Positions 1 through 64,000 of a DNA stretch of 64,000 nt are shown here, piece after piece. The notes under the pieces are model-generated. The model had not been told where the DNA came from, ran no database searches, and was given only the letters and a program-made list of their open reading frames with translations. The translations under genes were made by a program, and so were the position numbers. How positions within the stretch are numbered: position 1 is the first letter of the stretch; each line of letters starts with the position of its first letter. The DNA comes from Arenicellales bacterium. Its GTDB lineage: Bacteria; Pseudomonadota; Gammaproteobacteria; Arenicellales; JAHEKD01. The stretch lies in contig JANQSD010000023.1 in NCBI GenBank assembly GCA_028284225.1, positions 62,001 to 126,000 of the forward strand. Reading direction: 5' to 3'.

Positions 1-1
1 T

Positions 2-1444
2 CTGGGTCATATCAGTTCAACTGTTTCTAAACCCACTTACCTGCGTTCGGATCTTTCGCCAGGTATTGTTCATATTGGCACCGGTAATTTTCATCGTGCT
101 CATCAGGCGTTGTATTTACACAGGCTCTTTGAGATGGGTATTGACTTCGACTGGGCGATTATTGGCTCAGGTATTAAGCGTTTTGATGAAGCAATGCGCA
201 ATCGCCTTAAGCCCCAGGACTGGTTGACAACAGTTGTGGAACTGGACCCGGTTCGCTTGTCGGCAACGGTGAGTGGTCCGATGATTGATTTCATCCCGAT
301 AGATCCGCAAATGTTAATCGAAACAATGGCGCAGCCAAATATTCGTATCGTATCGCTGACAGTAACCGAGGGCGGTTATTTTGTTGATGCTGAAAGCGGC
401 GGATTTAACCATCAGCATCCCGATATCATCGCCGATATAGAGTATCCAGATTCTCCAAAAACCGTATTCGGAATCATTATTGCCGCTTTGATGAAACGGC
501 GTGAAGCGGGGATACCCGCGTTCACAGTGATGAGCTGTGACAACCTTTCAGAAAACGGTCATGTGGCAAGACGAACAATGCTGGGTTTGGCCAAAAACAT
601 AAGCGATGAATCACATGACTGGATTGCCAGTAATGTGACGTTTCCCAATTCTATGGTGGATTGTATTACCCCGGCAACAGGTGATCGCGAGCGCAGTATT
701 GTCAGAGACAAGTTTGGTATTGAAGATTCTGCACCGGTCGTGTGTGAACCTTTTCATCAATGGGTGTTAGAGGACAATTTTGCCAACGGCCGGCCGGCTT
801 TGGAAAAGGTTGGTGTTCAATTCGTTGAAGATGTAGCGCCCTATGAACTGATGAAGCTGCGTATCCTCAATGGCAGCCATGCAGCCATTTCCTACCCGTC
901 TGCATTGATGGATATATACTACGTACATGACGCAATACGCGACCGGTTGATCAAAGGTTATCTCGATAAATTGGTTCATGAGGAAATCATTCCTACTATT
1001 CCGCAAATTTATGGTTTCAGTTTTGATCACTATTATGAAGTGAGTCTTGAGCGGTTTTCCAACGAAGCCATCGGCGATACCATTCCGCGACTTTGTTTTG
1101 ATGGTTCGAATCGCCAACCAAAATTCATTCTACCGACGCTACAGGTGCGACTTGATGCCGGTCATAGTGTTGAAGGTCTGGCACTGGAGTCTGCATTGTG
1201 GTGCCGCTATTGCTACGGTAAAAGTGACAGCGGAAGGAAGATCGAAGACAACGATCCACACTGGTATCAATTGACCTTAAAGTCAACCTTGGCAAAGGAA
1301 GACCCACTTGTCTGGCTACAAATGGATGATATTTATGGCCCGCTTTCGAATAATGCGGTTTTTAGAGGTGCTTTCACTAACGCATTAAATACACTGTGGC
1401 GTGATGGAACAAAAGCAACGCTTGAGGCTTATCTGTCAACTTAA
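2..1444 (+). CDS. Mannitol dehydrogenase family oxidoreductase (5' partial)
   Basis: NAD(P)-dependent polyol/hexuronate dehydrogenase of the long-chain mannitol dehydrogenase family (mannitol 2-dehydrogenase or fructuronate reductase). The frame is open from base 2, and the residues before the first possible start (a TTG at 110) already carry the family's dinucleotide-binding start, VHIGTGNFHRAHQAL, so the gene begins before the window. The family catalytic signature with Lys, Asn and His is visible as KLRILNGSHAAI around 850-890. The neighbouring polyol-type binding protein, fructokinase and Entner-Doudoroff genes favour oxidation of mannitol or a related polyol to fructose in the cytoplasm. 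Fructuronate reductase cannot be excluded, because the two activities are not separable by eye. The gene ends at TAA 1442-1444. Confidence 0.9.
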   Translation: MGHISSTVSKPTYLRSDLSPGIVHIGTGNFHRAHQALYLHRLFEMGIDFDWAIIGSGIKRFDEAMRNRLKPQDWLTTVVELDPVRLSATVSGPMIDFIPIDPQMLIETMAQPNIRIVSLTVTEGGYFVDAESGGFNHQHPDIIADIEYPDSPKTVFGIIIAALMKRREAGIPAFTVMSCDNLSENGHVARRTMLGLAKNISDESHDWIASNVTFPNSMVDCITPATGDRERSIVRDKFGIEDSAPVVCEPFHQWVLEDNFANGRPALEKVGVQFVEDVAPYELMKLRILNGSHAAISYPSALMDIYYVHDAIRDRLIKGYLDKLVHEEIIPTIPQIYGFSFDHYYEVSLERFSNEAIGDTIPRLCFDGSNRQPKFILPTLQVRLDAGHSVEGLALESALWCRYCYGKSDSGRKIEDNDPHWYQLTLKSTLAKEDPLVWLQMDDIYGPLSNNAVFRGAFTNALNTLWRDGTKATLEAYLST

Positions 1445-1973
1445 ATTCTGGTTGTACTCTTGCTGTTTATGTTTTCATTCAATTTGATACAACTATACTG
1501 CCTGTTTTTATTTTAACTATTGAGTATTAATCACTGATGTTTTGCTGTGAATTAGTTATGGTACTGATGATCGAAAGCTGCCTGTGTGATATTAACCTCG
1601 ATCAAAAATCAATTACTTGACCACGAGACTGATAAGGAAGCTGTGGAAATGCTATCACAACGAACTGAAGCGGATGATCTGCTGATTCTGGCAAAAGAAT
1701 TTATTCATGCTGATTTATATAATTAATCTGGAGAATCTTTGGTTAAAAATTGTGTGTTACACAATAATTATTACAGTGAGACGTATAATAAATTCAGGCC
1801 GTTTATCATTATGAATCTGGGATCAAGCAAAGTGGATGCCAGATGGTCGGCAGTAAATGCCGACCATGGCGTCCACACAGAGGAGAAGAAATCTATTACT
1901 CCAAATTTTGATTACACTGTTTATTGAGCTGGCTAATTCAAATTATTTGTTTTCGTGACAGGGTTTCCCAATG
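1445..1973. other. Intergenic stretch with two doubtful small ORFs
   Basis: No recognised gene lies in this 529-base gap. On the plus strand a 46-codon ORF runs from GTG 1586 to TAA 1726. It is rich in Glu, Asp and Leu and reads like a helical protein end. A 62-codon ORF from TTG 1739 to 1927 has GGAG about 9 bases before its start, but its product resembles nothing I know. Given the gene remnants elsewhere in this region, both may be leftovers of a lost gene. Neither is called as a gene with confidence. Confidence 0.3.
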
Positions 1974-3740
1974 CTAAGCATTGCTCACAGCTTTATTTAA
2001 ACTTGCATCTGTTTCCTGTACTGTCTTTTTGCTGCGCTGCAAATCCCACCAGGCAAATACAAAATATATTACCGTACACCAGATAGTTAGCACATAAAAC
2101 AATTCTCGATTTACATAGTAATCATAGAGGTTGGGACTGTTGAACAAGACCCGCCAGGCGAGCACAGCCGGCACTATTAATCCAATCACAATCCAAACTG
2201 CTCGAATTACCTTGGTCAATATTGAAGTGTCCTTGGCTGGTACCTTGTTTTCTTTTAAAGCCAGCTCAGCCTGATATGCTTCAACTTTTTGTTTGAATTT
2301 CTGCTCACGTTGTTCAGCCTCAGGGTAACTCTTATCGGCACCGGCATTTTTAGCCAGAATGGTGTAACAGATGATTGATACCAGCCATGTCGGTAAAAAT
2401 AGATAAACAAATGGCATGATATTAATGAAGTTTAATCCGAAGCCAAAGACCAGGCAAACCGCCCAGGTTATTAATGCCGGTACGTTGTCTTTAACACCCT
2501 TGAGTCGATGCCAGTTACTCTTATAACCAAGTCGAGGGAAGACTTGTTGCTCGGCGAATACGACGCCGCCGATCGGTACGAGGACAAGTCCCGCGTAAGC
2601 AAGAATTGGCAGAATGCTGCGGTAGATGAACGGGAAACAGCTTCCGATTACCACTGCCGCACCAACCACGAGTGTCACTTTCTGGCGTGCGATACTTGGG
2701 AATACCGCTTGAGCCGCGAGACCGGCCCGATAGAGGTTGGGGTTAGCTGTTGTCCATCCCGCGATGATGACGATTACAAAACCAGTAGCGCCCAGTGCGT
2801 AGTAGGCAACATCTCCGGGTGAAACTACAGCGATGCTTAATTTCATGATCGACGCCGTCGCCGCCCCCATCAAGGCTGCAGAAATCCAGGCAACATAATG
2901 ACCGAACATCATGCCGGTTGCTGTACAAAGGCCGTAGATCGATTTTTTCGCATATCGCAACAGCGCCATGTCGATGAGGCCAAAATGGGCAAACGTATTG
3001 GCAGCCCAGGCAAAACCAATCACTTCCCACAGACCAATTCCAGGTTCTCCCTGGGCATTGATGCCGGTAAACACGGTCGTTCCCGCTAGACTCACGAAAT
3101 CCGAGAAACTTGACAGCGTCGTGTACCCGGTCAACGTTTCGTTCAACGACGGTATCAGAACCATGCCGCCGGCGGTAAACATCACCATCAACCAGGGTGT
3201 ACAAATGGTGGCAAACTCGGCCACCACATTGAAACCATAGTAGGCCACCAGCACCGCAATCACGCTCGCCGAAGCGGCAATCAATATAAAGGCGAAACTT
3301 GTGGGATAACCATGAACCTGAGGCGGAATATCGAACAACACCCGAACCGCGGTCGCCGACACGGTAATCATGGCTGCCGAAATGGCCACGAAGATCAGCA
3401 CGTTGGCACCGTTATAGAGTCGTGAGGCCAGCTCTCCCAGGTTGTGTTCAATATAAGTGTAAAGACTAAGCCGCGTTTTGACTGCGATCTGCGCGGTGAT
3501 AAGCCAGAAGCTCAGCGCGGCAAGCGTATTGCCGATGAGTAGTCCTATCAAGATGTCCTGGATTGTGGCTCCCATCGCCACGAATGCAGCGCCAATAACG
3601 AATTCAGTCGCGGCAACATGTTCGGCACCATAGAGGCCCAGGAAGTGCTTTGCTCCATGCAATCTGTGTTTAGCAACAGGCAGTTGTTCGTCGTCTATTT
3701 CCGCTATAGGGCGTTGTGGATCAGTTGTTGGGTCGGCCAT
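1974..3740 (-). CDS. NCS1-type (purine/cytosine permease family) transporter
   Basis: Inner-membrane secondary transporter of 588 residues with about twelve hydrophobic segments. The order of segments, the GAEH..AATEF start near residue 35 and the TTANPNLYRAGL motif near residue 330 resemble nucleobase:cation symporter-1 proteins (cytosine, hydantoin and related permeases). It is longer than the usual 420-500 residues because of a charged, Lys/Glu-rich cytoplasmic stretch (about 475-520) and two extra C-terminal membrane segments. The start is supported by AAGGAGA upstream of ATG 3740. It lies 38 bases downstream of the binding-protein gene on the same strand, so the two are probably co-transcribed. 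The substrate is unknown; the context suggests a sugar alcohol or another carbon source rather than a nucleobase, but that is inference. Confidence 0.7.
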   Translation of the reverse strand: MADPTTDPQRPIAEIDDEQLPVAKHRLHGAKHFLGLYGAEHVAATEFVIGAAFVAMGATIQDILIGLLIGNTLAALSFWLITAQIAVKTRLSLYTYIEHNLGELASRLYNGANVLIFVAISAAMITVSATAVRVLFDIPPQVHGYPTSFAFILIAASASVIAVLVAYYGFNVVAEFATICTPWLMVMFTAGGMVLIPSLNETLTGYTTLSSFSDFVSLAGTTVFTGINAQGEPGIGLWEVIGFAWAANTFAHFGLIDMALLRYAKKSIYGLCTATGMMFGHYVAWISAALMGAATASIMKLSIAVVSPGDVAYYALGATGFVIVIIAGWTTANPNLYRAGLAAQAVFPSIARQKVTLVVGAAVVIGSCFPFIYRSILPILAYAGLVLVPIGGVVFAEQQVFPRLGYKSNWHRLKGVKDNVPALITWAVCLVFGFGLNFINIMPFVYLFLPTWLVSIICYTILAKNAGADKSYPEAEQREQKFKQKVEAYQAELALKENKVPAKDTSILTKVIRAVWIVIGLIVPAVLAWRVLFNSPNLYDYYVNRELFYVLTIWCTVIYFVFAWWDLQRSKKTVQETDASLNKAVSNA

Positions 3741-3778
3741 AGTTTTTCTCCTTTTATGCGTTATGTGGATATTTTTGC

Positions 3779-5101
3779 TTAGTCCTGTTCAATAAAGCGC
3801 GTACGCTGGACGACTTTCTCGGTCACCCACTGTGCATTTTCGAGTGCTTCTTCCGTTGAGATGTCACCCGACAAGGCATCGGCAAACTGTTGTCCAACAG
3901 CTGTGCCAATGCCTTGAAATTCGGCAGTCGCAACATATTGAACACCGGTATAAGGTACTTCTTCGATGGTGGGTTGATTCGGGTCAGCCGATTTGATGGA
4001 TGCCAGTGTCATCTCTGCAAAAGGGGCAGCCTGAAGATACATAGGTGTCTGATACAATGACTGGCGTGTGCCCGGTGGCACATTTGACCAGCCATCTTCA
4101 CGAGCAACAAGTTGAGTATATTCTTTGGAGGTGGCCCAGGCGACAAAGCGTTTGGCGGCATTTTTATTCTGCGTGACGACCGGTATTGCCAGCGACCAGG
4201 CCCAGATCCAGTTGCTGCGTTTGCCGAGTCCTGCATCAGGTGCAAGTGCGAAACCGACTTTCCCCGCTACCTGTGACTCATTCGGGTTGTTTATCGACGA
4301 TGCGGCCACAGTGGCATCAATCCAAATGGCGCAATTACCGTTTTTGAATAACTCCAGATTCTCGCTATATCCTTTCTCCCATGGATCGGGTGGCCCGTAG
4401 TTCTTGAGAAGGTACATATAATCCTGGATGGCGGAATTCCATGCCTCACTGTCAAGCCGGGGTTTCCACTCCATATCAAACCAGCGGGCACCATAGGTGT
4501 TCGCCATTGCGGTTAATAGCGCCATGTTTTCACCCCAACCCGGCTTGCCACGTAGACAGATCCCGGAGATACCGTTTTGCCGGTCATTAAGTTTATCAGC
4601 GGCTTCCTTTATGAAGTTCCAGGTGGGTTCTTCGGGCATTTCAAGACCTGCTTTATCAAATAAATCAGTGCGATACATCGTGAAAGAAGACTCTCCATAG
4701 AAGGGGGCACCATACAGCACGCCATCATATGACAATCCGGCACGTATCGCCGGAAGCAGGTCGCCAATGTCATAATCAACGGGTAGATCGTCCAGCGGCA
4801 CAAGCCAGCCACGTTGCGCCCAGATCGGTGCTTCGTAGGTGCCTATGGTGACAACATCATACTGTCCTCCTTGGGTTGCGATATCTGTGATAACGCGCTG
4901 ACGCAGCGTATTCTCATCAAGGGTTACCCAGTCAATCTCAATGTCAGAATTGTCTTTAGTGAAGTATTCTGTCAACTCCTGTATTCGAACCATATCGTCA
5001 TTGTTTACAGTGGCGACAGTTATCTTCTCGGCAATCGCACTTGTTGATATGCAAAGGAATGGCATTAACGCAGTCAGTACAGTGTTTCGTACTAGTTTCA
5101 T
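3779..5101 (-). CDS. ABC transporter substrate-binding protein, sorbitol/mannitol type
   Basis: Periplasmic solute-binding protein of 440 residues, family 1 (MalE/UgpB superfamily). It has a signal peptide (residues 1-24, ending ISTSAIA). The sequence layout (YDVVTIGTYEAPIWAQRGWL near 80-100, YGAPFYGESSFTMYR near 150, the W-rich hinge NWIWAWSLAIP near 295) resembles the polyol binding proteins SmoE/MtlE. It would capture mannitol, sorbitol or a similar polyol and deliver it to an ABC permease. No permease or ATPase gene for this system is in the window: the next gene on the strand is an NCS1-type secondary transporter. The partner genes may lie left of the window or have been lost. The mannitol dehydrogenase and fructokinase nearby fit polyol use. 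Confidence 0.82.
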   Translation of the reverse strand: MKLVRNTVLTALMPFLCISTSAIAEKITVATVNNDDMVRIQELTEYFTKDNSDIEIDWVTLDENTLRQRVITDIATQGGQYDVVTIGTYEAPIWAQRGWLVPLDDLPVDYDIGDLLPAIRAGLSYDGVLYGAPFYGESSFTMYRTDLFDKAGLEMPEEPTWNFIKEAADKLNDRQNGISGICLRGKPGWGENMALLTAMANTYGARWFDMEWKPRLDSEAWNSAIQDYMYLLKNYGPPDPWEKGYSENLELFKNGNCAIWIDATVAASSINNPNESQVAGKVGFALAPDAGLGKRSNWIWAWSLAIPVVTQNKNAAKRFVAWATSKEYTQLVAREDGWSNVPPGTRQSLYQTPMYLQAAPFAEMTLASIKSADPNQPTIEEVPYTGVQYVATAEFQGIGTAVGQQFADALSGDISTEEALENAQWVTEKVVQRTRFIEQD

Positions 5102-5243
5102 AGTTGTTCCTCATTAGTGTTAATAGACTCATGATTTATATTGGGGTGCGTGAGGTCAAGACACCGCGAATATTGATGCCAACTGCTATTTTACTTTTAA
5201 ATAATTAAGCACTTTTTCTGCATGACTCTTGAATGGTTAAATG

Positions 5244-5288
5244 TAAAAAAGTGGGTCGACGAAGCAGGGAGACTACTAAGTCGACCCA
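5244..5288 (-). terminator. Rho-independent terminator after the porin gene
   Basis: Perfect 9-bp inverted repeat TGGGTCGAC (5252-5260) / GTCGACCCA (5280-5288) with a 19-base loop. Read on the minus strand it is followed by a run of six T (5245-5250). It sits directly downstream of the porin stop codon at 5326. Confidence 0.75.
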
Positions 5289-5325
5289 GATCATACAGAG
5301 AAGCAGTTTGAACCAAAACGTATAT

Positions 5326-6354
5326 TTAATATGTAAAGAGCTTACTTAATGATGCGTCAACACCGATAGAGATGGCATCGCCGCCGAATCCACCGTCTTC
5401 GGCATCACTGTCATAGTCGATGTACTGCACAAACAAACCAACATGATCAGTCAGGGAGTAATTTGCCAATAAAGTGGTTGCCGCACCTTCATCATCCGAT
5501 GTTTCACCTGCCAGATTCGCATCATCTTCGAAAACAGTATGTCCGAGTTTAAACGTCCAGTCATTTAACGCATATGAAACACCTAATCCCGCTACTGTAA
5601 AATCATCGAAGCTTTCATCCTGATGGGTGCCAAACACAGCAAAATCACCAAAACCAACTTGAAAACCGAGAGACGTTAATTCCAGCTCGCCGGTATAAAA
5701 CTCATCAACATCAAACCGTGATAAGCCTACATAAACATTGTCTGTTAGATAATTAATGCCGAATGTAGTCGCATCAATATCCTCACTTTGTTCGCCATTG
5801 GTCGTCACCTCAGTTACAGGGTCAGTGGATTCTTCGGTGAAGGCATCAGCTGCTACCTGTGCGTAGCCATGGAATCCACTAAAGCTGGGTGTTACGTACG
5901 ATATAGTATTGCCAATTCTGTCAGGGCCACGTAAAAATACACCAGAATCATTGCGAAACTGGTCCATCTTTTTAGTATCTACCAACCCATTGTTTTGTCG
6001 TCCAAAGATAAATTCGCCAAAATGACCTTGCAGATTAATCTGTGCTTTTCGCACGCGTGCATCTCCAGAATCAACATCATCAGTTGCCAGTGAGTTCAAG
6101 GGAAGGTCGTATTCGATTTGCCAGCGTGTTTTAAAATCGTTAAATTTTTCTACAGGGTGAGTGCCTTTCATCCCAATTCTGGCTTTGTCGACGAATGTAT
6201 CATGATCGATTCCATCACGGTCAACAGATCGAACCTCAAGTTCACCGTAAATCTCGAATTTTTTATCTGTGTTCTCATCGGCTAGGGTCGGATTACACAG
6301 TAATCCAAAGCTTAAACATCCAACAACCAGAAGTTTTGAGTTGACATCCTGCAT
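5326..6354 (-). CDS. Outer-membrane porin (Gram-negative general porin type)
   Basis: Outer-membrane beta-barrel channel of 342 residues. There is a signal peptide (about residues 1-25, cut after NPTLA) and then a mature chain that starts with a strand typical of family-4 general porins (KFEIYGELEVRS). It also shows the FGRQNNGLVD turn near residue 135 and alternating hydrophobic strands throughout. The last residue is Tyr rather than the usual Phe, which is still an aromatic C-terminal sorting residue. It probably admits the sugar or polyol handled by the surrounding genes. The upstream region carries three copies of the TTAATAATT motif that may bind the ROK regulator encoded further right. 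It is followed by its own terminator. Confidence 0.85.
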   Translation of the reverse strand: MQDVNSKLLVVGCLSFGLLCNPTLADENTDKKFEIYGELEVRSVDRDGIDHDTFVDKARIGMKGTHPVEKFNDFKTRWQIEYDLPLNSLATDDVDSGDARVRKAQINLQGHFGEFIFGRQNNGLVDTKKMDQFRNDSGVFLRGPDRIGNTISYVTPSFSGFHGYAQVAADAFTEESTDPVTEVTTNGEQSEDIDATTFGINYLTDNVYVGLSRFDVDEFYTGELELTSLGFQVGFGDFAVFGTHQDESFDDFTVAGLGVSYALNDWTFKLGHTVFEDDANLAGETSDDEGAATTLLANYSLTDHVGLFVQYIDYDSDAEDGGFGGDAISIGVDASLSKLFTY

Positions 6355-6392
6355 TTTTTGTCTCCTATCTAAAATAAATAAATAATAATGAA

Positions 6393-6460
6393 TTAATAAT
6401 TAAAATTTACCTGATTCTCTTATTAAAATCAATTAATAATTAAACATGATTTAATAATTA
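6393..6460. promoter_or_regulatory. Putative ROK operators upstream of the porin
   Basis: Three copies of an AT-rich motif lie between the porin and the pgi remnant: TTAATAATTAA at 6393-6403 and 6433-6443, and TTAATAATTA at 6451-6460. The same 9-base core appears as an inverted pair in front of the fructokinase gene (8409-8433). Known ROK repressors (NagC, Mlc, XylR) bind AT-rich palindromes. The assignment rests only on repetition and position; the AT-rich background makes chance copies possible. Confidence 0.4.
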
Positions 6461-6481
6461 TTTATCGATTGGAATACAATC

Positions 6482-7010
6482 ATGATGGCCGAGATGTGGA
6501 ATATACTGAATCGCCATGCAAATCGCTTAAATATAGTGTCATTACGAGAATTGTGTTCGGATCAAGCTCGTTTTTCAGCATGCTCAGTGGAGTTTGACTG
6601 CGTGTTATTTGATTACTCAAAAGAAAAGATTGATAGTCAGGCTATGCTTGAGTGACAAGAACTGGCTTCAATTTGCCAGATTGAAACAAAACGGAAAAAA
6701 TTAATCTACCAGAACAACTCCAGGTGCAACATATGGCACAGCGCGGTGGACCTCATTCGGAGTTATTGCTTGAAGGTGAGAATCCAACTCGGCAGATCGA
6801 ATCGGTATTGGTGGTTCTGATTTGGGTCCAGCCATAGTAAAGCAAGCGGTGACCTCATGGCACGATAGACCAACACTTAACTTTGTCTCCAATATTGATG
6901 GTGATCAGATTTTCAATACGCTTAAATCCTTAAATTGTGAAACAACGTTGATTGTTGTTTCTTCAAAAACCCTGGCCACTAAGGAAACAATGAAAAATTT
7001 TGAAATTAAG
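6482..7010 (+). pseudogene. pgi: Glucose-6-phosphate isomerase remnant (N-terminal part)
   Basis: Decayed start of a pgi gene, visible only by joining frames. From ATG 6482 the frame reads 57 codons, including RFSACSVEFD and LFDYSKEKID (compare RFSKFSATFD and VDYSKNRIT in E. coli Pgi), then stops at TGA 6653. After a frame change, EKIN..E...V.H.A.R is seen from 6694. About 50 codons are then missing. In a third frame, [13 protein letters not shown] (from 6798), LNFVSNIDG and [11 protein letters not shown] continue to about 7010. The catalytic C-terminal half (about 340 residues) is absent and the fragment abuts the end of the ROK gene. An internal stop, two frameshifts, a deletion and a 3' truncation mean it cannot be functional. 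A functional pgi would be expected elsewhere, because fructose 6-phosphate must become glucose 6-phosphate to enter zwf. Confidence 0.9.
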
Positions 7011-7026
7011 TTGGAAGTACATATTA

Positions 7027-8214
7027 TTATTCTGCATCTGCTATACCTTTGAAGAGAACGCCATAGTCAAGGCTGAAACTTGAGATGAGCGGTAAACAGG
7101 CGGCACCAATTGATCTGGCCTGTGATCCAATTTGGCCCTGTAGAAAAACAGTTTCGGATAAACCGGTAGTGTCTAAATCTCGATATTGTTTGCTTACCTC
7201 GTATATGATTTTTTTTCGAAGGGGGGCGGGCATAACGCCATCAATAATGATTTTCTCAAAATCAATAACTGAATTTGCACATGCGCAAGCCTGTGCAATA
7301 CCATAGGCTGATTCTTTAACCCACTCATCCATGATTTGGTCATCGAAATCCCAGCCTGTTTCATGCCACTTGAATTGAGCCGATTTGCCATTCGCTAATA
7401 CTTTTTCTTCAAGCGCACTAATCGAAGATATATAAATAAGTTGTTTTGAGTTGCCATTTAGGTCATTGACCAGCATAGAACCCAGTGCACCAGAATTGTT
7501 TAACCTTCCTGGGTAAAGCTTATTATCTATGACAATGCCACCACCAATAAACCAGCCTATAAAAAAATATAAATAACTTTCACCGGTTAATTTGTTATTA
7601 AGTGTTAATTCGGCACCGCATGCAGCCGTCGCATCGTTCATCGGAAATACAGGTAAATCTAGTTTCTCCTTAAGTTCTGTAATATGGGTATCGTCGCGCC
7701 ATTCCATTAGTTTTGTATCTGGAGTTCTGAATAATTTTTTCCATTTCCAGATTTCATTCGGCATTACAACACCAAGGCCTGCAATTCTTTTTTGATGTCC
7801 TTTAGGTACGGTTGAATACAAGCTTTGAATCGAGTCGAGGGCGAATTGAATGATCGATGATTTTTCAGGGTGAGGATATTCAAGCACTTCAATACCAATG
7901 ACTTTGCCGAGAAAATCAATTAATACCATCTCGCTACTACGGCGTCCGATTTTCAAACCCAAAGAGTAAGCACCCTTGGGATTTATAGAAAAAGGCATTG
8001 ATGGTTGCCCAACTCGTCCACGCTCAAGTTTTTCCCGTTTGACCAGCTTGTTTTTTTCAAGTTTCTTAACAATTGCTGAAACAGCTGTAGCTGAAAGGCC
8101 TGTCTTTCGAGCTATTTCTATTTTTGGAATTTTCCCGCTTTCACGAATGATTGTGAGCACAAGTCTGTCATTGTAGGCCCGTACACCTACGATATTGGTA
8201 CCACGCGATGTCAT
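7027..8214 (-). CDS. ROK-family transcriptional repressor
   Basis: Cytoplasmic DNA-binding regulator of 395 residues. A winged helix-turn-helix at residues about 18-65 ([20 protein letters not shown] is the recognition region) is followed by a ROK sugar-binding domain with an ATPase-like start ([19 protein letters not shown]) and [14 protein letters not shown] near residue 220. The Cys-rich zinc motif found in many ROK proteins (CxCGxxGC) is not visible. This divergence is common in regulators. It probably represses the fructokinase/porin/Entner-Doudoroff genes until a sugar or sugar phosphate binds. Shared AT-rich repeats on both sides of the gene (6393-6460 and 8409-8433) are candidate operators. 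It is divergently oriented to the fructokinase. Confidence 0.88.
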
Positions 8215-8408
8215 GTTATCCGTTAATTAGATGTTGTTCTGCCATGTTAGCTGAAATGAATATAGCAAGTACTTTGTGAGTTAATTGTAGTTTAACTTTT
8301 AAAGGTTAACCTTATACCATTTATTTGGTCACGCATTCTATATTAATATCCTATGACATATAAGCCCTCTGAAATCGTCAAAAGTTGGTAAGCAAGTATA
8401 ATCTTTTT

Positions 8409-8462
8409 TTAATAATTAATTATGAATTATTAATTGACAATCTGAAATATTAGTGATTGAAT
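8409..8462 (+). promoter_or_regulatory. Putative operator and promoter upstream of fructokinase
   Basis: An inverted repeat TTAATAATT (8409-8417) / AATTATTAA (8425-8433) with a 7-base spacer directly abuts a perfect -35 box TTGACA (8434-8439). A weak -10 candidate TTGAAT (8457-8462) follows at 17 bases. A repressor on the repeat would block the promoter. The repeat core matches the motif upstream of the porin. The rest of the 474-base gap 8215-8688 holds AT-rich DNA; a good Shine-Dalgarno-like AGGAGG at about 8553 leads only into very short frames. Confidence 0.5.
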
Positions 8463-8688
8463 TTAGCTACTTCGTTAATAAGAATTTATGCAAAAAACAC
8501 GCGTTTAATGATGCATGAATTACCATGCAATGATGGTTTATTTTTTACTTTAGGAGGTGTGATTGAGATTTAAGGGAAGTTAATCCAGCTGAAATATGTT
8601 TACCCTTGAAGAAACCACAACAGCTGAGTTCACTTGAGGGTGTTATTGTGATTTAACTCTACTTTAACAACTTTATGAAAAGAGATTT

Positions 8689-9648
8689 ATGTTTTTAGTC
8701 TGTGGCGAAGCCTTATTTGATATTTTTCCTGAAGATTCGAATAAGATCAGTAGTATAAAACTTGATGCCAGGGCAGGTGGTTCTCCCTTTAATGTGGCCA
8801 TTGGGCTTTCGCGTCTTAAAGTACATTCTGCGTTATTAACAGGCATTTCAAAAGATATGCTGGGCGAAAAATTGACTTCGGTGTTGGTTCGTGAAGGTGT
8901 GTCTACTCGGTACCTTATACGAAATGGAAGGCGCACGACGCTCAGTCTTGTTGGATTAGATGCATCGGGTTCGCCTTCTTATTCATTTTATGGTGTTGGT
9001 TCCGCAGACTGTGGTGTCAAATATAAACATCTGCCGATGATTGGCAGTGAAGTCAAGGGGTTGCATTTTGGTTCTTATTCAACCGTTGTCAGACCAGTTG
9101 CAAAAGCATTTGCCAAACTGGCCAGTAAGCAGAAGGATAATTTCATCTCCTATGACCCAAACATCCGCTTAACCATCGAGCCAAATCTGAATGTCTGGCG
9201 TGCCGGAGTTAAACGTTTCGCCAGTTGTGCTGACATCATAAAAATAAGCAGGGAAGACTACGATTTGTTATATGCCGAAGAAAATCCAGCTAAAAAAGTA
9301 CAGCAGTGGTTTGATTATGGAGTGAAACTGGTCATTCTTACAGATGGTGACAAACACATTAGAGCCTGGAGTGACAGTGGTTTTGAGTTGAGCATTACAC
9401 CACCGAGTTTCAATGTGGTAGATACAGTTGGTGCTGGTGATACTTTTCAGGCTGCGCTACTCAAATGTCTACTGCAGTATGATAATCCTAAACAAGCCGT
9501 CACTTCGATCGATCAATCCCGATTAGAATCAATGCTCAATTATGGCGCTATGGCTGCTGCCCTGACCTGTACACGCCGCGGAGCTGATCTGCCCACATTA
9601 GAGGAGGTAGATTCAATAATAAGTGAGTGTTCGCCAGACAATAATTAA
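8689..9648 (+). CDS. PfkB-family sugar kinase, probable fructokinase
   Basis: ATP-dependent cytoplasmic sugar kinase of 319 residues (ribokinase/PfkB family). The N-terminal signature lies around residues 25-45 (ARAGGSPFNVAIGLSRL). The C-terminal signature DTVGAGDTFQAAL holds the anion hole and catalytic Asp251. The start CGEALFDIFPED is typical of bacterial fructokinases, which turn fructose into fructose 6-phosphate. This follows naturally from a mannitol dehydrogenase producing fructose. 2-keto-3-deoxygluconate kinase is an alternative, but in this cluster the Entner-Doudoroff intermediate is already phosphorylated, so fructokinase fits better. It is preceded by the putative ROK operator/promoter and followed by the glgC remnant. 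Confidence 0.82.
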   Translation: MFLVCGEALFDIFPEDSNKISSIKLDARAGGSPFNVAIGLSRLKVHSALLTGISKDMLGEKLTSVLVREGVSTRYLIRNGRRTTLSLVGLDASGSPSYSFYGVGSADCGVKYKHLPMIGSEVKGLHFGSYSTVVRPVAKAFAKLASKQKDNFISYDPNIRLTIEPNLNVWRAGVKRFASCADIIKISREDYDLLYAEENPAKKVQQWFDYGVKLVILTDGDKHIRAWSDSGFELSITPPSFNVVDTVGAGDTFQAALLKCLLQYDNPKQAVTSIDQSRLESMLNYGAMAAALTCTRRGADLPTLEEVDSIISECSPDNN

Positions 9649-9664
9649 TCAGAGAAGGAACACT

Positions 9665-9845
9665 AAAATAACCCTGATATTGCCGGCTGGCCATATTTAC
9701 CGATGAGCTATCAGGCAATGATTAATATACATAAAGAAAAAATGCCGAAAAATTATTGTGTGAAATTGTGTTGGATGATCATGTAAACACTGATTCCAGT
9801 CATGATTTTGGCAAGGAGATTCTGCTGCATATAGTTACTTATAAA
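9665..9845 (+). pseudogene. glgC: Glucose-1-phosphate adenylyltransferase remnant
   Basis: Fragment of a glycogen-synthesis gene between fructokinase and zwf. From 9671 the frame reads TLILPAGHIY (compare VVILAGDHIY of GlgC). A one-base shift gives MSYQAMINIHKEK (compare the Y..ML..H.EKG block that follows in GlgC). After a deletion, another frame reads NAEKLLCEIVLDDH and then TDSSHDFGKEIL up to about 9845; DSSHDFGKD is a diagnostic GlgC block. The stretches are in the right order and orientation but in different frames, with large parts missing, so this is a clear remnant. No RNA gene or other feature is seen in the rest of the gap 9649-9955. Confidence 0.85.
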
Positions 9846-9955
9846 ACTAAATATAAAATGATCAATATGAAAATAACTGTCATTTATTACTGCCCAGCGC
9901 AGGATGAGTGGCCATCATAAACAGATAGAAAGATTACGATGTTGATGGAAATTAA

Positions 9956-11428
9956 ATGATGACTTCAAAGATAATTCCGGTAGACCCGTTTGATTTAGTG
10001 ATATTTGGTATTACTGGTGATCTGGCCCGCCGAAAGTTGATTCCGGTGCTTTATTATCGTTTCATTGATGGCCAGATTCCAAAAAATTCAAGAATCATCG
10101 GTCTGGCACGCTCCGAACTGACCAACGAGCAATTTAGAAATCAGTCCCTTGAAGCATTAAAGCAAACAGTATCAGAAAAAGATTTTGATTCAGAGCAGGT
10201 AAATCATTTCATTTCCTGTATTCACTACATTAAAAACGATGTAAACAGTGATGAAGACTGGGACACGCTGCAGTCGCTATTGAAAAATGCACCCAATACA
10301 GTTCAGGCATTCTATCTTTCGGTGGCGCCCGGTTTATTTGCCCCAATTGTTGAGCAGCTGGGGCGCCTAAATCTTGCTGAAAATTCCAGGCTGGTCGTAG
10401 AAAAACCGTTTGGTCATGATTTGGCTAGCGCTAAAAAACTTCAGTATCAAATAGGCAACGTCTACAAAGAAGAAGCCATTTACAGGATCGATCATTATCT
10501 GGGCAAAGAGACGGTTCAGAATTTAATGGCGCTGCGGTTTGCTAACAAACTGTTCGAACCTCTTTGGAACAGCAATCACATTGATCATATACAAATAACC
10601 GCAGCAGAATCCCTAGGTGTTGAAGGCCGCGGTGAATATTATGACAACATCGGTGCCATGCGCGATATGGTACAAAATCATCTGCTGCAATTATTGTGTT
10701 TAACCGCGATGGAGCCCCCGTATAAATTTGATGCTGATGCTATGCGTGATGAAAAGCTCAAGGTGTTGCGTGCATTGCAGCCATTGATGGGAGAACAGGC
10801 GCTGAGAAATACAGTCCGTGGACAATACCTGGGTGCACCAGATAAACCTGGGTATTTGGAAGAGTGCCACAACCAAGGCAGTCAGACTGAGACTTATGTT
10901 GCGTTAAAAGTAAAGATTAACTCTTGGCGTTGGGCGGGGACACCATTTTACCTGCGTACGGGAAAACGGCTGCGATCACAAATGGCAGAAATCGTGATTA
11001 CATTCAGATCGACACCACACTCGATCTTTGGTCAGATAGACACACCGATTTGGCCCAACATATTGGTGATTCGGCTACAGCCAGATGAGGGACTGAATTT
11101 ATCCATTACCACCAAAGATCCAGGGCCAGGTGGTTTTCGCACAAGAGAAACGCCACTGGATATGACATTCGCTGATAATTCAGGTGATGACTGGCGTATG
11201 CCCGATGCTTATGAACGCCTGATTATGGACGTGATACGCGGAAATCAAACCCTGTTCATGCGCGATGATGAGGTTGAAGCAGCATGGCAATGGATTGATC
11301 CCATTATACAGGCCTGGAGAAATTCCGGTACCGCACCTGAAAGCTATGATTCTTACAGTTCAGGTCCGACCGGCGCGGTCGAATTAATTGCCCGTGATCA
11401 CCGGCGCTGGCGGGATGTAATTGTATGA
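9956..11428 (+). CDS. zwf: Glucose-6-phosphate 1-dehydrogenase
   Basis: Oxidises glucose 6-phosphate to 6-phosphogluconolactone with NADP(+) or NAD(+), the first step of the Entner-Doudoroff and oxidative pentose phosphate routes. The product has 490 residues, a normal length. The nucleotide-binding start FGITGDLARRKLIP (residues 17-30) and the active-site signature RIDHYLGKE with catalytic His near residue 180 are intact, as are EKPFGHD and the substrate-binding MRDMVQNHLLQ. Two consecutive ATG codons open the gene (9956, 9959), with GATGGAA upstream. It is the first gene of zwf-pgl-edd-eda and overlaps pgl by 4 bases (ATGA), indicating translational coupling. Confidence 0.97.
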   Translation: MMTSKIIPVDPFDLVIFGITGDLARRKLIPVLYYRFIDGQIPKNSRIIGLARSELTNEQFRNQSLEALKQTVSEKDFDSEQVNHFISCIHYIKNDVNSDEDWDTLQSLLKNAPNTVQAFYLSVAPGLFAPIVEQLGRLNLAENSRLVVEKPFGHDLASAKKLQYQIGNVYKEEAIYRIDHYLGKETVQNLMALRFANKLFEPLWNSNHIDHIQITAAESLGVEGRGEYYDNIGAMRDMVQNHLLQLLCLTAMEPPYKFDADAMRDEKLKVLRALQPLMGEQALRNTVRGQYLGAPDKPGYLEECHNQGSQTETYVALKVKINSWRWAGTPFYLRTGKRLRSQMAEIVITFRSTPHSIFGQIDTPIWPNILVIRLQPDEGLNLSITTKDPGPGGFRTRETPLDMTFADNSGDDWRMPDAYERLIMDVIRGNQTLFMRDDEVEAAWQWIDPIIQAWRNSGTAPESYDSYSSGPTGAVELIARDHRRWRDVIV

Positions 11429-12105
11429 ATCAATATACTGACAGGGTCGAGCAGGCTAACCGGCTGGCAGAACTGGTCGCCGAGCAACTGGCAGGCGCGA
11501 TAACGAAAAAAGGATGTGCATTACTGGTTGTTGCCGGTGGATCTACGCCGGAACTATTTTTAAACAAACTTTCCAATTTGGATATTGATTGGTCCAGTGT
11601 GATCGTCATTCCTACTGATGAACGTTGGGTGGGTTCAACTCACCCTCGCTCAAATGACCGTTTTCTTCATAAGAATCTTAAAATCAATCGGGCGTCAGAG
11701 ATAACAATTGTGCCGCTCTACGTGGCTGACCGGTCACCGGAGCATGCCGTGGATGCACTTGAAGCTCGTCTGAACGAGTTCAAGGCTAATCCTGATGTGT
11801 GCGTATTGGGCATGGGTGAGGATGCACATATTGCCTCATTATTTCCAGGGGCTGAGCAGTTGCCCTCAGCACTGGATAGGCGCTCGAATATACAGGTCAT
11901 GGCAATCAACGCCTCCGGCGCGGGTGAGCCAAGAATTACCCTGACTCTGGCTAAATTACTCAGTGCTACACATCTGCATCTGCTGATTTGTGGTCCCGCC
12001 AAACTTGAAACATTAAGAAGAGCTAGACAGCCAGGCAGTACTGAACAGATGCCTGTGAGGGCAATACTGGGCAATGACGCCCTGGAAATACACTATGCCG
12101 ACTAA
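11425..12105 (+). CDS. pgl: 6-phosphogluconolactonase (DevB type)
   Basis: Hydrolyses 6-phosphogluconolactone to 6-phosphogluconate in the cytoplasm. The 226-residue product has the DevB/SOL family marks: VVAGGSTPELFLNKL near residues 32-46, PTDERWV near 65 and CVLGMGEDAHIASLFPG near 125-141. The start codon overlaps the zwf stop as ATGA. The gene sits between zwf and edd as expected for a coupled Entner-Doudoroff operon. The 72-base gap to edd contains no other feature. Confidence 0.95.
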   Translation: MNQYTDRVEQANRLAELVAEQLAGAITKKGCALLVVAGGSTPELFLNKLSNLDIDWSSVIVIPTDERWVGSTHPRSNDRFLHKNLKINRASEITIVPLYVADRSPEHAVDALEARLNEFKANPDVCVLGMGEDAHIASLFPGAEQLPSALDRRSNIQVMAINASGAGEPRITLTLAKLLSATHLHLLICGPAKLETLRRARQPGSTEQMPVRAILGNDALEIHYAD

Positions 12106-12177
12106 TATTAGATCGCAAGATACTACAAAAGACACAGCATTGTTGGATACACCTTATAAAGCCCGAGGACACTAATC

Positions 12178-14004
12178 ATGCAAGTGAACAAAATATTACA
12201 AACCGTTACGCAAAGAATCGAGAAGCGCTCAGAGAAAACACGATCCGACTATATGAAACGTGTTATCTCAGCCCGAGAAAAAGGCGTGGCGCGGGCCCAT
12301 TTGTCATGTTCCAACATGGCACATGCCTATGCCAGTGCAGATAGTACTGAAAAATCCAGGTTGATCACCGATCGGGTGCCAAACTTGGGGATTATTACCG
12401 CCTATAACGACATGCTTTCGGCACATCAGCCATTTAAGGATTTTCCAGATGTAATCAAACAGGCGGCGCGTGAGGCAGGTGCGACAGCGCAGGTTGCCGG
12501 TGGTGTACCGGCAATGTGTGACGGTGTCACTCAGGGTCAGCCTGGTATGGAATTATCGCTGTTTTCAAGGGATATCATTGCTATGGCAGCGGGCGTAGCA
12601 ATGTCCCATAATTGCTTTGATGCCAGTGTCTATTTAGGGGTTTGTGACAAGATTATCCCCGGACTAGTGATTGCGGCGGCAACCTTTGGTCATGTGCCGG
12701 CTGTGTTTTTACCAGCAGGTCCAATGGTTTCGGGTATCTCCAATGATGAAAAAGCCGAAGCCAGAAAGAAATATGCCAACGGTGAGATAGACAGAGCGGC
12801 CTTGCTTGAATCAGAAATGAAATCCTATCATGGCCCGGGAACATGTACTTTTTATGGAACTGCAAATTCCAATCAAATGCTAATGGAAGTGATGGGATTA
12901 CATTTGCCAGGTGCTTCTTTTGTTAATCCCAATACCGAGCTTCGTGATGCTTACACCAAGGCCGGAGCCGTTCAGGCGCTGAAAATCACTGCACTGGGTA
13001 ATAATTATATTGCGGCGGCAGAAGTATTGAGCATTAAAACTTTTGTTAATGGCATTGTGGGATTACATGCAACCGGTGGTTCCACCAATCTGGTATTACA
13101 CATGACTGCAATGGCCGACGCGGCCGGCATTAAAATCACATCAGATGATTTTTCTGATCTTTCCGCGGTAACACCGCTAATTGCCAGGGTATATCCAAAC
13201 GGTAAAGCTGATGTCAACCATTTTCATGCTGCGGGAGGCTTGCAGTACTTAATTTACGAGCTTTGCAATGCTGGCTTATTACATGAGGACGTGATGACAG
13301 TGATGGGTCGAGGGCTTGAACAATATTTTTATGAAGCCAAACTTGATTCATCGAAAAAACTGCAATGGCAAAAAGAATTCCCTCAAATTCATGACAGTGA
13401 GATACTCAAAACGGTGACCTCTCCGTTTCAGAAAACAGGTGGGCTTGTCAGTTTGAACGGTAACATCGGCGAAGCCGTCATCAAAACATCTGCGGTGCCG
13501 CAAGATCGTCATGTGATCGAAGCGCCGGCAATGGTCTTTCATGATCAGGAATCGGTCAAACAGGCTTTCGCAAACGGCAAACTGGGACGCGATTTTGTAT
13601 GTGTGGTTCGTTTTCAGGGTCCATGCGCGAACGGGATGCCGGAGTTGCATGGTCTGACACCAATTCTGTCAATATTACAGGAACGCGGTTATAAAGTGGC
13701 CCTGTTAACCGACGGGCGTATGTCAGGTGCAAGCGGTAAAATACCGGCTGCCATTCACGTTAGTCCCGAAGCGGCTAAAGGTGGTGCTATTGCAAAAATC
13801 CGTGATGGTGACATTATACGAATTGATGCAAATAATGGCCTACTGGAATTAAAATCAGATACTAACTGGCGGACTCGTGAAAATACAACGACTGATTTAA
13901 GCGGTAATGAATACGGTAATGGTCGGGAATTATTTCATTTGTTCAGACAATCCGTCTCAAGTGCCTCAAGCGGTGCATCTTGTCTAAGTGACTCATCGTT
14001 TTAA
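12178..14004 (+). CDS. edd: Phosphogluconate dehydratase
   Basis: Iron-sulfur dehydratase that converts 6-phosphogluconate to 2-keto-3-deoxy-6-phosphogluconate, the committed Entner-Doudoroff step. The product has 608 residues, the standard length for Edd in the IlvD/Edd family. Conserved blocks include AYNDMLSAHQPF (about 72-83), MCDGVTQGQPGMELSLFSRD (about 118-137), CDKIIPG, and TDGRMSGASGKIPAAIHVSPE (split around residues 511-531). The cysteines in MCDGV, GVCDKI and GPCANG are placed as expected for the Fe-S cluster ligands. It lies between pgl and eda on the same strand. Confidence 0.97.
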   Translation: MQVNKILQTVTQRIEKRSEKTRSDYMKRVISAREKGVARAHLSCSNMAHAYASADSTEKSRLITDRVPNLGIITAYNDMLSAHQPFKDFPDVIKQAAREAGATAQVAGGVPAMCDGVTQGQPGMELSLFSRDIIAMAAGVAMSHNCFDASVYLGVCDKIIPGLVIAAATFGHVPAVFLPAGPMVSGISNDEKAEARKKYANGEIDRAALLESEMKSYHGPGTCTFYGTANSNQMLMEVMGLHLPGASFVNPNTELRDAYTKAGAVQALKITALGNNYIAAAEVLSIKTFVNGIVGLHATGGSTNLVLHMTAMADAAGIKITSDDFSDLSAVTPLIARVYPNGKADVNHFHAAGGLQYLIYELCNAGLLHEDVMTVMGRGLEQYFYEAKLDSSKKLQWQKEFPQIHDSEILKTVTSPFQKTGGLVSLNGNIGEAVIKTSAVPQDRHVIEAPAMVFHDQESVKQAFANGKLGRDFVCVVRFQGPCANGMPELHGLTPILSILQERGYKVALLTDGRMSGASGKIPAAIHVSPEAAKGGAIAKIRDGDIIRIDANNGLLELKSDTNWRTRENTTTDLSGNEYGNGRELFHLFRQSVSSASSGASCLSDSSF

Positions 14005-14027
14005 CATTCAACTTACGAATAAAATCA

Positions 14028-14669
14028 ATGATCGATAACCAGCATATATTAGAAATTTGCAGCTATGCTAAATTAATACCGGTATTAGTGATTGACGAGG
14101 TGAGTAGTGCAGTGCCGCTTGCTCAAGCATTGATGCGTGGCGGTCTGAATGTATTGGAAGTCACACTACGTACGGCTAATGCTTTACAAGCCATCCATGA
14201 AATTTCTCAACTTGATGATGTCGTTGTCGGGGCTGGAACAATTCTGAAACCTGAAGATATTGAGTTCGTAAAACAGGCCGGTGCTGTTTTTGGTGTAACG
14301 CCCGGGACAACATCAGCATTGCTGGACTCCGCCATCGAACAACAGTTTTCTTTAATTCCTGGTGTGGCTACGGTTTCAGAAGCGATGAAAGTAAATGAAA
14401 GGGGTTATTCTTTTATGAAATTTTTTCCGGCAGAGAGTGCTGGTGGTGTCAACGCGCTGACTTCATTTGCAGGGCCGTTGCCGGGCATAAGATTTTGTCC
14501 TACCGGCGGCATTACTATCGACAATGCGCCTTCCTATTTTGAGCTGGACAATGTCATTTGCGTTGGCGGGTCCTGGGTTGCACCCAAAAAATTGGTTAAC
14601 TGCGGACATTGGGACCGGATAGAAACACTGGCCAGACAAGCTAAAAATGCATTTGAAAAACACGGCTAA
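14028..14669 (+). CDS. eda: KDPG aldolase
   Basis: Class I aldolase that splits 2-keto-3-deoxy-6-phosphogluconate into pyruvate and glyceraldehyde 3-phosphate. The 213-residue chain has the family blocks PVLVIDEVSSAVPLAQAL, GLNVLEVTLRT with the catalytic Glu, GAGTIL, and the Schiff-base Lys in FMKFFPAESAGG near residue 131. The phosphate-binding PTGGI is near residue 160. It begins 23 bases after edd and is the last gene of the operon. No clear hairpin terminator follows it. Confidence 0.96.
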   Translation: MIDNQHILEICSYAKLIPVLVIDEVSSAVPLAQALMRGGLNVLEVTLRTANALQAIHEISQLDDVVVGAGTILKPEDIEFVKQAGAVFGVTPGTTSALLDSAIEQQFSLIPGVATVSEAMKVNERGYSFMKFFPAESAGGVNALTSFAGPLPGIRFCPTGGITIDNAPSYFELDNVICVGGSWVAPKKLVNCGHWDRIETLARQAKNAFEKHG

Positions 14670-14758
14670 GCGTTAAGCTCAGGCCAGATGTTCCTGAAAA
14701 CACGATACAGTGCGTTACCTTCTATTTGGCTCGTTTGTGCTACGCCCATCGTAAACAT
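14666..14758 (-). pseudogene. Possible tail of an Asp/Glu-racemase-family gene
   Basis: A 30-codon minus-strand frame (ATG 14758 to TAG 14666) reads like the end of an Asp/Glu racemase-family protein. Its IEGNALYRVFRNIW resembles HDTALYWRIFKTLG near the C-terminus of the gene at the right edge of this window. Its stop codon overlaps that of eda in opposite orientation. The match is short, so this may be chance. The remaining gap to 14992 shows no gene, RNA or convincing hairpin. Confidence 0.22.
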
Positions 14759-14992
14759 ATAGTTCTCTCAACCAAATTTTTTATAGCCTATATGATAGCT
14801 GATTGGCCAACCAACGCGCCTCTTGCTGATAAAAAGCTAATGAAATCCAGTACAGCAGTAACAGCTAAGGGTATGCATTAAAGAAAAATCATCAAATATT
14901 TCTATAGGCTTGATTATATAAACCGTAATTTATTCCGAAGTGGCATTGAGAGTAATTCAAACTAAACATCTAGCAAGCCTGATAGCTTGTGA

Positions 14993-16048
14993 TTATGTTT
15001 TTTTGATCACTAACGGTAGTAATATAAAAATGAGAATAAAACGGATAGAGTGATGAAAAGCAACAAATGCTAAATCATAGCCGAATATTAAAGCTAAAAG
15101 ACTCACTTCATAAAGTCCACCTGGAATAAAAGCCAGCAGCATTTGAATAAATTCTCCGTAGCCTAAATGCGCCAGTAGCAATGCTGCGATACAGAAAATT
15201 GAAATGGTTAGAATTGAACTTATTAAAGCATCGCCTAGATAATTTGACAGTTTGCTGAATTTAACCTGTGACAGGCGTGCGCCTATTGCACTGGCAATAG
15301 TTATTTGGGCTAGTATCACGAGTTCACTAATTCTTGGAATATCAATCGAACCGTATAGATGCAATCCTCCACTTAGAATCATAGGTCCTAATAAATGAGG
15401 CATAGGGAGCTTTATTAATTGTGCCAGCCCGTAACCGATGATTGCAACAAAAACCAGCTGAACAATGGTTTGTATCGGCAAATTGAATAAACTAGATAAA
15501 TTGTTTAAAGCAATATTGGACTCAATTACACCTTGTTCTCCTTTAACAAAGGCGAGTATTAATGGTGTTAAACAGAAAACCAGGGTTACTCTTATTAAGT
15601 GGCAAAAAGCGACGACGTAATCTTTGTCTACAAGCCCCATGCTGGTCGCAACAATTTCAGCTTGCCCACCTGGTAAACTGCAAAGGATTGCAAGGTTATG
15701 GTCATAATCTCGCATTTTTGTTAAGTATGCATATCCGGCAAAGGTTGATATTAGTGTGACCGTTATCATGCTAAAAATGGTGATATACCATCTTGAGATA
15801 GTGTCAATAATCGATGGGCTAAACGTAGCGCCAATCAAAACACTCATGCAGACTAAAACAGATAGTTGAAACCAGCGTGGGATTTCTGGCTTAAACTGTT
15901 TTGATTTAGTTAAATATCCCCAAAATAATGTAACAAACAGACTGCCTAAAAGAAATGGGGCAGGGAAATTTAAACGCTGAAAAGTAAAACCGCCTAAACA
16001 TGCAATTACTAATGTAATCAGTAACGATATTAAACTGACGATATTCAA
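14993..16048 (-). CDS. AbrB-family integral membrane protein
   Basis: Inner-membrane protein of 351 residues, almost entirely hydrophobic. It is built from two similar halves (each with FPAPFLLGSLFV-type and MPHLLGPMILSGG-type segments), the pattern of the AbrB duplication family, often misnamed ammonia monooxygenase. The family is implicated in membrane transport or regulation and is frequently found next to tripartite tricarboxylate transporter genes, as here. A run of about ten transmembrane segments can be counted. The substrate is unknown. It lies downstream of an OprD-like porin on the same strand but is separated from it by a strong terminator, so it probably has its own promoter. Confidence 0.8.
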   Translation of the reverse strand: MNIVSLISLLITLVIACLGGFTFQRLNFPAPFLLGSLFVTLFWGYLTKSKQFKPEIPRWFQLSVLVCMSVLIGATFSPSIIDTISRWYITIFSMITVTLISTFAGYAYLTKMRDYDHNLAILCSLPGGQAEIVATSMGLVDKDYVVAFCHLIRVTLVFCLTPLILAFVKGEQGVIESNIALNNLSSLFNLPIQTIVQLVFVAIIGYGLAQLIKLPMPHLLGPMILSGGLHLYGSIDIPRISELVILAQITIASAIGARLSQVKFSKLSNYLGDALISSILTISIFCIAALLLAHLGYGEFIQMLLAFIPGGLYEVSLLALIFGYDLAFVAFHHSIRFILIFILLPLVIKKT

Positions 16049-16105
16049 GTGCTGAAGTAATTTATAATCTGTCTAGAGAATTCGGTGTCCGTAACTTTAG
16101 TATTA

Positions 16106-16133
16106 AAAAGAGGTGCATATTCGCACCTCTTTT
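16106..16133 (-). terminator. Rho-independent terminator after the OprD-like porin
   Basis: Perfect 11-bp stem AAAAGAGGTGC (16106-16116) / GCACCTCTTTT (16123-16133) with a 6-base loop. On the minus strand the descending arm ends in TTTT followed by AATAC, so it is probably moderately strong. It lies 47 bases after the porin stop. Confidence 0.8.
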
Positions 16134-16179
16134 ATGTGTTCATTAGGTGTTTGTTTAAGAGACTCTCTCTTTGATAGTT

Positions 16180-17502
16180 TTACTTAAATGTATAAACATA
16201 ATCCAAATATAATCTTATATCGGTCTCGTCTTGTTTTACTCCATCGACAGACCCGGTTTCGTCAGAATTATAGTCATGCCAAATGCCTCTAAACTTTAAA
16301 CCTTTTAGTGCAGGAATTTTATAGTCTATTCTGACTTCACGCCAATCTTCATCTGCAGTACCGAGGGATGAATCAACAGAGTTTTCAGCATCTTCACCAA
16401 AGCCGATTGCAAACGATGTTTTTAAACCCGGTATGTACTCCTTCCAGTCATAGTCTAGCTTGAGGCGGTAAGCTGTTTCGTTTGTGTTAGTCAGGTCGGG
16501 GCCCACTGTAGAACGGGTGGGAAAAGGATTGCGTCCATGATCGCCGGAAAAATTATCTTCAAGCCAGATTTCATCTATTTTAGCTATGGCAGCTGAGAGT
16601 TTGAGATTATCTTTTTTCCAAGTAATATCTAAATAACCACCGAGCCCGTCATTCTCACTTTCAGTAACTCCCGCCTCACTTCCTGGAACATCTTCGTCGT
16701 CAAGATCACCGCTTTCCGAACGTGTAACAAATAAATCACCATCATCAGATGATGTAAAGACCCCAAGTGTATAAGTTAAACTGGACGATGACAGTTCTTG
16801 TAAATATGTCCCGCGAACTCCAAACTTATTAAGAAAATCCTTTGATTCTAAATATTCGGCTTCTAGTTTAAAGTTATCATTAACTTTATATTTGGCACCG
16901 ATTACACCGACGTAGTCAATATCGCCTTGCTCAGATTGATCCGTGCTAAACCCTTCGAAATTGTCACGAGCCCGACGCGACCATTTGTCATATATCGATG
17001 CATGTAGTGATAAATTATCAGTCGCATTAAATTTAGCGCTGACTCCCTGAAATGTATTTGGAACTGCTCGTGAGGATGAACTGTTCAAAAACATCGATTT
17101 GTGTTTCATACGGCCCAATTTAATGGAAAAATTATCAGTGGGTGTAAAGTTGAGATATGCTTGCCCCAGTAGTGCAAAACCATCCAGTTCACCGTCATCC
17201 AGCGTTAATACATCTTCACGGACATCACCTCCATCACTTATGTCCTCTACGACATAACCAGACAAACCTAATCCGACAATATCCCATAGTTGTGGCGATT
17301 TATAATTGACTTCAAGTCCAAGACCTGTTTGATCTCTATCGTCTTCATCGTCCTCAAAATCCCTGTCAAAGTGTATGAGACGCAATTTTGTTTGTATCTC
17401 GTGCCCGCCTAATTTTGTGTCCTCGGCAAACGAGTGCTGCACACCCAGAAGCAGTGCAGTGCCAACTAAATAAGAAAAAATTCGAAAAATGTTGCCTTTC
17501 AT
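16180..17502 (-). CDS. OprD-like outer-membrane porin
   Basis: Outer-membrane channel, 440 residues from the preferred start. ATG 17502 is chosen over the longer TTG start at 17532 because GGAGAGG lies 6 bases upstream and the chain then opens with a clean signal peptide (KGNIFRIFSYLVGTALLLG, cut after SFAE). The mature part is an acidic beta-barrel with strands such as TKLRLIHFDRDFED and a C-terminal YLDYVYTFK. OprD-family porins in proteobacteria admit carboxylates and are often paired with tricarboxylate (Tct) systems, which fits the adjacent tctED/tctCA genes. The terminal residue is Lys after Phe, slightly off the usual aromatic end. Confidence 0.75.
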   Translation of the reverse strand: MKGNIFRIFSYLVGTALLLGVQHSFAEDTKLGGHEIQTKLRLIHFDRDFEDDEDDRDQTGLGLEVNYKSPQLWDIVGLGLSGYVVEDISDGGDVREDVLTLDDGELDGFALLGQAYLNFTPTDNFSIKLGRMKHKSMFLNSSSSRAVPNTFQGVSAKFNATDNLSLHASIYDKWSRRARDNFEGFSTDQSEQGDIDYVGVIGAKYKVNDNFKLEAEYLESKDFLNKFGVRGTYLQELSSSSLTYTLGVFTSSDDGDLFVTRSESGDLDDEDVPGSEAGVTESENDGLGGYLDITWKKDNLKLSAAIAKIDEIWLEDNFSGDHGRNPFPTRSTVGPDLTNTNETAYRLKLDYDWKEYIPGLKTSFAIGFGEDAENSVDSSLGTADEDWREVRIDYKIPALKGLKFRGIWHDYNSDETGSVDGVKQDETDIRLYLDYVYTFK

Positions 17503-17606
17503 AACGACCTCTCCATACTCATAGAAAATCAATTTAAAGCATAAAGCACTTAGCTTTCATTAAGCTTTCAGCTTTAGTTATTGATTCGCTAACTGAAAAG
17601 TTCGAA

Positions 17607-18986
17607 TTATCTGACTGGCAAACTAACTCTAACGATCAGTCCTTTTTGACCGTCTCGGTTAATTAAATCTATTTGACCGGAATGACTCTCAACGATGTCT
17701 TTGACTATTGCTAAGCCTAAGCCACAGCCATCAACCTGGGTGCCTGATAAACGATAAAAGCGTTCAAAAACCTGATCAAGCTCAGATTCTGGTATGCCCT
17801 CGCCCTGATCCTCAACTTCGATGATTACCTCATTTCCATGTGAATAAACTCGAACCGTAATTGCAGTATCAGCAGGGCTATAACCAATAGCGTTATCGAT
17901 TAAGTTTTTCAGCACCTCACTGATTAGAAGTTTATCGGCTCTTATGCTCAACTCACTAGATCCTTCAAATCCCAGGTCGATGTTTTTTTCCAATGCTGCT
18001 GGCACAAACTCTCTGGTGATTTTTTCGGCCAGTTCCTTAATGCAAAATTCGGACTTTTTAATCTCATTCGTGCGTGCCTGACTCAACAACTGATTAGCCA
18101 GTCGGCTGGTTCGATAGGTATTTTTTTGAACATTGGATATGGCATCTCTAAACGTTTCCGGCTCTGTTTCACGCATCGCGAGTTCTATTTGGGTTTGTAG
18201 AGCGGCAAGCGGAGTGCGTAATTGGTGTGAAGCATCGCCAATAAATCTGCGTAATGCGTTAATACTTGCATTTAATCGTTTGAGTAATTTGTTCATTTCA
18301 TTGATGACGGGCTGGATTTCACTTGGTGCCGGCGATTCAATCGGCTCCAGGTCCTCATCCGAACGTGATGAAATTTCCCTTTGGATTGCTGTCAAAGGTT
18401 TTAATGCGTTGTGAACAGCGAACCATATAGTAATCACAGCAACAAGGATCAATAATAACAAGCGCAATGCTGCATCGTTCATCATTTCCTGAATCAGCTT
18501 GTCTCGATCAAGGCGGGTCATTGCGACCTGGATAACTGCCTCACCGGATAAAATTCCTGTGTTGAAATTTCTCTTCAAGAAAACCATCCGCACAGGACGA
18601 CCGGAGTAGATTGCATTGTAGTAGTTTAAATTGCCTTGTTTTTGAGTTTGTGACTGAGGTATGGTCGGCAAGTCCTCGAACCCTGTAATATAGGCATTGT
18701 CCGGACCCGACACTTTATAAAAAATTTGATCTTTACTGACATCATCAATGAATTCCAGGGTCGCGTCTGAGAGCAGATCACCTTGATTAGCCACCACATT
18801 TTCAATAATTGATAATGCCAATGCCAATAGGGTTTTGTCATAAACTTGTTCAACTGTATTCTTTGCATTCAGGTAAGCCTGATTTATTAGCAGAGAGGAA
18901 AGTATAAGTAACGGCAGCAGCAGCCAGATCAATAATCTTTGGCGAATAGAAAGAGAATCCAGTTTGATCTTAGTCAGAATATTCAA
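17607..18986 (-). CDS. tctE: Sensor histidine kinase, TctE-like
   Basis: Membrane sensor kinase of 459 residues. Transmembrane segments at about 17-36 and 174-192 enclose a periplasmic sensing domain of about 135 residues. There follow a HAMP-like linker, a HisKA domain with phospho-acceptor His254 in GDASHQLRTPLAAL, and an ATPase domain with N box (NLIDNAIGYSP), G1 (EDQGEGIP) and G2 (GCGLGLAIV). Architecture and context match TctE, which senses tricarboxylates outside the cell and controls tctC/tctA. The start overlaps tctD by 17 bases, so the kinase is translated after, and coupled to, its regulator. Confidence 0.87.
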   Translation of the reverse strand: MNILTKIKLDSLSIRQRLLIWLLLPLLILSSLLINQAYLNAKNTVEQVYDKTLLALALSIIENVVANQGDLLSDATLEFIDDVSKDQIFYKVSGPDNAYITGFEDLPTIPQSQTQKQGNLNYYNAIYSGRPVRMVFLKRNFNTGILSGEAVIQVAMTRLDRDKLIQEMMNDAALRLLLLILVAVITIWFAVHNALKPLTAIQREISSRSDEDLEPIESPAPSEIQPVINEMNKLLKRLNASINALRRFIGDASHQLRTPLAALQTQIELAMRETEPETFRDAISNVQKNTYRTSRLANQLLSQARTNEIKKSEFCIKELAEKITREFVPAALEKNIDLGFEGSSELSIRADKLLISEVLKNLIDNAIGYSPADTAITVRVYSHGNEVIIEVEDQGEGIPESELDQVFERFYRLSGTQVDGCGLGLAIVKDIVESHSGQIDLINRDGQKGLIVRVSLPVR

Positions 18987-19638
18987 GTAAATAACCCAAT
19001 CCTCTTACAGTGCGTATATTAATGCCTGTGTTGGCTAGTTTTTTTCTTAAACGATGAATATAAATTTCGACTGCGTTTAAACCTACAATCTCATCCAGGT
19101 TATATAACTGGTCCATGATACTCTCTTTGCTGACTACGCGATCTTGTTTATTTAGCAATATTTCAAATAGGCAGAGTTCACGGCGAGGTAGTGTTAGTTC
19201 TTGGTTTGAGATAAAAATTCTCCTGCTATTCGAGTCATACTCGAGTTTGCCGAGTTTAGTTACAGGGGCAGAATTGCCCTGGCTGCGGCGCAATAATGCC
19301 CTTAGCCTTGCCTCCAGTTCAGATAGTTCGAACGGTTTGTTCAAATAATCATCTGCGCCTAGATCGAGGCCTTCAATTCGATCATCCAGTTCGGTGTGTG
19401 CGCTTAAAATCAAAATAGGTGTTTGGTTTCCTCGACTTCGAAATCGGCGCAAGATTTCAAGCCCGCTCCTTCTGGGAAGGCTTAGGTCTAACACGATAAG
19501 ATCAAATTTTTCAGTACGCAGCAGGCGATCTGCAACAATACCATCGGATACATAATCTACTGCATAGTCCTCTTTTTCTAGGGCACGTTTCAAGCTGCTG
19601 ACTAAATCTTTGTCATCTTCTATCAGTAGTAGTCGCAC
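18970..19638 (-). CDS. tctD: Response regulator, OmpR family, TctD-like
   Basis: DNA-binding response regulator of 222 residues. The receiver domain (1-115) has acidic residues EDD (7-9), phosphorylation site Asp51 in VLDLSLPRRSG and Lys101-type KPF. The C-terminal winged helix (about 130-220) ends with RTVRGLGYLLE. It is divergent from tctC with 96 bases between them, the classic position for TctD acting on the tctC promoter. It is probably activated by the downstream TctE kinase in response to external carboxylates. Confidence 0.88.
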   Translation of the reverse strand: MRLLLIEDDKDLVSSLKRALEKEDYAVDYVSDGIVADRLLRTEKFDLIVLDLSLPRRSGLEILRRFRSRGNQTPILILSAHTELDDRIEGLDLGADDYLNKPFELSELEARLRALLRRSQGNSAPVTKLGKLEYDSNSRRIFISNQELTLPRRELCLFEILLNKQDRVVSKESIMDQLYNLDEIVGLNAVEIYIHRLRKKLANTGINIRTVRGLGYLLEYSD

Positions 19639-19734
19639 TATGTCTTCCTTGTTAATGAAAGCTTATTGAAAGATTTATAGGTTAATATTTTTAATAACTC
19701 ATTGTAACTGAACAATTAACCACAGGGAGTAAAT

Positions 19735-20814
19735 ATGAATACTAATCGAAGTTATTATAATTTCTTAATTTCATCGTTTGCCGTAATTTGTGCTTTTGTC
19801 TTGTCTGCAAATGCTATTGCGGCTGATTTTTCAAACAAACGTATTGAATGGATCATCCCATTTAAGGAAGGCGGGGGTTCAGATACTTGGGCAAGGTACT
19901 ATGCCCCAATGCTTGCCAAAAACCTTCCTGGGGAACCGGTTATTGCAGTAAAAAATGTTCCGGGCGGAGGTTCAACAACAGGTGCAAATCAATTCCAGTC
20001 ACGGGCGAAACCAAATGGCCTAACTTTATTAGGAACATCCGGTTCGACACAATTTCCTTATTTGTTGGGGGATAAAAGAGCAAATTATGAGTACAAAGAC
20101 TGGAAAGTTGTTCTAGCCACTCCTACAGGAGGCGTTGCATATATTAACCCTGATTTAGGCACTGATATTGCAAAACTTAAAAGTGAGAAGCTCGTATATG
20201 GTAGCCAGGGTGCAACCTCACTGGATTTGATCCCATTACTGGCGTTCGAAAAATTAGGACTGAATGTCAAAGCAGTGTTTGGTATGAAAGGACGTGGAGC
20301 AGGGCGTTTGGCATTCGAAAGAGGAGAAACCAATATTGACTATCAGACTTCGTCGAGTTTTCTGAAGAAAGTGACTCCGCTAGTCGAAGCCGGAAAAGCA
20401 ACACCGTTGATGAGCTGGGGCGCTTTAGATGCCGATGGGAATTTAGTTCGTGACCCTACTTTCCCGGATTTACCCCATTTTGCTGAATTATATGAAACTG
20501 TCCACGGTGAAGCGCCGTCAGGGGAGTGGTTCAATGCCTGGAAGGCATTTTATGCTGCTGGTTTTGCAGCTCAGAAAATGATTTTCCTGCCGAACGATAC
20601 ACCCGATGATATTGTTCAAGCTTGGCGCGATGCGGCGGCTGCCGTAGTCGAATCCGATGAATTCAAAAATACCTCGCAGGCTGCACTAGGAGAATATCCG
20701 CAGGCTGTAGGTGATGCCGCTGATGGCCTTGTTGATCTAGCGATTAACGTTGACTCTCAAGCTGTTGAATGGGTGCGCACCTGGTTAACAGAAAGATATA
20801 ACGTGAAATTTTGA
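19735..20814 (+). CDS. tctC: Tricarboxylate-binding protein TctC (TTT family)
   Basis: Periplasmic extracytoplasmic receptor of 359 residues for the tripartite tricarboxylate transporter. It has a signal peptide (about 1-29, cut after SANAIA) and then IEWIIPFKEGGGSDTWAR, the TctC/Bug-type ligand-binding start. VKNVPGGGSTTGANQF near residue 75 is the second conserved binding block. It would bind citrate, tricarballylate, aconitate or a related acid and hand it to the TctA/B permease. GGGAG lies before ATG 19735. It is followed after 88 bases by the fused tctA-tctB gene. Confidence 0.88.
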   Translation: MNTNRSYYNFLISSFAVICAFVLSANAIAADFSNKRIEWIIPFKEGGGSDTWARYYAPMLAKNLPGEPVIAVKNVPGGGSTTGANQFQSRAKPNGLTLLGTSGSTQFPYLLGDKRANYEYKDWKVVLATPTGGVAYINPDLGTDIAKLKSEKLVYGSQGATSLDLIPLLAFEKLGLNVKAVFGMKGRGAGRLAFERGETNIDYQTSSSFLKKVTPLVEAGKATPLMSWGALDADGNLVRDPTFPDLPHFAELYETVHGEAPSGEWFNAWKAFYAAGFAAQKMIFLPNDTPDDIVQAWRDAAAAVVESDEFKNTSQAALGEYPQAVGDAADGLVDLAINVDSQAVEWVRTWLTERYNVKF

Positions 20815-20902
20815 CAGGTAGTTTTTTATTCAGGATTTCAGGATTGATACCTAGGACTGAATATTACTTTGAACTATCCAGAATGAAAACACAGGAGATG
20901 AA

Positions 20903-22876
20903 ATGTTAGAAGCAGCTCTAGAGGCGCTGGTTAATGTAACAAGTGGCATTCACTTGTTGTATCTGATTGGTGGGGTTTTCCTCGGTTTGACAGTCGGCAT
21001 TTTCCCTGGACTGGGAGGTATCGTCGGGCTTTCTTTGTTGCTGCCTTTTCTATACGGAATGGACCCAACATCGGCATTGGCAATGCTAATCGGACTGGTA
21101 GTCGTTATCCCTACGTCTGATACGTTTACATCAGTGTTAATGGGAATTCCAGGATCAAGCGCTTCACAGGCAACGGTGCTAGATGGATTTCCCTTAGCCA
21201 AGAAAGGTGAGGCAGCCAGGGCATTAGGTGCAGCGTTCTCAGCTTCACTTTTGGGTGGATTATTGGGGGCCTTAATCCTGACATTGTTTGTTCTGGTTGC
21301 TCGTCCGGTTATTTTGTTATTCACATCTGCAGAGTTATTTATGCTGACCATTCTGGGCCTGAGCATGGTGGGTGTAATGGCAGGCAATAGTGTGCTTAAG
21401 GGGTTAATTTCCTGTGGAGTCGGTTTGCTTTTAGGTGGTGTCGGGGGAGCGCCTGCAACCGGTGAGTACCGCATGGATTTTAATTTGAGTTATTTGACTG
21501 ATGGTATTCCGTTAGTCGTTGTGGGTTTAGGGATTTTTGCACTGCCTGAAATTGTTGATCTGTTACGGCAGAATCGATCGATTGCAGGCAGTGAAACATT
21601 GGGCAAAGGCTGGTTTGACGGCATTAAGGATACCATCAAGAATAAATGGTTGGTAATCCGTTGTGCGGGCGTGGGCAGTATGATCGGGGCCTTGCCAGGT
21701 TTGGGCGGCAGTGTGGTTGACTGGATTGCCTATGGTCATGTGGTGCAAACTTCTAAAGACAAGTCACAGTTTGGTAAAGGTGATGTACGTGGAGTCATCG
21801 CACCTGAATCTGCCAATAATGCCAAAGAGGGTGGTGGATTGATTCCAACATTACTGTTCGGTGTGCCGGGATCAGGGAGTATGGCAGTATTTCTGGGCGG
21901 GATGGTGCTGATAGGTATTGAGCCCGGACCTTCGCTGGTAGAAGACCAATTATCTTTGACCTATACGATCATTTGGTCGTTGGCGCTGGCTAATATAATC
22001 GGCGCAGGTACTTGCTTATTGATTTCCAAGCATGTGGCCAAAATCACCACTATTCCCTACAACTTGATGGCGCCTTTTATGATTATGGTCATTTGTTTTG
22101 CGGCCTTCCAGGCAACTCGCAGTATTGGTGATCTTTTCGCACTTTTTGCTATCGGTCTTTTGGGCATTGTAATGAAACGTTTTGATTGGCCCAGGCCTGC
22201 TTTTTTGATCGGTTTTGTATTGGCAGGCCAAATGGAAACCTACCTTTACCAAGCGCTACAGTTTTATGAGTGGGGTTTCCTGCTTAGAACCGGCGTGCTA
22301 ATCATCGCTGCGCTAACATTAATTTCTATCATTATGGGCATAAAATTCGGCAGCCAGGAAGAAGATCAGGCACTGAAAGATACACGCCCGACCAACCGAA
22401 GGCCTCAGGTATGGTTCGCCGGGTTTTTATTCATTGTTTTCTTGTATGGTCTATATGATGCCTTCAAACAATCATTTCTGGGCGGAATGTTTACCGGTGG
22501 TGTAGCTATCGTCATGCTTATCTTGACTGCATTTATGCTGTACAAATTAACTTACGGTAATGCCGATGACCCCGCCAATTATGATTACGAGGTGCAAGGT
22601 TCGCATGTAGGGCAAGCAGGTCTGGTGAGTCTGCCGCATTATCTATACTGGTTAGGTGCTTTTTTACTGGGTGTTTATTTCTTCGGTTTTATTCTTGCCT
22701 TATTAGTATTTTTTATCGCCTTTCTTCGTATTAAGGCAAAAGCATCCTGGCTACGCACTGTGATTTTAACTGCCTGTGCCATGGCTTTCCTGATGATTAT
22801 GTCACGCGTCATGGTATTGGATTTTCCCCGTGGCATATTACAGAACTTAACAGAACTACCGTGGCCGATCGGTTAG
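20903..22876 (+). CDS. TctA-TctB fused tripartite tricarboxylate permease
   Basis: Inner-membrane permease of 657 residues. Residues 1 to about 490 form the large TctA subunit (GLTVGIFPGLGGIVGLSLLLP at 29-49, MGIPGSSASQATVLDG near 80, PESANNAKEGGGLIPTLLFG near 300, interrupted here for length). After a charged linker (about 495-515), the remainder has four more hydrophobic segments resembling the small TctB subunit, ending in VMVLDFPRGILQNL. Separate tctB and tctA genes are the usual arrangement, so a single polypeptide is a notable fusion. No separate tctB lies between tctC and this gene. It is expected to use the proton or sodium gradient. Confidence 0.85.
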   Translation: MLEAALEALVNVTSGIHLLYLIGGVFLGLTVGIFPGLGGIVGLSLLLPFLYGMDPTSALAMLIGLVVVIPTSDTFTSVLMGIPGSSASQATVLDGFPLAKKGEAARALGAAFSASLLGGLLGALILTLFVLVARPVILLFTSAELFMLTILGLSMVGVMAGNSVLKGLISCGVGLLLGGVGGAPATGEYRMDFNLSYLTDGIPLVVVGLGIFALPEIVDLLRQNRSIAGSETLGKGWFDGIKDTIKNKWLVIRCAGVGSMIGALPGLGGSVVDWIAYGHVVQTSKDKSQFGKGDVRGVIAPESANNAKEGGGLIPTLLFGVPGSGSMAVFLGGMVLIGIEPGPSLVEDQLSLTYTIIWSLALANIIGAGTCLLISKHVAKITTIPYNLMAPFMIMVICFAAFQATRSIGDLFALFAIGLLGIVMKRFDWPRPAFLIGFVLAGQMETYLYQALQFYEWGFLLRTGVLIIAALTLISIIMGIKFGSQEEDQALKDTRPTNRRPQVWFAGFLFIVFLYGLYDAFKQSFLGGMFTGGVAIVMLILTAFMLYKLTYGNADDPANYDYEVQGSHVGQAGLVSLPHYLYWLGAFLLGVYFFGFILALLVFFIAFLRIKAKASWLRTVILTACAMAFLMIMSRVMVLDFPRGILQNLTELPWPIG

Positions 22877-22889
22877 TGAGGTATGAATC

Positions 22890-23750
22890 ATGAATGCTGT
22901 TAAACGAATTATTATGCCGTTAGGTGTAGCAGGGCAGGCCGAACAAAGATTAAAGGGAGCATTAGCCGTAGCCAAGCATTATCAGGCTCATCTTGATGTA
23001 TTGTTTACTTATGTCAGCCCCAGACAGACTATTCCACAAAGTATTTTTGGCTTGTCAAAAGAGACTATGGATAGTTTGACTCAAACAGCAGATCAGCATG
23101 CTGAAAACCTGGCCTCAGATCTAAAAAAGTTATTTACTAAACTGTGTCAGGAACAATCGGTGAGTACAATAGATGACTCGCAACCCAATCAGCCGGCTTC
23201 TGCAAAATGGCATCATATCGATGGACTGAGAAGTCAGATCTGTGCCCAGCAAGGCCGAGTCGCTGATCTAATCGTTGCGGCACGGCCTTCTGTGCCAGGC
23301 CCATCATCATTAATTGAATCGGTGACTACGTTAACGGGCCGTCCGGTGTTATTAATGCCCAGAGAGCAAGAAACATTTAAGGCTGATCGTATAGTTATCG
23401 GATGGAATGGAAGTGCTGAGGTGGCTAATGCAGTTGATAAGTCAATGGGCATGCTTCAGGCAGCTAAAGAAATTACTGTTCTGACCACCTCTGAACGCAT
23501 GGGTAATTCGCCCGATGCAAGTGAACTCAGTGATTATCTGGCCTGGCATGGGCTTACTGCTGAGCTTGTGGTCATGGATGCTGGATCTGCTTCAGTCGGT
23601 GAAGCGCTATTTTCAGAGGCCATGTCGCGAGCTGCAGATTTACTTGTTTTAGGTGCCTATAGCGGAAGACAGGTTCGAGAAATGTTTACCGGCAGCGTCA
23701 CTCAATATGTCTTATCATCCGCTAATCTGCCGGTACTGATGGCTCATTAA
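22890..23750 (+). CDS. Universal stress protein (UspA family, tandem domains)
   Basis: Cytoplasmic protein of 286 residues with two UspA-like domains. The second is the clearer one, with RIVIGWNGSAEVANAVDKSM near 170 and the nucleotide-binding end LLVLGAYSGRQVREMFTGSV near 258-277. The first (KRIIMPLGVAGQAEQRLKGA) is more divergent. It starts 14 bases after the permease gene with GAGG before ATG 22890, so it is co-transcribed. Usp proteins accompany several TRAP and TTT transporters and may modulate transport, but its exact role is not known. Confidence 0.85.
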   Translation: MNAVKRIIMPLGVAGQAEQRLKGALAVAKHYQAHLDVLFTYVSPRQTIPQSIFGLSKETMDSLTQTADQHAENLASDLKKLFTKLCQEQSVSTIDDSQPNQPASAKWHHIDGLRSQICAQQGRVADLIVAARPSVPGPSSLIESVTTLTGRPVLLMPREQETFKADRIVIGWNGSAEVANAVDKSMGMLQAAKEITVLTTSERMGNSPDASELSDYLAWHGLTAELVVMDAGSASVGEALFSEAMSRAADLLVLGAYSGRQVREMFTGSVTQYVLSSANLPVLMAH

Positions 23751-23775
23751 TTATGATGGCCCAGGTTATTTTTGG

Positions 23776-24870
23776 ATGTCAGACCTGATAGGAATTCCCG
23801 CTTTGTTCATGCGTGGCGGTACCAGTTGCGGTCCGTATTGGAATGCCAAGGATCTACCCAGTGAACCTGAGCGACGCGATAAAATTCTATTAGCAGCTAT
23901 GGGAACGACAGATGGTATTGGCTCTGAAATTGATGCTTCGCAACTTAATGGAATAGGCGGCGGTACCCCTGTAACATCAAAAACAGCAATTTTATCTAAA
24001 TCTGATCAGGTCGGAGTCGACGTTGATTATCTATTTGCCCAGGTTTCACTAGAGCGTGAACATGTCGATACCGCACCTTCATGCGGAAACATACTTTCAG
24101 CTGTAGGTTATGCGGCATTAGAAATGGGATTAGTTACACCGGAACTTGGGAAGACAAAAATGATTGTCCGTAATGTTAATACAGACAGTCTAATCGAAAC
24201 GGTAGTGCAAACTCCGGACAAGTCCTGTGCATATCTAGGTGAAACGATGATAGATGGTGTGGTTGGTCGTTCTGCTCCGGTTGTGATGAATTTTCTTGAT
24301 GTTGTTGGTTCCAAGACTGGGAAAATGTTTCCGACCGGCAACAGGCAAGACAATATAAATGATTTAAATGTGACATTGATTGATGTGGCTGTTCCAATGG
24401 TATTGTTTAATGCCGCTGAACTCGGCATCACTGGTGCTGAAAGCCAGGCAGAATTAAATGATGCTGAGTTGATAAAGCGAATGGAACAAGTACGACTTGT
24501 CGCTTCTGAGCAAATGGGTCTAGGTGATGCCCGTGGCAGTGTTGTACCCAAGATGGCTATTGTCTCGCCTCCTAGATTGGGTGGCACCATAACCAGTCGT
24601 TATTTTGTACCTCAAAATTGCCATCCTACCCATGCAGTGACAGGTGCAATCGGAGTGGCAACGGCACTGGCCGAACCTGGAACCATAGCCAATCAAATTG
24701 TCCAGGGGCACGCTTATGCTTCACAAAAAGTAATCATAGAACATCCACTGGGAACAATTGATGTTCAACTTAGCTATGAAAATGATCACTTTATCAAAGC
24801 AGGAGTGATTCGTACTGCCAGAAAAATCATGCAAGGCATGCTCTATGTGCCCAGCCAGTTATTGGATTAA
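23776..24870 (+). CDS. PrpF-family isomerase (aconitate/oxalomesaconate type)
   Basis: Cytoplasmic enzyme of 364 residues in the PrpF superfamily, which moves a double bond in small unsaturated tri- or dicarboxylates (methylaconitate isomerase, 4-oxalomesaconate tautomerase GalD). The N-terminal FMRGGTSCGPYW with its catalytic-type Cys and the TAPSCGNILSAVGYAA block with the second Cys near residue 101 are both present. PTHAVTGAIGVATAL closes the C-terminal half. The position between a tricarboxylate importer and a TcuA-like dehydrogenase suggests an aconitate-like substrate, possibly interconverting cis- and trans-aconitate or products of tricarballylate. 4-oxalomesaconate tautomerase is the main alternative. 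It is 18 bases before the flavoprotein. Confidence 0.8.
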   Translation: MSDLIGIPALFMRGGTSCGPYWNAKDLPSEPERRDKILLAAMGTTDGIGSEIDASQLNGIGGGTPVTSKTAILSKSDQVGVDVDYLFAQVSLEREHVDTAPSCGNILSAVGYAALEMGLVTPELGKTKMIVRNVNTDSLIETVVQTPDKSCAYLGETMIDGVVGRSAPVVMNFLDVVGSKTGKMFPTGNRQDNINDLNVTLIDVAVPMVLFNAAELGITGAESQAELNDAELIKRMEQVRLVASEQMGLGDARGSVVPKMAIVSPPRLGGTITSRYFVPQNCHPTHAVTGAIGVATALAEPGTIANQIVQGHAYASQKVIIEHPLGTIDVQLSYENDHFIKAGVIRTARKIMQGMLYVPSQLLD

Positions 24871-24887
24871 TAGGTAGCGATTACAAG

Positions 24888-26429
24888 ATGTCCAGTTATT
24901 CTGAACTCAATTCTGAGTTATGCCAAATACCTGTTGATGTAATTGTTGTCGGTTCTGGTAATGCGGCTTTGTGTGCTGCAATTGCGGCTTGTGAATCCGG
25001 AGCTAAAGTTGTGATCCTTGAAAAAGGTGATGAAGAACTTGCCGGTGGCAACAGTAAATACACTGCGGGTGCCATGCGTTTTGTCTATCAGGGTAATGAT
25101 GATTTAACACCATTATTAAAAAGTCCTGATGACCCACGATTAGCCCTGACAGACTTCGGTAAATACGATGTAAAGCAATTTGAATCAGATTTACTGAAAT
25201 TCAATGATGGCCGCTCCTTATCAAGTGAACAGAATGTACTAATTAATCAGTCTTATTCGACACTGCTATGGTTGGCTTCGCACGGTATTAAATTTGAACC
25301 GATTTACTCAAGACAATCCTTTGAAAAAAATGGCAAATCGGTATTCTGGGGTGGGTTAACACTTGCTGCTGAAAATGAAGGTGTCGGTCTTGTTGAAGCT
25401 GAACTTAAACGTTTCTTAAAATTGGGTGGATTAATGGTTTACAACACAGCTGTAGTTGATCTTGTTTATGAGCAAAACCAAGTGACCGGCGTCATTGCCA
25501 AAAAATCCCGTGGAGACAGTCTGGTTCTTCATGCTAGTTCAGTGGTGCTTGGATGCGGTGGCTTTGAATCGAATAGAGAATTGCGAAAAAAGTATTTGGG
25601 TGAACGATGGGGAAACGCTAGGGTGAGAGGGACACCACATAATACTGGCGATGGACTAGAGATGGCTTTCAAGCTTGGTGCGCAGAAATATGGTTATTAT
25701 CAGGGTTGTCACGCAACACCGATGGATTTGCACATGCAAGAATTTGGTAATCTGGACTTGCCACATAAAGAACGCAAACACTATCGTAAAATTTGTTATT
25801 TTCTTGGAATAATGATCAATACAAATGGCAAACGGTTTGTCGATGAAGGCAAGGATTTCCGTAATTATACATATGCTCAGTTTGGTCGCGAAATTTTAAT
25901 GCAGCCTGATCAAGTTGCCTGGCAGATCTTTGATTCAAAAGTCGATCACTTGCTTTACAGTGAATACCAATTTGAAGATGCCAGTTTTGTGCAAGCTGAT
26001 ACACTGGAAACGTTAATTGAGAAACTCGATGGAGTAAGAGATAAATCATCGGCCTATTCAACGCTGCAAGAATTCAATGATGCTGTAGATGAAGCTGTGA
26101 CATTTGACCCAACTAAAAAAGACGGTAAATCAACAGCGAATCTAACAATACCTAAATCCAATTGGGCACAAAAAATTAATACGCCACCATTCAAAGCTTA
26201 TCCGGTTACAGCAGGAATAACCTTTACCTACGGTGGCTTGAAAATTGATGAGGCAGGTTGTGTCTTGCGAGAAGACGATACTCCAATTTCAGGGCTCTAT
26301 GCATGCGGTGAGCTGGTTGGAGGCGTATTTTATAACGGCTATCCAGGAGGTTCGGGGTTAACATCGGGAGCAGTATTTGGACGACGGGCAGGCAGGTCAG
26401 CCGCCCTGAGCGCTTTGGCCGATTCGTAA
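24888..26429 (+). CDS. tcuA: FAD-dependent tricarballylate dehydrogenase-like protein
   Basis: Flavoprotein of 513 residues in the fumarate reductase/succinate dehydrogenase flavoprotein family. It has an FAD-binding Rossmann start VIVVGSGNAALCAAIAA (residues 18-34), the second dinucleotide block GGNSKYTAGAMRF, NTGDGLEMAFKLGAQ near 255 and a closing GGVFYNGYPGGSGLTSGAVF. This arrangement is that of TcuA, which oxidises tricarballylate to cis-aconitate. Its electron acceptor partner TcuB is not in the window; the gene may use another acceptor, or tcuB lies elsewhere. It is the last gene of the tctC-to-tcuA run and is followed by 143 bases without a gene. Confidence 0.78.
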   Translation: MSSYSELNSELCQIPVDVIVVGSGNAALCAAIAACESGAKVVILEKGDEELAGGNSKYTAGAMRFVYQGNDDLTPLLKSPDDPRLALTDFGKYDVKQFESDLLKFNDGRSLSSEQNVLINQSYSTLLWLASHGIKFEPIYSRQSFEKNGKSVFWGGLTLAAENEGVGLVEAELKRFLKLGGLMVYNTAVVDLVYEQNQVTGVIAKKSRGDSLVLHASSVVLGCGGFESNRELRKKYLGERWGNARVRGTPHNTGDGLEMAFKLGAQKYGYYQGCHATPMDLHMQEFGNLDLPHKERKHYRKICYFLGIMINTNGKRFVDEGKDFRNYTYAQFGREILMQPDQVAWQIFDSKVDHLLYSEYQFEDASFVQADTLETLIEKLDGVRDKSSAYSTLQEFNDAVDEAVTFDPTKKDGKSTANLTIPKSNWAQKINTPPFKAYPVTAGITFTYGGLKIDEAGCVLREDDTPISGLYACGELVGGVFYNGYPGGSGLTSGAVFGRRAGRSAALSALADS

Positions 26430-26572
26430 ATGAATTTTAATTCAATACTAAAATTACAAGTAATATCCTGAATTAGTTTCTGTTTTTTAGCACATACTTA
26501 ATATGTATGATTTGCTAACTATTGCGTGGTTCTAGCGATTAAAATTATTCCCAAGTGTAATAAGATTCTAGC

Positions 26573-27769
26573 GTGGATAATCAAGATTTAAATCAAGAGC
26601 AGGTTGCCGCTAATCAAGTGGCTTGCGTCAACATTGCCGATCAACTGCTTTTATCAAATTACGGTTCTGGTAGGCTGTTATTGCTCAATCAAACAGCTTC
26701 ATTAATCTGGGATTTATATCGGCAGGGATATTCTGAGCCTGATATTGCTGCCAGATTTAAAGCATCCTATGACGTGAATTTGGAACAGGCACTCAATGAC
26801 GTGAATTTGTTTTTAGAGCATTGTCGTTTGCAGAAGTTATTTGATATAGCACGTGATAATGCAGGCATTATGGCCTGGGGTGAAAAAATAAGATCTGATC
26901 AATTTTTTGAGCTTAAACAAGAACAACAGGATGTTGTGCATAGTTACCAAATTGCCGGCACAAATTTCAATGTGTCCTATTCGGATTCGAATCTGGCTGC
27001 TCAGGTCCATCCAGTTCTTGCTCATTTGCAATCACAAACCCAACCACCACAACTGGCATTTCGCATTCAGAACACGGGGCAGTATTATTCAATTCAATCA
27101 GATCACTCGGCAAGCCTGCCTACACAACTCTCAGACATTGATGAGGTTATCGAGTCAATTCAAGCAGAAGTCACTAATCTGTGTTATCGAGGCGGCGATT
27201 GGTTGACAGTGTTACATGCCGCAGCGGTTGGAGACGGTCGGAACAATGCAATTGTATTTGTGGCGCCAAGGGGGCGTGGTAAGTCGACCCTGGTCAGGTT
27301 TTTGCAAAATTATGGATTTATTTTTCTGAGTGACGATATTGTGCCGATAGAACGCAATGGAGAACTTTGTCCGGTACCATTATGTCAGCGTATTAAACAG
27401 GGAAGCTGGGATTTGTTTAAAGATAATAAACCAGAGTCGTTATTATCCAGCAGAGTACGTCATGCCGGACACAAGGTTAAATATTTTCCGCCTTTAACAG
27501 GTAATCAAAAACAATGGCAACAGCATTGGACGGTTAGTGTAATCATTTATCCGCACTATCAAGCGCAAGCGACTGTTGCTGAGTTTAAATCCCTCAGCCC
27601 GCTTGAGTCGTTGGAAAAACTGTGTGCCTCCGAGTCGGTTTTTGGCGGGTTTATGGATCAGCAACGATTACAATCTCTGGTGGACTGGGTGCATGCCGTG
27701 CCGGCATTCGAGTTTAACTATTCTCGTATTGATGACACCGCAATTGGTTTTATCAAACATTGTTTTTAA
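26573..27769 (+). CDS. PqqD-like/HPr-kinase-like two-domain protein
   Basis: 398-residue protein of unknown function with two recognisable parts. Residues about 15-95 resemble a PqqD/RRE peptide-binding domain (LLLNQTASLIWDLYRQGYSE). Residues about 205-395 resemble the HprK C-terminal kinase domain: HAAAVG before a P-loop APRGRGKSTL (231-240) and the metal-binding SDD (253-255). Such proteins occur near ribosomal-peptide or lasso-peptide clusters, where the PqqD part binds a precursor and the kinase part phosphorylates a partner. No precursor peptide or other maturase is visible beside it. The start is GTG 26573; no ATG lies near. Function is inferred only from domains. Confidence 0.72.
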   Translation: MDNQDLNQEQVAANQVACVNIADQLLLSNYGSGRLLLLNQTASLIWDLYRQGYSEPDIAARFKASYDVNLEQALNDVNLFLEHCRLQKLFDIARDNAGIMAWGEKIRSDQFFELKQEQQDVVHSYQIAGTNFNVSYSDSNLAAQVHPVLAHLQSQTQPPQLAFRIQNTGQYYSIQSDHSASLPTQLSDIDEVIESIQAEVTNLCYRGGDWLTVLHAAAVGDGRNNAIVFVAPRGRGKSTLVRFLQNYGFIFLSDDIVPIERNGELCPVPLCQRIKQGSWDLFKDNKPESLLSSRVRHAGHKVKYFPPLTGNQKQWQQHWTVSVIIYPHYQAQATVAEFKSLSPLESLEKLCASESVFGGFMDQQRLQSLVDWVHAVPAFEFNYSRIDDTAIGFIKHCF

Positions 27770-27792
27770 ATACCCGAAATTATAAGCAAAAT

Positions 27793-30087
27793 CTAAATAT
27801 CAATAATAGGTAATGGGGTGATGAATTCTGAACGAGCCAGCTTCAGATCAATCAATGCATGAAAATTATTGCGCACACTTAATTCAGCTTTACCTTGTTT
27901 AATAGCGTCTTTGAAACTGCCTTGTTCTGTGATTGCAGTAGTTTCAAGAGGATTTAAATAGCCTTTATCGATCTCATTAAGAATTTCTTGATAACTTTCG
28001 AATGGGAAAACCCAAGGTGACGTTTCCTTGCCCTGGTTAGTTGATCCCATTAATGTTAAATCTGCAACATCATCCTGTGAGGCCTCCATAAACCTCATAT
28101 AGCGTTCATCGTTTCTCCAATAGCCACTAAATGCATGACCTTCAAGCAAGAATATAACCGGATAGATATCGATCTGTTCAAGACAAGCAGCAAATAACAG
28201 AGCCAAGTCAATACAAGTGCCATAACGATTAGCAACGATTTGTGTTGGTGTCCTCAAACGTTGGCCATATTTCGAATAGCTGGGAGGAGGACTGATGTAA
28301 CGAATGCCGTAATCACCAACAATAGTTGCCCACAATGCACGAACTTGTAGGTCTATATTTTCCATTGATTTGGTATCGTCCGGATCAAGAGCCTGATAAC
28401 CGTCAAAACTTGTGTCACGATTATCAGCCAAGGTCATCAGATGCTTTCGAGCACGATCAAGCACCTGATCTACAGCCGGATCACGAGGCAAAATAAATGA
28501 CGGTAACCAAACGCGATCAGTTTCTGAATCCTTCCATTCATCTGCCGGTAGCAAGGTCACTCGGTCGGTGCGCTGATAAACGATTTTTGAGCCTATGGTC
28601 ACTTTAACAAACAGACTGGTTCGTAGCGGTTCAGATACAGTACGGATTATTGATGAAGTTAATGGTATTTTGATTTGATCTTCAATTTTCGTCAGGTAAT
28701 TTTCCAGTGTGAAGCGTGAATTATAGGGGTGGCTTTCTGAGCCCAGGTACAAAGTGACTTCTACATTTACATCCCTGAGTATTCCGCTTTTATCTTTTCT
28801 AAACTCAAATTTTTCAAATAGACCGCCACTGTCATTGTGCAAGAGTGAATAATTTAGCCGTTTTCGAATCTGGATATCCACTTGCAGCCAATCGGCATAG
28901 TTATCATCATTTTTCAGGCTTAAAGCTTTAGTTGTTGTGGATGTTTCCGGCAGAGAATCGGATTTGATATCAGGCGTATCAAGCAATGATTGCGAACTCC
29001 ATAGAACAATACCTGTACCTGAAAGCGAGCCTACGGTTCTCGCTTCTTGAATTGCCTGTTTAAAACAAGGCAGTGTTTGTCTGCTTTCAATCCAGCTGTT
29101 ATAAAATTCACGGATAAATACTTCAGCCAGGGCATCATTGATAGTGTCTTGAAAACCGATGGCTATACCGGCGCCTTCGGCAACCGCCATGGCACAAATT
29201 CTAGATGCAGAATGATAAACATTTGTAGTGACAAGGTTTACTGGCTTAGCTCCCGAATTTAAAATTTGGGCCAGATCTTCTGCTTTAATCGATTCTAAAC
29301 CTGAGTCGACCATTGGGGTGCTTGAAGTCAAAACGATTCCGTCTTTAGGGTCTTTTTCCTGCCACTCTTGCGGCAGAACTTCGGTATCTTTTAGTAAGTC
29401 CTTGGCCTGATGATTATCAATACCAGCGATGTGAATGACATTTGGTTGATGTTCAATGATGGTTGCTTTAAGTTCATCCTTGGTCGGGTTGATGCATTCT
29501 ATTATGTCCAGTTCGTTTGCGACGCGCTTTAAGATGGCTTGTTCTGTGGAGAAATCATAATAGTCGTGCAATACACCGGGCGAACACTGAACGTAGAGAA
29601 TTTTGAGTTGCTTGGCTGCAGGGACTTTTTTCTGGGACAAATTTAAATGCCTGGTTACGGTTATCGAGTTGTTGTTTTCAACTCCATCTGCGGCCGCACT
29701 AATGAGGAATTCCCAGGGTGTGATTCGTCCCTCCCAGCCCTGTTTTTCCTCGCTGTAAGGTACTTTGACTTCGACCATATTAGCCCGATGCAACACTTGT
29801 TTGAGTTCTTGTGCCGGTATCATTTGTGTGATTGCTTCAAAGGCTTGTTTAAGCATGTTTCCTTGTGAACTGCGCTTCCAGCGTGAGCGGCGTGAAAGGA
29901 TGTAGCGCCAACGCATTGCTAATGTTTGCAGTTCTTTACCAAAGGCAATTCCTACAGATACACCTGTATCTGTTGTGATGGTCACATTGGTGTCGGTAGA
30001 TCTAGATCGGGTTTGTCGTTTTGTCACTTTTCTTTTGGTAACTTTCTTCTTAGTGACCTTGCGTTTTAATTGTTTTTTCTTAGCCAT
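27793..30087 (-). CDS. CHAT-like (inactive-looking) and transglutaminase-like protein
   Basis: 764-residue protein with a Lys/Arg-rich, repeated N-terminal tail (KKVTKRKVTKR, residues about 13-24). The region 110-350 follows CHAT caspase-like proteins: GRITPWEFLI, the NVIHIAGID block (216-224) and KPVNLVTTNVYHSAS (281-295). The usual GHG His is Ile-Asp and the usual NAC Cys is Tyr, so both catalytic residues seem lost. A beta-rich middle domain (about 400-520) precedes a transglutaminase-like domain with RYGTCIDLALLFAACLEQ (Cys625) and LEGHAFSGYW (His651), where the catalytic pair looks intact. It is the last of three tightly spaced minus-strand genes. It could be an effector or conflict protein; nothing in the sequence proves that. 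Confidence 0.65.
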   Translation of the reverse strand: MAKKKQLKRKVTKKKVTKRKVTKRQTRSRSTDTNVTITTDTGVSVGIAFGKELQTLAMRWRYILSRRSRWKRSSQGNMLKQAFEAITQMIPAQELKQVLHRANMVEVKVPYSEEKQGWEGRITPWEFLISAAADGVENNNSITVTRHLNLSQKKVPAAKQLKILYVQCSPGVLHDYYDFSTEQAILKRVANELDIIECINPTKDELKATIIEHQPNVIHIAGIDNHQAKDLLKDTEVLPQEWQEKDPKDGIVLTSSTPMVDSGLESIKAEDLAQILNSGAKPVNLVTTNVYHSASRICAMAVAEGAGIAIGFQDTINDALAEVFIREFYNSWIESRQTLPCFKQAIQEARTVGSLSGTGIVLWSSQSLLDTPDIKSDSLPETSTTTKALSLKNDDNYADWLQVDIQIRKRLNYSLLHNDSGGLFEKFEFRKDKSGILRDVNVEVTLYLGSESHPYNSRFTLENYLTKIEDQIKIPLTSSIIRTVSEPLRTSLFVKVTIGSKIVYQRTDRVTLLPADEWKDSETDRVWLPSFILPRDPAVDQVLDRARKHLMTLADNRDTSFDGYQALDPDDTKSMENIDLQVRALWATIVGDYGIRYISPPPSYSKYGQRLRTPTQIVANRYGTCIDLALLFAACLEQIDIYPVIFLLEGHAFSGYWRNDERYMRFMEASQDDVADLTLMGSTNQGKETSPWVFPFESYQEILNEIDKGYLNPLETTAITEQGSFKDAIKQGKAELSVRNNFHALIDLKLARSEFITPLPIIDI

Positions 30088-30136
30088 GATTGAAATTTAA
30101 ACTGATAGGTTGTTAGTGTGTGAATTTGAGTTATTC

Positions 30137-30622
30137 TTAATCCAGTTCTCTAACTGAATCATAATCCCAGTCCTCTACGATTTCATTAATTAACTCGGTG
30201 ACTTCCTGATCGTTGCTTTCGACGCTTTTAATTGCCGTCAAAGCAGTTGGGCCTCCGATCTCTTCAAGCAAATTTAAGCTGTGAATTGCCATTTTTGGTG
30301 ACTGCTTGATAAGTGCCTCAAGTTTCGGTACTAAAAAGTCACCGATAGCTGTGATGGTTTGTGCAACTTGCTGTATCACTTCTTCATCTTCTGAGTCCAG
30401 TGCCATAACCAGTCGGTCAATCGAAATTCGATCCTCGCCAAGTAGCCAACATGCATACATGGCGGCGAAAGCAATAATGTCATCACTATCACTAACCAGC
30501 GGACGTATTTGGGGCAAAGCTTTAGTAACACCACTTTGCCCGAGTTGAATCGCTGCTACTGCACGTGCGTGTCTATTGTCGCTTTCGAGTAAGTCGAATA
30601 GTTCAGCAGTGGAATCAACCAC
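30137..30622 (-). CDS. HEAT-repeat protein
   Basis: 161-residue soluble protein made almost wholly of alpha-helical HEAT/PBS-lyase-type repeats. Repeated units of about 31 residues recur in the pattern HARAVAAIQLGQSG, IIAFAAMYACWLLGED, EVIQQVAQTITAIGD and MAIHSLNLLEEIGG. Such proteins act as scaffolds or adaptors. It lies between the hydrolase gene (5 bases upstream) and the CHAT/transglutaminase-like gene (49 bases downstream) on the same strand. It may bridge them. No catalytic motif is seen. Confidence 0.8.
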   Translation of the reverse strand: MVDSTAELFDLLESDNRHARAVAAIQLGQSGVTKALPQIRPLVSDSDDIIAFAAMYACWLLGEDRISIDRLVMALDSEDEEVIQQVAQTITAIGDFLVPKLEALIKQSPKMAIHSLNLLEEIGGPTALTAIKSVESNDQEVTELINEIVEDWDYDSVRELD

Positions 30623-30626
30623 TTAA

Positions 30627-31574
30627 TCACCAGGGAATGCCGATAACATTTGCCAACTTTTCCTTGCGCCATACTTCAGGATCGTGCGATGCTGAATGGC
30701 CACTTGCCTTTAGTTTTGTTTCTTTGACTTGGCTCAGATTAAACCATTGTCCGCCCCGGGCAATAGCCACCACTGCATCAAACGACGCTTGAATATTATG
30801 GGCAGCACCAACGTTACTCCATTTGGCAAAATAATCTTTTCGAACCGGTGGGCTGAGCATAATCAAGCGATCAATAAAAACATTCTTATGGGTAGAAAGC
30901 ATGGCTACATTTGCGCCATGACTATGTGCAAAAATATTCACTTCTTTTGAAGGATGCGCCTTCAGCCATGACTGTAAAGCTGAGGCTGCCTGGCGTCTTT
31001 TACGATCCCGGTTTCTACCGGACCATTTGAATTGATCGGTCTGGCCATATATATCATTTCTGCCCAGATCCTTTTTTACATACTCAAAGAAATCGCCACC
31101 TGGGCGCCACCATTTGCCATTTGATGCGAAAGTGCCATGGATAATCACCGTGATTGATTCATCGACAACCGGCCTGCGTCGACCTGATGCTCTACGGCGT
31201 TGCGCTCTTGCTGTGATTTCAATTTGTCCATCGCCCCATTCATCAAGGCTATCCATTGATAATCCATTTATACGGCCAAGTGCAACTCTTGCAGCCATAT
31301 AAGTTTCTTCCCCTTCATCACCCATGGATTTTGCGTCCGATAAAATGCGTTCTAGATCTTGTTCATGAAAGTTGTCACCGGTCATTTCGTAATAAGCATC
31401 CATAATGCCAACCTGTAATAACAGATCGGCATCACCAAGTGCATCATCCATGACTGTTATAGCCTCATCAGGTAAATCCGGTGCGAGCTCGGTAATCACT
31501 GCAACTTTTTCAGCGCTGCTTTTTTTGCTTTTCAGTGTGGATTTTAAGCGAGTAAGTGGTTTGCTAGCTGGCAT
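30627..31574 (-). CDS. Alpha/beta-hydrolase-like protein with N-terminal helical region
   Basis: 315-residue protein. Residues 1-110 are helical and acidic, with a Lys-rich start, and may be a HEAT-like or protein-interaction segment. From about 140 an alpha/beta-hydrolase core begins: TVIIHGTFA (oxyanion region), FAHSHGANVAML with nucleophile Ser218 in a variant elbow (A-H-S-H-G, the first Gly being Ala) and late His residues at 293 and 297 (SGHSASHDPEVW). It could be a lipase, esterase or protease-like enzyme; the substrate is unknown. GGAGG lies 8 bases before ATG 31574, so this is the first gene of a three-gene operon with the HEAT and CHAT/transglutaminase-like proteins. The operon is divergent from the DJ-1 gene. 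Confidence 0.75.
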   Translation of the reverse strand: MPASKPLTRLKSTLKSKKSSAEKVAVITELAPDLPDEAITVMDDALGDADLLLQVGIMDAYYEMTGDNFHEQDLERILSDAKSMGDEGEETYMAARVALGRINGLSMDSLDEWGDGQIEITARAQRRRASGRRRPVVDESITVIIHGTFASNGKWWRPGGDFFEYVKKDLGRNDIYGQTDQFKWSGRNRDRKRRQAASALQSWLKAHPSKEVNIFAHSHGANVAMLSTHKNVFIDRLIMLSPPVRKDYFAKWSNVGAAHNIQASFDAVVAIARGGQWFNLSQVKETKLKASGHSASHDPEVWRKEKLANVIGIPW

Positions 31575-31704
31575 AATGATTCCTCCGTATTAGTTATTAT
31601 TGACTTACCATATCATATTTTATTGGTAATTGCCTTCGATTCAACACTGACGGGAATTAATAATAAGATAGTGATTAAAACTTTGGATGCCAGGAGAATC
31701 TGTC

Positions 31705-32313
31705 ATGTTAAAAATTGCAACCGTATTATTTGAAAACTTTGAATTACTGGACGTGTTCGGACCACTTGAAATATTTGGTCTGTTGCCGGAACATTTTTCA
31801 ATTCATCTGGTGGCTGAAAAACAGGGATATGTGGCCAGTGCCCAAGGGCCCAGGTCAGTTGTTGATCATGTTTTTGATGATGGTGATAGTTATGATGTCT
31901 TGCTGGTTCCTGGAGGGCAGGGAACCCGGTCACAGATCAATAATCGTCTATTACTTGACTGGCTAAAAAACCAGGCGGAAAGCGCACAATTTGTTACTTC
32001 GGTTTGCACCGGCAGTGCCTTGCTGGCTAAAAGCGGTTTACTCAATGGCCATAAAGCCACAACCAATAAAAGAGCGTATAACTGGGTTAAATCCCAGAGC
32101 CAGCATGTCAATTGGATAGCCGAGGCTCGTTGGGTGGAGGATGGGAAATTTTTTACATCATCCGGTGTATCGGCCGGGATTGATATGTCGCTGGGATTGA
32201 TCCAGCATGTTTTAGGAAAAAAAGTGGCCGAACAAGTCGCTGATTGGGCCGAATATGAATGGCATTCGGACTCAAGCTGGGATCCATTCGCCAAGCGTAA
32301 TGGTCTGATTTAG
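31705..32313 (+). CDS. DJ-1/PfpI family protein
   Basis: Cytoplasmic protein of 202 residues in the DJ-1/PfpI superfamily, here closest to the amidase/isonitrile-hydratase-like branch (FENFELLDVFGPLEIFG start). The nucleophile elbow TSVCTGSALLAKSGLL carries the reactive Cys near residue 100, followed by the family block GHKATTNKRAYNW. ATG 31705 is preferred over ATG 31687 because AGGAGA sits 8 bases before it and because the chain then begins with the conserved first strand. The function is not defined. It ends 145 bases before the tRNA gene; a weak hairpin GTAGAT/ATCTAC at 32348-32369 may end its transcript. Confidence 0.85.
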   Translation: MLKIATVLFENFELLDVFGPLEIFGLLPEHFSIHLVAEKQGYVASAQGPRSVVDHVFDDGDSYDVLLVPGGQGTRSQINNRLLLDWLKNQAESAQFVTSVCTGSALLAKSGLLNGHKATTNKRAYNWVKSQSQHVNWIAEARWVEDGKFFTSSGVSAGIDMSLGLIQHVLGKKVAEQVADWAEYEWHSDSSWDPFAKRNGLI

Positions 32314-32457
32314 GGATATTTTTTAAAGCTATTGGAGCTGTTGATATGTAGATGAATACCGAAATCTACGATTTTCTATGACCAGCATTTAGAGATTAAA
32401 TAGATTCAGTAGATTTCTTTCAAATCAAAGTAAAAACCGTTACAATCACCCGCCTGC

Positions 32458-32534
32458 GCGCCCGTAGCTCAGTTGGATAGAGTACCTGGCTACGAACCAG
32501 GCGGTCGGGCGTTCGAATCGCTCCGGGCGCGCCA
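32458..32534 (+). tRNA. tRNA-Arg (anticodon ACG)
   Basis: 77-base cloverleaf. The acceptor arms are GCGCCCG (32458-32464) and CGGGCGC (32524-32530), followed by G and encoded CCA (32532-32534). The D arm contains GCTCAGTTGGATAGAG. The anticodon stem CCTGG/CCAGG encloses loop CTACGAA with anticodon ACG at 32492-32494, and the T-arm contains GTTCGAATC. A promoter -10 box TACAAT lies at 32441-32446. It reads CGN Arg codons after inosine modification. Confidence 0.97.
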
Positions 32535-32582
32535 ATAAAAACAATAACTTATAGTCATTTTCTGACATTCCAGGTCTTGGCT

Positions 32583-32606
32583 CGGCTCTACCCACGGCTC
32601 TACCCA
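32583..32606. repeat. 12-bp perfect tandem duplication
   Basis: CGGCTCTACCCA occurs twice head to tail, 50 bases after the tRNA 3' end, at the left border of the degenerate island. The following bases to 32697 carry no gene I recognise. Confidence 0.7.
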
Positions 32607-32697
32607 CTTAACGGGGGATAGGCTTCATTAGACACGATTGATTATACCCTCCCATCCACAATGAGTAAGAACTCTCAACCGATAATTTTCAAAGTTT

Positions 32698-32901
32698 CTA
32701 AACCCATAAGCCCGTCGTTGAATGAAAAAAGACCATATAACTGCCATCGTCTTGCTCAATCAATGCAGGTTGTGTCACTAGTAAACAATTCTGACCATTT
32801 TGAGTAAATTGCCACTTGTACGGATCGGCATGCCCTTTTTCCGTGCGTAACTTTTTGACTTTTTGAGGCGTAAAAAAATATTTTGGAATGCTCTCCCACA
32901 A
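32698..32901 (-). CDS. Hypothetical small protein, possibly truncated
   Basis: 67 residues from a TTG start. The frame is open a further 15 codons upstream to TAA near 32946 but has no ATG there, so the start is uncertain and the gene may have lost its 5' end. The chain is soluble and rich in Lys and aromatic residues (FFTPQKVKKLRTEKGH, YKWQFTQNGQNCLLV). I recognise no family. It lies in the island between tRNA-Arg and the truncated transposase with two other small minus-strand ORFs. Confidence 0.35.
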   Translation of the reverse strand: MWESIPKYFFTPQKVKKLRTEKGHADPYKWQFTQNGQNCLLVTQPALIEQDDGSYMVFFHSTTGLWV

Positions 32902-32947
32902 CTCAATGGTATTCGATACCTCACTCTGATCATTCGTTACTTAATCG

Positions 32948-33367
32948 CTAAGTTCGAACATCAAAATAGAAATCACAATCCCCAGGTGGCCTAGGCTCAA
33001 CTCTAGGTCTTCCCGGTTCGATAAACCCCAATGCTCTTGCTTCATCTGCGGTTCTTACAAAGGCCACAACACCAGGACCAGAGGATGAATCAAGAGAACA
33101 GGTTACACCAGAGAAAAATTCGACTGCTTGAAGGCCACCGCCACCAGGCCAGCTAAAAGATAGTAAAAATTCAGCCGACGAACCTCCCAATGTATATGAA
33201 TAACATCCTGCTGGAGCAGTACAGGGAGGTGGGGTTGATGAAGTTGATGAAGTTTGAGCATGTACTGGCAATGTGACCGCAGTCACAACCGGTGCAACCC
33301 ATACAGCTTGCGTTAGAGAACGTCGAATTTTGTTCACTGACTCAGTAGGTTTGTCGTATTCTGGCAA
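32948..33367 (-). CDS. Small predicted exported protein
   Basis: 139 residues from TTG 33367, or 129 from GTG 33337. The second start gives a compact signal sequence, NKIRRSLTQAVWVAPVVTAV, ending at PVHAQ, with a twin Arg before the hydrophobic stretch. This could be a Sec signal or a weak Tat-like signal. The mature part is Ser/Pro/Gly-rich with four Cys (CTAPAGC, VTCSLD, GDCDFYF) that may form disulfides. No family is recognised. The codon content is Pro/Ser-rich compared with the neighbours. It probably belongs to the island adjoining tRNA-Arg. Confidence 0.5.
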   Translation of the reverse strand: MPEYDKPTESVNKIRRSLTQAVWVAPVVTAVTLPVHAQTSSTSSTPPPCTAPAGCYSYTLGGSSAEFLLSFSWPGGGGLQAVEFFSGVTCSLDSSSGPGVVAFVRTADEARALGFIEPGRPRVEPRPPGDCDFYFDVRT

Positions 33368-33413
33368 AGTATGTTAATCCAAATTCAGTTAAAGTTAGTT
33401 AACCGTTAATATA

Positions 33414-33596
33414 TCAAAGCTCATCAGGCCATGTATAGTTGTAAGCGCTCAGTTTAATATTTTCAGGCAGCCTCATCGGCTGCTTTAACGTGGCCCACGC
33501 CACAATCGTTGCTTTACCGTCATCGTTGTTGCCAGCATCTTGATCTCCAATATCGAAAACCAGACTCTGACAAATAAAACTTGGGGTATCAGCCAC
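33414..33596 (-). pseudogene. Probable 3' end of a truncated gene
   Basis: 60 codons from GTG 33596, but the same frame is open back to about 33634 with protein-like sequence (NFGVQTVNSDTN) and no start codon. This suggests the 5' part of a longer gene was removed, probably by the mobile-element rearrangement immediately to the right. The product (VADTPSFICQSLVFDIGDQD, then IVAWATLKQPMRLPENI) matches no family I know. Confidence 0.35.
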
Positions 33597-33609
33597 ATTC
33601 GTGTCGGAA

Positions 33610-33648
33610 TTTACGGTTTGAACACCGAAATTAGTTTAAAACCGTAAA
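33610..33648. repeat. 10-bp inverted repeat
   Basis: TTTACGGTTT (33610-33619) and AAACCGTAAA (33639-33648) form a perfect stem with a 19-base loop. It lies at the junction between the truncated ORF and the IS remnants, so it may be an element end or a terminator. No long T-run follows on either strand. Confidence 0.45.
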
Positions 33649-33661
33649 ATTTCACACCAGT

Positions 33662-33757
33662 CTAACCATTTTTTGGGGTATATCTAATGTGACTCATATA
33701 GTTTCTCCTATGCTCAAATAATAGCGCAGGAGTGTCAACCAATCAGGGGGAAGTCCA
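33662..33757 (-). mobile_element. End fragment of a second insertion element
   Basis: Next to the truncated IS481 gene, the minus strand holds an 11-codon frame (ATG 33697 to TAG 33664, MSHIRYTPKNG) with AGGAGA just upstream. It reads like the first codons of a transposase cut off after a few residues. The sequence to its right, to about 33800, resembles an IS terminus and supplies the odd last 14 residues of the IS481 frame. The identification is tentative. Confidence 0.3.
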
Positions 33758-33759
33758 GA

Positions 33760-34500
33760 CTAACTTATAAACTGGTACCAACTTAAGGGGCAGATCAGAA
33801 TCCCTAATCGCAACCACCACACCGATAGTTTACTTAAACCGAAAAAGGCCTGGGCACTGGCGAAAGGCGTTCCATTATCTGTTCGAATGGCTTTAGGTAA
33901 ACCAAATTCCCTAAAGACCTGCTCAAATAGGGTAAAGGCTAACTCAGACTTGGTGGAGTCTAAGCCTTCACAGGCTAATAAATAACGTGACCGATAATCG
34001 GTGATGGTCAGCGGATAACAGTACTGTCGATTACCCAACATGAACTCGCCCTTGTAATCTGCACACCACAGCCCATTTGGGGTCTGAGCTTCTCTAAGCG
34101 GTGTTCCCTGGGCACGGTAACGGCGTTTCTTACGTTGTTTGACCATTCCGTGTCGATCCAATACCGCATGAATGGTACTTTTAGCGGGTGTTGGAATCAT
34201 CGGATAGAGTTTGATTAACTTATCTCGAATTTTCGGTGCGCCCCAATCGGTGTATTCACGCTTAATGTGTAAGATGGCCCGTTCGACTTGAAAGGGTAAT
34301 TGATTGGCATAGCGATACGGTCGGCGTGATCGTTCGTCCAGACCATGCAGGCCGGATTCTTTATACCGATTAAAGATCTTATAGTCAGTGGGCCTTGATA
34401 TGCCAAACTCCCGGCATAACACCGTCATCTTCTCGCCGTCTAAAAGCCGGGCAACAAATTTAAGTTTCTCATCCATAGGTTTACATGTTCTCCAGGGCAT
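33760..34500 (-). pseudogene. IS481-family transposase, 3'-truncated
   Basis: Remnant of an IS481 transposase. Starting at ATG 34500 (GGGAGAG upstream), the chain has the N-terminal helix-turn-helix region VARLLDGEKMTVLCREFG and RYKESGLHGLDERSRRPYRY. The integrase core follows, with the first two acidic residues in WCADYKGEF and RTDNGTPFAS. After VWWLRLGI the family sequence stops abruptly. Fourteen unrelated residues precede the stop, so the third catalytic Glu (normally in the QQNGRHER region) and the last third are missing. The frame extends to 34614, but the first 38 codons come from the element's end. The right terminus probably lies near 34530-34560. It is inactive. Confidence 0.88.
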
Positions 34501-34614
34501 TTGGGTCTCTCCCAAATGCCTAATTGTGTAAACCATGTCTCCGGTATGAAATGTAAATGATCTCTCAGGAAGGACATCATGTATGAAAAGCTTTTCAGTA
34601 GTTGAAATTGGCAA

Positions 34615-35071
34615 TCAAAACTGACTACTCTAACTCCAAGAAAGCAGAATTTAATCAGCTTGATACTGGAACGAAGTTTGTTTGATCTAGATTCTTCTGG
34701 GTTTTGATTTGGACGAAAAACCGCTCAACTTGCAGTCCTATTTGCTGCTGTTTTTACCATTTTACTTCTATATACTAGCCAACAGCTTGGCCTAAAACCA
34801 GGCGGTCGAATATCAAAAATCAATATCCTTCTTACGACTATTTTTTACCACTCAATTTCCATCTACAAATAATTATTTGATTCAACTAGGATTATTACTG
34901 GTGATTATCTGGGAAAACCACGTCACCGAAAATTAACCTAGTGTATATAATTTGTCCTTATTTTGAATGATATTGATATTCAAATTTTTTAGTCTGTTTA
35001 CTTCACATACTTAAAGATTGTCTGCGGTCTAGGAAATATGCTAAAAGAATATTTCATAATCGGAGAATAAG
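34615..35071. other. Gene-free stretch before cbiX with tRNA-like repeat
   Basis: No ORF, RNA gene or riboswitch is recognised. The 21 bases at 34788-34808 match the tRNA-Arg anticodon arm at 17 positions, with 13 identical in a row (AACCAGGCGGTCG at 34796-34808 and at 32495-32507). This may be the far attachment site of an element that once integrated at the tRNA. No conserved cobalamin riboswitch core is seen before cbiX. Confidence 0.4.
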
Positions 35072-36262
35072 ATGTTTGACTTAAACGATTTACCAGCAAA
35101 TTCAGGTGTGGTCATCTGCGGGCATGGAAGCAGAGCAAAGATTGCTGAAGAAGAATTTAGCCTTCTGGCTAAGGGCTTAATGGCACGTTATCCTAACTTA
35201 AACATAGAGTATGGGTTTTTAGAATACTCGGCGCCTAATATACATATGGCGCTTGATCGACTGATAGAAAAAGGTGTTAAGAATATTTTTGCAGTGCCGG
35301 GAATGTTATTTGCTGCCACGCATGCTAAAAATGACATCCCATCTGTATTGACTACCTATGAGGAGAAAAACCCGGGATTGACAGTGCATTATGGTGCCGA
35401 GCTAGGTTTGCATGAAAATATGATTAACGCGTTTCAGCAGCGCATCCTTGAGGCTATGGACTTGACTGAAATTCCCGAAGCAGGGGAGCTTTATGACACC
35501 ATGTTGGTAGTAGTGGGGCGTGGAACTTCAGTTGCAACTGCCAATGCTGAAGCGGCTAAGTTGACTCGTATCGTATCTGAAAACCTGGGGTTCGGTTGGT
35601 CAGAGACTGTATATTCCGGTGTGACCTATCCTTCAGTTGGCGCTGGTCTAGAAATGGCGGTAAAGCTTGGGTTTAAAAAAATAGTGGTTGCACCTTATTT
35701 TCTATTTTCCGGACGATTGATTGAGCGTATTTATGCTTATATTGATAAAGTGGCTAGTGAACACGCCAACGTTGTATTTTATAAAGCCAAATATTTGCGT
35801 GATCACGACGGTGTAATTGATACTTTTGTTTCACGTATTCAAGAAACGGTGAGTGGTGGTAATGATTCTGTAGGATTAATGGAAGATTTTCAGCGACGTT
35901 TGGCGGCGGGCGAGGTTGATGTGCATCACCATCACGCCGAATATCAACCCGAAGGGTCGGATGATCATCACCACCATCATGACCATTTGCACGACCACCA
36001 CCATCACTCTCATAGTCATGACCACAGCCATTCCCATAGCCATGACCATGCACATGATCACTCCCATGAACATTCACATCATCACCACGCACCTTATAAA
36101 CATATCGCCCACCCCTACGGTCCGAGAACAATGATTGATGAAAATGTCTGTTGTTGTTTTATGAGTCAGTTCCCAGATCACGTGGTTGAAGAGGAACGTC
36201 AGAAACGTAAGCAACAGGGGCTGATTGCTGATGGTGATCGAGTGCCTACTTGTCAGCGATAA
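35072..36262 (+). CDS. cbiX: Sirohydrochlorin cobaltochelatase with His-rich tail
   Basis: Inserts Co(2+) into sirohydrochlorin, the entry step of the early-cobalt B12 route. The product has 396 residues. Two CbiX halves (about 10-130 and 145-275) are present, the first with VVICGHGSRAK (His18) and FAATHAKNDIP, the metal-binding His pair. Residues about 285-339 form a striking His/Asp/Ser-rich stretch with over 30 His (bases about 35924-36088), then a CCC triplet (360-362) and a late Cys near the end. His-rich tails are known in long CbiX proteins and may store or deliver cobalt; clustered Cys may hold an Fe-S cluster or metal. It is convergent with cobM. Confidence 0.93.
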   Translation: MFDLNDLPANSGVVICGHGSRAKIAEEEFSLLAKGLMARYPNLNIEYGFLEYSAPNIHMALDRLIEKGVKNIFAVPGMLFAATHAKNDIPSVLTTYEEKNPGLTVHYGAELGLHENMINAFQQRILEAMDLTEIPEAGELYDTMLVVVGRGTSVATANAEAAKLTRIVSENLGFGWSETVYSGVTYPSVGAGLEMAVKLGFKKIVVAPYFLFSGRLIERIYAYIDKVASEHANVVFYKAKYLRDHDGVIDTFVSRIQETVSGGNDSVGLMEDFQRRLAAGEVDVHHHHAEYQPEGSDDHHHHHDHLHDHHHHSHSHDHSHSHSHDHAHDHSHEHSHHHHAPYKHIAHPYGPRTMIDENVCCCFMSQFPDHVVEEERQKRKQQGLIADGDRVPTCQR

Positions 36263-36297
36263 TTTTACTAAGCCATTAGCTGTAAGCTCACCAAAAT

Positions 36298-37080
36298 CTA
36301 ATCTTCCTTGTTAAATTCTGAGTCACCAAAAGGGCGAAAAATGTGCTTATGATCGGGATGATACAAATGACTGTCTGAAAACGATTCGCTGGCTAATACC
36401 CGGCCAACCAGAATTAAGGCTGTGCGGGTAATTTTTGCCTTAAGAATGGCTCTTTTCAGTTCTTTCAAATTGGTGTGAATAATCAGCTCATCGGGCCAGG
36501 TTACTCGATAAGCCACTACCACTGGACAGTCTTCGCCATAATAAGGAATTAATTCTCGTTGAATATGACCGGCATTTTTCGCCGATAAATGAATCGCCAA
36601 GGTGGCACCTGACTCGGCAAACGTTTTCAAATCCTCATTGTTCGGCATGGGTGAGGAGTCTCGACTGGTGCGGGTAAGAATAATACTTTGACTAATATCA
36701 GGCAGGGTGAGTTCTTTTCCGATTCGGGCTGAAGCCGCCGCATAGGCAGAAACACCAGGTACGACTTCATAGTCGATATTTAGATCTTCAAGGTGGCGAA
36801 TTTGTTCGGCAACTGCGCCGTAAAGCGAAGGATCTCCTGAATGTACACGAGCCACATCCTGATTATTTTGATTAGCTTCTTTGACGAGCTCAATAATGTC
36901 ATCGAGCACCATTTTGGAACTGTCAAGCACAGTCGCATTTTTATCAACATGCCCAAGAATTTCCTCAGCCACCAGCGAACCGGCGTATAAAACCAATGGG
37001 CACTTCTGTATCAAGCGCATACCGCGCAGAGTAATTAAATCAGCAGCACCCGGACCGGCACCGATAAAGTAAACTTTCAT
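36298..37080 (-). CDS. cobM: Precorrin-4 C(11)-methyltransferase
   Basis: SAM-dependent methyltransferase (CobM/CbiF) that methylates C-11 of precorrin-4 or its cobalt form. The product has 260 residues, the family length. VYFIGAGPGAADLITLRG at the N-terminus is the SAM/tetrapyrrole methylase start. HSGDPSLYGAVAEQIRHL near residue 80 and VVPGVSAYAAASARIG near 110 are diagnostic of CobM/CbiF. It is the last gene of the minus-strand run cobH-cobL-cobI-cbiG/cobJ-cobM, 10 bases after cbiG-cobJ. Confidence 0.95.
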   Translation of the reverse strand: MKVYFIGAGPGAADLITLRGMRLIQKCPLVLYAGSLVAEEILGHVDKNATVLDSSKMVLDDIIELVKEANQNNQDVARVHSGDPSLYGAVAEQIRHLEDLNIDYEVVPGVSAYAAASARIGKELTLPDISQSIILTRTSRDSSPMPNNEDLKTFAESGATLAIHLSAKNAGHIQRELIPYYGEDCPVVVAYRVTWPDELIIHTNLKELKRAILKAKITRTALILVGRVLASESFSDSHLYHPDHKHIFRPFGDSEFNKED

Positions 37081-37090
37081 TTAAATCTTC

Positions 37091-38896
37091 CTAATCTTGC
37101 TTTTTGTCATAGCCACGTGGGGTATACACCCATTGTTTACCGCTGCGCATATTGATCGTTTTTGATGTGCTTGAGCCCACCAGCACTACAGACAACATGT
37201 CGATCATTTCTACTTCGAGATCAGCCAGGGTTAAAAAGGTAATTTGCTCTTCATCACGGCCTAATTGTCTGGCAATCACAACAGGTGTGCTGCCATCACG
37301 ATATTTCAACAAAACCTCTTTGGCATAGGCCAGTTGGGTGGTGCGGCGTTTTGAAACAGGGTTATAAAAGGCCAGTACGAAATCGCCTTGTGCAGCCGCT
37401 TCAATTCGCTTGGCAATGGTTTCCCAGGGCGTTAATAAATCTGACAATGAAATAGTCGCAAAGTCATGGCCTAAAATGGCACCGGAACGGGCTGCAGCAG
37501 CTTGTAAAGCAGAAATACCGGGCAGCATGGTAATTTCAGGTTTGTGCCAGTCATGATCACTTTGAAGGTTATCCAGGCATTCATAAACGAGTGCTCCCAT
37601 GGCGTAAATACCGGCATCACCAGAACAAATCAGAGCAACGGTTTTACCTTGGCTCGCCAGTTCGAGAGCTTTTTCGACTCGGCGCTTTTCTTCACCTAAA
37701 TCAAAATGATGCTTGGTTTGTCCATGATCACAATCCCCAGCTAACTCAAGATAATACGAATAACCCACCCAGTCACTGGTGTTAGTTAATGCATGAGTGG
37801 CCTCGGGGGAGCGCCATTCCATACTGCCTGGTCCAAGACTCACTACATACAGGTGGCCTCGCTTGAGAGAAGTCGGATTTTCGTCCATTTTGACAGGTTG
37901 CTGTGCCTGGGCAATGGCACAAGTGGCACGCCTGGATTTTTGTTTCTCCACGATTAATTCGACTTTTTCACCGGCCATCGCCAGAGCTGAAGCTTCTGCA
38001 ACACCGTGGCAACCGATCTCCTGATAGACGACTTCTGAAGGATTCTTAAGTCGCGGTGTTTGTGCTTCCAGGGTGTCCACATCAAAAAATCGCAACGGTA
38101 AATCAAAATGTGCAGCGGCTTCGTTAATCGCTGTTTCGTCCATTTTTAAATCTACTGAAACTAAAGCAACGATGGCTGAGCGAGCTATGTTAGCTCGGTC
38201 AATAGTATTTTGAATCAGCTCAATCACTTCTGTGCTCGAGGTGTTGCGCTCGCAGCCTACACCAATAATCACGCTTCTAGGAATGTAAGCTAAACAATTT
38301 TCATTACCTTGATCACGATGAATAGTTGTTTTGCATTTTAATTTAGCATTGTCATGTTGTTTAAATTTATTTTGGTTCAACCAGGTGATTTCGCAATCGA
38401 TCTTAACTGGTTCACCGGCCAAAGCATTAGCGACGAATGTTTTATAGTCTGCGGGATTATCTAATGTCCAGCCATAAGGCGGGTTATCTAAAGTCGCACA
38501 AAAGCGGTTGTCAGAGGCGGTGGTAATTGCCGCTTGAGTTTGTAAGTGCTCAGCAATTTGCTGGCTCAATTCATTTGCGCCGTGATGACCGCCAAGCAAG
38601 GGCACCACATGCTGACCGTCTTCAGAGATAGCGATTAAAGGCGGATCCTGGTGTTTATCACCAATCACCGGTGCGATCAACCTGACTAAAATACCGCTGG
38701 CACAAATGCCGATGATGCCTTTATTAGCGTTGAATAATGCCTGTATGTGAGAACGGGCATCGGTGAAGAAAATATCCGCTTTGGTGACACGGCCCTGTTT
38801 GCCATGAATCTGACTACCCGCTAATTTTGGTTGAAGGCGGGCGGCCAGTTCACCGCCTTTGCTGGTAATGGCAACGATTACTATCTCGTTATTCAT
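37091..38896 (-). CDS. CbiG-CobJ fusion: cobalt-precorrin-5A hydrolase and C17-methyltransferase
   Basis: Bifunctional protein of 601 residues. Residues 1 to about 340 are CbiG-like (IGICASGILVRLIAPVIGDK, LGGHHGANELSQQIA, VIIGVGCERNTSSTEVI), which opens the delta-lactone ring during anaerobic ring contraction. Residues about 345-600 are CobJ/CbiH (LYVVSLGPGSMEWRSPEA, CSGDAGIYAMGALVYECL, EITMLPGISALQAAAARSGA), the precorrin-3B C17-methyltransferase. Fusions of these consecutive activities are known in other bacteria. CbiG is a marker of the cobalt-first route, although CobE-like CbiG C-terminal parts also occur in aerobic pathways. The start overlaps the cobI end by 8 bases. Confidence 0.93.
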   Translation of the reverse strand: MNNEIVIVAITSKGGELAARLQPKLAGSQIHGKQGRVTKADIFFTDARSHIQALFNANKGIIGICASGILVRLIAPVIGDKHQDPPLIAISEDGQHVVPLLGGHHGANELSQQIAEHLQTQAAITTASDNRFCATLDNPPYGWTLDNPADYKTFVANALAGEPVKIDCEITWLNQNKFKQHDNAKLKCKTTIHRDQGNENCLAYIPRSVIIGVGCERNTSSTEVIELIQNTIDRANIARSAIVALVSVDLKMDETAINEAAAHFDLPLRFFDVDTLEAQTPRLKNPSEVVYQEIGCHGVAEASALAMAGEKVELIVEKQKSRRATCAIAQAQQPVKMDENPTSLKRGHLYVVSLGPGSMEWRSPEATHALTNTSDWVGYSYYLELAGDCDHGQTKHHFDLGEEKRRVEKALELASQGKTVALICSGDAGIYAMGALVYECLDNLQSDHDWHKPEITMLPGISALQAAAARSGAILGHDFATISLSDLLTPWETIAKRIEAAAQGDFVLAFYNPVSKRRTTQLAYAKEVLLKYRDGSTPVVIARQLGRDEEQITFLTLADLEVEMIDMLSVVLVGSSTSKTINMRSGKQWVYTPRGYDKKQD

Positions 38897-39605
38897 TTAT
38901 TTGCTTCCAGCTGGGATTCACCAATATCATTGAAAAATAGGGCGCTTTGCCTGAGTCGTGATTCGTCAAAGGCATTTGTTTTTGGTTCGGTAAGGTGGCT
39001 CGCTCAATGTAACTGGCGCAATCGAGTAAATCCAATTCATCAAGAAGGCCTTTGACCTTCTGAAAATGCCGCCCCAGTTTGATGATTGCCGTGGTTCCTT
39101 GATGGTCGAGTTGATGTTTTATTCTGTCTTTATCAAGCGTGGCAGGAATCACTTTTAAAATGTCGTTATGTGATGTTAATGGCTGTTGGCTAACCGCACC
39201 ACAAGCCATAATCGACGATACACCAGGTACAACTTCGACATGGTATGTGGTTTTAAGCTTTGAAAAAATGTAAATAAATGAACCATAAAAAAACGGATCG
39301 CCTTCGCAGAGTACGGCTACGTTTTGACCTTTTTCCAAAAATTTATTGATCGCAGTGGCAGCAACCGCATAGGCATCATCTAATTGAACTGCATTTGAAC
39401 TCATGTCGATTTTTATTGGGTATTCGTGAACTGACTCTTTAATGTATTGTGACGCGATCTGTCGGGCCATGCTCTCACCCGTTTGCGTGGCAGGATAGGC
39501 GATGACATCTGCATTTTCGATTAAGCGCTTGGCTTTAAGGGTAATTAACTCCGGATCGCCGGGGCCCACGCCAATACCATAACATGTGCCAAGATTGGGA
39601 TTCAC
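38889..39605 (-). CDS. cobI: Precorrin-2 C(20)-methyltransferase
   Basis: SAM-dependent methyltransferase CobI/CbiL that converts precorrin-2 (or Co-precorrin-2) to precorrin-3A. The 238-residue chain has YGIGVGPGDPELITLKAKRL at the N-terminus, VAVLCEGDPFFYGSFIYIF near 98 and VVPGVSSIMACGAVS near 127. The cobL gene ends 1 base upstream of its start, and it overlaps cbiG-cobJ, so the run is tightly coupled. Confidence 0.95.
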   Translation of the reverse strand: MNPNLGTCYGIGVGPGDPELITLKAKRLIENADVIAYPATQTGESMARQIASQYIKESVHEYPIKIDMSSNAVQLDDAYAVAATAINKFLEKGQNVAVLCEGDPFFYGSFIYIFSKLKTTYHVEVVPGVSSIMACGAVSQQPLTSHNDILKVIPATLDKDRIKHQLDHQGTTAIIKLGRHFQKVKGLLDELDLLDCASYIERATLPNQKQMPLTNHDSGKAPYFSMILVNPSWKQINE

Positions 39606-40817
39606 TTAAGATTGTCCTTTTTGAGCGTAATAATGAGAAATAGTTCGTTCGGGTTTCCAGGCCTGTTGTTGGCCTAATGACTGCAGATGCTCAATGGCTA
39701 TGCGACTTAACTCACCTCCGAATTTTTTTATTGCTTTCAACAAATTTTGTTCAGCATCCACGCTGACTGAATTAATCACCAGGCGTCCATTAGGTTTTAG
39801 TCTGCCCCAGCAATAGCTGATTAACTCATAATCCGAAGAGCCGCCGCCAATGAAAATGGCATCCGGTTCGGGCAATTTTTCCAGGGTTTGTGAGTCAGCA
39901 ACAGATTCAATGATAGTTAATTCCGGGGTGCCCAGTTTGTTAGCGTTTTGACGTATATAGTTAATGCGTTCAGGAAGCTTTTCAACGGCATAAGCCTTAG
40001 TTCCCTCAACACTACGTAACCATTCAATGGCGATTGTTCCGCTGCCCGCACCAATGTCCCAAAGTATTTCTCCTGGTTTGGGTGCAAGCGAGCTAAGCGT
40101 CAAAGCGCGGACATGCTTTTTAGTCATGACGCCATCACTAGTGAAATAATGATCGGCTAGTCCAGGGTTGCGGCTGGTTGGAATAGTTGATTGTTCAGCA
40201 TTGCACTGTAAAGCGATCGTGTTAAAACCTGAGATGCTATCCAATGTAAATTTATCCGCAGTTGTATGTGAAATAGTTTCTTGCTCACTACCTAAATGTT
40301 CGAATATGCTTATTTTGGTTTTCTCGTAACCCACGTGGCAGAGTAACTCAGCTACTTTTTTCGGTGTTTGTCCATCGTGACTCAGCAGTACTAATTTAGC
40401 ACCTGGATGAAGAAAACGCAGTAATGAGTTGAGTTCACGTCCATGCAAACTGACAGCAACAGCCTCGCGCTGCGACCACATCAGCTTTGCACAAATCAAG
40501 CTAAAAATAGAAGGCGAAGGCACGATTTCAGTTTCATCGGCATTTATATATCGAGTCAAAGTATTGCCGATGCCGAAAAACATAGGGTCACCAGTGGCCA
40601 GAATGCAGACCTTTCGAGGTTTGAGTGCCATTATTTTTTCTATTGTTTCAGCAAAACTATTACCCCAAGTGATTTGCTCTTTTTCATGGTCATCAAGTAG
40701 GTCAAAGATTCGATGACTGCTTACAAGTATTTCTGCTTGTTCGAGCAAAGCTTGCGCAGGTTTGGAGAGCTGCTCAAACCCATCTTCACCGACACCAATG
40801 ATACTAAGCCACTTCAT
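39606..40817 (-). CDS. cobL: Precorrin-6Y C(5,15)-methyltransferase, decarboxylating
   Basis: Bifunctional enzyme of 403 residues. The N-terminal CbiE part (about 1-195; ILATGDPMFFGIGNTL near 72) methylates C-5. The C-terminal CbiT part (about 205-400) has a Rossmann SAM-binding block ILWDIGAGSGTIAIEWLRS and methylates C-15 with decarboxylation of the C-12 acetate. The single-chain CobL form is the usual one in proteobacteria. It overlaps cobH by 4 bases and is followed directly by cobI. Confidence 0.95.
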   Translation of the reverse strand: MKWLSIIGVGEDGFEQLSKPAQALLEQAEILVSSHRIFDLLDDHEKEQITWGNSFAETIEKIMALKPRKVCILATGDPMFFGIGNTLTRYINADETEIVPSPSIFSLICAKLMWSQREAVAVSLHGRELNSLLRFLHPGAKLVLLSHDGQTPKKVAELLCHVGYEKTKISIFEHLGSEQETISHTTADKFTLDSISGFNTIALQCNAEQSTIPTSRNPGLADHYFTSDGVMTKKHVRALTLSSLAPKPGEILWDIGAGSGTIAIEWLRSVEGTKAYAVEKLPERINYIRQNANKLGTPELTIIESVADSQTLEKLPEPDAIFIGGGSSDYELISYCWGRLKPNGRLVINSVSVDAEQNLLKAIKKFGGELSRIAIEHLQSLGQQQAWKPERTISHYYAQKGQS

Positions 40818-41443
40818 ATCTGTAATAGCAATGCGTTTAAGGCAGCACTGGCCATTGCGCTACCGCCCATACGACCCATTAGAGTAATAAATGGCACATC
40901 GATTTTGGATTCAGTCAAAGCTTGCTTGGATTCGGCCGCTCCTACAAAACCCACCGGCAAGCCAATAATCGCAGCCGGTTTTTCAGAATGTGTTTCAAGT
41001 AATTCAAGCAGATGAAACAGGGCTGTTGGTGCATTGCCGATGACAATAATAGATTGCTCAATTTTTCCTTTCCATAACTCTACTGCTGCTGCAGAGCGAG
41101 TGGTACTCAATGATTTAGCAAGTTCAGGTGTTTGGTTATTATTAAGCGTGCAAAAAAAGCTTGTTCCGTGTGGCGCGCGTTTTTGCATCATGCCAGCCAG
41201 CACCATTTCACAATCGCCGATCACATTGCAATTATTTTGATTCAGTGCCTTGATGGCAGAATTCGCGAATTCTGGTTGACAGTGAATTTGTTCGACAATT
41301 TCAGGCACACCGCAAGCATGGACCATGCGTTTAATAACATCAGCATTTTCAGGGCTATAGCTGGATACATCCACCAGCTCGTCAATCATTTTAAACGATT
41401 GACGATAAATCTCCTCTGGGTTGGTGAGATAGTGGTATGTCAT
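40814..41443 (-). CDS. cobH: Precorrin-8X methylmutase
   Basis: Moves the C-11 methyl group to C-12 to form hydrogenobyrinic or cobyrinic acid (CobH/CbiC). 209 residues, a normal length. The catalytic His42 is in RMVHACGVPEIV, NCNVIGDCEMVLAGM follows near 73-87, and AIIGLPVGFVGAAESK near 155-170 is typical of the family. It is the first gene of the minus-strand biosynthetic run and is divergent from cbiB with 113 bases between. No riboswitch core is seen in that space. Confidence 0.96.
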   Translation of the reverse strand: MTYHYLTNPEEIYRQSFKMIDELVDVSSYSPENADVIKRMVHACGVPEIVEQIHCQPEFANSAIKALNQNNCNVIGDCEMVLAGMMQKRAPHGTSFFCTLNNNQTPELAKSLSTTRSAAAVELWKGKIEQSIIVIGNAPTALFHLLELLETHSEKPAAIIGLPVGFVGAAESKQALTESKIDVPFITLMGRMGGSAMASAALNALLLQI

Positions 41444-41556
41444 GACAATGTTGATTTTCCAAATTCCATGTGTAACATCGGCTCGGTAGCCTGTCTACTG
41501 GATTGAACGGGCGAGTATAGCACCAGATAGTAACTTCTCAGATCAATTTTAGGCTT

Positions 41557-42483
41557 GTGATATTCATTACCATAGCATTAGCATTTGTGCTGGATTATTT
41601 TTTCGGAGAGCCGAAACGGTTTCATCCGTTGGTTGGTTTTGGGTGGTGGGCGGACAAATTGGAAGATGTATTAAATCGACAACAAGGCAATGCACTATTC
41701 AATCGGCTGACTGGTGTGCTGGCTTTAACTTTAGCCGTTTTACCGATTTTATTTGTAGCCCTTTACTTTCGTTCTATGTTAATTGCTCCATTTGGTTTGC
41801 TATTTGACGTAGTGATCGTGGCGCTTGCAATTGGGCATAATAGTTTGCGAGAACATTCTATTAATGTCGCCAGGCCATTATTGAAAGGTGATTTAGGGGC
41901 TGCCAGGAAAGCGGTTGCGATGATTGTCAGTCGGGACACGGCAGAATTAGATCAGAATCAAATCAGCAAGGCGACTATTGAATCTATATTGGAGAACGGC
42001 AGTGATGCGATATTCGCTGCCGTATTTTGGTATTTGGTAGCTGGATTGCCGGGCGTGATTTTATATCGGTTGGTTAATACGCTCGACGCCATGTGGGGTT
42101 ACAAAACTGAGCGTTATCTGTATTTTGGTTGGTTTGCGGCCCGATTCGATGACGTGCTTAACATTATTCCAGCCAGGCTTACGGCGTTATCGTATGCTTT
42201 AGCCGGTAATTATAAATCGGCTATACAATGTTGGCGTACACAGGCAAAACAATGGTACAGCATTAATGCAGGCCCCGTGATGGCTGCTGGGGCAGGGGCC
42301 TTGCAAGTTAAACTAGGTGGAGATTCGGTTTATCATGGTCAACTAAAAAACCGGCCGCTACTGGGCTGTAGGGAAGAAGCCAAAGCTGATGATATCAACC
42401 GGGCATTAGATTTAGTGCTTAAATCAATCTGGATCTGGTTGGTTGCCATATTGTTGTTTAATTTGATTCTGGTATTGACTTAA
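41557..42483 (+). CDS. cbiB: Adenosylcobinamide-phosphate synthase
   Basis: Inner-membrane enzyme of 308 residues (CbiB, called CobD in the aerobic nomenclature) that attaches aminopropanol (phosphate) to adenosylcobyric acid. There are four to five hydrophobic segments. Conserved blocks are LDYFFGEPKRFHPLVGFGWW (residues 10-29), ARKAVAMIVSRDTAELDQ near 115-132, ESILENGSDAIFAAVFWY near 143-160 and LVNTLDAMWGYKTERY. The start is GTG 41557. It is convergent with pduX, which makes a precursor of its co-substrate. Confidence 0.95.
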   Translation: MIFITIALAFVLDYFFGEPKRFHPLVGFGWWADKLEDVLNRQQGNALFNRLTGVLALTLAVLPILFVALYFRSMLIAPFGLLFDVVIVALAIGHNSLREHSINVARPLLKGDLGAARKAVAMIVSRDTAELDQNQISKATIESILENGSDAIFAAVFWYLVAGLPGVILYRLVNTLDAMWGYKTERYLYFGWFAARFDDVLNIIPARLTALSYALAGNYKSAIQCWRTQAKQWYSINAGPVMAAGAGALQVKLGGDSVYHGQLKNRPLLGCREEAKADDINRALDLVLKSIWIWLVAILLFNLILVLT

Positions 42484-42485
42484 TC

Positions 42486-43352
42486 TTAAGCGCTGATGGT
42501 TTTAAAGATTAAGGGTTCGTGCCCATGCTCTCTAACTTCATCGATAACAGTTTGAATTTTGCTGGTTTGCTCAGCCAAAATTAAAATACCACTCATCGAA
42601 CCGCTGTGTGTTGTCGCAACACCCAACGTTTTATATTTTTTAGCTATTTGACACAAAGCTTCAAGTTGAGTTTTGCAATTGCGTTGTTGATTCATTAACG
42701 CACTTTTAGTAGTAATTTGTCCGATTTGAGTAAGATCTTTTGTGGTTAGAGCCTGGTCTAGTTCTATAAACAGTTTCTTATATTCCTCAAGTTCACCCCT
42801 AGAAAACTCTAGCTTTGAATTATAAGCCAGCGTATCAATTTCATTGCCTTCATCCAGGGCTATAATGGTCAATTCAGGTAAAAACTCATATTGTTTAAGA
42901 ACCTTTCCCTGTTTATGTAAGCAAGCTGTTATTTGGCGGTGAATAATCGCATCTGAGGGTTCGATTTGGCAAAGAAAGTTATAAGCCTCAACTGGGGTGA
43001 TACTTTTTTTAAATAGGTAACTTAGTGCTTGTAGTAATGCGTGCAGGTCAGCACTTGAGCCGGCCAGACCTTTGCCATGAGGAATATCTGATTTGATACC
43101 AATAGTTGTATTATTATTGTTTGATAAATCAATTAAATAATGATCAATAACTAATTGTAATAATTTAACTAATTTAGGTTTATCTTCAGGGTAAATTTGC
43201 AATCCTTGAGCGTTTGAATTTAATTCAAGTTTGGCAGTACTGTAAAGTTGAATAGGTAAGGTAAACAAAAAATCTTGTGGTTGTGTTTGATTCGGCAACT
43301 GGGCTCGCCCTTGTAAAAGTTCACCAAAACTACCGTGAGCTGAAAATTGCAT
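42486..43352 (-). CDS. pduX: L-threonine kinase PduX-like (GHMP family)
   Basis: GHMP-family kinase of 288 residues that would phosphorylate L-threonine to L-threonine-O-3-phosphate, the substrate of the CobC/CobD decarboxylase in this locus. The N-terminus SAHGSFGELLQGR is typical of PduX. The nucleotide loop is IPHGKGLAGSSADLHAL near residues 88-104, and the C-terminal GVATTHSGSMSGIL corresponds to GHMP motif 3. It lies 10 bases after cobQ on the same strand, so the two are probably co-transcribed. Together with cobC and cbiB this completes aminopropanol synthesis and attachment. Confidence 0.9.
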   Translation of the reverse strand: MQFSAHGSFGELLQGRAQLPNQTQPQDFLFTLPIQLYSTAKLELNSNAQGLQIYPEDKPKLVKLLQLVIDHYLIDLSNNNNTTIGIKSDIPHGKGLAGSSADLHALLQALSYLFKKSITPVEAYNFLCQIEPSDAIIHRQITACLHKQGKVLKQYEFLPELTIIALDEGNEIDTLAYNSKLEFSRGELEEYKKLFIELDQALTTKDLTQIGQITTKSALMNQQRNCKTQLEALCQIAKKYKTLGVATTHSGSMSGILILAEQTSKIQTVIDEVREHGHEPLIFKTISA

Positions 43353-43362
43353 GACCAGCTGG

Positions 43363-44808
43363 TTAAATAACTAAATCTAGATTGAGTTGTTTCACTACCT
43401 GATCTGCAATCAAATTAATACCTTGTTCACGTAATTTAATCATATCGACTGTGGTATCTGTTTTAAGACCTGCCCAATCCATTAAAGCCTCAAAGGTGGC
43501 AGGATGATCGAAAAGCCCGTGCATATAACAACCAATAATCTGATTATCAGGTGAGATAACGCCGTCTGTTTTGGAGTCAAGTTGCAAGAAAGCATCGTCA
43601 AGCGCCGATCCGTAACTGTGCCCGCAATGAATTTCATAGCCAGTAAACGGTTGCTGATTTAATAAATTAACGCCAGTGACTCGCTTTAGTTCTTTTTCCG
43701 GTTTCAATACTGTCTCAAAATCCAGTAGAGCCAAAGTCTTTAAGTGCTGATGCTGGCTTTCGATTTGATCAGGATCATGAATGCATTGACCAAGCAACTG
43801 ATAACCGCCACAGATACCAAGTAGCTTTCCACCATAACGAAGATGGCGTTGGATAGCCTCAGACCAGCCTTGCTCAATCATCCATTGAAAGTCGGTAATC
43901 ACGCTTTTACTGCCCGGCAGGCAAATTAAATCAGCATTGGGAATAACCTCGCCATGTCGAACAAAAATCAAATTGATTTCCGGGTGATGATCGAGCGCAT
44001 CAAAATCGGTGTAATTACTGATCCTAGGTAACATCGGGACAACAACATTTAATGTTTCATCGCCGGTGACCGATTGGGTTTTGACGGACTGCGAGTCTTC
44101 CCCTTCGAGATATAAATCAGGCAGATAAGGTAGAACACCTAAAACAGGAATCTGATAACGTTGCTCCAACCAATCAAGGCCGGGTTTTAGTAATGAAACG
44201 TCACCGCGGAATTTGTTAATAATGAATCCTCTAACACGTTTTTTTTCAGACTCACTTAGCAATTCCATCGTGCCGACAAGTTGTGCAAAAACACCGCCAA
44301 GATCTATATCAGCCACTAAAATCACATCACAATCGACGCTTTCAGCAAAGCCCATATTAGCAATGTCATGCTCACGCAAATTGATTTCGGCTGGACTGCC
44401 TGCACCTTCAACAACAACAAAGTCAAAGCTTTTCTTTAGGCGATTATAGGATTCGAGAGCAGCACTTTTAGCCTTTGGTTTGAATTGATGGTACTCAACG
44501 GCGGACATATTTCCAATAGCTTTGCCGTGAATAATGATTTGCGAGCCAGCCTCTGAGGTCGGTTTGAGCAGGATTGGATTCATATCTATCATTGCGTCAA
44601 GTTCACAGGCTTGGGCTTGGGCCGCCTGGGCTCGTCCAATTTCACCACCATCTATGGTGACTGCGCTGTTAAGTGCCATGTTTTGAGGCTTAAAGGGAGC
44701 AACTGAATAGCCACGCCGTTTTAAAACCCGGCAAATACCTGTCACCACAGTGCTTTTGCCTGCATTGGAAGTGGTGCCTTGAATCATTAATGTGCCGGAC
44801 TTTGACAT
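43363..44808 (-). CDS. cobQ: Cobyric acid synthase
   Basis: ATP- and glutamine-dependent amidase of 481 residues (CobQ/CbiP) that amidates positions b, d, e and g of adenosylcobyrinic acid a,c-diamide. The N-terminal synthetase domain has GTTSNAGKSTVVTGICRVL and FKPQNMALNS (residues about 12-50). The C-terminal class I glutaminase domain has nucleophile Cys in LLGICGGYQLLGQ near 328 and CYMHGLFDHP with the catalytic His near 430. It is the first gene of a two-gene unit with pduX. Confidence 0.96.
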   Translation of the reverse strand: MSKSGTLMIQGTTSNAGKSTVVTGICRVLKRRGYSVAPFKPQNMALNSAVTIDGGEIGRAQAAQAQACELDAMIDMNPILLKPTSEAGSQIIIHGKAIGNMSAVEYHQFKPKAKSAALESYNRLKKSFDFVVVEGAGSPAEINLREHDIANMGFAESVDCDVILVADIDLGGVFAQLVGTMELLSESEKKRVRGFIINKFRGDVSLLKPGLDWLEQRYQIPVLGVLPYLPDLYLEGEDSQSVKTQSVTGDETLNVVVPMLPRISNYTDFDALDHHPEINLIFVRHGEVIPNADLICLPGSKSVITDFQWMIEQGWSEAIQRHLRYGGKLLGICGGYQLLGQCIHDPDQIESQHQHLKTLALLDFETVLKPEKELKRVTGVNLLNQQPFTGYEIHCGHSYGSALDDAFLQLDSKTDGVISPDNQIIGCYMHGLFDHPATFEALMDWAGLKTDTTVDMIKLREQGINLIADQVVKQLNLDLVI

Positions 44809-44908
44809 ATTCTCACTACGATAACTCGTCGCTGAGAAGTATAGATGAGTTGGGGGTAATTTTTTAATCTAATTCGACCAGTTAAAGTTTTCAGGGCGTC
44901 ACTTACAT

Positions 44909-45019
44909 TGTCATTTCGATTGAGCGATAGCGAACAGAAGAATCTCCCATGGTTATACTTCTCTTTCGGTCAGAGTCTAAACAGACACAAGGAGATCCCT
45001 CGACAAGCTCGGGATGACA
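44909..45019. repeat. Imperfect inverted repeat element of about 111 bp
   Basis: The termini TGTCAT (44909-44914) and ATGACA (45014-45019) and inner arms GAATCTCC (44939-44946) / GGAGATCC (44991-44998) make a long imperfect palindrome around a variable centre. Similar intergenic palindromes with CTCGGGATGACA ends recur in many proteobacterial genomes. No coding frame of note is in the gap 44809-45174, and no cobalamin riboswitch is seen there. Confidence 0.6.
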
Positions 45020-45174
45020 GAGGAAGTGCCACAATTAGGATTGTGGAGTTTGCATATCAGGATGGTTACAGAGGGTTAGTGTCTATACTTGCTGTTCTTT
45101 GACAACAACCCGCTTGACCTGAACTTGCATGAGGACAATAATCCGGCGTTAGTTTAACGATTTCATCACAGACG

Positions 45175-45594
45175 ATGCCTGAACACGCCATTTTATATAT
45201 TTGTTCAACCTGTCGCTATAGTGAGCAGGATAAAGAGCTTAATGGTATCACCGGTGGTGAATATCTTTATCGGCATATCACCGAGCTGGCGCCGGAAATC
45301 TTATCTGAAACCCGTTACCAGGGCGCTTATACGATCAAGCAGATCGCTTGTTTAATGGGTTGTGAGCGGCATTGTAATGTACACTTTCGGTCGCAGAATA
45401 AAATCAGTTATGTGGCGGGTAAATTCGAGCCAAATGCAGACAGTGCCAGAGCCATACTCGAGCATTTTGCCAAATACATGGATCAAGCAGATGGCCAGGT
45501 ACCCTTCCGGGAATGGCCGCAGGGCATGAAAGGTGGGCATTTTGTAGCTCGTATCCCTGCATTTACTGACGACTATCAATTACAGGATGAATAA
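45175..45594 (+). CDS. DUF1636 metal-binding protein
   Basis: 139-residue cytoplasmic protein of the DUF1636 family, often next to cobW and cobN. The cysteines are arranged as YICSTCRYSEQD (Cys10, Cys13) and ACLMGCERHCNVHF further on. This thioredoxin-like, ferredoxin-type pattern suggests an Fe-S cluster or a bound metal such as cobalt. The exact role is unknown; association with cobaltochelatase genes suggests cobalt supply or chelatase redox support. Its stop overlaps cobW at ATGAATAA. Confidence 0.85.
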   Translation: MPEHAILYICSTCRYSEQDKELNGITGGEYLYRHITELAPEILSETRYQGAYTIKQIACLMGCERHCNVHFRSQNKISYVAGKFEPNADSARAILEHFAKYMDQADGQVPFREWPQGMKGGHFVARIPAFTDDYQLQDE

Positions 45595-46672
45595 AATGGC
45601 TATGCAGTTTGATAAAATTCCAACTACAGTAATTACCGGCTTTTTAGGTAGTGGTAAAACTACATTGGTGCGCCATATCTTGGAAAACAATGAAGGCAGG
45701 CGAATCGCGGTTATTGTTAATGAATTCGGCGAAATGGGTGTTGACGGTGATATTATTGAACAATGCGCCATTGGTTGCGAAGACGAGAAAGCTGGGGAAA
45801 ATGTAATTGAATTGCCGAATGGCTGCTTATGCTGCACGGTGCAAGAAGAATTCTTCCCGGTAATGAAAGAGCTGGTTGATCGACGCGACCAAATAGATCA
45901 TATCCTGATCGAAACTTCCGGGTTAGCATTACCTAAGCCATTGGTAGAAGCTTTCAATTGGCCTGAGATTAAGTCTTCATGTACTGTCGATGCCGTGATT
46001 ACAGTTGTGGATGGCCCGGCAGCTGCTGAAGGCTTATTTGCGGCTCATCCGGAAAAAGTCGATGAAATGCGAAAAATGGATGAGAATCTGGACCACGAAT
46101 CACCGTTACATGAGTTGTTTGAGGATCAGTTGGCGGCAGCCGATCTAGTGCTATTGAATAAAACTGACCAAATGGACGATCAGCAAAAATCAACCGTCCA
46201 TGAGTTGCTGGACAAAGAATTACCCCAATCTGTCAAAGTCATCGAAACCCGTTTTGGCCATGCTGAGCTGGAGGTGTTGTTAGGTCAGCAAGCCGCAAGT
46301 GAAGACCACATTCACAAAGTTGTTGACCACCATAGTCAGCACCATGGCGAAGACGGTGAGCCTGATCACGATCATGATGACTTCGATTCAGTCAATATTG
46401 ATCTGGCCGACATTGATTTGGATAAGCTGTTGGCAGTCTTGTCTGATCTGGTCAATGAACACGAAATCTATCGAATTAAAGGTTTTCTGAGTATTCCCGG
46501 CAAGTCTATGCGCTGTGTGCTGCAGGGGGTTGGTCGACGTTTTGATCACTATTTTGATCGACCTTGGCAGGCCGATGAAACCCGTTTCAGCAAGTTGGTA
46601 TTTATCGGTCATGATCTTGACGAGGCAGCGTTAAAATCAGCATTGGACTCCTTGCTGCAGCAAGCTGCCTGA
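45587..46672 (+). CDS. cobW: CobW GTPase, cobalt metallochaperone
   Basis: G3E-family GTPase of 361 residues proposed to deliver cobalt to the CobN chelatase. The P-loop is GFLGSGKTT (18-26), the metal site GCLCC is at 79-83 (CxCC), and the guanine-specificity motif is LNKTD near 197. A His/Asp-rich segment (about 236-262, DHHSQHHGEDGEPDHDHDD) is typical of metal-handling CobW proteins. Starts at 45587 (overlapping the DUF1636 stop) or at 45596 are both possible. It lies 12 bases before cobN in one operon. Confidence 0.94.
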   Translation: MNKMAMQFDKIPTTVITGFLGSGKTTLVRHILENNEGRRIAVIVNEFGEMGVDGDIIEQCAIGCEDEKAGENVIELPNGCLCCTVQEEFFPVMKELVDRRDQIDHILIETSGLALPKPLVEAFNWPEIKSSCTVDAVITVVDGPAAAEGLFAAHPEKVDEMRKMDENLDHESPLHELFEDQLAAADLVLLNKTDQMDDQQKSTVHELLDKELPQSVKVIETRFGHAELEVLLGQQAASEDHIHKVVDHHSQHHGEDGEPDHDHDDFDSVNIDLADIDLDKLLAVLSDLVNEHEIYRIKGFLSIPGKSMRCVLQGVGRRFDHYFDRPWQADETRFSKLVFIGHDLDEAALKSALDSLLQQAA

Positions 46673-46684
46673 CGCTTATACTTC

Positions 46685-49600
46685 ATGCATTTACTAGTCG
46701 CCAAACCCGGTGGCTATAGCGATGAAACCGCTATTATTCAGCTTGGCCAATCGCCTGGTGATGTGGTTATTCTTTCAGCCGCTGATACGGATTTAGCTAT
46801 ACTTGCCGAAAAAGCTGAAATCTATGGCGACTATGCCCAAATTCGTTTGGCCAATCTCAGCCATCTGCGTAATCACGCTTCGATAGATTTATATATAGAA
46901 GAAGTTCTACAGCATGCCAAAGTGATTGTGGCCAGTTTGCTGGGCGGCTACAGTTATTGGCAATATTTGGTAGATCGATTAGTTACTGTTGCTCAATCAA
47001 AACACATCAAGCTTATTCTTCTATCGGGTACAGACCAATATGATCAGCAATTACAAAGCTATGGTAATCAAGCGGCTGAAATATGCCATGATCTGTGGAC
47101 GTACCAGCGCCAGGGCGGCCCTGATAACGCCAGCTCGTTTTTAGCTTACCTGCTTAATAAAGGCCTTGGAGTTGAGTTGCCTGAGAGCCTGGACTGGCAA
47201 CACCCTAAACCATTGCCAAAAACACTGTTATACCAAAACACAGTTGGAGCAACTGATTTTTTGAGTTTACAGTCCAGCTGGCAGCAAGGCAGACCTGTTG
47301 TAGCCATCTTATTTTACCGGGCCCATTATCAATCCGGTAATTTGCAAGTCATTGATGAACTCAGTGCAAGTTTGAATCAACGGAATATTGACGTTTTACC
47401 AATCGCTTTGACTTCGCTAAAAGATGATGAATGTTTGACAGTGGTCAATGATTTGTTAGTCAAGGCTGAAGTAAAGCTGATCATCAATACTACCAGCTTT
47501 GCTATGACCGACCCCGGTCAGGCCCCCGATGCTGATTGGTGTGCGTTTGCCGTTAACATCCCTGTTATCCAAACGGTGTTTTCCTCTTCCAATTGTGAAA
47601 GTTGGGAAGATGAGCTTACAGGATTATCACCACGTGACCTCGCTATGCATGTAGTATTACCGGAGCTGGATGGCCGTGTCATTAGTCGTACGATTTCATT
47701 CAAGGGAGAGTTAGGTTATTCTGAAACCACACAGACATCCATAAGCGGTTACCAACCACATCTCGAGCGCATACAGTGGGTGAGTGATTTTGCCAATAAC
47801 ACCCTTAAGCTTGAACAAAAGTCTAACCAGGAAAAAAACATTGCCCTGATTTTAGCCAATTATCCAACCAGGGAAGGACGTATCGGTAATGGCGTGGGTC
47901 TGGATACACCCGCTTCAGCAGTTAATATTTTACAAGCCATGGCTTGCCAAGGTTATCAGATCAATAATGTTCCAGCTGACGGTAATGCACTTATAGATAA
48001 GCTGCTTGAGGGTACCACCAATGACATAGATCTGTTGGGTATTCGTAAGCATGCCCAGTGGCTGGATGTGGCTGACTATGAGCAGTATTTTGCTGAATTG
48101 CATCCGGCACTTAAAAATCAATTGTTAGAACGCTGGGGTGAGCCACTGGATGATCCGATGGTGGTCGATGGTGCTTTTTGCATCGCAGGGTTTCGCTCAG
48201 GCAATATATTTATTGGCATTCAGCCGGCAAGGGGTTATCACATCGATTTGAATGCTAGTTATCATGATCCCGATTTGATTCCACCACATGCTTACCTGGC
48301 GTTTTATTTCTGGTTGCGTCATCAATTTAAAATGGATGCCATTATTCATGTGGGCAAGCATGGTAATTTGGAGTGGTTGCCCGGTAAAAGCCTGATGTTG
48401 TCGAATCAATGCTGGCCCGATGTCATCCTGGGTCCAGTCCCGCATTTTTATCCTTTTATTGTTAATGACCCGGGTGAGGGTGCTCAGGCAAAGCGGCGCA
48501 CTCAAGCGGTGATTATCGACCATTTGATGCCACCGCTCATGCGGGCGGAAACGTATGGCGAACTGGTGGAATTGGAGAAACTGGTAGATGAATATTATGA
48601 TGCGATCAGTTTGGATCCAGTACGTAGTACGCTATTAAAAAAACAAATCCTGGAAAAATGTCAACAGTACAACCTGTTAGAAGAAATTACCGCTATTAAA
48701 AAAACCGACAGTGAAGATTCGGATCAGTTATTAAACCAGTTAGATGCCTACTTATGTGAGTTAAAGGAATCTCAGATTCGCGATGGCCTGCATGTTTTTG
48801 GGCAATCCCCTGAGGCAGCGTCGCGAGCCTCAACGCTATTGGCCATTAGCCGATTACCGGTTGCTGATGGCAAGCAGGCAAATCAAAGCCTGATTAAAGC
48901 TTTGTCGCAGGATTTTGGTTTTGGCGTGGAATTTGATCCATTGACTTGCGACATGGCACAAAGCTGGTCGCATCGGCAACCTGAGCAGCTTGTTCAGTTG
49001 TTAAAAACCGCATGGCGTACTAACGGTGATACCCGGGAACGCCTGGAATTATTTGCTTTGTCGTTGTTAACTGACGAGACAAACACCGACCTGGAAAGTT
49101 TTGCACGAACAAGGCAAGTGTTGGATCGCGTCCGTCAACAGGTCGCTCCGGCACTTGATATATCAGGGCCTAATGAATTGAACAAACTGTTAGTCGGATT
49201 AGCCGGAAAGTTTGTTCCACCTGGTCCTAGCGGTGCGCCCAGCCGTGGACGGGTTGATGTGTTGCCAACCGGGCGTAATTTCTATTCAGTCGATGTGCGG
49301 GCGGTGCCAACACCAACGGCTTGGAGTATCGGTTTTAAATCTGCCACCCGCTTAATCGAGCGCTATGTTCAGGACCACGGTGAATTTCCAACCAGTATTG
49401 GAATTTCAGTGTGGGGGACAGCCACCATGCGTACCGGCGGCGATGATATTGCTCAGGCTCTGGCACTAATGGGTGTTAAACCTAAGTGGGCAACGGGTTC
49501 AAATCGTGTGCAGGATTTTGAAGTGCTGCCCCTCTCGGTGTTAAACCGTCCACGAGTAGATGTCACCTTGCGTGTGTCCGGCTTTTTCCGTGATGCCTTT

Positions 49601-50470
49601 TTAAATGTGATCAAATATTTTGATGCCGCTGTGCAAAAAGTCGCCGAGCAAGACGAAGATGAGTTAATGAATCCCATTCGTGCCCGGATCGTCAACGAAA
49701 CACAGCAATTAATCAGTCAGGGAATTCAAAATGATCAGGCACGAAAACAGGCCGGCTGGCGGGTGTTCGGGTCCAAGCCGGGTGCTTACGGAGCCGGCTT
49801 GCAAGGCTTAATCGACCAGCAAATTTGGGATGATCGCAGCGATCTGGCTGAGGCGTATACCAACTGGGGTGGTTATGCCTATGGCCAAAAAGATGAGGGC
49901 ACGGCATCACGCGATACTTTTGTTCGCCGTCTTAGCTCCATAGACGCGGTACAACAAAACCAGGATAACCGCGAGCACGACATTCTGGATTCTGATGATT
50001 ATTATCAATTCCAGGGCGGTATGACCAGCGCCGTTGAACACTATCGCAATGAGAAGATAGCCGTTTATCATGGTGATACCAGTCATCCTGAAAATCCACG
50101 CATTCGCAGTTTAAAAGAGGAAATTTCCAGAGTCATTCGTGCCCGGGTGGTTAATCCGAAATGGCTTGATAGCATTCAACGCCACGGATACAAAGGTGCA
50201 TTTGAGTTGGCGGCGACAGTGGATTACTTATTCGCCTATGACGCTACCACCAATGTGATTGAAGATTATCAATATCAAATGGTCGCAGAGGCATACTTGC
50301 TGGACGATGAAATACGGCAATTTTTATCTGACAACAACCCGGCGGCTTTAAGAGAAATGAGCGAACGCTTTCTTGAAGCCATGGATCGTGAATTATGGCA
50401 GCAACCGGGACAGATGCGCGCTAAAATCGAATCCATTATGATTGATGCCGAAAATACCTTGGAACAGTGA
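46685..50470 (+). CDS. cobN: Cobaltochelatase large subunit CobN
   Basis: Large catalytic subunit of the ATP-dependent aerobic cobaltochelatase, 1261 residues, as expected. It binds hydrogenobyrinic acid a,c-diamide and cobalt. CobN/BchH family blocks include IIHVGKHGNLEWLPGKSLML near residue 557, GRVDVLPTGRNFYSVD near 855, GISVWGTATMRTGGDDI near 905 and KPGAYGAGLQGLID near 1035. It requires AAA and VWA partner subunits, supplied by the frameshifting chlI/chlD gene immediately downstream. The CobN stop TGA overlaps the next gene's GTG start (GTGA). Confidence 0.96.
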   Translation: MHLLVAKPGGYSDETAIIQLGQSPGDVVILSAADTDLAILAEKAEIYGDYAQIRLANLSHLRNHASIDLYIEEVLQHAKVIVASLLGGYSYWQYLVDRLVTVAQSKHIKLILLSGTDQYDQQLQSYGNQAAEICHDLWTYQRQGGPDNASSFLAYLLNKGLGVELPESLDWQHPKPLPKTLLYQNTVGATDFLSLQSSWQQGRPVVAILFYRAHYQSGNLQVIDELSASLNQRNIDVLPIALTSLKDDECLTVVNDLLVKAEVKLIINTTSFAMTDPGQAPDADWCAFAVNIPVIQTVFSSSNCESWEDELTGLSPRDLAMHVVLPELDGRVISRTISFKGELGYSETTQTSISGYQPHLERIQWVSDFANNTLKLEQKSNQEKNIALILANYPTREGRIGNGVGLDTPASAVNILQAMACQGYQINNVPADGNALIDKLLEGTTNDIDLLGIRKHAQWLDVADYEQYFAELHPALKNQLLERWGEPLDDPMVVDGAFCIAGFRSGNIFIGIQPARGYHIDLNASYHDPDLIPPHAYLAFYFWLRHQFKMDAIIHVGKHGNLEWLPGKSLMLSNQCWPDVILGPVPHFYPFIVNDPGEGAQAKRRTQAVIIDHLMPPLMRAETYGELVELEKLVDEYYDAISLDPVRSTLLKKQILEKCQQYNLLEEITAIKKTDSEDSDQLLNQLDAYLCELKESQIRDGLHVFGQSPEAASRASTLLAISRLPVADGKQANQSLIKALSQDFGFGVEFDPLTCDMAQSWSHRQPEQLVQLLKTAWRTNGDTRERLELFALSLLTDETNTDLESFARTRQVLDRVRQQVAPALDISGPNELNKLLVGLAGKFVPPGPSGAPSRGRVDVLPTGRNFYSVDVRAVPTPTAWSIGFKSATRLIERYVQDHGEFPTSIGISVWGTATMRTGGDDIAQALALMGVKPKWATGSNRVQDFEVLPLSVLNRPRVDVTLRVSGFFRDAFLNVIKYFDAAVQKVAEQDEDELMNPIRARIVNETQQLISQGIQNDQARKQAGWRVFGSKPGAYGAGLQGLIDQQIWDDRSDLAEAYTNWGGYAYGQKDEGTASRDTFVRRLSSIDAVQQNQDNREHDILDSDDYYQFQGGMTSAVEHYRNEKIAVYHGDTSHPENPRIRSLKEEISRVIRARVVNPKWLDSIQRHGYKGAFELAATVDYLFAYDATTNVIEDYQYQMVAEAYLLDDEIRQFLSDNNPAALREMSERFLEAMDRELWQQPGQMRAKIESIMIDAENTLEQ

Positions 50471-51459
50471 CCATGAAAGTCGATTATCCTTTTTCTGCCG
50501 TGGTGGGCAATGACGAACTGAAACGAGCGCTAAGCTTGTGCATGATCGATCCAAGTCTTGGTGGTGTTGTGGTAGAGGGTGATCGTGGTAGTGCCAAGTC
50601 TACCTTGGCTCGCGGATTAGCCCAGTTGATGAATAGCGGTCAGTTTGTGAATTTGCCTTTAGGCGCTTCTGAGGAACAATTAATAGGCTCGCTGGACATA
50701 AGTGAAGTTCTGTCTAATAACGAAGTTAAATTCAAGCCCGGTCTGCTGGCCAAAGCCCATCAGGGTGTGCTTTATATTGATGAAGTGAACTTGCTTGCAG
50801 ATCACTTAACAGATGTTTTATTGGATGTAGCGGCCAGCGGTATTAATATTGTAGAGCGTGATGGCATTTCGCATCAACATGAGGCCAGGTTTGTCTTGGT
50901 CGGCAGTATGAATCCTGATGAAGGTGTGTTACGCCCCCAATTACTTGATCGATTTGGGTTTTGTGTATTGAGTGAAACACCAACTGCGTTTGATGCCCGC
51001 AAGGAAGTAGTCGCTCGTCGCCTTGCGTTCGAATCGGATCCAACGGCTTTCGTCAGTAGTTATGAGACGGAGCAAGCAAACTTGTCTGGGCAACTACAAG
51101 CGGCAAGTGTTGATCTTGCAAGTATTGTTGTCCCCGAACAAATCAGTAATGCCATTGCAGAGCTATGCTCGTCCTCCGGCTGTGAAGGTTTACGGGCCGA
51201 CATCACACTCTACAAAGCGGTCAGAGCCAATGCAGCACTTGAGGGCAGAACTGAGGTAGGCACTGAGGATATAAACCAAGTTAAAGAGCTTGTATTAAGG
51301 CATAGACGCAAGCCCATACAAGACAGTGCACCTCCCAAGCGTCGGCCAAACAATCCAACACCACAACAGCAAGTTGATTCATCAAGTAACCAAAATGAAC
51401 GACATCAACATGCTGAAGTCGAGTATCTGGATCAGGCCCTTAAAGAAAAAAAGTCCTGA
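50467..51459 (+). CDS. chlD: Chelatase AAA+ subunit (ChlI-like), 0-frame product of chlD
   Basis: AAA+ ATPase of 330 residues resembling magnesium chelatase subunit I/D, here the motor for CobN. Walker A is GDRGSAKST (38-46), Walker B VLYIDEVNLL near 99-108, and sensor region VGSMNPDEGVLRPQLLDRFG near 140-159. After about 285 comes a Pro/Gln/Asn-rich linker (PPKRRPNNPTPQQQ). Such a linker normally joins the AAA and VWA parts of ChlD, yet here the frame stops at TGA 51457. The stop follows a slippery A_AAA_AAG, so this is probably the short product of a gene that also makes a full ChlD by -1 frameshifting. Start at GTG 50467 or ATG 50473. Confidence 0.93.
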   Translation: MTMKVDYPFSAVVGNDELKRALSLCMIDPSLGGVVVEGDRGSAKSTLARGLAQLMNSGQFVNLPLGASEEQLIGSLDISEVLSNNEVKFKPGLLAKAHQGVLYIDEVNLLADHLTDVLLDVAASGINIVERDGISHQHEARFVLVGSMNPDEGVLRPQLLDRFGFCVLSETPTAFDARKEVVARRLAFESDPTAFVSSYETEQANLSGQLQAASVDLASIVVPEQISNAIAELCSSSGCEGLRADITLYKAVRANAALEGRTEVGTEDINQVKELVLRHRRKPIQDSAPPKRRPNNPTPQQQVDSSSNQNERHQHAEVEYLDQALKEKKS

Positions 51460-51484
51460 ACCGTCGCGCCGGTCTGCGCGGCGG
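51447..51484 (+). promoter_or_regulatory. Probable -1 programmed ribosomal frameshift site in chlD
   Basis: Slippery heptamer A_AAA_AAG at 51447-51453, in the correct phase with the AAA-subunit frame, followed by a 7-base spacer. Next comes a GC-rich stem CCGTCGCG (51461-51468) / CGCGGCGG (51477-51484), 8 pairs with one G-U, and an 8-base loop. Slipping back one base moves ribosomes past TGA 51457 into the VWA frame. A possible upstream Shine-Dalgarno-like stimulator is only weak (GGATCAGG at 51429-51436). Confidence 0.85.
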
Positions 51485-52139
51485 CAATCAAGCAAAACAC
51501 AAAAATGATATAGCAATCAGTCAACATCTGGGTATTGCCGGTAAAGGCAAGACCAAAACATCCAACACCATCAGTTGGTTGCAAACCTTAATTCAAAACC
51601 AGGGCAGGCCACGAGAACCGGCTGATTTGGTTTACCGGCGTTTGGTCAATCAAGTGCCGACTAATACGGTAATTGTTTGGGATACTTCCGCCAGCACCTT
51701 ACGTAATCAGGCTGCATCCACAGCTAAAGGGATTGTTTTGGCCTTACTCGAGCAAGCTTACACAAGACGTGAACGCATAGGATTATTGGAATTCTCAGCT
51801 GATGAAGTGAGGGTAGTCACGCCTTGCCAACGGGTTAACCGCGAGTTCATCACACCAACCATCACTAAATTGGCAATCGGTGGTAACACACCTATTGATC
51901 GTGCCATTATCGAAGCCGGTACTATGCTCAAGTTAGCACAAAATAATCAGCCGCATGCACTGTCCAAACTGATTCTGATTACAGACGGTTGTTTCAAGAC
52001 CTTACCAGCTAAACCCGAATTTGATGCTGCAATAACTATTATGGATATAGATCGAGGCGCAGTGAAAATCGGGCAATGTGAGAAATTGGCCCAACTGTGG
52101 GCAGCTGAGTTAATCCACATGTATGAATTGCAAAAGTAA
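51453..52139 (+). CDS. chlD: VWA half of ChlD, read after -1 frameshift
   Basis: The -1 frame after the slippery site encodes 228 residues ending at TAA 52137-52139. It starts VLNRRAGLRGGNQAKHKND and continues into a von Willebrand A domain. The metal-ion-dependent adhesion site is complete: DTSAS (Asp at 51681), GGNTPID and ITDGC. The stretch has no plausible independent start before TTG 51579, and that start would cut the linker, so translation as a separate protein is unlikely. Fused with 329 residues of the AAA part it gives a ChlD of about 557 residues, the normal size for a chelatase D subunit. Partner of CobN. Confidence 0.88.
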   Translation, partial: VLNRRAGLRGGNQAKHKNDIAISQHLGIAGKGKTKTSNTISWLQTLIQNQGRPREPADLVYRRLVNQVPTNTVIVWDTSASTLRNQAASTAKGIVLALLEQAYTRRERIGLLEFSADEVRVVTPCQRVNREFITPTITKLAIGGNTPIDRAIIEAGTMLKLAQNNQPHALSKLILITDGCFKTLPAKPEFDAAITIMDIDRGAVKIGQCEKLAQLWAAELIHMYELQK

Positions 52140-52199
52140 CTTTAAAAAGTTAGTGGGTGCTTATACAATCGTTTTTCAATCGTATCCAAGAGTTTAATC

Positions 52200-52805
52200 A
52201 TGTCCATTACCGATCAGGAAAAACACAAGCGTGCAGCGGAAAAACGTAACGCCGGTTATGAGAAAAAACAGGCGCAAGCAACCAAAGAAAAAGGGTTGTT
52301 TATTATTAACACTGGTACAGGCAAAGGTAAAACCTCCGCCGCTATGGGAATGGTTATACGCGCTGTCGGCCATGGCATGAAAGTCGGGGTAGTGCAATTC
52401 ATCAAAGGGGCCAAAGAAACGGCCGAGCGCAATGTCTTAAGTGGTTTCGATAATGTAGAGTTTCATTCTATTGGTGATGGCTTTACCTGGATTACGCAAA
52501 ATCGGGAACAGGATATCGCCACGGCTGAAAAAGCCTGGCACATTGCCAAACAGATGATTGAAAATCCTGACTATGACATGGTCTTGCTGGATGAGCTCAA
52601 TATTATTCTAAAATACGATTATTTGAATACCGATGAAGTATTGGCGGTCATTAACGATCGCCCCGAAATGATGCACGTTATTGTCACCGGTCGTCATGCT
52701 AAAGATAACTTAATTGAAGCCGCTGATTTGGTCAGTGAAATTCGTCCGATCAAACATCCCTATAAAGAACAAGGTGTTAAAGCCCAGAAGGGTATCGAAT
52801 TTTAA
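52200..52805 (+). CDS. cobO: Cob(I)alamin adenosyltransferase
   Basis: CobO/BtuR-type ATP:corrinoid adenosyltransferase of 201 residues, which adds the 5'-deoxyadenosyl group to reduced corrinoids. The basic N-terminus (HKRAAEKRNAGYEKKQAQA) is followed by an inverted P-loop IINTGTGKGKTSAAMGM (residues about 34-50), VGVVQFIKGAKETAE and MVLLDELNIILKYDYL near 127-142. Its last base overlaps the start of cobC, so the two are coupled. Confidence 0.96.
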   Translation: MSITDQEKHKRAAEKRNAGYEKKQAQATKEKGLFIINTGTGKGKTSAAMGMVIRAVGHGMKVGVVQFIKGAKETAERNVLSGFDNVEFHSIGDGFTWITQNREQDIATAEKAWHIAKQMIENPDYDMVLLDELNIILKYDYLNTDEVLAVINDRPEMMHVIVTGRHAKDNLIEAADLVSEIRPIKHPYKEQGVKAQKGIEF

Positions 52806-53845
52806 TGCCTGAAGCGCATGGGGGAATTCGTCCTCAGGAGTTAATGCAACTGGGAATTGATCCCAATCACATTATCGACTTTAGTGTTAATTCAAATCCA
52901 TTTGGTCCACCACCAGGCTTAAACGATTATCTGCTTGACGTTGATCTCACTCATTATCCAGATCCACAGTGTTATAGACTAAAAAAAATATTAAGTGAAG
53001 CGGCGACTACATCTGTTGATTGCATTGCTATCGGCAACGGCAGTGTAGAATTGATTTGGGCTTGTGTTAGGGCATTTGTGAGCAGAAGTGATCGTGTGCT
53101 GGTAGTAACACCTACTTTTGGGGAATATCAGGGCGCGTTAGATTTGTTGGGCATTCAAGCAACTGAATACCAATTAGATATTAGTAATCCGAATATAAAT
53201 GTTGAAGAAATAAACAATAAAATCAATAAAATAAAACCTAAACTTACATTTATTTGTAACCCCAATAATCCTACCGGTCATGTGTATACACAGCAACAGG
53301 TTCAATTAATTGCTGCGAGTTGTGAAACCGTGGGTGGATATTTAGTGCTTGATGAAGCCTATCGGGCCTTTGCAGGATTAGTCCAATTTGCCCCAAATCC
53401 TTTTCAAAATACTATTGTCTTGCGATCAATGACCAAGGATTTTGCCATTCCTGGCTTGAGATTGGGCTACGCCTTAGCTGATAAGAAACATATCGAAGCA
53501 ATTACTGCTCAATGCCCGCCTTGGAGCGTCAGTGCCATGGCACAAAAAGCAGGCGAATTTCTTTTGGTGAATAGTAGTAAGACTGAGCGCACTATTACAA
53601 AAACGCTGGAACTCGCTAAACAGTTTAAGCGACAATTATCCAGTTCAGGTCTCACACCCATGCCGTCATCAACGCATTATTTTCTTGTAAATGTGGGTAG
53701 TGCAACAACTATCAGGCGGCGATTGCTTGATTCGTATATCCTGGTACGAGACTGCAGCTCATTTGGTTTGCCTGAGTATATTCGGATTTCAACCCGGTTG
53801 CCTGAAGAGAATGCCCAGCTTTGTAAGGTGTTGGCGCAAATGTGA
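52805..53845 (+). CDS. cobC: L-threonine-O-3-phosphate decarboxylase
   Basis: PLP-dependent enzyme of 346 residues (CobC in the aerobic nomenclature, CobD in enterics) that makes (R)-1-aminopropan-2-yl phosphate. Aminotransferase class I/II marks are FSVNSNPFGPP (26-36), NPNNPTGHVY (152-161), VLDEAYRAFAG near 181-191, and the PLP-binding Lys211 in SMTKDFAIPGLRLGYA. PduX, also in this locus, supplies its substrate. It is the last gene of the rightward cobalamin operon and is followed by tandem hairpins. Confidence 0.94.
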   Translation: MPEAHGGIRPQELMQLGIDPNHIIDFSVNSNPFGPPPGLNDYLLDVDLTHYPDPQCYRLKKILSEAATTSVDCIAIGNGSVELIWACVRAFVSRSDRVLVVTPTFGEYQGALDLLGIQATEYQLDISNPNINVEEINNKINKIKPKLTFICNPNNPTGHVYTQQQVQLIAASCETVGGYLVLDEAYRAFAGLVQFAPNPFQNTIVLRSMTKDFAIPGLRLGYALADKKHIEAITAQCPPWSVSAMAQKAGEFLLVNSSKTERTITKTLELAKQFKRQLSSSGLTPMPSSTHYFLVNVGSATTIRRRLLDSYILVRDCSSFGLPEYIRISTRLPEENAQLCKVLAQM

Positions 53846-53936
53846 ACTCATTTGCGCCTAAAGCTATGTTATTAACGTTCGCGTAAGCGACAGAAATACA
53901 CGGGTAAAGCCGTGGATGAATGAGTGTATTTAGATT

Positions 53937-54020
53937 GAACATCACAGCTCTTATTAAACTGTGATGTTCATCGTAACAGTCCAAAAGGGCCGTTACGGTA
54001 AGCAATCCGGCTTTAGCCGG
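53937..54020. terminator. Three tandem hairpins between convergent genes
   Basis: Between the cobC and binding-protein stops are three inverted repeats: a perfect 11-bp stem GAACATCACAG/CTGTGATGTTC (53937-53969), an imperfect stem CGTAAC/GTTACG (53972-53997), and a tight CCGGCT/AGCCGG (54007-54020). Long T-runs are absent, so they may act as bidirectional terminators or as transcript-stabilising structures. Confidence 0.6.
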
Positions 54021-54026
54021 GGGAAT

Positions 54027-54911
54027 CTATTGAGTTTTACTAAGCGCCTGAATCAATGTGCCTAGATTATGCTCGAACATTTTCTCGTAACTGGTCGCTG
54101 GCCCGCCTCGTTCTGATAAGGCATCGGAGTAGATTTTTCCACCAATTTCTATTCCTGTATCACGGGAGATCTGCTCAACCAATGCCGGGCTGGTGATATT
54201 CTCGACAAATAGTGCGCCAGCTCCAGTTTCATTTAGATAATCGATTAGAGCGGCAAGTTCCTTAGCAGAAGGTTCTGCTTCAGTATCAATGCCAACTGGG
54301 GCCAAAAATGTCAGTCCGTATGCACTTTCCAGATAACCGAATGCATCGTGAGCAGTGACCACGGTTCTTTGATCTGCAGGTAGCTTTTCAATTTTTGCCA
54401 GAGCATCTTCATGCATGGTTTGTAAACGTTCTATGTAGGCATCGGCATTGGCTTTGTAGGTGGTCGCATTGTCAGGGTCGACCATTGCCAGGTTATCAGC
54501 AATGTTGGTCACGTAGGTGACTCCGTTAGGCAGTGCATTCCAGGCATGCGGGTCTATCTCACCATCGACTTCCAGGGGCGTCACGCCATCGGTTGCGGTG
54601 AATACCTTGGCTTTGGTGCCGGAATTCTCAATCAGGGTTTGAGACCAGGTTTCAAAACCCAGGCCATTGACAAAAATGACATCAGCATTTGTGACGGCCT
54701 TGGCATCAGCGGTGTTCGGCGTGTAAACATGCGCGTCGGCATCAGGTCCAACAATGGTTTCAATTTCGGCCAAATCGCCGGCAACCTGGCTGACCATATC
54801 TCCAAGGATGGAAAAACTGGCAACAACGTTAATTTTATCCTGTGCTACAGCAGGCATGTTGCTCAGTAATAAGCCGCCAGTCAGTACCAACGCGCTAAAG
54901 ATTTTTTTCAT
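54027..54911 (-). CDS. Metal ABC transporter substrate-binding protein (ZnuA/TroA family)
   Basis: Periplasmic binding protein of 294 residues, cluster A-I. Signal peptide about 1-23 (cut after PAVA). The four metal ligands of the ZnuA/MntC family are visible: His61 (DAHVYTPN), His122 (DPHAWNALPN), His188 (TAHDAFGYL) and Asp263 (IYSDALSE). There is no His-rich loop of the kind seen in many zinc-specific ZnuA proteins. Control by a cobalamin riboswitch upstream suggests the metal is cobalt rather than zinc or manganese; this is inference. AAGGAGA lies 9 bases before ATG 54911, and it overlaps the permease gene by 17 bases. Confidence 0.9.
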   Translation of the reverse strand: MKKIFSALVLTGGLLLSNMPAVAQDKINVVASFSILGDMVSQVAGDLAEIETIVGPDADAHVYTPNTADAKAVTNADVIFVNGLGFETWSQTLIENSGTKAKVFTATDGVTPLEVDGEIDPHAWNALPNGVTYVTNIADNLAMVDPDNATTYKANADAYIERLQTMHEDALAKIEKLPADQRTVVTAHDAFGYLESAYGLTFLAPVGIDTEAEPSAKELAALIDYLNETGAGALFVENITSPALVEQISRDTGIEIGGKIYSDALSERGGPATSYEKMFEHNLGTLIQALSKTQ

Positions 54912-55812
54912 CAGAGAGTTCTCCTTGATTCAGGGTTGAGTTTAGTTGAGTAGAAGTAGTTTTTTCGTTGTTATCAGGCGAAAGACGATTAACAACATGA
55001 AAACCTTGCGGTGCAAAAATCAAACTGATAAAGAAAATTATGCCAGCGACAAGAACGATTGCAGGACCTGAGGGTACTTCAGGCAAATAAAACGAGACGA
55101 TCAAGCCAATCCAGCAACTCATTAACGCAAACAAAAAAGTCAGAATTAAAAAGTGGGTGATGGTGGAGACCCAATAACGTGCTGCGGTAGCCGGCAAAAT
55201 CATAAGACCCACCGCCATCAATGTGCCCAGTGCCTTGAATGCACCCAAAAGATTTAACACTACCAGAAACATGAACCACTGGGTCACCAGGCCAGGGTGT
55301 TTGGATTGGCTTTCGTGGAATATGGGATCAATGGTGTTGATGATCAACGGCCGGGTGATTAGAGCGAAACTGATTAACGTAATAGTGGCTGTTGCGCCAA
55401 TTAACAGCAACGTCTCATCATCAATGCCAAGTATCGAACCAAACAAAAAACTCTTCAGTGGTACCGCAGAACCTGCTGCTGAGAGGATGAATATACCGAG
55501 CGCAAGTGCAATGAGATAGAGTGAAGCCAGGCTTGCATCTTCACGGATAATGGTTCGGCGAGCCAGCAGACTGGTTAGTGCAGCGACTACAACTCCTGCG
55601 GATAACCCGCCAATAATCATGGAGACTACTGACAACCCGGAGACGACAAAAGCAATAACAATGCCCGGAACGATGGCATGCGCCATGGCCTCTCCTGCCA
55701 GGGATAAACGCCTGAGAACCAGAAATGCACCAACCGGCGCGACAGAAAAACTCAATACTAACGTTGCGGCTAATGCCCGCACCATAAAGGAGTACTCCAA
55801 CCACTCAAACAT
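54895..55812 (-). CDS. Metal ABC transporter permease (ZnuB family)
   Basis: Inner-membrane permease of the ABC-3 (ZnuB/MntB) family with eight or nine hydrophobic segments. Family blocks are GAFLVLRRLSLAGEAMAHAI near residue 30 (from the start used here), FGSILGIDDETLLL near 128 and ALGTLMAVGLMILPATAARY near 200. ATG 55812 is preferred to the longer start at 55833. It gives MFEWLEYSFM as in related permeases, has AGGATGAG 5 bases upstream, and overlaps the ATPase stop by 8 bases (coupled). It partners with the ATPase and binding protein on either side. Confidence 0.88.
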   Translation of the reverse strand: MFEWLEYSFMVRALAATLVLSFSVAPVGAFLVLRRLSLAGEAMAHAIVPGIVIAFVVSGLSVVSMIIGGLSAGVVVAALTSLLARRTIIREDASLASLYLIALALGIFILSAAGSAVPLKSFLFGSILGIDDETLLLIGATATITLISFALITRPLIINTIDPIFHESQSKHPGLVTQWFMFLVVLNLLGAFKALGTLMAVGLMILPATAARYWVSTITHFLILTFLFALMSCWIGLIVSFYLPEVPSGPAIVLVAGIIFFISLIFAPQGFHVVNRLSPDNNEKTTSTQLNSTLNQGELSDEKNL

Positions 55813-56563
55813 ATTGCTCATCCTGATTGGCATACATGGATTCGAACCAGGTGGCCTGGCTTTGCGATAAGTAGCCGTAGTTCACCAGATTATGAGTGGT
55901 TAGTATTTGCTTGGGCTGACCGAATAACGCACCGTCTGATCCAAGTAAAAGCACTGAATTACAGTGCTGTAACACCGCAGAAAGATCGTGTAATACGAGA
56001 ACTACAGTTCGGCCTTCTGCGGCCCAATCGTCGATCAGTGTCAGCAGCTCGGCCTCAGTTGTCTGATCAACGGCGGTGAAGGGTTCATCCAACAAGATCA
56101 ATGATGCATTTTGTATAATTGTGCGAGCAAAAAGAGCGCGTTGCAGCTGGCCGGCTGAAAGCTTATAGAGCGGCATATCAGCGATCTCGATAATGCCGGT
56201 GCGCTCAAGTGCAGTGTTGATCCGGTTTTGGCAGGCTTTATCCACCTTGCCTAGTATCCCCAGCCCTGGCCAAGCGCCCATAGCGGCCAGATCACGAACC
56301 CTGAGTGGAAAGTGATTATCAAATCCTGAACCCTGGCCCAGACAGGCGATGATTTCTGGTTTAGTGTTACCCCAGCGTAGTTCTCCGGCCAGAGGCGGCA
56401 GGTTGCCCAGCAGTGTTTTAATCAGCGTCGATTTCCCTGAACCATTTTGACCGACAACCGCAAATACATCCCCTAGAGTGACTTCGAACGTCACTCCTTT
56501 CAAAATGGGGACATCTCGATAGCCAAGTGTCAGTCCGGCTGCCGAGAGCAGAGTAGGTTGCAT
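55805..56563 (-). CDS. Metal ABC transporter ATPase (ZnuC family)
   Basis: ATP-binding subunit of 252 residues. Walker A is VGQNGSGKST (about 37-46), the Q-loop CLGQGSGFDNHF is near 94, the signature LSAGQLQRALF near 140-150, and Walker B LILLDEPFTAVD near 162-173, with switch His in LVLHDLSA. It energises metal import with the downstream permease and binding protein. It starts 20 bases after the small membrane-protein gene and belongs to the riboswitch-controlled operon. Confidence 0.9.
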   Translation of the reverse strand: MQPTLLSAAGLTLGYRDVPILKGVTFEVTLGDVFAVVGQNGSGKSTLIKTLLGNLPPLAGELRWGNTKPEIIACLGQGSGFDNHFPLRVRDLAAMGAWPGLGILGKVDKACQNRINTALERTGIIEIADMPLYKLSAGQLQRALFARTIIQNASLILLDEPFTAVDQTTEAELLTLIDDWAAEGRTVVLVLHDLSAVLQHCNSVLLLGSDGALFGQPKQILTTHNLVNYGYLSQSQATWFESMYANQDEQYV

Positions 56564-56583
56564 TTAATGTTTTAAATGACTAA

Positions 56584-56721
56584 TCAAGTGCCAACGGTGG
56601 CAGCTATTACTATCCAAAGCAAAGAGCAGACTACACCGATAATGATTAAATGCTGTAAGGTACTGGCTGAAGTTAGATCAAGTTCAAGTCGCTGACTGAC
56701 TTGTCGTTTATTTAAAGACAT
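56584..56721 (-). CDS. 45-residue single-pass membrane protein
   Basis: Short gene (ATG 56721 to TGA 56584) with a good ribosome site, AGGAG, 8 bases upstream. The product has a charged N-terminal half (NKRQVSQRLELDL) and one hydrophobic helix at about residues 24-42 (LIIIGVVCSLLWIVIAATV). It lies between the cobalamin riboswitch and the ABC ATPase and so is the first gene of the operon. It resembles in size and layout small accessory subunits of metal transporters (CbtB, CbiN type) but lacks a His motif, so no family is assigned. Its conserved-looking start signal and position argue that it is real. Confidence 0.7.
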   Translation of the reverse strand: MSLNKRQVSQRLELDLTSASTLQHLIIIGVVCSLLWIVIAATVGT

Positions 56722-56769
56722 TGGCAAAACTCCTGGGACACCCGCCCACGTTGGCTTAAAAATTCATTT

Positions 56770-56957
56770 CCCTGGCAGGTCTTCTGGCTTATGGTCATCG
56801 GGGTTGTGTGCTTGTCTTCCCGGATTCGTTGTTCCAGTGACACGTCTTGCACTCCCTACCACATACAGATGCGGGTACAGCCTCGGCTTTGCCTTGACTC
56901 AAGCTCAGCTTACCGAGTTCCCTATTAAGCCTCAGCCCCTTTTAGGCTTGGCACCAG
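56770..56957 (-). ncRNA. Cobalamin riboswitch
   Basis: On the minus strand the order of conserved cobalamin-aptamer boxes is complete: GGTGCC near the 5' end (56950-56955), then AATAGGGAA, the central GCTGTACCCGC, CACTGG, CCGGGAAG and the closing GCCAGAAGACCTGCC (56773-56787). It ends about 50 bases before the small membrane-protein gene. A GTGGGCGGGTGTCCC segment just before that gene's ribosome site may form the switching hairpin. High adenosylcobalamin would be expected to shut off the downstream metal transporter. Confidence 0.95.
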
Positions 56958-57021
56958 GTGACTGGAATTCTGAATTTAAAGCGTGGTTATGTCAAGTGAA
57001 GGATGTTTGAAAGTGCTCAAA

Positions 57022-57708
57022 TTAACCACATGATTTGTTTTGTTGCCGATTGGTCCTAGAGCTGGAATATTGTTCAAAATGCACCGCAGAGCTTTTTCGG
57101 CGGCGTTTTTTCCAATCGAGGATTTCCAGTTCCGGTTTATCGAGGAAGTCGTTGACATAACCAAGACATAAATAGCCGATCAGCTCGTGATCGTCCGGTA
57201 CTTGCAGCACTTTTTTGACATCTTGAGGGTCAAGTATACTGACCCATCCCAGGCCGATATTATAGGCACGAGCCATCAACCATAGGTTCTGGATGGCACA
57301 AACTACACTATAACGGCCAACTTCTTCCATGCTGTTTTGACCTAGCACGGCTTCCTGAGGGGGATTATAAAAAACGGCTAAATTGAATGCCGATTCCAAA
57401 ATGCCTTCGAGTTTGAGTTGTTTATAGTGATTCTTTTTATCGCCTTCAAATTCTTCAGTTGCACATTGATTGGCTTGTTTGAAATTCTGAACAATTTTTT
57501 TACGAGTTTCCAAGTCTCTAACAATGATGAATTCCCACGGTTCGGACAGACCGACAGAAGGTGCAGTCATGGCCGCAGAGAGTAATTCCAGAATTATTTC
57601 ATCGTTAACCGGTTGATCAGAAAAGTGATTACCTCGCACATCACGGCGTGACTCCATGATATGCATTAGCATTTCACGGGAAGTTTGGTCAAAAAACGAA
57701 GTGCTCAC
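57022..57708 (-). CDS. bluB: 5,6-dimethylbenzimidazole synthase
   Basis: Oxygen-dependent flavin-destroying enzyme that makes the lower ligand of B12 from FMNH2. 228 residues. The nitroreductase-like start ESRRDVRGNHFSDQPV (about 19-34) carries the BluB-specific Asp/Arg pair, SAAMTAPSVGLSEPWEFI (about 45-62) is the flavin region, and GLGWVSILDP near 152 is typical. Presence of BluB means aerobic synthesis of dimethylbenzimidazole. Its start overlaps the end of cbiA/cobB by 20 bases. The last 25 residues are basic and Ser/Gln-rich, an extra tail. Confidence 0.94.
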   Translation of the reverse strand: MSTSFFDQTSREMLMHIMESRRDVRGNHFSDQPVNDEIILELLSAAMTAPSVGLSEPWEFIIVRDLETRKKIVQNFKQANQCATEEFEGDKKNHYKQLKLEGILESAFNLAVFYNPPQEAVLGQNSMEEVGRYSVVCAIQNLWLMARAYNIGLGWVSILDPQDVKKVLQVPDDHELIGYLCLGYVNDFLDKPELEILDWKKRRRKSSAVHFEQYSSSRTNRQQNKSCG

Positions 57709-59056
57709 TTTGGTCTAAATCTGTTGTAAGTTGTGTTTTGGCAATGTCAATCAAGTGGATAAACGAGGAACAAATATTGCCGCGATGATAACCTGTGTTT
57801 GGCAGCGTTACACCTGTTGCATTGGCCATTTTGAATAGCGGCATGTCGTCAGGTTCAGCGAGTTCCTGGCTGTAATGAAATTCATGGCCGTTATAAATTG
57901 TACCGGTTGTACCAAGCAGGTTATCCTGAGTCAGTTCAAGTTTCCGATAACCCAAGGTCATTTTGGGTTTAGAAAACGATGTTCTATGCGGCAATAAACC
58001 GGCCATGGGATACTCTTTTTGATCTTTGCCGGTAATAGATTGACCTAACACCATGTGGCCGCCGCATTCCGCATAAATGGTTTTGTTGTGTTGTGCAGCG
58101 TCTGTCAATGATTGCTTGAAGTTTTGCGCCGTCTCTAAAGCAGGTAAATGCAGTTCCGGATAGCCGCCTGGTAAAAATACGGTATCACAGCTCGAGTCAG
58201 GCGTTTCATCAGAGAGTGGCGAGAAATAACTGATTTCACTGCCATTTTTATTCCACGAACTGATGAAGTGGGCGTAAACAAATGAAAAAGCATCATCTTT
58301 AGCTATAGCAATATGTTTACCTAGTGGTGCTATGGTTTTAAGTTCATCACCAACAATCTGTTGAGGCAACGAGCAGGCTTGTGCGTGATTTTGTATTAGA
58401 CTTAGATTTAGGTGCGGTTTTAAATGCTCAGCAACCTTATCGATAAAAACATCAATATTTTTATGCTCATGAGCTTGATGAAGTCCCAAATGACGGCTTG
58501 GCCTTTCAAGATCAGGGTTTCTGGGTATGATGCCAAGCACAGCAATGTTTAGAGGTTTTAAAACTTGTTTTAACATTTCGGCATGTTTGCTGCTGCCGAC
58601 TTTATTGAGAATAATTCCGGCAATCTCTACGTCTTTGCGGTATGACAAAAACCCTTTAACCAAGGCACCCACTGAGTGTGACTGTTTGCTGGCGTCAATA
58701 ATAAGAATTACTGGCCAACCCGTAAGCCTGGCCAAATCAGCGGTCGAACCTGAATCAGGAGTCACGCCGTCGAATAATCCCATCATGCCTTCAACTAAAT
58801 TAAATTTGTTAGCACCTAGATGAGCGATAATTTGAGCGATTAACAACGGTCGCATTGCCCAGGGGTCTAGATTGTGACATTCGCTTTTACTGGCCAAGCT
58901 GTGATAATGGGTATCAATATAGTCCGGACCGACTTTGTAAGCCTGAGGTTGTTGACCGGCTTGTAATAATAGCCTCAATAATCCAAGAGTAATTGTTGTC
59001 TTGCCGCTGCCGGAACTAGGTGCGGCCAGGATGATGCCAGAATAATCTCGTTTCAT
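57689..59056 (-). CDS. cobB: Cobyrinate a,c-diamide synthase
   Basis: Glutamine-dependent amidase of 455 residues (CobB/CbiA) that amidates the a and c side chains. N-terminal synthetase domain: ILAAPSSGSGKTTITLGLL (about 9-27) and KVGPDYIDTHYH near 41-52. C-terminal glutaminase domain: FLPGGYPELHLP and nucleophile Cys in YAECGGHMVLGQ near 325-336. Whether the substrate is hydrogenobyrinic acid (late cobalt) or cobyrinic acid (early cobalt) cannot be read from the sequence. It overlaps cobA by 4 bases and bluB by 20, forming a cobA-cobB-bluB unit. Confidence 0.95.
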   Translation of the reverse strand: MKRDYSGIILAAPSSGSGKTTITLGLLRLLLQAGQQPQAYKVGPDYIDTHYHSLASKSECHNLDPWAMRPLLIAQIIAHLGANKFNLVEGMMGLFDGVTPDSGSTADLARLTGWPVILIIDASKQSHSVGALVKGFLSYRKDVEIAGIILNKVGSSKHAEMLKQVLKPLNIAVLGIIPRNPDLERPSRHLGLHQAHEHKNIDVFIDKVAEHLKPHLNLSLIQNHAQACSLPQQIVGDELKTIAPLGKHIAIAKDDAFSFVYAHFISSWNKNGSEISYFSPLSDETPDSSCDTVFLPGGYPELHLPALETAQNFKQSLTDAAQHNKTIYAECGGHMVLGQSITGKDQKEYPMAGLLPHRTSFSKPKMTLGYRKLELTQDNLLGTTGTIYNGHEFHYSQELAEPDDMPLFKMANATGVTLPNTGYHRGNICSSFIHLIDIAKTQLTTDLDQSEHFVF

Positions 59057-59853
59057 TCGGTTACTGCTTGCTCTGCAAGCCAGTTGAGCTGTGATCGTAA
59101 CGTAACGTTTTTGCCTATTATAACGATGCAGGGGGTAGCAATATTCCAGTCCTCTGAATAGCTTTTACATTTTTGCAAAGTGGTTTCCAGCACGCTTTGT
59201 TGATCAGTCGTGGCGCTGCTGATTAACGCTACAGGCTCTTTTTTACAGCGGCCACTATCGATTAATTTTTGAGCAATCAAGTCTAACCGATGTAAAGTCA
59301 TGTAGAGCACTAGTGTGCCGCCGGTGGTGGCTAAGGTCGTCCAGTCAACTTTGTCGATTTCCTCATTATTAGCATTATGTCCGGTGATGAAACTGACCAC
59401 AGAATTGTAATCACGATGAGTAATCGGGATGCCGGCATAGGCTGGACCGGCAACACCACTGGTTATCCCGGGGATTACTTTGAAAGGAATATTGTGTTTG
59501 ACCAAGGCCAATGCTTCTTCGCCACCACGGCCGAATACGAATGGATCGCCACCTTTTAACCTGACAACTCGCTTGCCTTTTTGAGCCAACTCCACCAGTT
59601 TTAATGAAATATCTTTTTGCTGGGGAGAGGGTTTGCCGCCGCGTTTGCCGGAATAAATTTTCTCTGTTGCCTCGTCGGCTAAATCCAAAATTTGTGGATT
59701 TATTAGAGCGTCGTAAACCAAACAATCTGCTGATTGAATCGCCTTTAAGGCTGACAAGGATAATAATCCTATATCACCAGGACCTGCGCCGACCAGCCAG
59801 ACCTGGCCTGGCTGGACCTCAGGAAATTGATCCGATAATTCTTGTAACTGCAT
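59053..59853 (-). CDS. cobA: Uroporphyrinogen-III C-methyltransferase
   Basis: SAM-dependent methyltransferase (CobA/SUMT) that makes precorrin-2 from uroporphyrinogen III. 266 residues from the chosen start. ATG 59853 is preferred: the frame extends to 59994, but the extra 47 codons are unlike the family and overlap the cbiD coding start on the other strand. Family blocks are VWLVGAGPGDIGLLSLSAL, VRLKGGDPFVFGRGGEEALA and VIPGITSGVAGPAYAGIPIT. It is divergent from cbiD, with 46 bases between the starts. It may also serve siroheme synthesis. Confidence 0.94.
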   Translation of the reverse strand: MQLQELSDQFPEVQPGQVWLVGAGPGDIGLLSLSALKAIQSADCLVYDALINPQILDLADEATEKIYSGKRGGKPSPQQKDISLKLVELAQKGKRVVRLKGGDPFVFGRGGEEALALVKHNIPFKVIPGITSGVAGPAYAGIPITHRDYNSVVSFITGHNANNEEIDKVDWTTLATTGGTLVLYMTLHRLDLIAQKLIDSGRCKKEPVALISSATTDQQSVLETTLQKCKSYSEDWNIATPCIVIIGKNVTLRSQLNWLAEQAVTE

Positions 59854-59899
59854 GGATAGTGCTTTATAACAACCCAATAACGTTAAATATAGTACTTGC

Positions 59900-61012
59900 T
59901 TGCAACAATCATCAGCACCAACTGACCCAACAACAAGCCCTGACAAATTAAGGAAGGGTTGGACCACGGGTGCCTGTGCAACAGCGGCTGCCAAAGCCGC
60001 TTATCATAGCTTAATCACCGGCAGCAAGGTAGCAAAAGTAGCAATAACGTTGCCTCGGGGTCAACAGGTTGAATTCAAGCTTGAATCACTGGAAATAATT
60101 GATGAAATCACAGCAAAGGCGAGTGTAATTAAAGATGCAGGCGATGATCCTGATGTGACTCATGGTGCTGAAATCTTCAGCACCATCAGGCTCACGCAGC
60201 AGCCGGGTATTCAATTTAAAGCGGGTAAAGGTGTGGGTACTGTCACTCGTCCAGGTTTGAAACTGGCTGTTGGGGAGCCCGCCATTAATCCGGTGCCAAG
60301 GCAAATGATGGAGCAGATGATTGGTGAATTAGCCCATCATTATGATCAACCCGGGGATGTTGAAATAACAATCAGTATTCCCAATGGCGAGGAATTGGCT
60401 AAACGAACTTTGAATGGTCGATTGGGCATAGTTGGTGGGTTATCTATTTTGGGCACCACGGGAATTGTCAAACCATATTCCTGTTCGGCTTGGATTGATT
60501 CTATTCATCGGGGTATTGATGTGGCCAAAGCCTCGAAGATTGAGCATGTAGCCGCTTGCACTGGCAGTACCTCAGAACAGGCGGTTCAACGCTATTTGGG
60601 GTTGGCCGATGTAGCAATGTTGGAAATGGGGGATTTTGTTGGTGCAGTTTTGAAATATTTACGCAAGCATCCGATTCCCAAGCTAACCATTGGCGGTGGT
60701 TTTGGCAAAATCTGTAAGTTAGCGATGGGATATATAAATTTACACTCCAAAGAATCGAAAATAGATTTTAGTTGGCTGGCAGAGCAGGCCAAGTTGGTCG
60801 GTGCTGATGAAGCTTTAAGTAAACACATTGTTAATGCCAATACCGCGCTTGAAGTTCTTGAAACTTCATTAAAAGCTGACCTCAATCTACCAACACATAT
60901 TGCTGCTTTGGCGCAGAAACAAATCACCGAGCGACTCGATGATAATATGTCAGTTAATGTGATAATTGTTGATCGTGACGGTCAAGTAGTTGGAGAAACC
61001 GTTGAAGGTTAA
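59900..61012 (+). CDS. cbiD: Cobalt-precorrin-5B C(1)-methyltransferase
   Basis: CbiD methylates C-1 of the contracted ring. It is the cobalt-route counterpart of CobF but also occurs in some aerobic pathways. The product has 370 residues. The diagnostic RKGWTTGACATAAAKAAY is at residues about 18-35. ITLPRG, AGDDPDVTHGAEI and the late TIGGGFGKICKLAMG near 255-270 follow. The start is TTG 59900; no ATG occurs before the conserved block. CobF is not present in the window, so CbiD probably does this step. It overlaps cobK at its end. Confidence 0.94.
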   Translation: MQQSSAPTDPTTSPDKLRKGWTTGACATAAAKAAYHSLITGSKVAKVAITLPRGQQVEFKLESLEIIDEITAKASVIKDAGDDPDVTHGAEIFSTIRLTQQPGIQFKAGKGVGTVTRPGLKLAVGEPAINPVPRQMMEQMIGELAHHYDQPGDVEITISIPNGEELAKRTLNGRLGIVGGLSILGTTGIVKPYSCSAWIDSIHRGIDVAKASKIEHVAACTGSTSEQAVQRYLGLADVAMLEMGDFVGAVLKYLRKHPIPKLTIGGGFGKICKLAMGYINLHSKESKIDFSWLAEQAKLVGADEALSKHIVNANTALEVLETSLKADLNLPTHIAALAQKQITERLDDNMSVNVIIVDRDGQVVGETVEG

Positions 61013-61769
61013 GCTATTGGTTTTAGGTGGAACTACACTGGCCAGAGAACTGCTTGACAGTTTAGCAGAGTATTCGCAATTTCATACAACTGTATGTCTA
61101 ACAAGGAAGACAACGGGTTATGAGCAGGCTGACCGTCAAATTGTTGGATTATTAAATGGGGAATCAGCTCTTATTGAACTCATCAAGTCTCAGAAAATTG
61201 ATTGGTTGATTGATGCTACGCACCCGTTTGCGAAGGAAATTTCGGAAACTGCGCTTATAGCCAGCACGGATACTAAAGTGCCGTTGTTGGCTTTGCAAAA
61301 TAAGGCCTGGGCTAAGCGAGACGGTGATAACTGGATCGAAGTCAACGACCATGGTGAAGCAATTAATTATTTGTCTAAGTTGGCCAATAATAGCCATGTT
61401 TTTTTGAGTGTTGGCGGCAGGAGAATTCGGGGTTATGCCCGGTTGAAATCAATTCGATTAACCGCAAGGTGCATTCGTACCGACTTTGTTTCGAAAACTG
61501 AGAATATAAAAATAATAAAACAAAAAGGACCGTTTGATATTAATAATGAACGTGAGTTGTTTAAACGTGAACAATTTGATTATTTGGTAACAAAAAATGC
61601 TGGCACACAGGCAACTTACAGTAAAATACAAGCCGCAAGAGAGTTTAATGTACCTGTAGTAATGATTCAGCGAATTGAATATGAAACTGGAATAAAATTC
61701 CAAGTCCCTGAGCAATTAGTTGATTTCATCGCTAGCCATATCAAGCCACACACCGGAACAAGTCATTAA
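61002..61769 (+). CDS. cobK: Precorrin-6A reductase
   Basis: NAD(P)H-dependent CobK/CbiJ enzyme that reduces precorrin-6A (or its cobalt form). 255 residues from TTG 61002, chosen because GGAG lies 6 bases before it and the chain starts directly with KVKLLVLGGTTLARELLDSL. The frame extends to a TTG at 60990. DATHPFAKEISETA near residue 75 and FLSVGGRRIRGY near 130 are family blocks. It overlaps cbiD by 11 bases and is 2 bases from the transporter gene. Confidence 0.9.
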   Translation: MKVKLLVLGGTTLARELLDSLAEYSQFHTTVCLTRKTTGYEQADRQIVGLLNGESALIELIKSQKIDWLIDATHPFAKEISETALIASTDTKVPLLALQNKAWAKRDGDNWIEVNDHGEAINYLSKLANNSHVFLSVGGRRIRGYARLKSIRLTARCIRTDFVSKTENIKIIKQKGPFDINNERELFKREQFDYLVTKNAGTQATYSKIQAAREFNVPVVMIQRIEYETGIKFQVPEQLVDFIASHIKPHTGTSH

Positions 61770-61771
61770 CT

Positions 61772-62485
61772 ATGGAAAATTTACTAATCGTCGGCTTTCT
61801 ATTTGGCCTTAGGCATGCAATCGAAAGCGATCATTTCGCAGCAGTTGCCAGTTTAACCACACAAAGTGCAAACGTTCATCAAGCTGTCAGAATTGGTCTG
61901 GTTTGGGGTTTGGGTCACACTATGACATTGTTTCTAATAGGTGGCATAGTGTTAGCTTTCGATTCAGTAGTGCCGGAGACTTTTTCTGCGTTACTTGAAT
62001 GGTTTGTTGGCTTAATGCTGGTGCTGTTGGGAATAGATTTGATTCGTCGGATATGGAAGGAAAAAATCCATTTTCACTCTCATGCTCATTCCGACGGGGT
62101 AAAACATTTCCATGCGCATAGCCATAAGAACGAAACAAAACCGCATGATCAAAGCCCACACGACCATTATCATTCTCGAAGATTCACTTATCGTGCATTT
62201 TTTGTGGGACTTATTCACGGGCTTGCCGGATCAGCAGCATTAATATTATTGACATTAGGAACAACGCAAAGCCTGACTCTGGGCATGTTATACATTCTGA
62301 TATTTGGTTTAGGTTCAGTTCTTGGTATGGGTGTCTTGTCATTCGTAATTGCAATCCCAATACTTAGATGGAAACACATCAATAATGTCTATTCCTCAAT
62401 TTGCATTCTTGCAGCATTAGTGACCATTTCTGTTGGCATTTATATTCTTTATGAAAACAACTCCATTCTATTAACACTAATTTAG
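61772..62485 (+). CDS. NiCoT-like nickel/cobalt transporter
   Basis: Inner-membrane protein of 237 residues with about six hydrophobic segments. The first carries GLRHAIESDHFAAV, matching the H-x4-D-H metal signature of the HoxN/NixA clan (His15, Asp20, His21). The second conserved block is GLVWGLGHTMTLF. A cytoplasmic loop at about 98-132 is rich in His (HFHSHAHSDG, HAHSHKN). Short members of this clan include UreH- and CbtC-type proteins. The position at the end of the cbiD-cobK operon argues for cobalt. Import is assumed; an exporter (RcnA-like) is less likely in a B12 operon. Confidence 0.82.
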   Translation: MENLLIVGFLFGLRHAIESDHFAAVASLTTQSANVHQAVRIGLVWGLGHTMTLFLIGGIVLAFDSVVPETFSALLEWFVGLMLVLLGIDLIRRIWKEKIHFHSHAHSDGVKHFHAHSHKNETKPHDQSPHDHYHSRRFTYRAFFVGLIHGLAGSAALILLTLGTTQSLTLGMLYILIFGLGSVLGMGVLSFVIAIPILRWKHINNVYSSICILAALVTISVGIYILYENNSILLTLI

Positions 62486-62531
62486 AAACTCTGTGGTTAA
62501 TATTGGTTGGAACTTTATCAGTAACTTCTAA

Positions 62532-62670
62532 TCATCTTTTTATTGTATAGCTAATCCAGTAACCATTACACTGTTTGAGTATAGTGGTCTTGTATCAGCG
62601 ATAACCTTGGGTTATTTGTTCTGGCAGGGATAATGTTAATCGTTGGTTCGGGTTTAATCCAGGTTACTCG
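62532..62670 (+). pseudogene. Remnant of an EamA-family transporter (C-terminal end)
   Basis: From 62541 one frame reads ANPVTITLFEYSGLVSAITL and then GYLFWQ. After a short break another frame reads GIMLIVGSGLIQVTRF from about 62628. Both match, in order, the last two membrane segments of drug/metabolite exporters (the EYS.L..A...GYLF and GA.LIV.SGL pattern). A stop lies just upstream and between the two parts, and the fragment runs into the end of the convergent sulfotransferase-like gene. The rest of the gap after 62485 shows nothing else. Confidence 0.6.
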
Positions 62671-63416
62671 CTTTCGGGCAAGCGGATGCGGTATTGATAA
62701 AGGTGCTGGTAGTGCGGCAGCATTCGCCGATATACACGTCGTACCCGTTCTGGTGATTCAGTAATATCTATATATTTACGTTTTTGAGGTGTTAACCCTG
62801 TTGATTTGGCCAGATTAGAATGAAAAGATCCGCCATCCCACCAGCTGTGCGCCGATGGATCACCGCCCGCCTCCCAGGTTAGGGCTTGTTCAATAAAAGG
62901 AATACCCACTGCCTCGCAGAAAGCTTTGGTCATACTATGAGGTTGCTCAAGCAGGTCATCGCTGTCAATAACAGGTGGTGCTTCACCATTAAGTGCGGTA
63001 ATTAAATCAAACAATGCGCGCTGCTCAGGAAAACCCACTTCCAATTCGTCGAAGTCAGGCCATCTGGCATGCATAGATGTAATAGTCTTGGCCGGATCAC
63101 GGATCAAAAACGCATGGGTGAAATGTGACAGAAATTTTGCAGTGACGATGTGATTAATGTAATGTGGAAAATCCTTGATAAAAACCGGACTTTTTTCAGC
63201 CAAAGCCTGAATATCATCCCAGACACTTTCAATAGTTAAACCTTCAGTCGTTTTTTCGCCTTCGGTAAAACGTGGCCAGAGTGGGTCTTCACCTTGATAC
63301 CAGGCTTCACCAAACGGTTCATGCAAGCATGTAAGATCATGGCGCTGTCGCATCATCCATTCAAACGCAGTAGAAGTGGAACGTGGTATTGCCCACAGTG
63401 CAATGATTTTATGCAT
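62664..63416 (-). CDS. Sulfotransferase-like protein
   Basis: 250-residue soluble protein of the P-loop sulfotransferase superfamily. The N-terminal IIALWAIPRSTSTAFEWMM has the 5'-phosphosulfate-binding loop pattern, and AFLIRDPAKTITSMHARW near residue 105-122 matches the 3'-phosphate-binding block. The acceptor is unknown. Some proteins of this family near racemase-like genes may not be true sulfotransferases. It starts 11 bases after the end of the upstream racemase-family gene, so the two form an operon that enters from the right edge. Confidence 0.75.
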   Translation of the reverse strand: MHKIIALWAIPRSTSTAFEWMMRQRHDLTCLHEPFGEAWYQGEDPLWPRFTEGEKTTEGLTIESVWDDIQALAEKSPVFIKDFPHYINHIVTAKFLSHFTHAFLIRDPAKTITSMHARWPDFDELEVGFPEQRALFDLITALNGEAPPVIDSDDLLEQPHSMTKAFCEAVGIPFIEQALTWEAGGDPSAHSWWDGGSFHSNLAKSTGLTPQKRKYIDITESPERVRRVYRRMLPHYQHLYQYRIRLPESE

Positions 63417-63427
63417 TGTTTACTCCC

Positions 63428-64000
63428 TTATGCCAATGATGAAAGAAGGCTGCCTTGCTTGGTCTCAGGTGCCAGTCCCAGGGTTTTGAATATACGCCAG
63501 TAAAGTGCGGTATCGTGTCCGATCACGGGGGCGCCAAGGCGTTTTTCCAGTTCAATGGCATAATGTACAGGCCGATAAGCCAGACCATCTGCTTTACGGT
63601 AGTTGCTCATCCCGTTAATCAAATAAGCATCGGCATCTACGGCCTGTTCCGCTACATAATCGAAAGACTTCCAGATCAGCTCATCATCAAAACACCAGAT
63701 ACAATCATCGACTTCCTGTTGGGTTTCGAACCAACCCTGATCGACAAAATTCCCTGCCCAAATCACATCAAATCCAGCTTCTTTCAAAAAACCTACTGTG
63801 CCCAGGTACCAGGAGTCCGGATGATAGCAGGCGTTAAGTGCTACTTTTTCAATATTTCTGTCTCGTAATGCCTCCACCATTGCGTAACCCGCCATGTGAA
63901 AAGGAGTTTGATACTTTTCACTAAGCATTTCACAATGTTGACGAATGCCGTCTACTCCAATCCCGGAAGCATGCACCCAGTTACTGCCAACCTGGCCGCA
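63428..64000 (-). CDS. Asp/Glu racemase-family protein (5' partial)
   Basis: C-terminal 190 residues of a gene that continues beyond the right edge. The frame is open to base 64000, and sequence upstream of the apparent GTG start at 63976 (CGQVGSNWVHASGIG) is protein-like, so the gene is truncated by the window. It resembles the Asp/Glu racemase superfamily (maleate isomerase, arylmalonate decarboxylase, hydantoin racemase). VALNACYHPDSWYLG carries a candidate catalytic Cys, and the end PVIGHDTALYWRIFKTLG is the typical last helix. The substrate is unknown; pairing with a sulfotransferase-like gene is unusual. Confidence 0.75.
   Translation of the reverse strand, partial: CGQVGSNWVHASGIGVDGIRQHCEMLSEKYQTPFHMAGYAMVEALRDRNIEKVALNACYHPDSWYLGTVGFLKEAGFDVIWAGNFVDQGWFETQQEVDDCIWCFDDELIWKSFDYVAEQAVDADAYLINGMSNYRKADGLAYRPVHYAIELEKRLGAPVIGHDTALYWRIFKTLGLAPETKQGSLLSSLA

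Follow-up and report, generated by a model that had tools for sequence, protein, structure and literature searches.

The glucose-6-phosphate isomerases (PGIs) closest to the genes described here include the canonical enzyme (PF00342, PRK00179/pgi), the type of Gram-positive bacteria and Thermotoga (PRK14097, PRK03868; solved structures 3ifs, 3ff1 and 2q8n), and the PGI half of PRK09533 (NF007080), a bifunctional transaldolase/phosphoglucose isomerase. In Sulfobacillus the fused form is taken, from annotation, to account for PGI activity (PMC4378227; PMC4062416). Non-orthologous gene displacement by reciprocal loss, in which one of two distant isoenzymes is kept per lineage, is a known kind of event, and the case reported here is an instructive but ordinary instance of it. 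Unlike the usual displacement, it involves two enzymes of one superfamily, and the two directions of loss are both caught within a single genus, one by a gene relic and the other by an emptied locus.

The window analysed is a stretch of 64,000 nucleotides (C10:62001-126000) from a 162-kb contig of an Arenicellales genome, here G000, which comprises 4.09 Mb in 25 contigs and is 96% complete. Within it, the remains of a canonical pgi gene adjoin intact genes of the Entner-Doudoroff (ED) pathway and an intact fructokinase-like gene, divergent from a porin gene on one side and convergent with a ROK-family regulator on the other (Table 1). Polyols are likely to enter as fructose through the product of the mannitol dehydrogenase family gene. 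A predicted multi-pass membrane protein, encoded next to a sugar-binding protein gene, looks by eye like an NCS1-type permease; at the thresholds applied, it matches nothing in NCBIfam or Pfam.

Table 1. Features of the window and of the PGI2 locus (window positions unless a contig or locus is named)
Feature	Position	Strand	Evidence or remark
Mannitol dehydrogenase family (polyol dehydrogenase)	110..1444	+	profile matches
Predicted multi-pass membrane protein, 588 aa	1974..3740	-	
Porin (Porin_4)	5326..6354	-	profile match
Porin/pgi intergenic region	6355..6481		two degenerate Mlc/NagC-like palindrome copies
Degenerate palindrome copy	6375..6399		directly upstream of relic
Degenerate palindrome copy	6433..6457		directly upstream of relic
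Canonical pgi relic	6482..7016	+	codons ~6-218 of 549
Relic segment 1, residues 6-77	6491..6706	+	frame 2, 50% identity to G001 pgi
In-frame TGA in relic	6653..6655	+	
Net deletion of ~19 nt in relic	near 6694..6706		frameshifting
Relic segment 2, residues 80-118	6694..6810	+	frame 1, 49% identity to G001 pgi
Net deletion of ~94 nt in relic	near 6801..6810		frameshifting
Relic segment 3, residues 147-218	6801..7016	+	frame 3, 67% identity to G001 pgi
ROK-family (NagC/Mlc-like) regulator	7027..8214	-	profile match
Inverted repeat TTAATAATT-N7-AATTATTAA	8409..8433		perfect copy; putative ROK operator
PfkB sugar kinase, fructokinase-like	8689..9648	+	PRK09434 142 bits, under the model's cut-off of 450
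zwf, glucose-6-phosphate dehydrogenase	9956..11428	+	TIGR00871 590 bits
pgl, 6-phosphogluconolactonase	11425..12105	+	TIGR01198 144.5 bits
edd, phosphogluconate dehydratase	12178..14004	+	TIGR01196 933 bits
eda, KDPG aldolase	14028..14669	+	TIGR01182 234 bits
PGI2, 547 aa	C7 ~12268-13911 (L004:9268-10911)	-	intact
PGI2 C-terminal domain, ~150 residues	L004:9268-9744	-	

An earlier note on this DNA had described a decayed pgi with a stop, frameshifts and a deletion, readable in three frames, devoid of its C-terminal half and lying beside intact ED genes, and the present analysis bears this description out. A tblastn search of the window with the intact pgi of G001, the only other genome of the same genus compared, returned three significant, collinear plus-strand segments covering 6491-7016, with a joint E of 1.9e-50. 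At the DNA level the relic scores 192.6, against a maximum of 33.8 among 100 shuffles, and hmmscan by itself assigns its first piece to PRK00179 pgi and its last piece to PGI (Pfam 58.9 bits, cut-off 22). The extent given earlier, the first third of the enzyme, holds for the amount of recognisable sequence, about a third of all Pgi residues, but not for its span, as these residues are spread over the first 40% of the protein. The same search found nothing of residues 219-549 (~60%) within the window, and no further pgi piece, tandem or relocated, turned up in window or genome; the ROK gene has its stop ~10 nt past the end of the relic. Since the missing 3' 60% held the GGR (GGRYS), ES-GK, GQH and ELGK motifs, no enzyme could be made from the relic even with read-through.

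A tree of 28 canonical PGIs from the order places the relic as sister to the G001 pgi (support 100/99), to which it is orthologous; next to this pair, with weak support (87/72), comes the pgi of G024, which closes a cluster ordered zwf-pgl-edd-eda-pgi. The end branch of the relic measures 0.68, compared with 0.32 for the G001 pgi, and the differences between the two are mostly synonymous, with pN/pS between 0.27 and 0.48 by segment compared with 0.12 for zwf. Together, these ratios and the doubled end branch suggest a gene that was long under purifying selection and then came under relaxed constraint. They also argue against a sequencing or assembly artefact in an organism whose pgi is in fact intact, as do the several separate lesions within one long contig, the absence of the 3' 60% and the intactness of the neighbouring genes; we regard such an artefact as extremely improbable. 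The intact G001 pgi sits behind glgA, away from the ED operon, so that the gene has to be assumed to have moved in one species or the other.

Traces of the former regulation of pgi may also survive. A perfect inverted repeat lies in the space separating the ROK regulator from the fructokinase-like gene, and the porin/pgi intergenic region holds two matches to this palindrome of at least 21/25, whereas any match occurred in 1/500 shuffles. Another copy (22/25; L165:373-397) lies upstream of zwf in G001. The shared Mlc/NagC-like palindrome is a putative operator of the adjacent ROK regulator, and because copies occur at the relic, in the gap between the ROK and fructokinase-like genes and at the G001 zwf, pgi would seem to have belonged to a ROK-controlled sugar regulon.

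A search of the whole genome for another pgi yielded no second canonical copy in the 4.09 Mb at 96% completeness and no protein of the bact-PGI_C type or of the Pyrobaculum PGI/PMI type, but it did reveal a distant relative on another contig, which we call PGI2. The relic and PGI2 are the only two PF00342 matches in the genome, the latter at 54.9 bits (cut-off 22). PGI2 is a stand-alone counterpart of the PGI half of PRK09533 (positions 403-947; 463 bits), with which it shares the conserved motifs and a C-terminal domain; lacking the transaldolase half and staying below the full-length cut-off of 712 bits, it falls outside PRK09533 itself. Its predicted structure (pLDDT 85.1, pTM 0.88) has the PGI fold: residues 1-394 superpose on PGIs of the Gram-positive type with Z of ~33 (3ifs: Z 32.9, 367 residues, rmsd 3.9), and the Gram-positive/Thermotoga enzymes are the closest solved folds (Z ~32-33). 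PGI2 shares the NPFD-P-V---K motif with these enzymes, from which it differs in its low identity (~24%) and an additional SIS-like C-terminal domain. The catalytic Arg, Glu and Lys motifs are present as GGRFS, ESTGK and NPFDEPNVGENK, and the family profile aligns them to those of solved PGIs. All 12 PGI2 members taken from the order carry SKSGxT, GGR(Y/F)S or PGRYS, ESxGK and PFxxPxVxxxK. Among 69 relatives from many phyla, chosen with the ESxGK motif as a requirement, every one carries GGR and ESxGK, 62 have SKSGxTxE and 41 show the Lys motif in a stricter form; judged by reading-frame length, about half of these loci from other phyla seem to be stand-alone.

The remaining catalytic residue is less straightforward. 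In known PGIs the ring-opening histidine has its usual place in the large domain, after ES-GK. PGI2 has none at this place, and an LHSTGQ motif occurs in the extra C-terminal domain, which carries a nearly invariant GPRYLHSTGQLHKGG. Folded alone (pLDDT 89.6), this domain is SIS-like and has PGI chains as its top matches (1zzg, Z 13.9); profile comparison gave no signal of a PGI origin (E 0.72), and a sequence search of solved structures found no counterpart, so that fold comparison is what would suggest its derivation from PGI. As a hypothesis, the domain may supply the ring-opening histidine. It is possible, although we would not go as far as to call it probable, that PGI2 is a three-SIS-domain enzyme with Arg, Glu and Lys in domains 1-2 and His in a duplicated third, a structurally distinct form that has repeatedly swapped with canonical PGI and is mutually exclusive with it throughout the order.

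Among 92 genomes of the order, which are related and do not count as independent events, canonical PGI is found in 26, PGI2 in 57 (G000 included), neither in nine and two intact kinds in none, an either/or pattern in which G000 is the only genome with a relic of the other kind. Because the kind differs among genomes within one family (f1, f2, f9) or genus (g19), the switch must have happened several times. Genus g19 offers a parallel to the G000/G001 pair, seen when L173 is set against L174 and L067: two genomes (G060, G061) have the order comEC-galE-PGI2-glyQ; in a third (G062) comEC adjoins glyQ, without galE and PGI2, and a canonical pgi lies elsewhere. Two full-length canonical PGI genes (C281, C155) occur in G014, another member of the order. 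The nine genomes in which the two models detect neither kind (G072-G076, G079, G089, G090 and G092) are either incomplete assemblies or carriers of a third type.

Motifs and predicted fold lead us to infer that PGI2 is an active PGI. Were it instead to act on something else, for example another sugar phosphate of lipopolysaccharide (LPS), the route from fructose 6-phosphate (F6P) to zwf would be blocked, leaving only glucose or gluconate to be served by the ED operon. The position of the gene among LPS core genes and galE would fit such a role, as would the displacement of the His motif to the third domain, and no assay of stand-alone PGI2 was found in the literature searched. Against it stand the whole PGI fold with its motifs, the either/or distribution with canonical PGI, and the 57 of 92 genomes that have PGI2 without an intact canonical PGI and would need glucose 6-phosphate (G6P) from F6P; annotation, moreover, credits the fused form with PGI activity (PMC4378227). 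We therefore judge a non-PGI role unlikely. The earlier note had offered either a second copy or a blocked flow from fructose to zwf. The first alternative holds, the second enzyme being a distant relative and not another canonical copy; blocked flow was rejected as the default reading, because PGI2 is present with PGI fold and motifs. The corollary of an ED operon for glucose or gluconate only is likewise unsupported, given PGI2 and a phosphofructokinase-family gene in the genome that would give F6P another exit.

The genomic setting of PGI2 bears on its history. In G000 the gene is flanked by rhlB and a glycosyltransferase/Kdo-kinase gene, beyond which come galE and heptosyltransferases, and rho is close by; matching neighbourhoods in families f2, f4, f6 and f8 bring the total to five families of the order, and this place is therefore ancestral. 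In G001, rho, trxA, rhlB and the glycosyltransferase/kinase gene (67% identical) lie on a 6.7-kb contig, with only a 138-aa glyoxalase-like gene between the last two and no trace of PGI2 at that site; a family search did not find it elsewhere in G001, a genome 75% complete. Thus PGI2 survives in G000 alongside a wrecked pgi, and in G001, where pgi survives, PGI2 is missing from an otherwise intact locus. Probably, the ancestor of the genus carried both isomerases, and each species lost the one that the other kept. Alternatively, the two were never together in that ancestor and G000 regained PGI2 by transfer after its pgi had decayed, a course favoured by the wide occurrence of fused or stand-alone PGI2 in other phyla. 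We consider it very improbable, as PGI2 has the same surroundings (rho, rhlB, glycosyltransferase/kinase, galE) across five families, and the G001 site is that same locus with PGI2 missing.

We thus think it likely that a redundant ancestral pair underwent opposite losses in G000 and G001, with PGI2 replacing pgi in the former. The genus ancestor would have had two glucose-6-phosphate isomerases, a canonical pgi in the ROK-controlled sugar regulon beside the ED operon and the distantly related PGI2, kept in the rho-rhlB-LPS core/galE neighbourhood. Redundancy would then have allowed one to be lost per lineage: in G000 pgi would have decayed through a stop, frameshifts and loss of the catalytic 60%, leaving all F6P/G6P interconversion to PGI2, and in G001 PGI2 would have been deleted and pgi kept. 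The activity of PGI2, the presence of both genes at once in the ancestor and redundancy as the cause are the inferred parts of this scheme. Weighing against it are the displaced ring-opening histidine, whose candidate LHS-GQ motif lies in the extra domain; the naming of PRK09533 from the fused form, whose full-length cut-off PGI2 misses; the incompleteness of G001, which could hold PGI2 elsewhere; and the gene move assumed from the glgA-linked position of the G001 pgi.

The displacement of an enzyme of central metabolism would here be caught in progress, one genome holding the wreck together with the alternative and its congener the reverse. It also serves as a warning that a broken pgi need not mean a blocked pathway. 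Finally, stand-alone proteins of the PRK09533 type, which annotation usually knows only as the fused bifunctional enzyme, may be the sole PGI of many bacteria, for which this locus provides a testable case.

Follow-up and report, generated by a model that had tools for sequence, protein, structure and literature searches.

In an Arenicellales bacterium, an ORF for an AAA+ protein begins two bases after the end of cobN, with its ATG at position 50473, and stops just before a VWA domain that is encoded in the -1 frame. This arrangement raises the question of whether the two frames are one chlD gene that supplies two proteins. We analyzed the 64,000-nucleotide stretch of contig JANQSD010000023.1 that contains the locus (hereafter the window, to which positions refer unless stated otherwise). 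Our answer, which we hold with a probability of about 0.87, is that the gene is a frameshifted chlD (fs-chlD), in which a programmed -1 shift would give both subunits of the AAA+ motor of CobN. Coordinates of the relevant features are collected in Table 1.

Table 1. Features of the chlD locus and its neighbors (window positions)
Feature	Position	Strand	Basis
cobW	45587..46672	+	TIGR02475 over cut-off
cobN, cobaltochelatase large subunit	46685..50470	+	TIGR02257, 1602 bits vs cut-off 822
Zero-frame AAA+ ORF, ChlI-like small subunit with lid domain	50473..51459	+	ORF, Pfam, TIGR and PDB matches
Weak Shine-Dalgarno-like AGG, possible stimulator, 10 nt 5' of heptamer	51434..51436	+	Sequence
TAA in -1 frame, upstream bound for a useful -1 shift	51441..51443	+	Sequence
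Slippery heptamer A_AAA_AAG, in phase	51447..51453	+	Sequence; A_AAA_AAR in 36/36 out-of-frame loci
-1 frame, basic linker and VWA domain, 228 aa + stop	51453..52139	+	Pfam, motif conservation
Zero-frame stop TGA, end of short product	51457..51459	+	Sequence; one codon after heptamer
Stem-loop, 9 bp, 7 nt past heptamer	51461..51484	+	RNA folding, synonymous recoding control
cobO/cobA, corrinoid adenosyltransferase	52200..52805	+	NF004637 over cut-off

Frameshifting in chlD genes of cobalt chelatases, which the original prediction gave as known, is indeed on record. It was predicted and tested in 2013 (Antonov et al. NAR, PMC3711429), in a cluster of 23 genes with -1 shifts from Pseudomonas, Burkholderia, Delftia, Herpetosiphon, Methanocaldococcus and Methanococcus. 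In Escherichia coli reporters, frameshifting of 63, 40 and 10% was obtained with 11, 9 and 7 A's, respectively (PMC3711429); the last value, about 10%, comes from a 7-A cassette related to that of the window. According to the citation of Antonov 2020 (MBE) in PMC9227772, the chlD frameshift is linked to production of both Co-chelatase subunits, and an evolutionary scheme for fs-chlD was presented by Kuznetsov et al. 2022 (PMC9227772).

The zero-frame ORF encodes 328 amino acids from ATG 50473, or 330 from an alternative GTG at 50467. Pfam domains AAA_5 and AAA_lid_2 (the latter at residues 227-287) were identified in it, and its Walker A and B motifs, sensors and arginine finger are all intact. 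The short product thus contains the whole AAA core and the lid, with the size and fold of ChlI/BchI, and matches the BchI structure 1g8p with an E-value of 8e-77. Matches to TIGR02442 and TIGR02030 were partial. Against the BchI-ChlI equivalog TIGR02030 the AAA half scored 325.7 bits, below the curated cut-off of 466.95. It was nearer to the putative cobaltochelatase family TIGR02442, with a score of 380.2 bits when the AAA half is taken by itself (the cut-off of 779.45 applies to the whole protein).

The -1 frame had been predicted to encode exactly the missing VWA domain with a complete metal site and no good start of its own, and both parts of this prediction hold. The domain matches Pfam VWA_2 (E-value 1.9e-10) and carries a complete MIDAS (DTSAS, GGNTP and ITDG), while no PDB entry was matched by this half at the sequence level. 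A scan of the VWA frame revealed no ATG, GTG or TTG before TTG 51579, which lies 120 nt beyond the zero-frame stop and is not preceded by a visible ribosome-binding site. The predicted shifted product is a ChlD-like protein of 555 amino acids (557 from GTG 50467).

The AAA frame ends with codons CTT AAA GAA AAA AAG TCC TGA. Direct reading of the sequence confirmed that the A_AAA_AAG heptamer is in phase, that the TGA at 51457 stands one codon after it and that the spacer before the stem is 7 nt long (51454-51460), all as originally described. The VWA frame is open from 51444 (locus position 2472), and the two frames overlap by 13 nt (51444-51456). Since the -1 frame is closed upstream by a TAA, a productive shift is confined to these 13 nt, which hold the heptamer. 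Twelve ORFs of the window, with 4634 codon positions in total, contain an in-phase A_AAA_AAR four times: three times as A_AAA_AAA, and as A_AAA_AAG at the chlD junction only. The duplex of the upstream AGG with the anti-Shine-Dalgarno sequence was calculated at merely -3.5 kcal/mol (-1.5 to -8.4 in relatives), and several relatives have a clearer Shine-Dalgarno-like element.

The stem downstream of the heptamer was located where predicted; its length proved to be nine pairs, one of them U-G, rather than eight. The arms are 51461-51469 and 51476-51484, with the loop CGGTCT at 51470-51475. RNA folding of 51454-51500 gave -18.7 kcal/mol (z -2.5). As a control, 5000 synonymous recodings were made that kept the -1 peptide and used codons at their local frequencies. 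Equally good folding was seen in 2.2% of them, and a stem of at least nine pairs starting at the right distance in 5.2%. Third-position GC is 0.78 in the stem versus about 0.42 around it. The stem is probably under selection, but as it is only moderately better than the recodings, it is suggestive rather than decisive when taken alone. Strong folding past the heptamer is likewise seen in many relatives, with a median of -28 kcal/mol over 60 nt and a median z of -1.4 against mononucleotide shuffles; the structures differ.

Relatives of the AAA half were collected from genome contigs, from the order, from the class and from the phylum, and those followed by a VWA half were counted. This gave 36 out-of-frame loci (the window locus and 35 others, which are about 49-55% identical to the window chlD in the AAA part) and 31 relatives that are single in-frame AAA-VWA ORFs. 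One more locus, L034, has an ambiguous frame within VWA and was grouped with the fused copies solely for the tree. The VWA offset is -1 in all 36 out-of-frame loci and +1 in none. Conservation of the heptamer in related genomes, proposed as a check with the prediction, was found throughout: an in-phase A_AAA_AAR (A_AAA_AAG or A_AAA_AAA) precedes the AAA stop by 0-1 codons in 36/36. The typical junction, AAA AAG CCC TGA, is found in Pseudomonas, Stutzerimonas, Ectothiorhodospira and many genomes of the class, and the out-of-frame set includes isolates and single-contig genomes. In 30 of the 36 loci the VWA frame has no ATG or GTG within 60 nt of the stop; in the remaining six a GTG lies close to the junction. 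The residues of Walker A, Walker B, the sensors, the arginine finger and the MIDAS hardly vary, in frameshifted and fused groups alike. Since 31 orthologues encode it in a single frame, the joined protein occurs naturally.

The window gene is isolated in this set. Among the relatives found, the closest in the AAA part has about 56% identity, and no chlD copy was found in one genome of the same genus (75% complete). In the AAA tree the window chlD is a lone long branch without a resolved position. An independent origin of its frameshift was considered and not adopted, as a single clade of frameshifted copies was not rejected (p-AU 0.287). Among fused relatives, L099 reads CCT AAA AAA AGT CTG AGA, which minus one A becomes the usual junction AAA AAA GTC TGA; it looks as if a frameshift gene had turned into a fusion through the gain of one A. 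Moritella-type fused genes (L011, L013 and L017) have nine A's in a row (A9) in the linker, close to stops in other frames, possibly a reversed, dnaX-like signal. We dropped such reversed polarity (the long product in frame, the short one by a -1 shift) as a general rule for fused relatives because, although A runs with nearby stops are present in Moritella (A9), L099 and L103, most fused relatives have none.

The cobN-chlD pair is flanked by cobW and cobO, and the region contains a near-complete corrin pathway (CobI, CobJ-CbiG, CobM, CbiET, CobH, CobA, CbiD, CobK and CobB). Two further genes of the region were noted. A CbiX/CfbA-like chelatase with a His-rich tail, scoring under its family cut-off, is encoded at 35072-36262; with it, cbiD, cbiG and CobN, genes of the early- and the late-cobalt pathways are mixed. 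A DUF1636 gene (45175-45594) lies between cobQ and cobW.

Of the 109 genomes covered in the order, 11 have CobN over the cut-off, and chlD was found in 10 of these, compared to one of the 98 without (Fisher p 3e-12, uncorrected for relatedness). Searches of the genome with P0001 and PF01078 did not find a separate chlI: the AAA half matched itself and, weakly, a YifB/ComM-type protein only. The adjacency to cobN, the co-occurrence with CobN and the failure of these searches to find a chlI make the predicted role of the chlD products as CobN partners well supported, albeit not proven.

The frame state of chlD appears to follow gene order. The gene stands directly after cobN in 29 of the 36 frameshifted copies and in one of the 31 fused copies, which are mostly found before cobO or cobB. 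The window locus, cobN-chlD(fs)-cobO (46685-52805), has both neighbors. It may be that chlD is frameshifted where it follows cobN and fused where it has moved before cobO or cobB, with the window locus as a bridge, but we regard this as unlikely rather than likely. A phylogenetic test yielded 1-5 independent pairs, too few, so the pattern may reflect shared ancestry. If it is causal, frameshifting would be tied to synthesis together with CobN, and in fused lineages CobN would operate with no separate small subunit.

Several other explanations of the broken frame were weighed. A run of seven A's is a classic site of indel errors, and with 31 relatives fused in frame, L099 among them resembling the same junction with one extra A, it could be argued that a single A was lost in sequencing or assembly from a plain in-frame fusion. 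An error is, however, not expected to fall exactly on A_AAA_AAG with a stem after it. Because the -1 offset and the heptamer next to an AAA stop are shared by 36/36 loci, isolates and single-contig genomes included, error is strongly disfavored, to the point of being extremely improbable, and programmed -1 frameshifting is favored. Alternatively, RNA polymerase could add an A, and a mixed mRNA pool would then yield both proteins. The run is A-rich, and slippage on A9 does produce both dnaX products in Thermus (PMC3711429). The window run has only seven A's, though, and several relatives have six (e.g. L019, ACA AAA AAG). It is the in-phase ribosomal heptamer, not a long A run, that is conserved, and slippage does not need a downstream stem. 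Given that the length of the run is not conserved, we consider transcriptional slippage very improbable. That the AAA and VWA frames are adjacent and overlap, with a GTG near the junction in a few of the loci, would also fit two genes, in which case no fusion would be made and the VWA protein would have its own start or arise by termination-reinitiation. Such an arrangement is hardly credible here, since the VWA frame has no candidate start before TTG 51579 and reinitiation alone would not preserve the A_AAA_AAR heptamer.

A different possibility is that the frameshift is real and its products do not serve CobN. The same genome carries on contig C14 (L065 7681-10323) a CobS-like gene (530 bits, cut-off 558.6) beside a CobT-like gene. 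CobN could therefore have another motor, and the statement that the genome holds no other small subunit is not strictly true. Yet the CobS-like gene, present in 38 of the 109 genomes, occurs without CobN in 30 of these 38 and is missing from three of the 11 CobN genomes, whereas chlD tracks CobN. The AAA+/VWA pair adjoins purine-catabolism-like genes (nucleoside transport, adenosine deaminase and guanine deaminase, as named from their unprofiled translations), not B12 genes. The link of cobS/cobT to CobN that marks a canonical CobST motor was not found in the order. On these distributions the pair is unlikely to be a dedicated partner of CobN, and its being the cobaltochelatase motor in place of the chlD products is quite improbable.

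From the signal and its genomic context we infer programmed frameshifting in this organism, its efficiency and the assembly of the products with CobN. Translation would begin at ATG 50473, probably in coupling with that of cobN, and most ribosomes would read to TGA 51457, yielding a 328-aa ChlI/CobS-like AAA+ subunit. A fraction would slip back by one base on A_AAA_AAG, aided by the downstream stem and perhaps by the weak upstream AGG, to make the 555-aa ChlD-like subunit composed of AAA+, linker and VWA parts. Short and long products together would form the AAA+ motor for cobalt insertion by CobN.

The window chlD is a new example of fs-chlD in an isolated lineage, the principle being already known. 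It shares with the described cases (PMC3711429, PMC9227772) the passage from the AAA+ half to the VWA half through the -1 frame, an A-rich slippery site followed by structured RNA, and a genome with cobN. The described cases have no separate chlI; none was found in this genome either, but it does carry the CobS-like gene on contig C14. It differs in its distance from relatives, in being flanked by both cobN and cobO and in the presence of the CobST-like pair in the genome. The E. coli dnaX gene has the same A_AAA_AAG, a downstream hairpin and an upstream Shine-Dalgarno-like element, and it, too, encodes two subunits of a single AAA+ complex. In dnaX, however, the shift produces the short product, while in the window chlD it would produce the long one, and the upstream element is weak in the latter. 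In-frame chlD fusions whose cobN lies at another site (Oceanospirillaceae, Moritella, Vibrio and genomes of the same order) encode the same AAA-linker-VWA protein, but their frame is unbroken and they hardly ever stand straight after cobN. The BchI/BchD magnesium chelatase and CobS/CobT also combine an AAA+ protein with an AAA-VWA (or VWA) protein as the motor of a large metal-inserting subunit; they are encoded by two separate genes, compared to one in the window.

The comparative set is large and uniform, every frame-broken gene having the heptamer. In routine annotation, a gene of this kind would appear as a chlI-like gene plus an orphan VWA fragment, or as a pseudogene. The set also sharpens the question of how the small subunit is supplied, or whether it is dispensable, in fused relatives without chlI. 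In fused relatives from the order a single chlD match and no separate chlI were found, so some CobN proteins may do without two separate products; in two draft genomes of the order, G005 and G015 (L024 and L025), which have fused chlD and CobN, neither chlI nor a CobS-like gene was found. An isolated lineage can probably be added to those in which a single gene encodes both motor subunits of cobaltochelatase.

Follow-up and report, generated by a model that had tools for sequence, protein, structure and literature searches.

The operon and its genomic setting

A cobalamin riboswitch and four genes lie on the minus strand of the window, by which we mean the whole 64,000-nucleotide stretch of DNA that was analyzed, in the order riboswitch, 45-aa open reading frame (ORF), ATPase, permease, and binding protein. 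The aptamer (56973-56757, minus strand) was matched by the Rfam model RF00174 over its full length (1-189 of 189), at 94.9 bits against a gathering score of 31.5 (E 2.4e-22). The aptamer boxes that a preliminary description of this DNA had placed at 56770-56957 were confirmed and form the core of this larger match. Next comes the putative expression platform (56722-56756, minus strand), with GGGCGGGTGTCCC followed by an AGGAG ribosome site at 56734-56730, and a leader block of the form GGGCGGG(G)TG-CCC / GGAG is common to most relatives among the matches listed. No uniform anti-ribosome-site hairpin emerged from simple folding of the leader, and translational repression by the riboswitch is accordingly left as the mechanism that we infer.

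The first gene (P0001; 56584-56721, minus strand) starts with an ATG at 56721 and encodes a 45-aa membrane protein; the strong ribosome site (a Shine-Dalgarno AGGAG) and single membrane helix described earlier for this short ORF are both present. It is followed by an AztA-like ABC ATPase (55805-56563), an AztB-like ABC permease (54895-55812), and an AztC-like periplasmic metal-binding protein (54027-54911), all on the minus strand and, as had been described, with overlaps. The Pfam families ABC_tran (82.7 bits), ABC-3 (162.9 bits), and ZnuA (272.3 bits) all exceeded their cut-offs, which identifies a metal ABC importer of cluster A-I. The NCBIfam equivalog models for AztA, AztB, and AztC gave 187, 214, and 272 bits, below their cut-offs of 220, 280, and 350, respectively. 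These cut-offs are strict, since the zinc-type Azt system of the same genome passes just one of the three, that for AztA. The earlier label “Znu-type” needs one correction: the nearest characterized system is AztABC (Group III, cluster A-I) and not the E. coli-type ZnuABC.

The operon sits within a B12 biosynthesis cluster. On one side (35072-53845) are CbiX/CbiK-type, cobM, cobJ, cobI, cobL, cobH, cobD, cobQ, DUF1636, cobW, cobN, chelatase AAA and VWA, cobO, and cobC genes (CbiX, DUF1636, cobW, and AAA assigned by Pfam, CobN by family search, and the others by inspection). On the other side (57022-62485) are genes for a BluB-like nitroreductase, cobB, cobA, cbiD, cobK, and a NicO-like membrane protein (nitroreductase and NicO by Pfam, the others by inspection). 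Among the matches listed, B12 biosynthesis genes are near the operon only here and in L073. Elsewhere in the genome (C14, L052), there is an operon named by inspection as BtuFCD, which also has a cobalamin riboswitch.

Relatives and their regulation

Relatives were sought with the permease alignment across 84,980 species genomes. At least 26 close relatives (L066-L091) were found, mostly in Alphaproteobacteria, including Ruegeria, Shimia, Roseovarius, Labrenzia, Pseudaestuariivita, and Cohaesibacter; clade counts of 27 are the window plus these 26 among the matches listed. In the same set of listed matches, the relatives scored 320-515 bits against the window permease and ordinary Azt loci (L092-L145) at most 250 bits, a clean separation. 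In a tree of the three proteins from these matches, a branch with an SH-aLRT of 100 separated the window and the 26 relatives from the rest, and their sister is ordinary zinc AztABC. A survey of the class with the binding protein as the query returned only Azt relatives and orphan binding proteins, with no riboswitch, because the clade is sparse in that class; it was the contig scan with the permease alignment that found the clade.

Of the 26 relatives listed, 24 have the riboswitch directly upstream (25 of 27 operons with the window included), and the two exceptions, L079 and L090, are sister loci in the tree. For L079, a relaxed threshold revealed none either. The riboswitch label changed twice on the tree compared with 18.3 times for shuffled labels, and its history is best read, from this distribution, as one gain and one loss.

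The control regions of the zinc-type loci differ. We defined a Zur-like box as the palindrome ATGTTAT-N3-ATAACAT at 11/14 or better within 450 bp upstream of the operon, and among the matches listed such a box was present in 45/64 Azt operons versus 0/26 clade relatives. The preliminary description had named Zur boxes in the promoter as what would speak against it; none is directly upstream of the operon, and the one weak palindrome at 11/14 or better lies at 57656, inside the neighboring coding region. The contrast exists within a single genome, where an ordinary Azt operon (L054) has a 14/14 Zur-like palindrome (5335) and the operon studied here has a riboswitch. In L079 and L090, Zur-like boxes (11/14 and 13/14) lie at a greater distance upstream, and genes for zinc-type COG0523 GTPases adjoin both loci. 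Such neighbors were found for no riboswitch-bearing member of the clade versus 43/64 Azt loci among the matches listed. The regulation of L079 and L090 looks to be of the zinc type.

A small membrane protein before the ATPase gene

Among the matches listed, 25/26 clade loci and 61/64 Azt loci (86/90) have an ORF that ends at the ATPase start and encodes a single helix containing a Trp; the Azt count is 60 by script plus L144 by eye. The zinc-type Azt operon of the same genome has one as well. In controls, such an ORF was found at 34/1511 other gene starts (2.25%) and in 0/90 cases on the reverse strand. Given that low background and the recurrence in 26 relatives among the matches listed, the arrangement is beyond chance. 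In-frame pN/pS was 0.34 and 0.46 in two clade sets, 0.23 in Bradyrhizobium Azt operons, and 0.53 in the group of the window. In every set, each of the other two frames gave a higher value. The gene-start controls and the pN/pS constraint rule out a chance ORF. By these comparative measures, the small ORF is real, coding, and under purifying selection.

What the protein is related to was searched in several ways. The 45-aa protein had no Pfam match at E 1, and this search included CbtB and CbiN, the small membrane subunits of the cobalt transporters CbtAB and CbiMNQO; with no match to either family model, identity with CbtB or CbiN is ruled out. Sixteen members of the small-protein family gave nothing but two chance-level matches against Pfam at 0.1 and no match beyond chance against NCBIfam, in line with the earlier statement that the protein matches no known family. 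A direct search for the small ORF in 274 genomes of the class plus plasmids gave no relative beyond chance. A protein this short and this divergent escapes such a search, and relatives were found by position instead. The “new small subunit” of the preliminary description is conserved, coding, and without a family, but it is not special to B12 operons: the proposed co-occurrence with B12-regulated loci was found, and the ORF is also present before aztA in zinc-type loci among the matches listed. The small protein is therefore a member of the wider AztABC family and not a matter of cobalt.

An alternative is that the small ORF makes no working protein and is a leader peptide or translational-coupling device that lands a ribosome for the ATPase gene. 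In favor of this, no other ORF lies between it and the riboswitch, its stop overlaps or abuts the ATPase start in many relatives among the matches listed, and the N-termini of the small protein vary greatly. However, amino-acid constraint is centered on the transmembrane helix with its invariant Trp, in riboswitch and Zur operons alike, and zinc-type members often have His-rich N-terminal tails, which clade members do not have. The distribution of the periplasmic chaperone AztD also counts against a coupling device. Among the matches listed, 86 loci have the ORF alone, four have AztD alone, two have neither, and none has both; AztD was found neither in the window operon nor in L066-L091. We regard the leader-peptide explanation as unlikely. 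The AlphaFold model of the small protein is one helix (residues 6-44), probably with a cytoplasmic N-terminus, and we infer that, in operons that lack AztD, it serves the permease as a membrane subunit or an assembly factor. The Paracoccus-type operons examined are of the AztD kind and do not have the small ORF, and this may be why it was overlooked.

Residues of the binding protein and permease

The H-H-H-D site without a zinc-type His-rich loop, as previously described, was borne out. The metal site of the binding protein consists of H61, H122, H188, and D263 in the window, with the three His invariant and D263 nearly invariant, and a 3His/1Asp site is kept in both clade and Azt binding proteins. 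The His-rich D-loop was absent from 27/27 clade binding proteins among the matches listed. Three residues after the second ligand, all 27 clade members listed have Asn (N125) versus Gln in 25/27 Azt proteins; in the counterpart of the Z-loop, most clade members have Asp (D209) versus Ser in 27/27 Azt proteins. The model of the binding protein (pLDDT 89) had AztC (6xpn) as its best structural match, with a Z of 32.6 and 3.0 A over 256 residues at 46% identity. Zinc-binding AztC has the same set of first-shell ligands, an observation that counts against cobalt as the substrate.

In the permease, a triad E41-H45-D92 is present where a D-H-D transmembrane triad is expected. Position 41 is Glu in 27/27 clade permeases versus Asp in 28/28 Azt permeases compared among the matches listed. 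Its counterparts are the Asp of the PsaB motif and, in MntC, Asp47, which belongs to a set of three titratable residues that transport requires (PMC8487065). Clade permeases also have Ser121 for His and Lys193 for His or Gln. L079 and L090 keep Glu41 and nearly all of the other signature residues. Because these two loci appear to have zinc-type regulation, the residues mark the clade but cannot alone define cobalt transport.

Cobalt as the probable substrate

Genes that co-occur with the operon provide further evidence as to its substrate. A CobN-family match is present in 25/26 clade genomes among the matches listed, the exception being the L090 genome. The single CobN-family match of the L079 genome scores 1123 bits, a range that we take to be that of BchH and not CobN. 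The riboswitch is absent exactly where a clear CobN is absent among the matches listed, in L079 and L090. CbtA or a strong CbiM was found in 2/27 clade genomes versus 10/19 Azt-only controls among the matches listed (Fisher p 0.0013, for related genomes that are not independent), and NiCoT matches above 200 bits in 0/27 versus 5/19, with controls that differ in taxonomy from the clade genomes. Several relatives are metagenome-assembled genomes (MAGs), so absences of CobN, MetE, and other importers are soft. The NicO-like gene on the far side of the B12 cluster in the window could likewise carry cobalt, which counts against the reading favored here.

That reading, which we consider likely, is that the operon encodes a high-affinity Co(II) ABC importer under a B12 riboswitch that arose once from zinc AztABC, with the small protein as a permease subunit or assembly factor. 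When adenosylcobalamin is scarce, the leader would leave the ribosome site open, and the small membrane protein, ATPase, homodimeric permease, and periplasmic binding protein would be made. In the periplasm, Co(II) would be captured by the binding protein, at its site of three His and one Asp. The permease, with its altered triad, would pass the ion inward, and CobN would insert it into the corrin ring. With sufficient B12, the riboswitch would close and import would be shut off. The earlier proposal of a cobalt importer repressed by B12 accordingly has strong comparative support from the clade, riboswitch, lack of a Zur box directly upstream, CobN, missing MetE, and few other importers, although two members appear to be under Zur-type control. 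For the wider history, in which a single change of a zinc importer to cobalt (with a riboswitch in place of the Zur box and an altered transmembrane site) was followed by a single reversion to zinc-type control, and in which the whole AztD-less AztABC branch uses a one-helix subunit in the role of the chaperone, we would put the chances at about even.

Other substrates were weighed against cobalt. The operon could encode a broad importer of Mn, Fe, Ni, or Zn for which B12 control is merely incidental. In vitro, binding of several metals is frequent among the binding proteins of cluster A-I; for example, MntA of B. anthracis binds Co and Ni besides Mn and Zn (PMC8487065). However, incidental control fits poorly with a riboswitch that is kept in 24 of the 26 relatives and lost just where a clear CobN is missing, among the matches listed, and the genome has separate Zur-type Azt and Sit-like systems. 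We consider a broad importer improbable. A further candidate is import of zinc, turned on by a shortage of B12, to supply MetE, the B12-independent methionine synthase, which is a zinc enzyme. The zinc-type ligand set and AztC relatives would suit this role, and B12 riboswitches control metE in other bacteria (e.g., PMC8620254). However, neither this genome nor any riboswitch-bearing clade genome among the matches listed has MetE (PF08267 over the cut-off); the only clade genome with MetE is G419, that of the riboswitch-less L079. Most of the riboswitch-bearing clade genomes among the matches listed also have further ZnuA-family binding proteins, with four more in this genome. Zinc supply for MetE is thus largely refuted and very improbable. 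Import of a corrinoid (B12 or cobinamide) would fit the common control of BtuFCD by cobalamin riboswitches, seen also in this genome, but it is very improbable and was rejected, as all three proteins are of metal-ion cluster A-I Pfam families with an intact 3His/Asp site and not of BtuF or BtuC type.

Significance and comparison with known systems

If the cobalt reading is true, a cobalt branch that arose once and in one case reversed naturally would be a ready-made experiment on metal choice, and the Asp to Glu change in the permease marks one obvious residue to exchange. It would also account for the supply of cobalt for B12, on which many algae depend, in marine Roseobacter-type and related bacteria that have none of the classical cobalt transporters. 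Apart from the cobalt question, the small membrane protein is conserved in most AztABC operons seen among the matches listed and is absent from the annotations examined, and AztABC reconstitutions and models may miss a component.

The known substrates of cluster A-I importers are Zn, Mn, and Fe. A 2003 survey reportedly named CbtC-CbtG among cobalt transporters. Earlier predicted cobalt transporters include CbtAB, CbtC-CbtG, and CbtX (PMC2667541). In the openly accessible literature searched, no report of a riboswitch-controlled ZnuA-type cobalt importer or of the small ORF was found.

The system most like the window operon is the zinc importer AztABCD of Paracoccus denitrificans, which has the same three core families, the nearest fold (AztC), and the 3His/1Asp site. 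In contrast, the window operon lacks AztD, the His-rich D-loop, and a Zur box directly upstream, and it has a cobalamin riboswitch, the extra small ORF, and Glu for Asp in the permease triad. The PsaBC/MntBC manganese permeases are homologous to the window permease (7kyp, E 1.2e-25) and share the position of the transmembrane triad, but the essential Asp47 of MntC is Glu41 here. CbiMNQO and CbtAB share the probable role of the window operon and are under B12 riboswitch control in other bacteria, but their protein families are unrelated, and clade genomes among the matches listed are mostly without CbtA and CbiM. CbtJKL of Sinorhizobium meliloti is a canonical Co(II) ABC importer under an adenosylcobalamin riboswitch with a BtuF-like CbtJ (PMC7689651). 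The window operon resembles it in canonical ABC import, in Co(II) as the probable substrate, and in the B12 riboswitch, but its binding protein is of the ZnuA family, with no BtuF match. CbtJKL and the window importer would be independent inventions of the same role.

Riboswitch distribution

Within the clade formed by the window operon and its relatives, the cobalamin riboswitch has been lost from the sister loci L079 (5248-11322) and L090 (38-4704). Zinc-type COG0523 genes adjoin both operons and Zur-like boxes lie upstream, in what appears to be a natural return to zinc-type control.

Two other relatives have a second cobalamin riboswitch adjoining the operon, located downstream of the binding-protein gene in L087 (8870-9082) and in divergent orientation in L077 (5361-5548); an obvious target gene was seen for neither. 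The leader between the riboswitch and the small ORF is approximately 150 bases longer in the Roseobacter-type loci L077, L078, L081, L082, and L084, and an upstream reading frame starting MTMFQAV, common to several of these leaders, is possibly a leader peptide. The genome of the window itself encodes another riboswitch followed by a 114-aa ORF (locus L053, 4280-4887), as well as a third (locus L052, 5119-5289) upstream of an apparent TonB receptor and BtuF/C/D-like genes.

Associated metal genes

In the B12 cluster of the window, cobK is directly followed by the gene for a NicO-like membrane protein (61772-62485) in which one loop is His-rich. This protein scores only about 30 bits to NicO and may provide the cluster with a second transporter for cobalt or nickel. 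The cobN-containing cluster also encodes a chelatase-like protein with a CbiX/CbiK domain (35072-36262), and thus two kinds of cobalt-chelatase family coexist there.

Orphan AztC-like binding proteins, at most 48% identical to the binding protein in the window, are encoded at six loci (L040, L041, L043, L045, L046, and L047); genes for an ABC permease or ATPase are absent from the vicinity of each. L043 also carries two HEARO RNAs (1530-1772 and 2467-2733) in opposite orientation, approximately 1 kb or less apart. In the zinc-type Azt loci L092, L094, L102, L117, L120, L123, and L144, long His-rich N-terminal tails precede the helix of the small protein.
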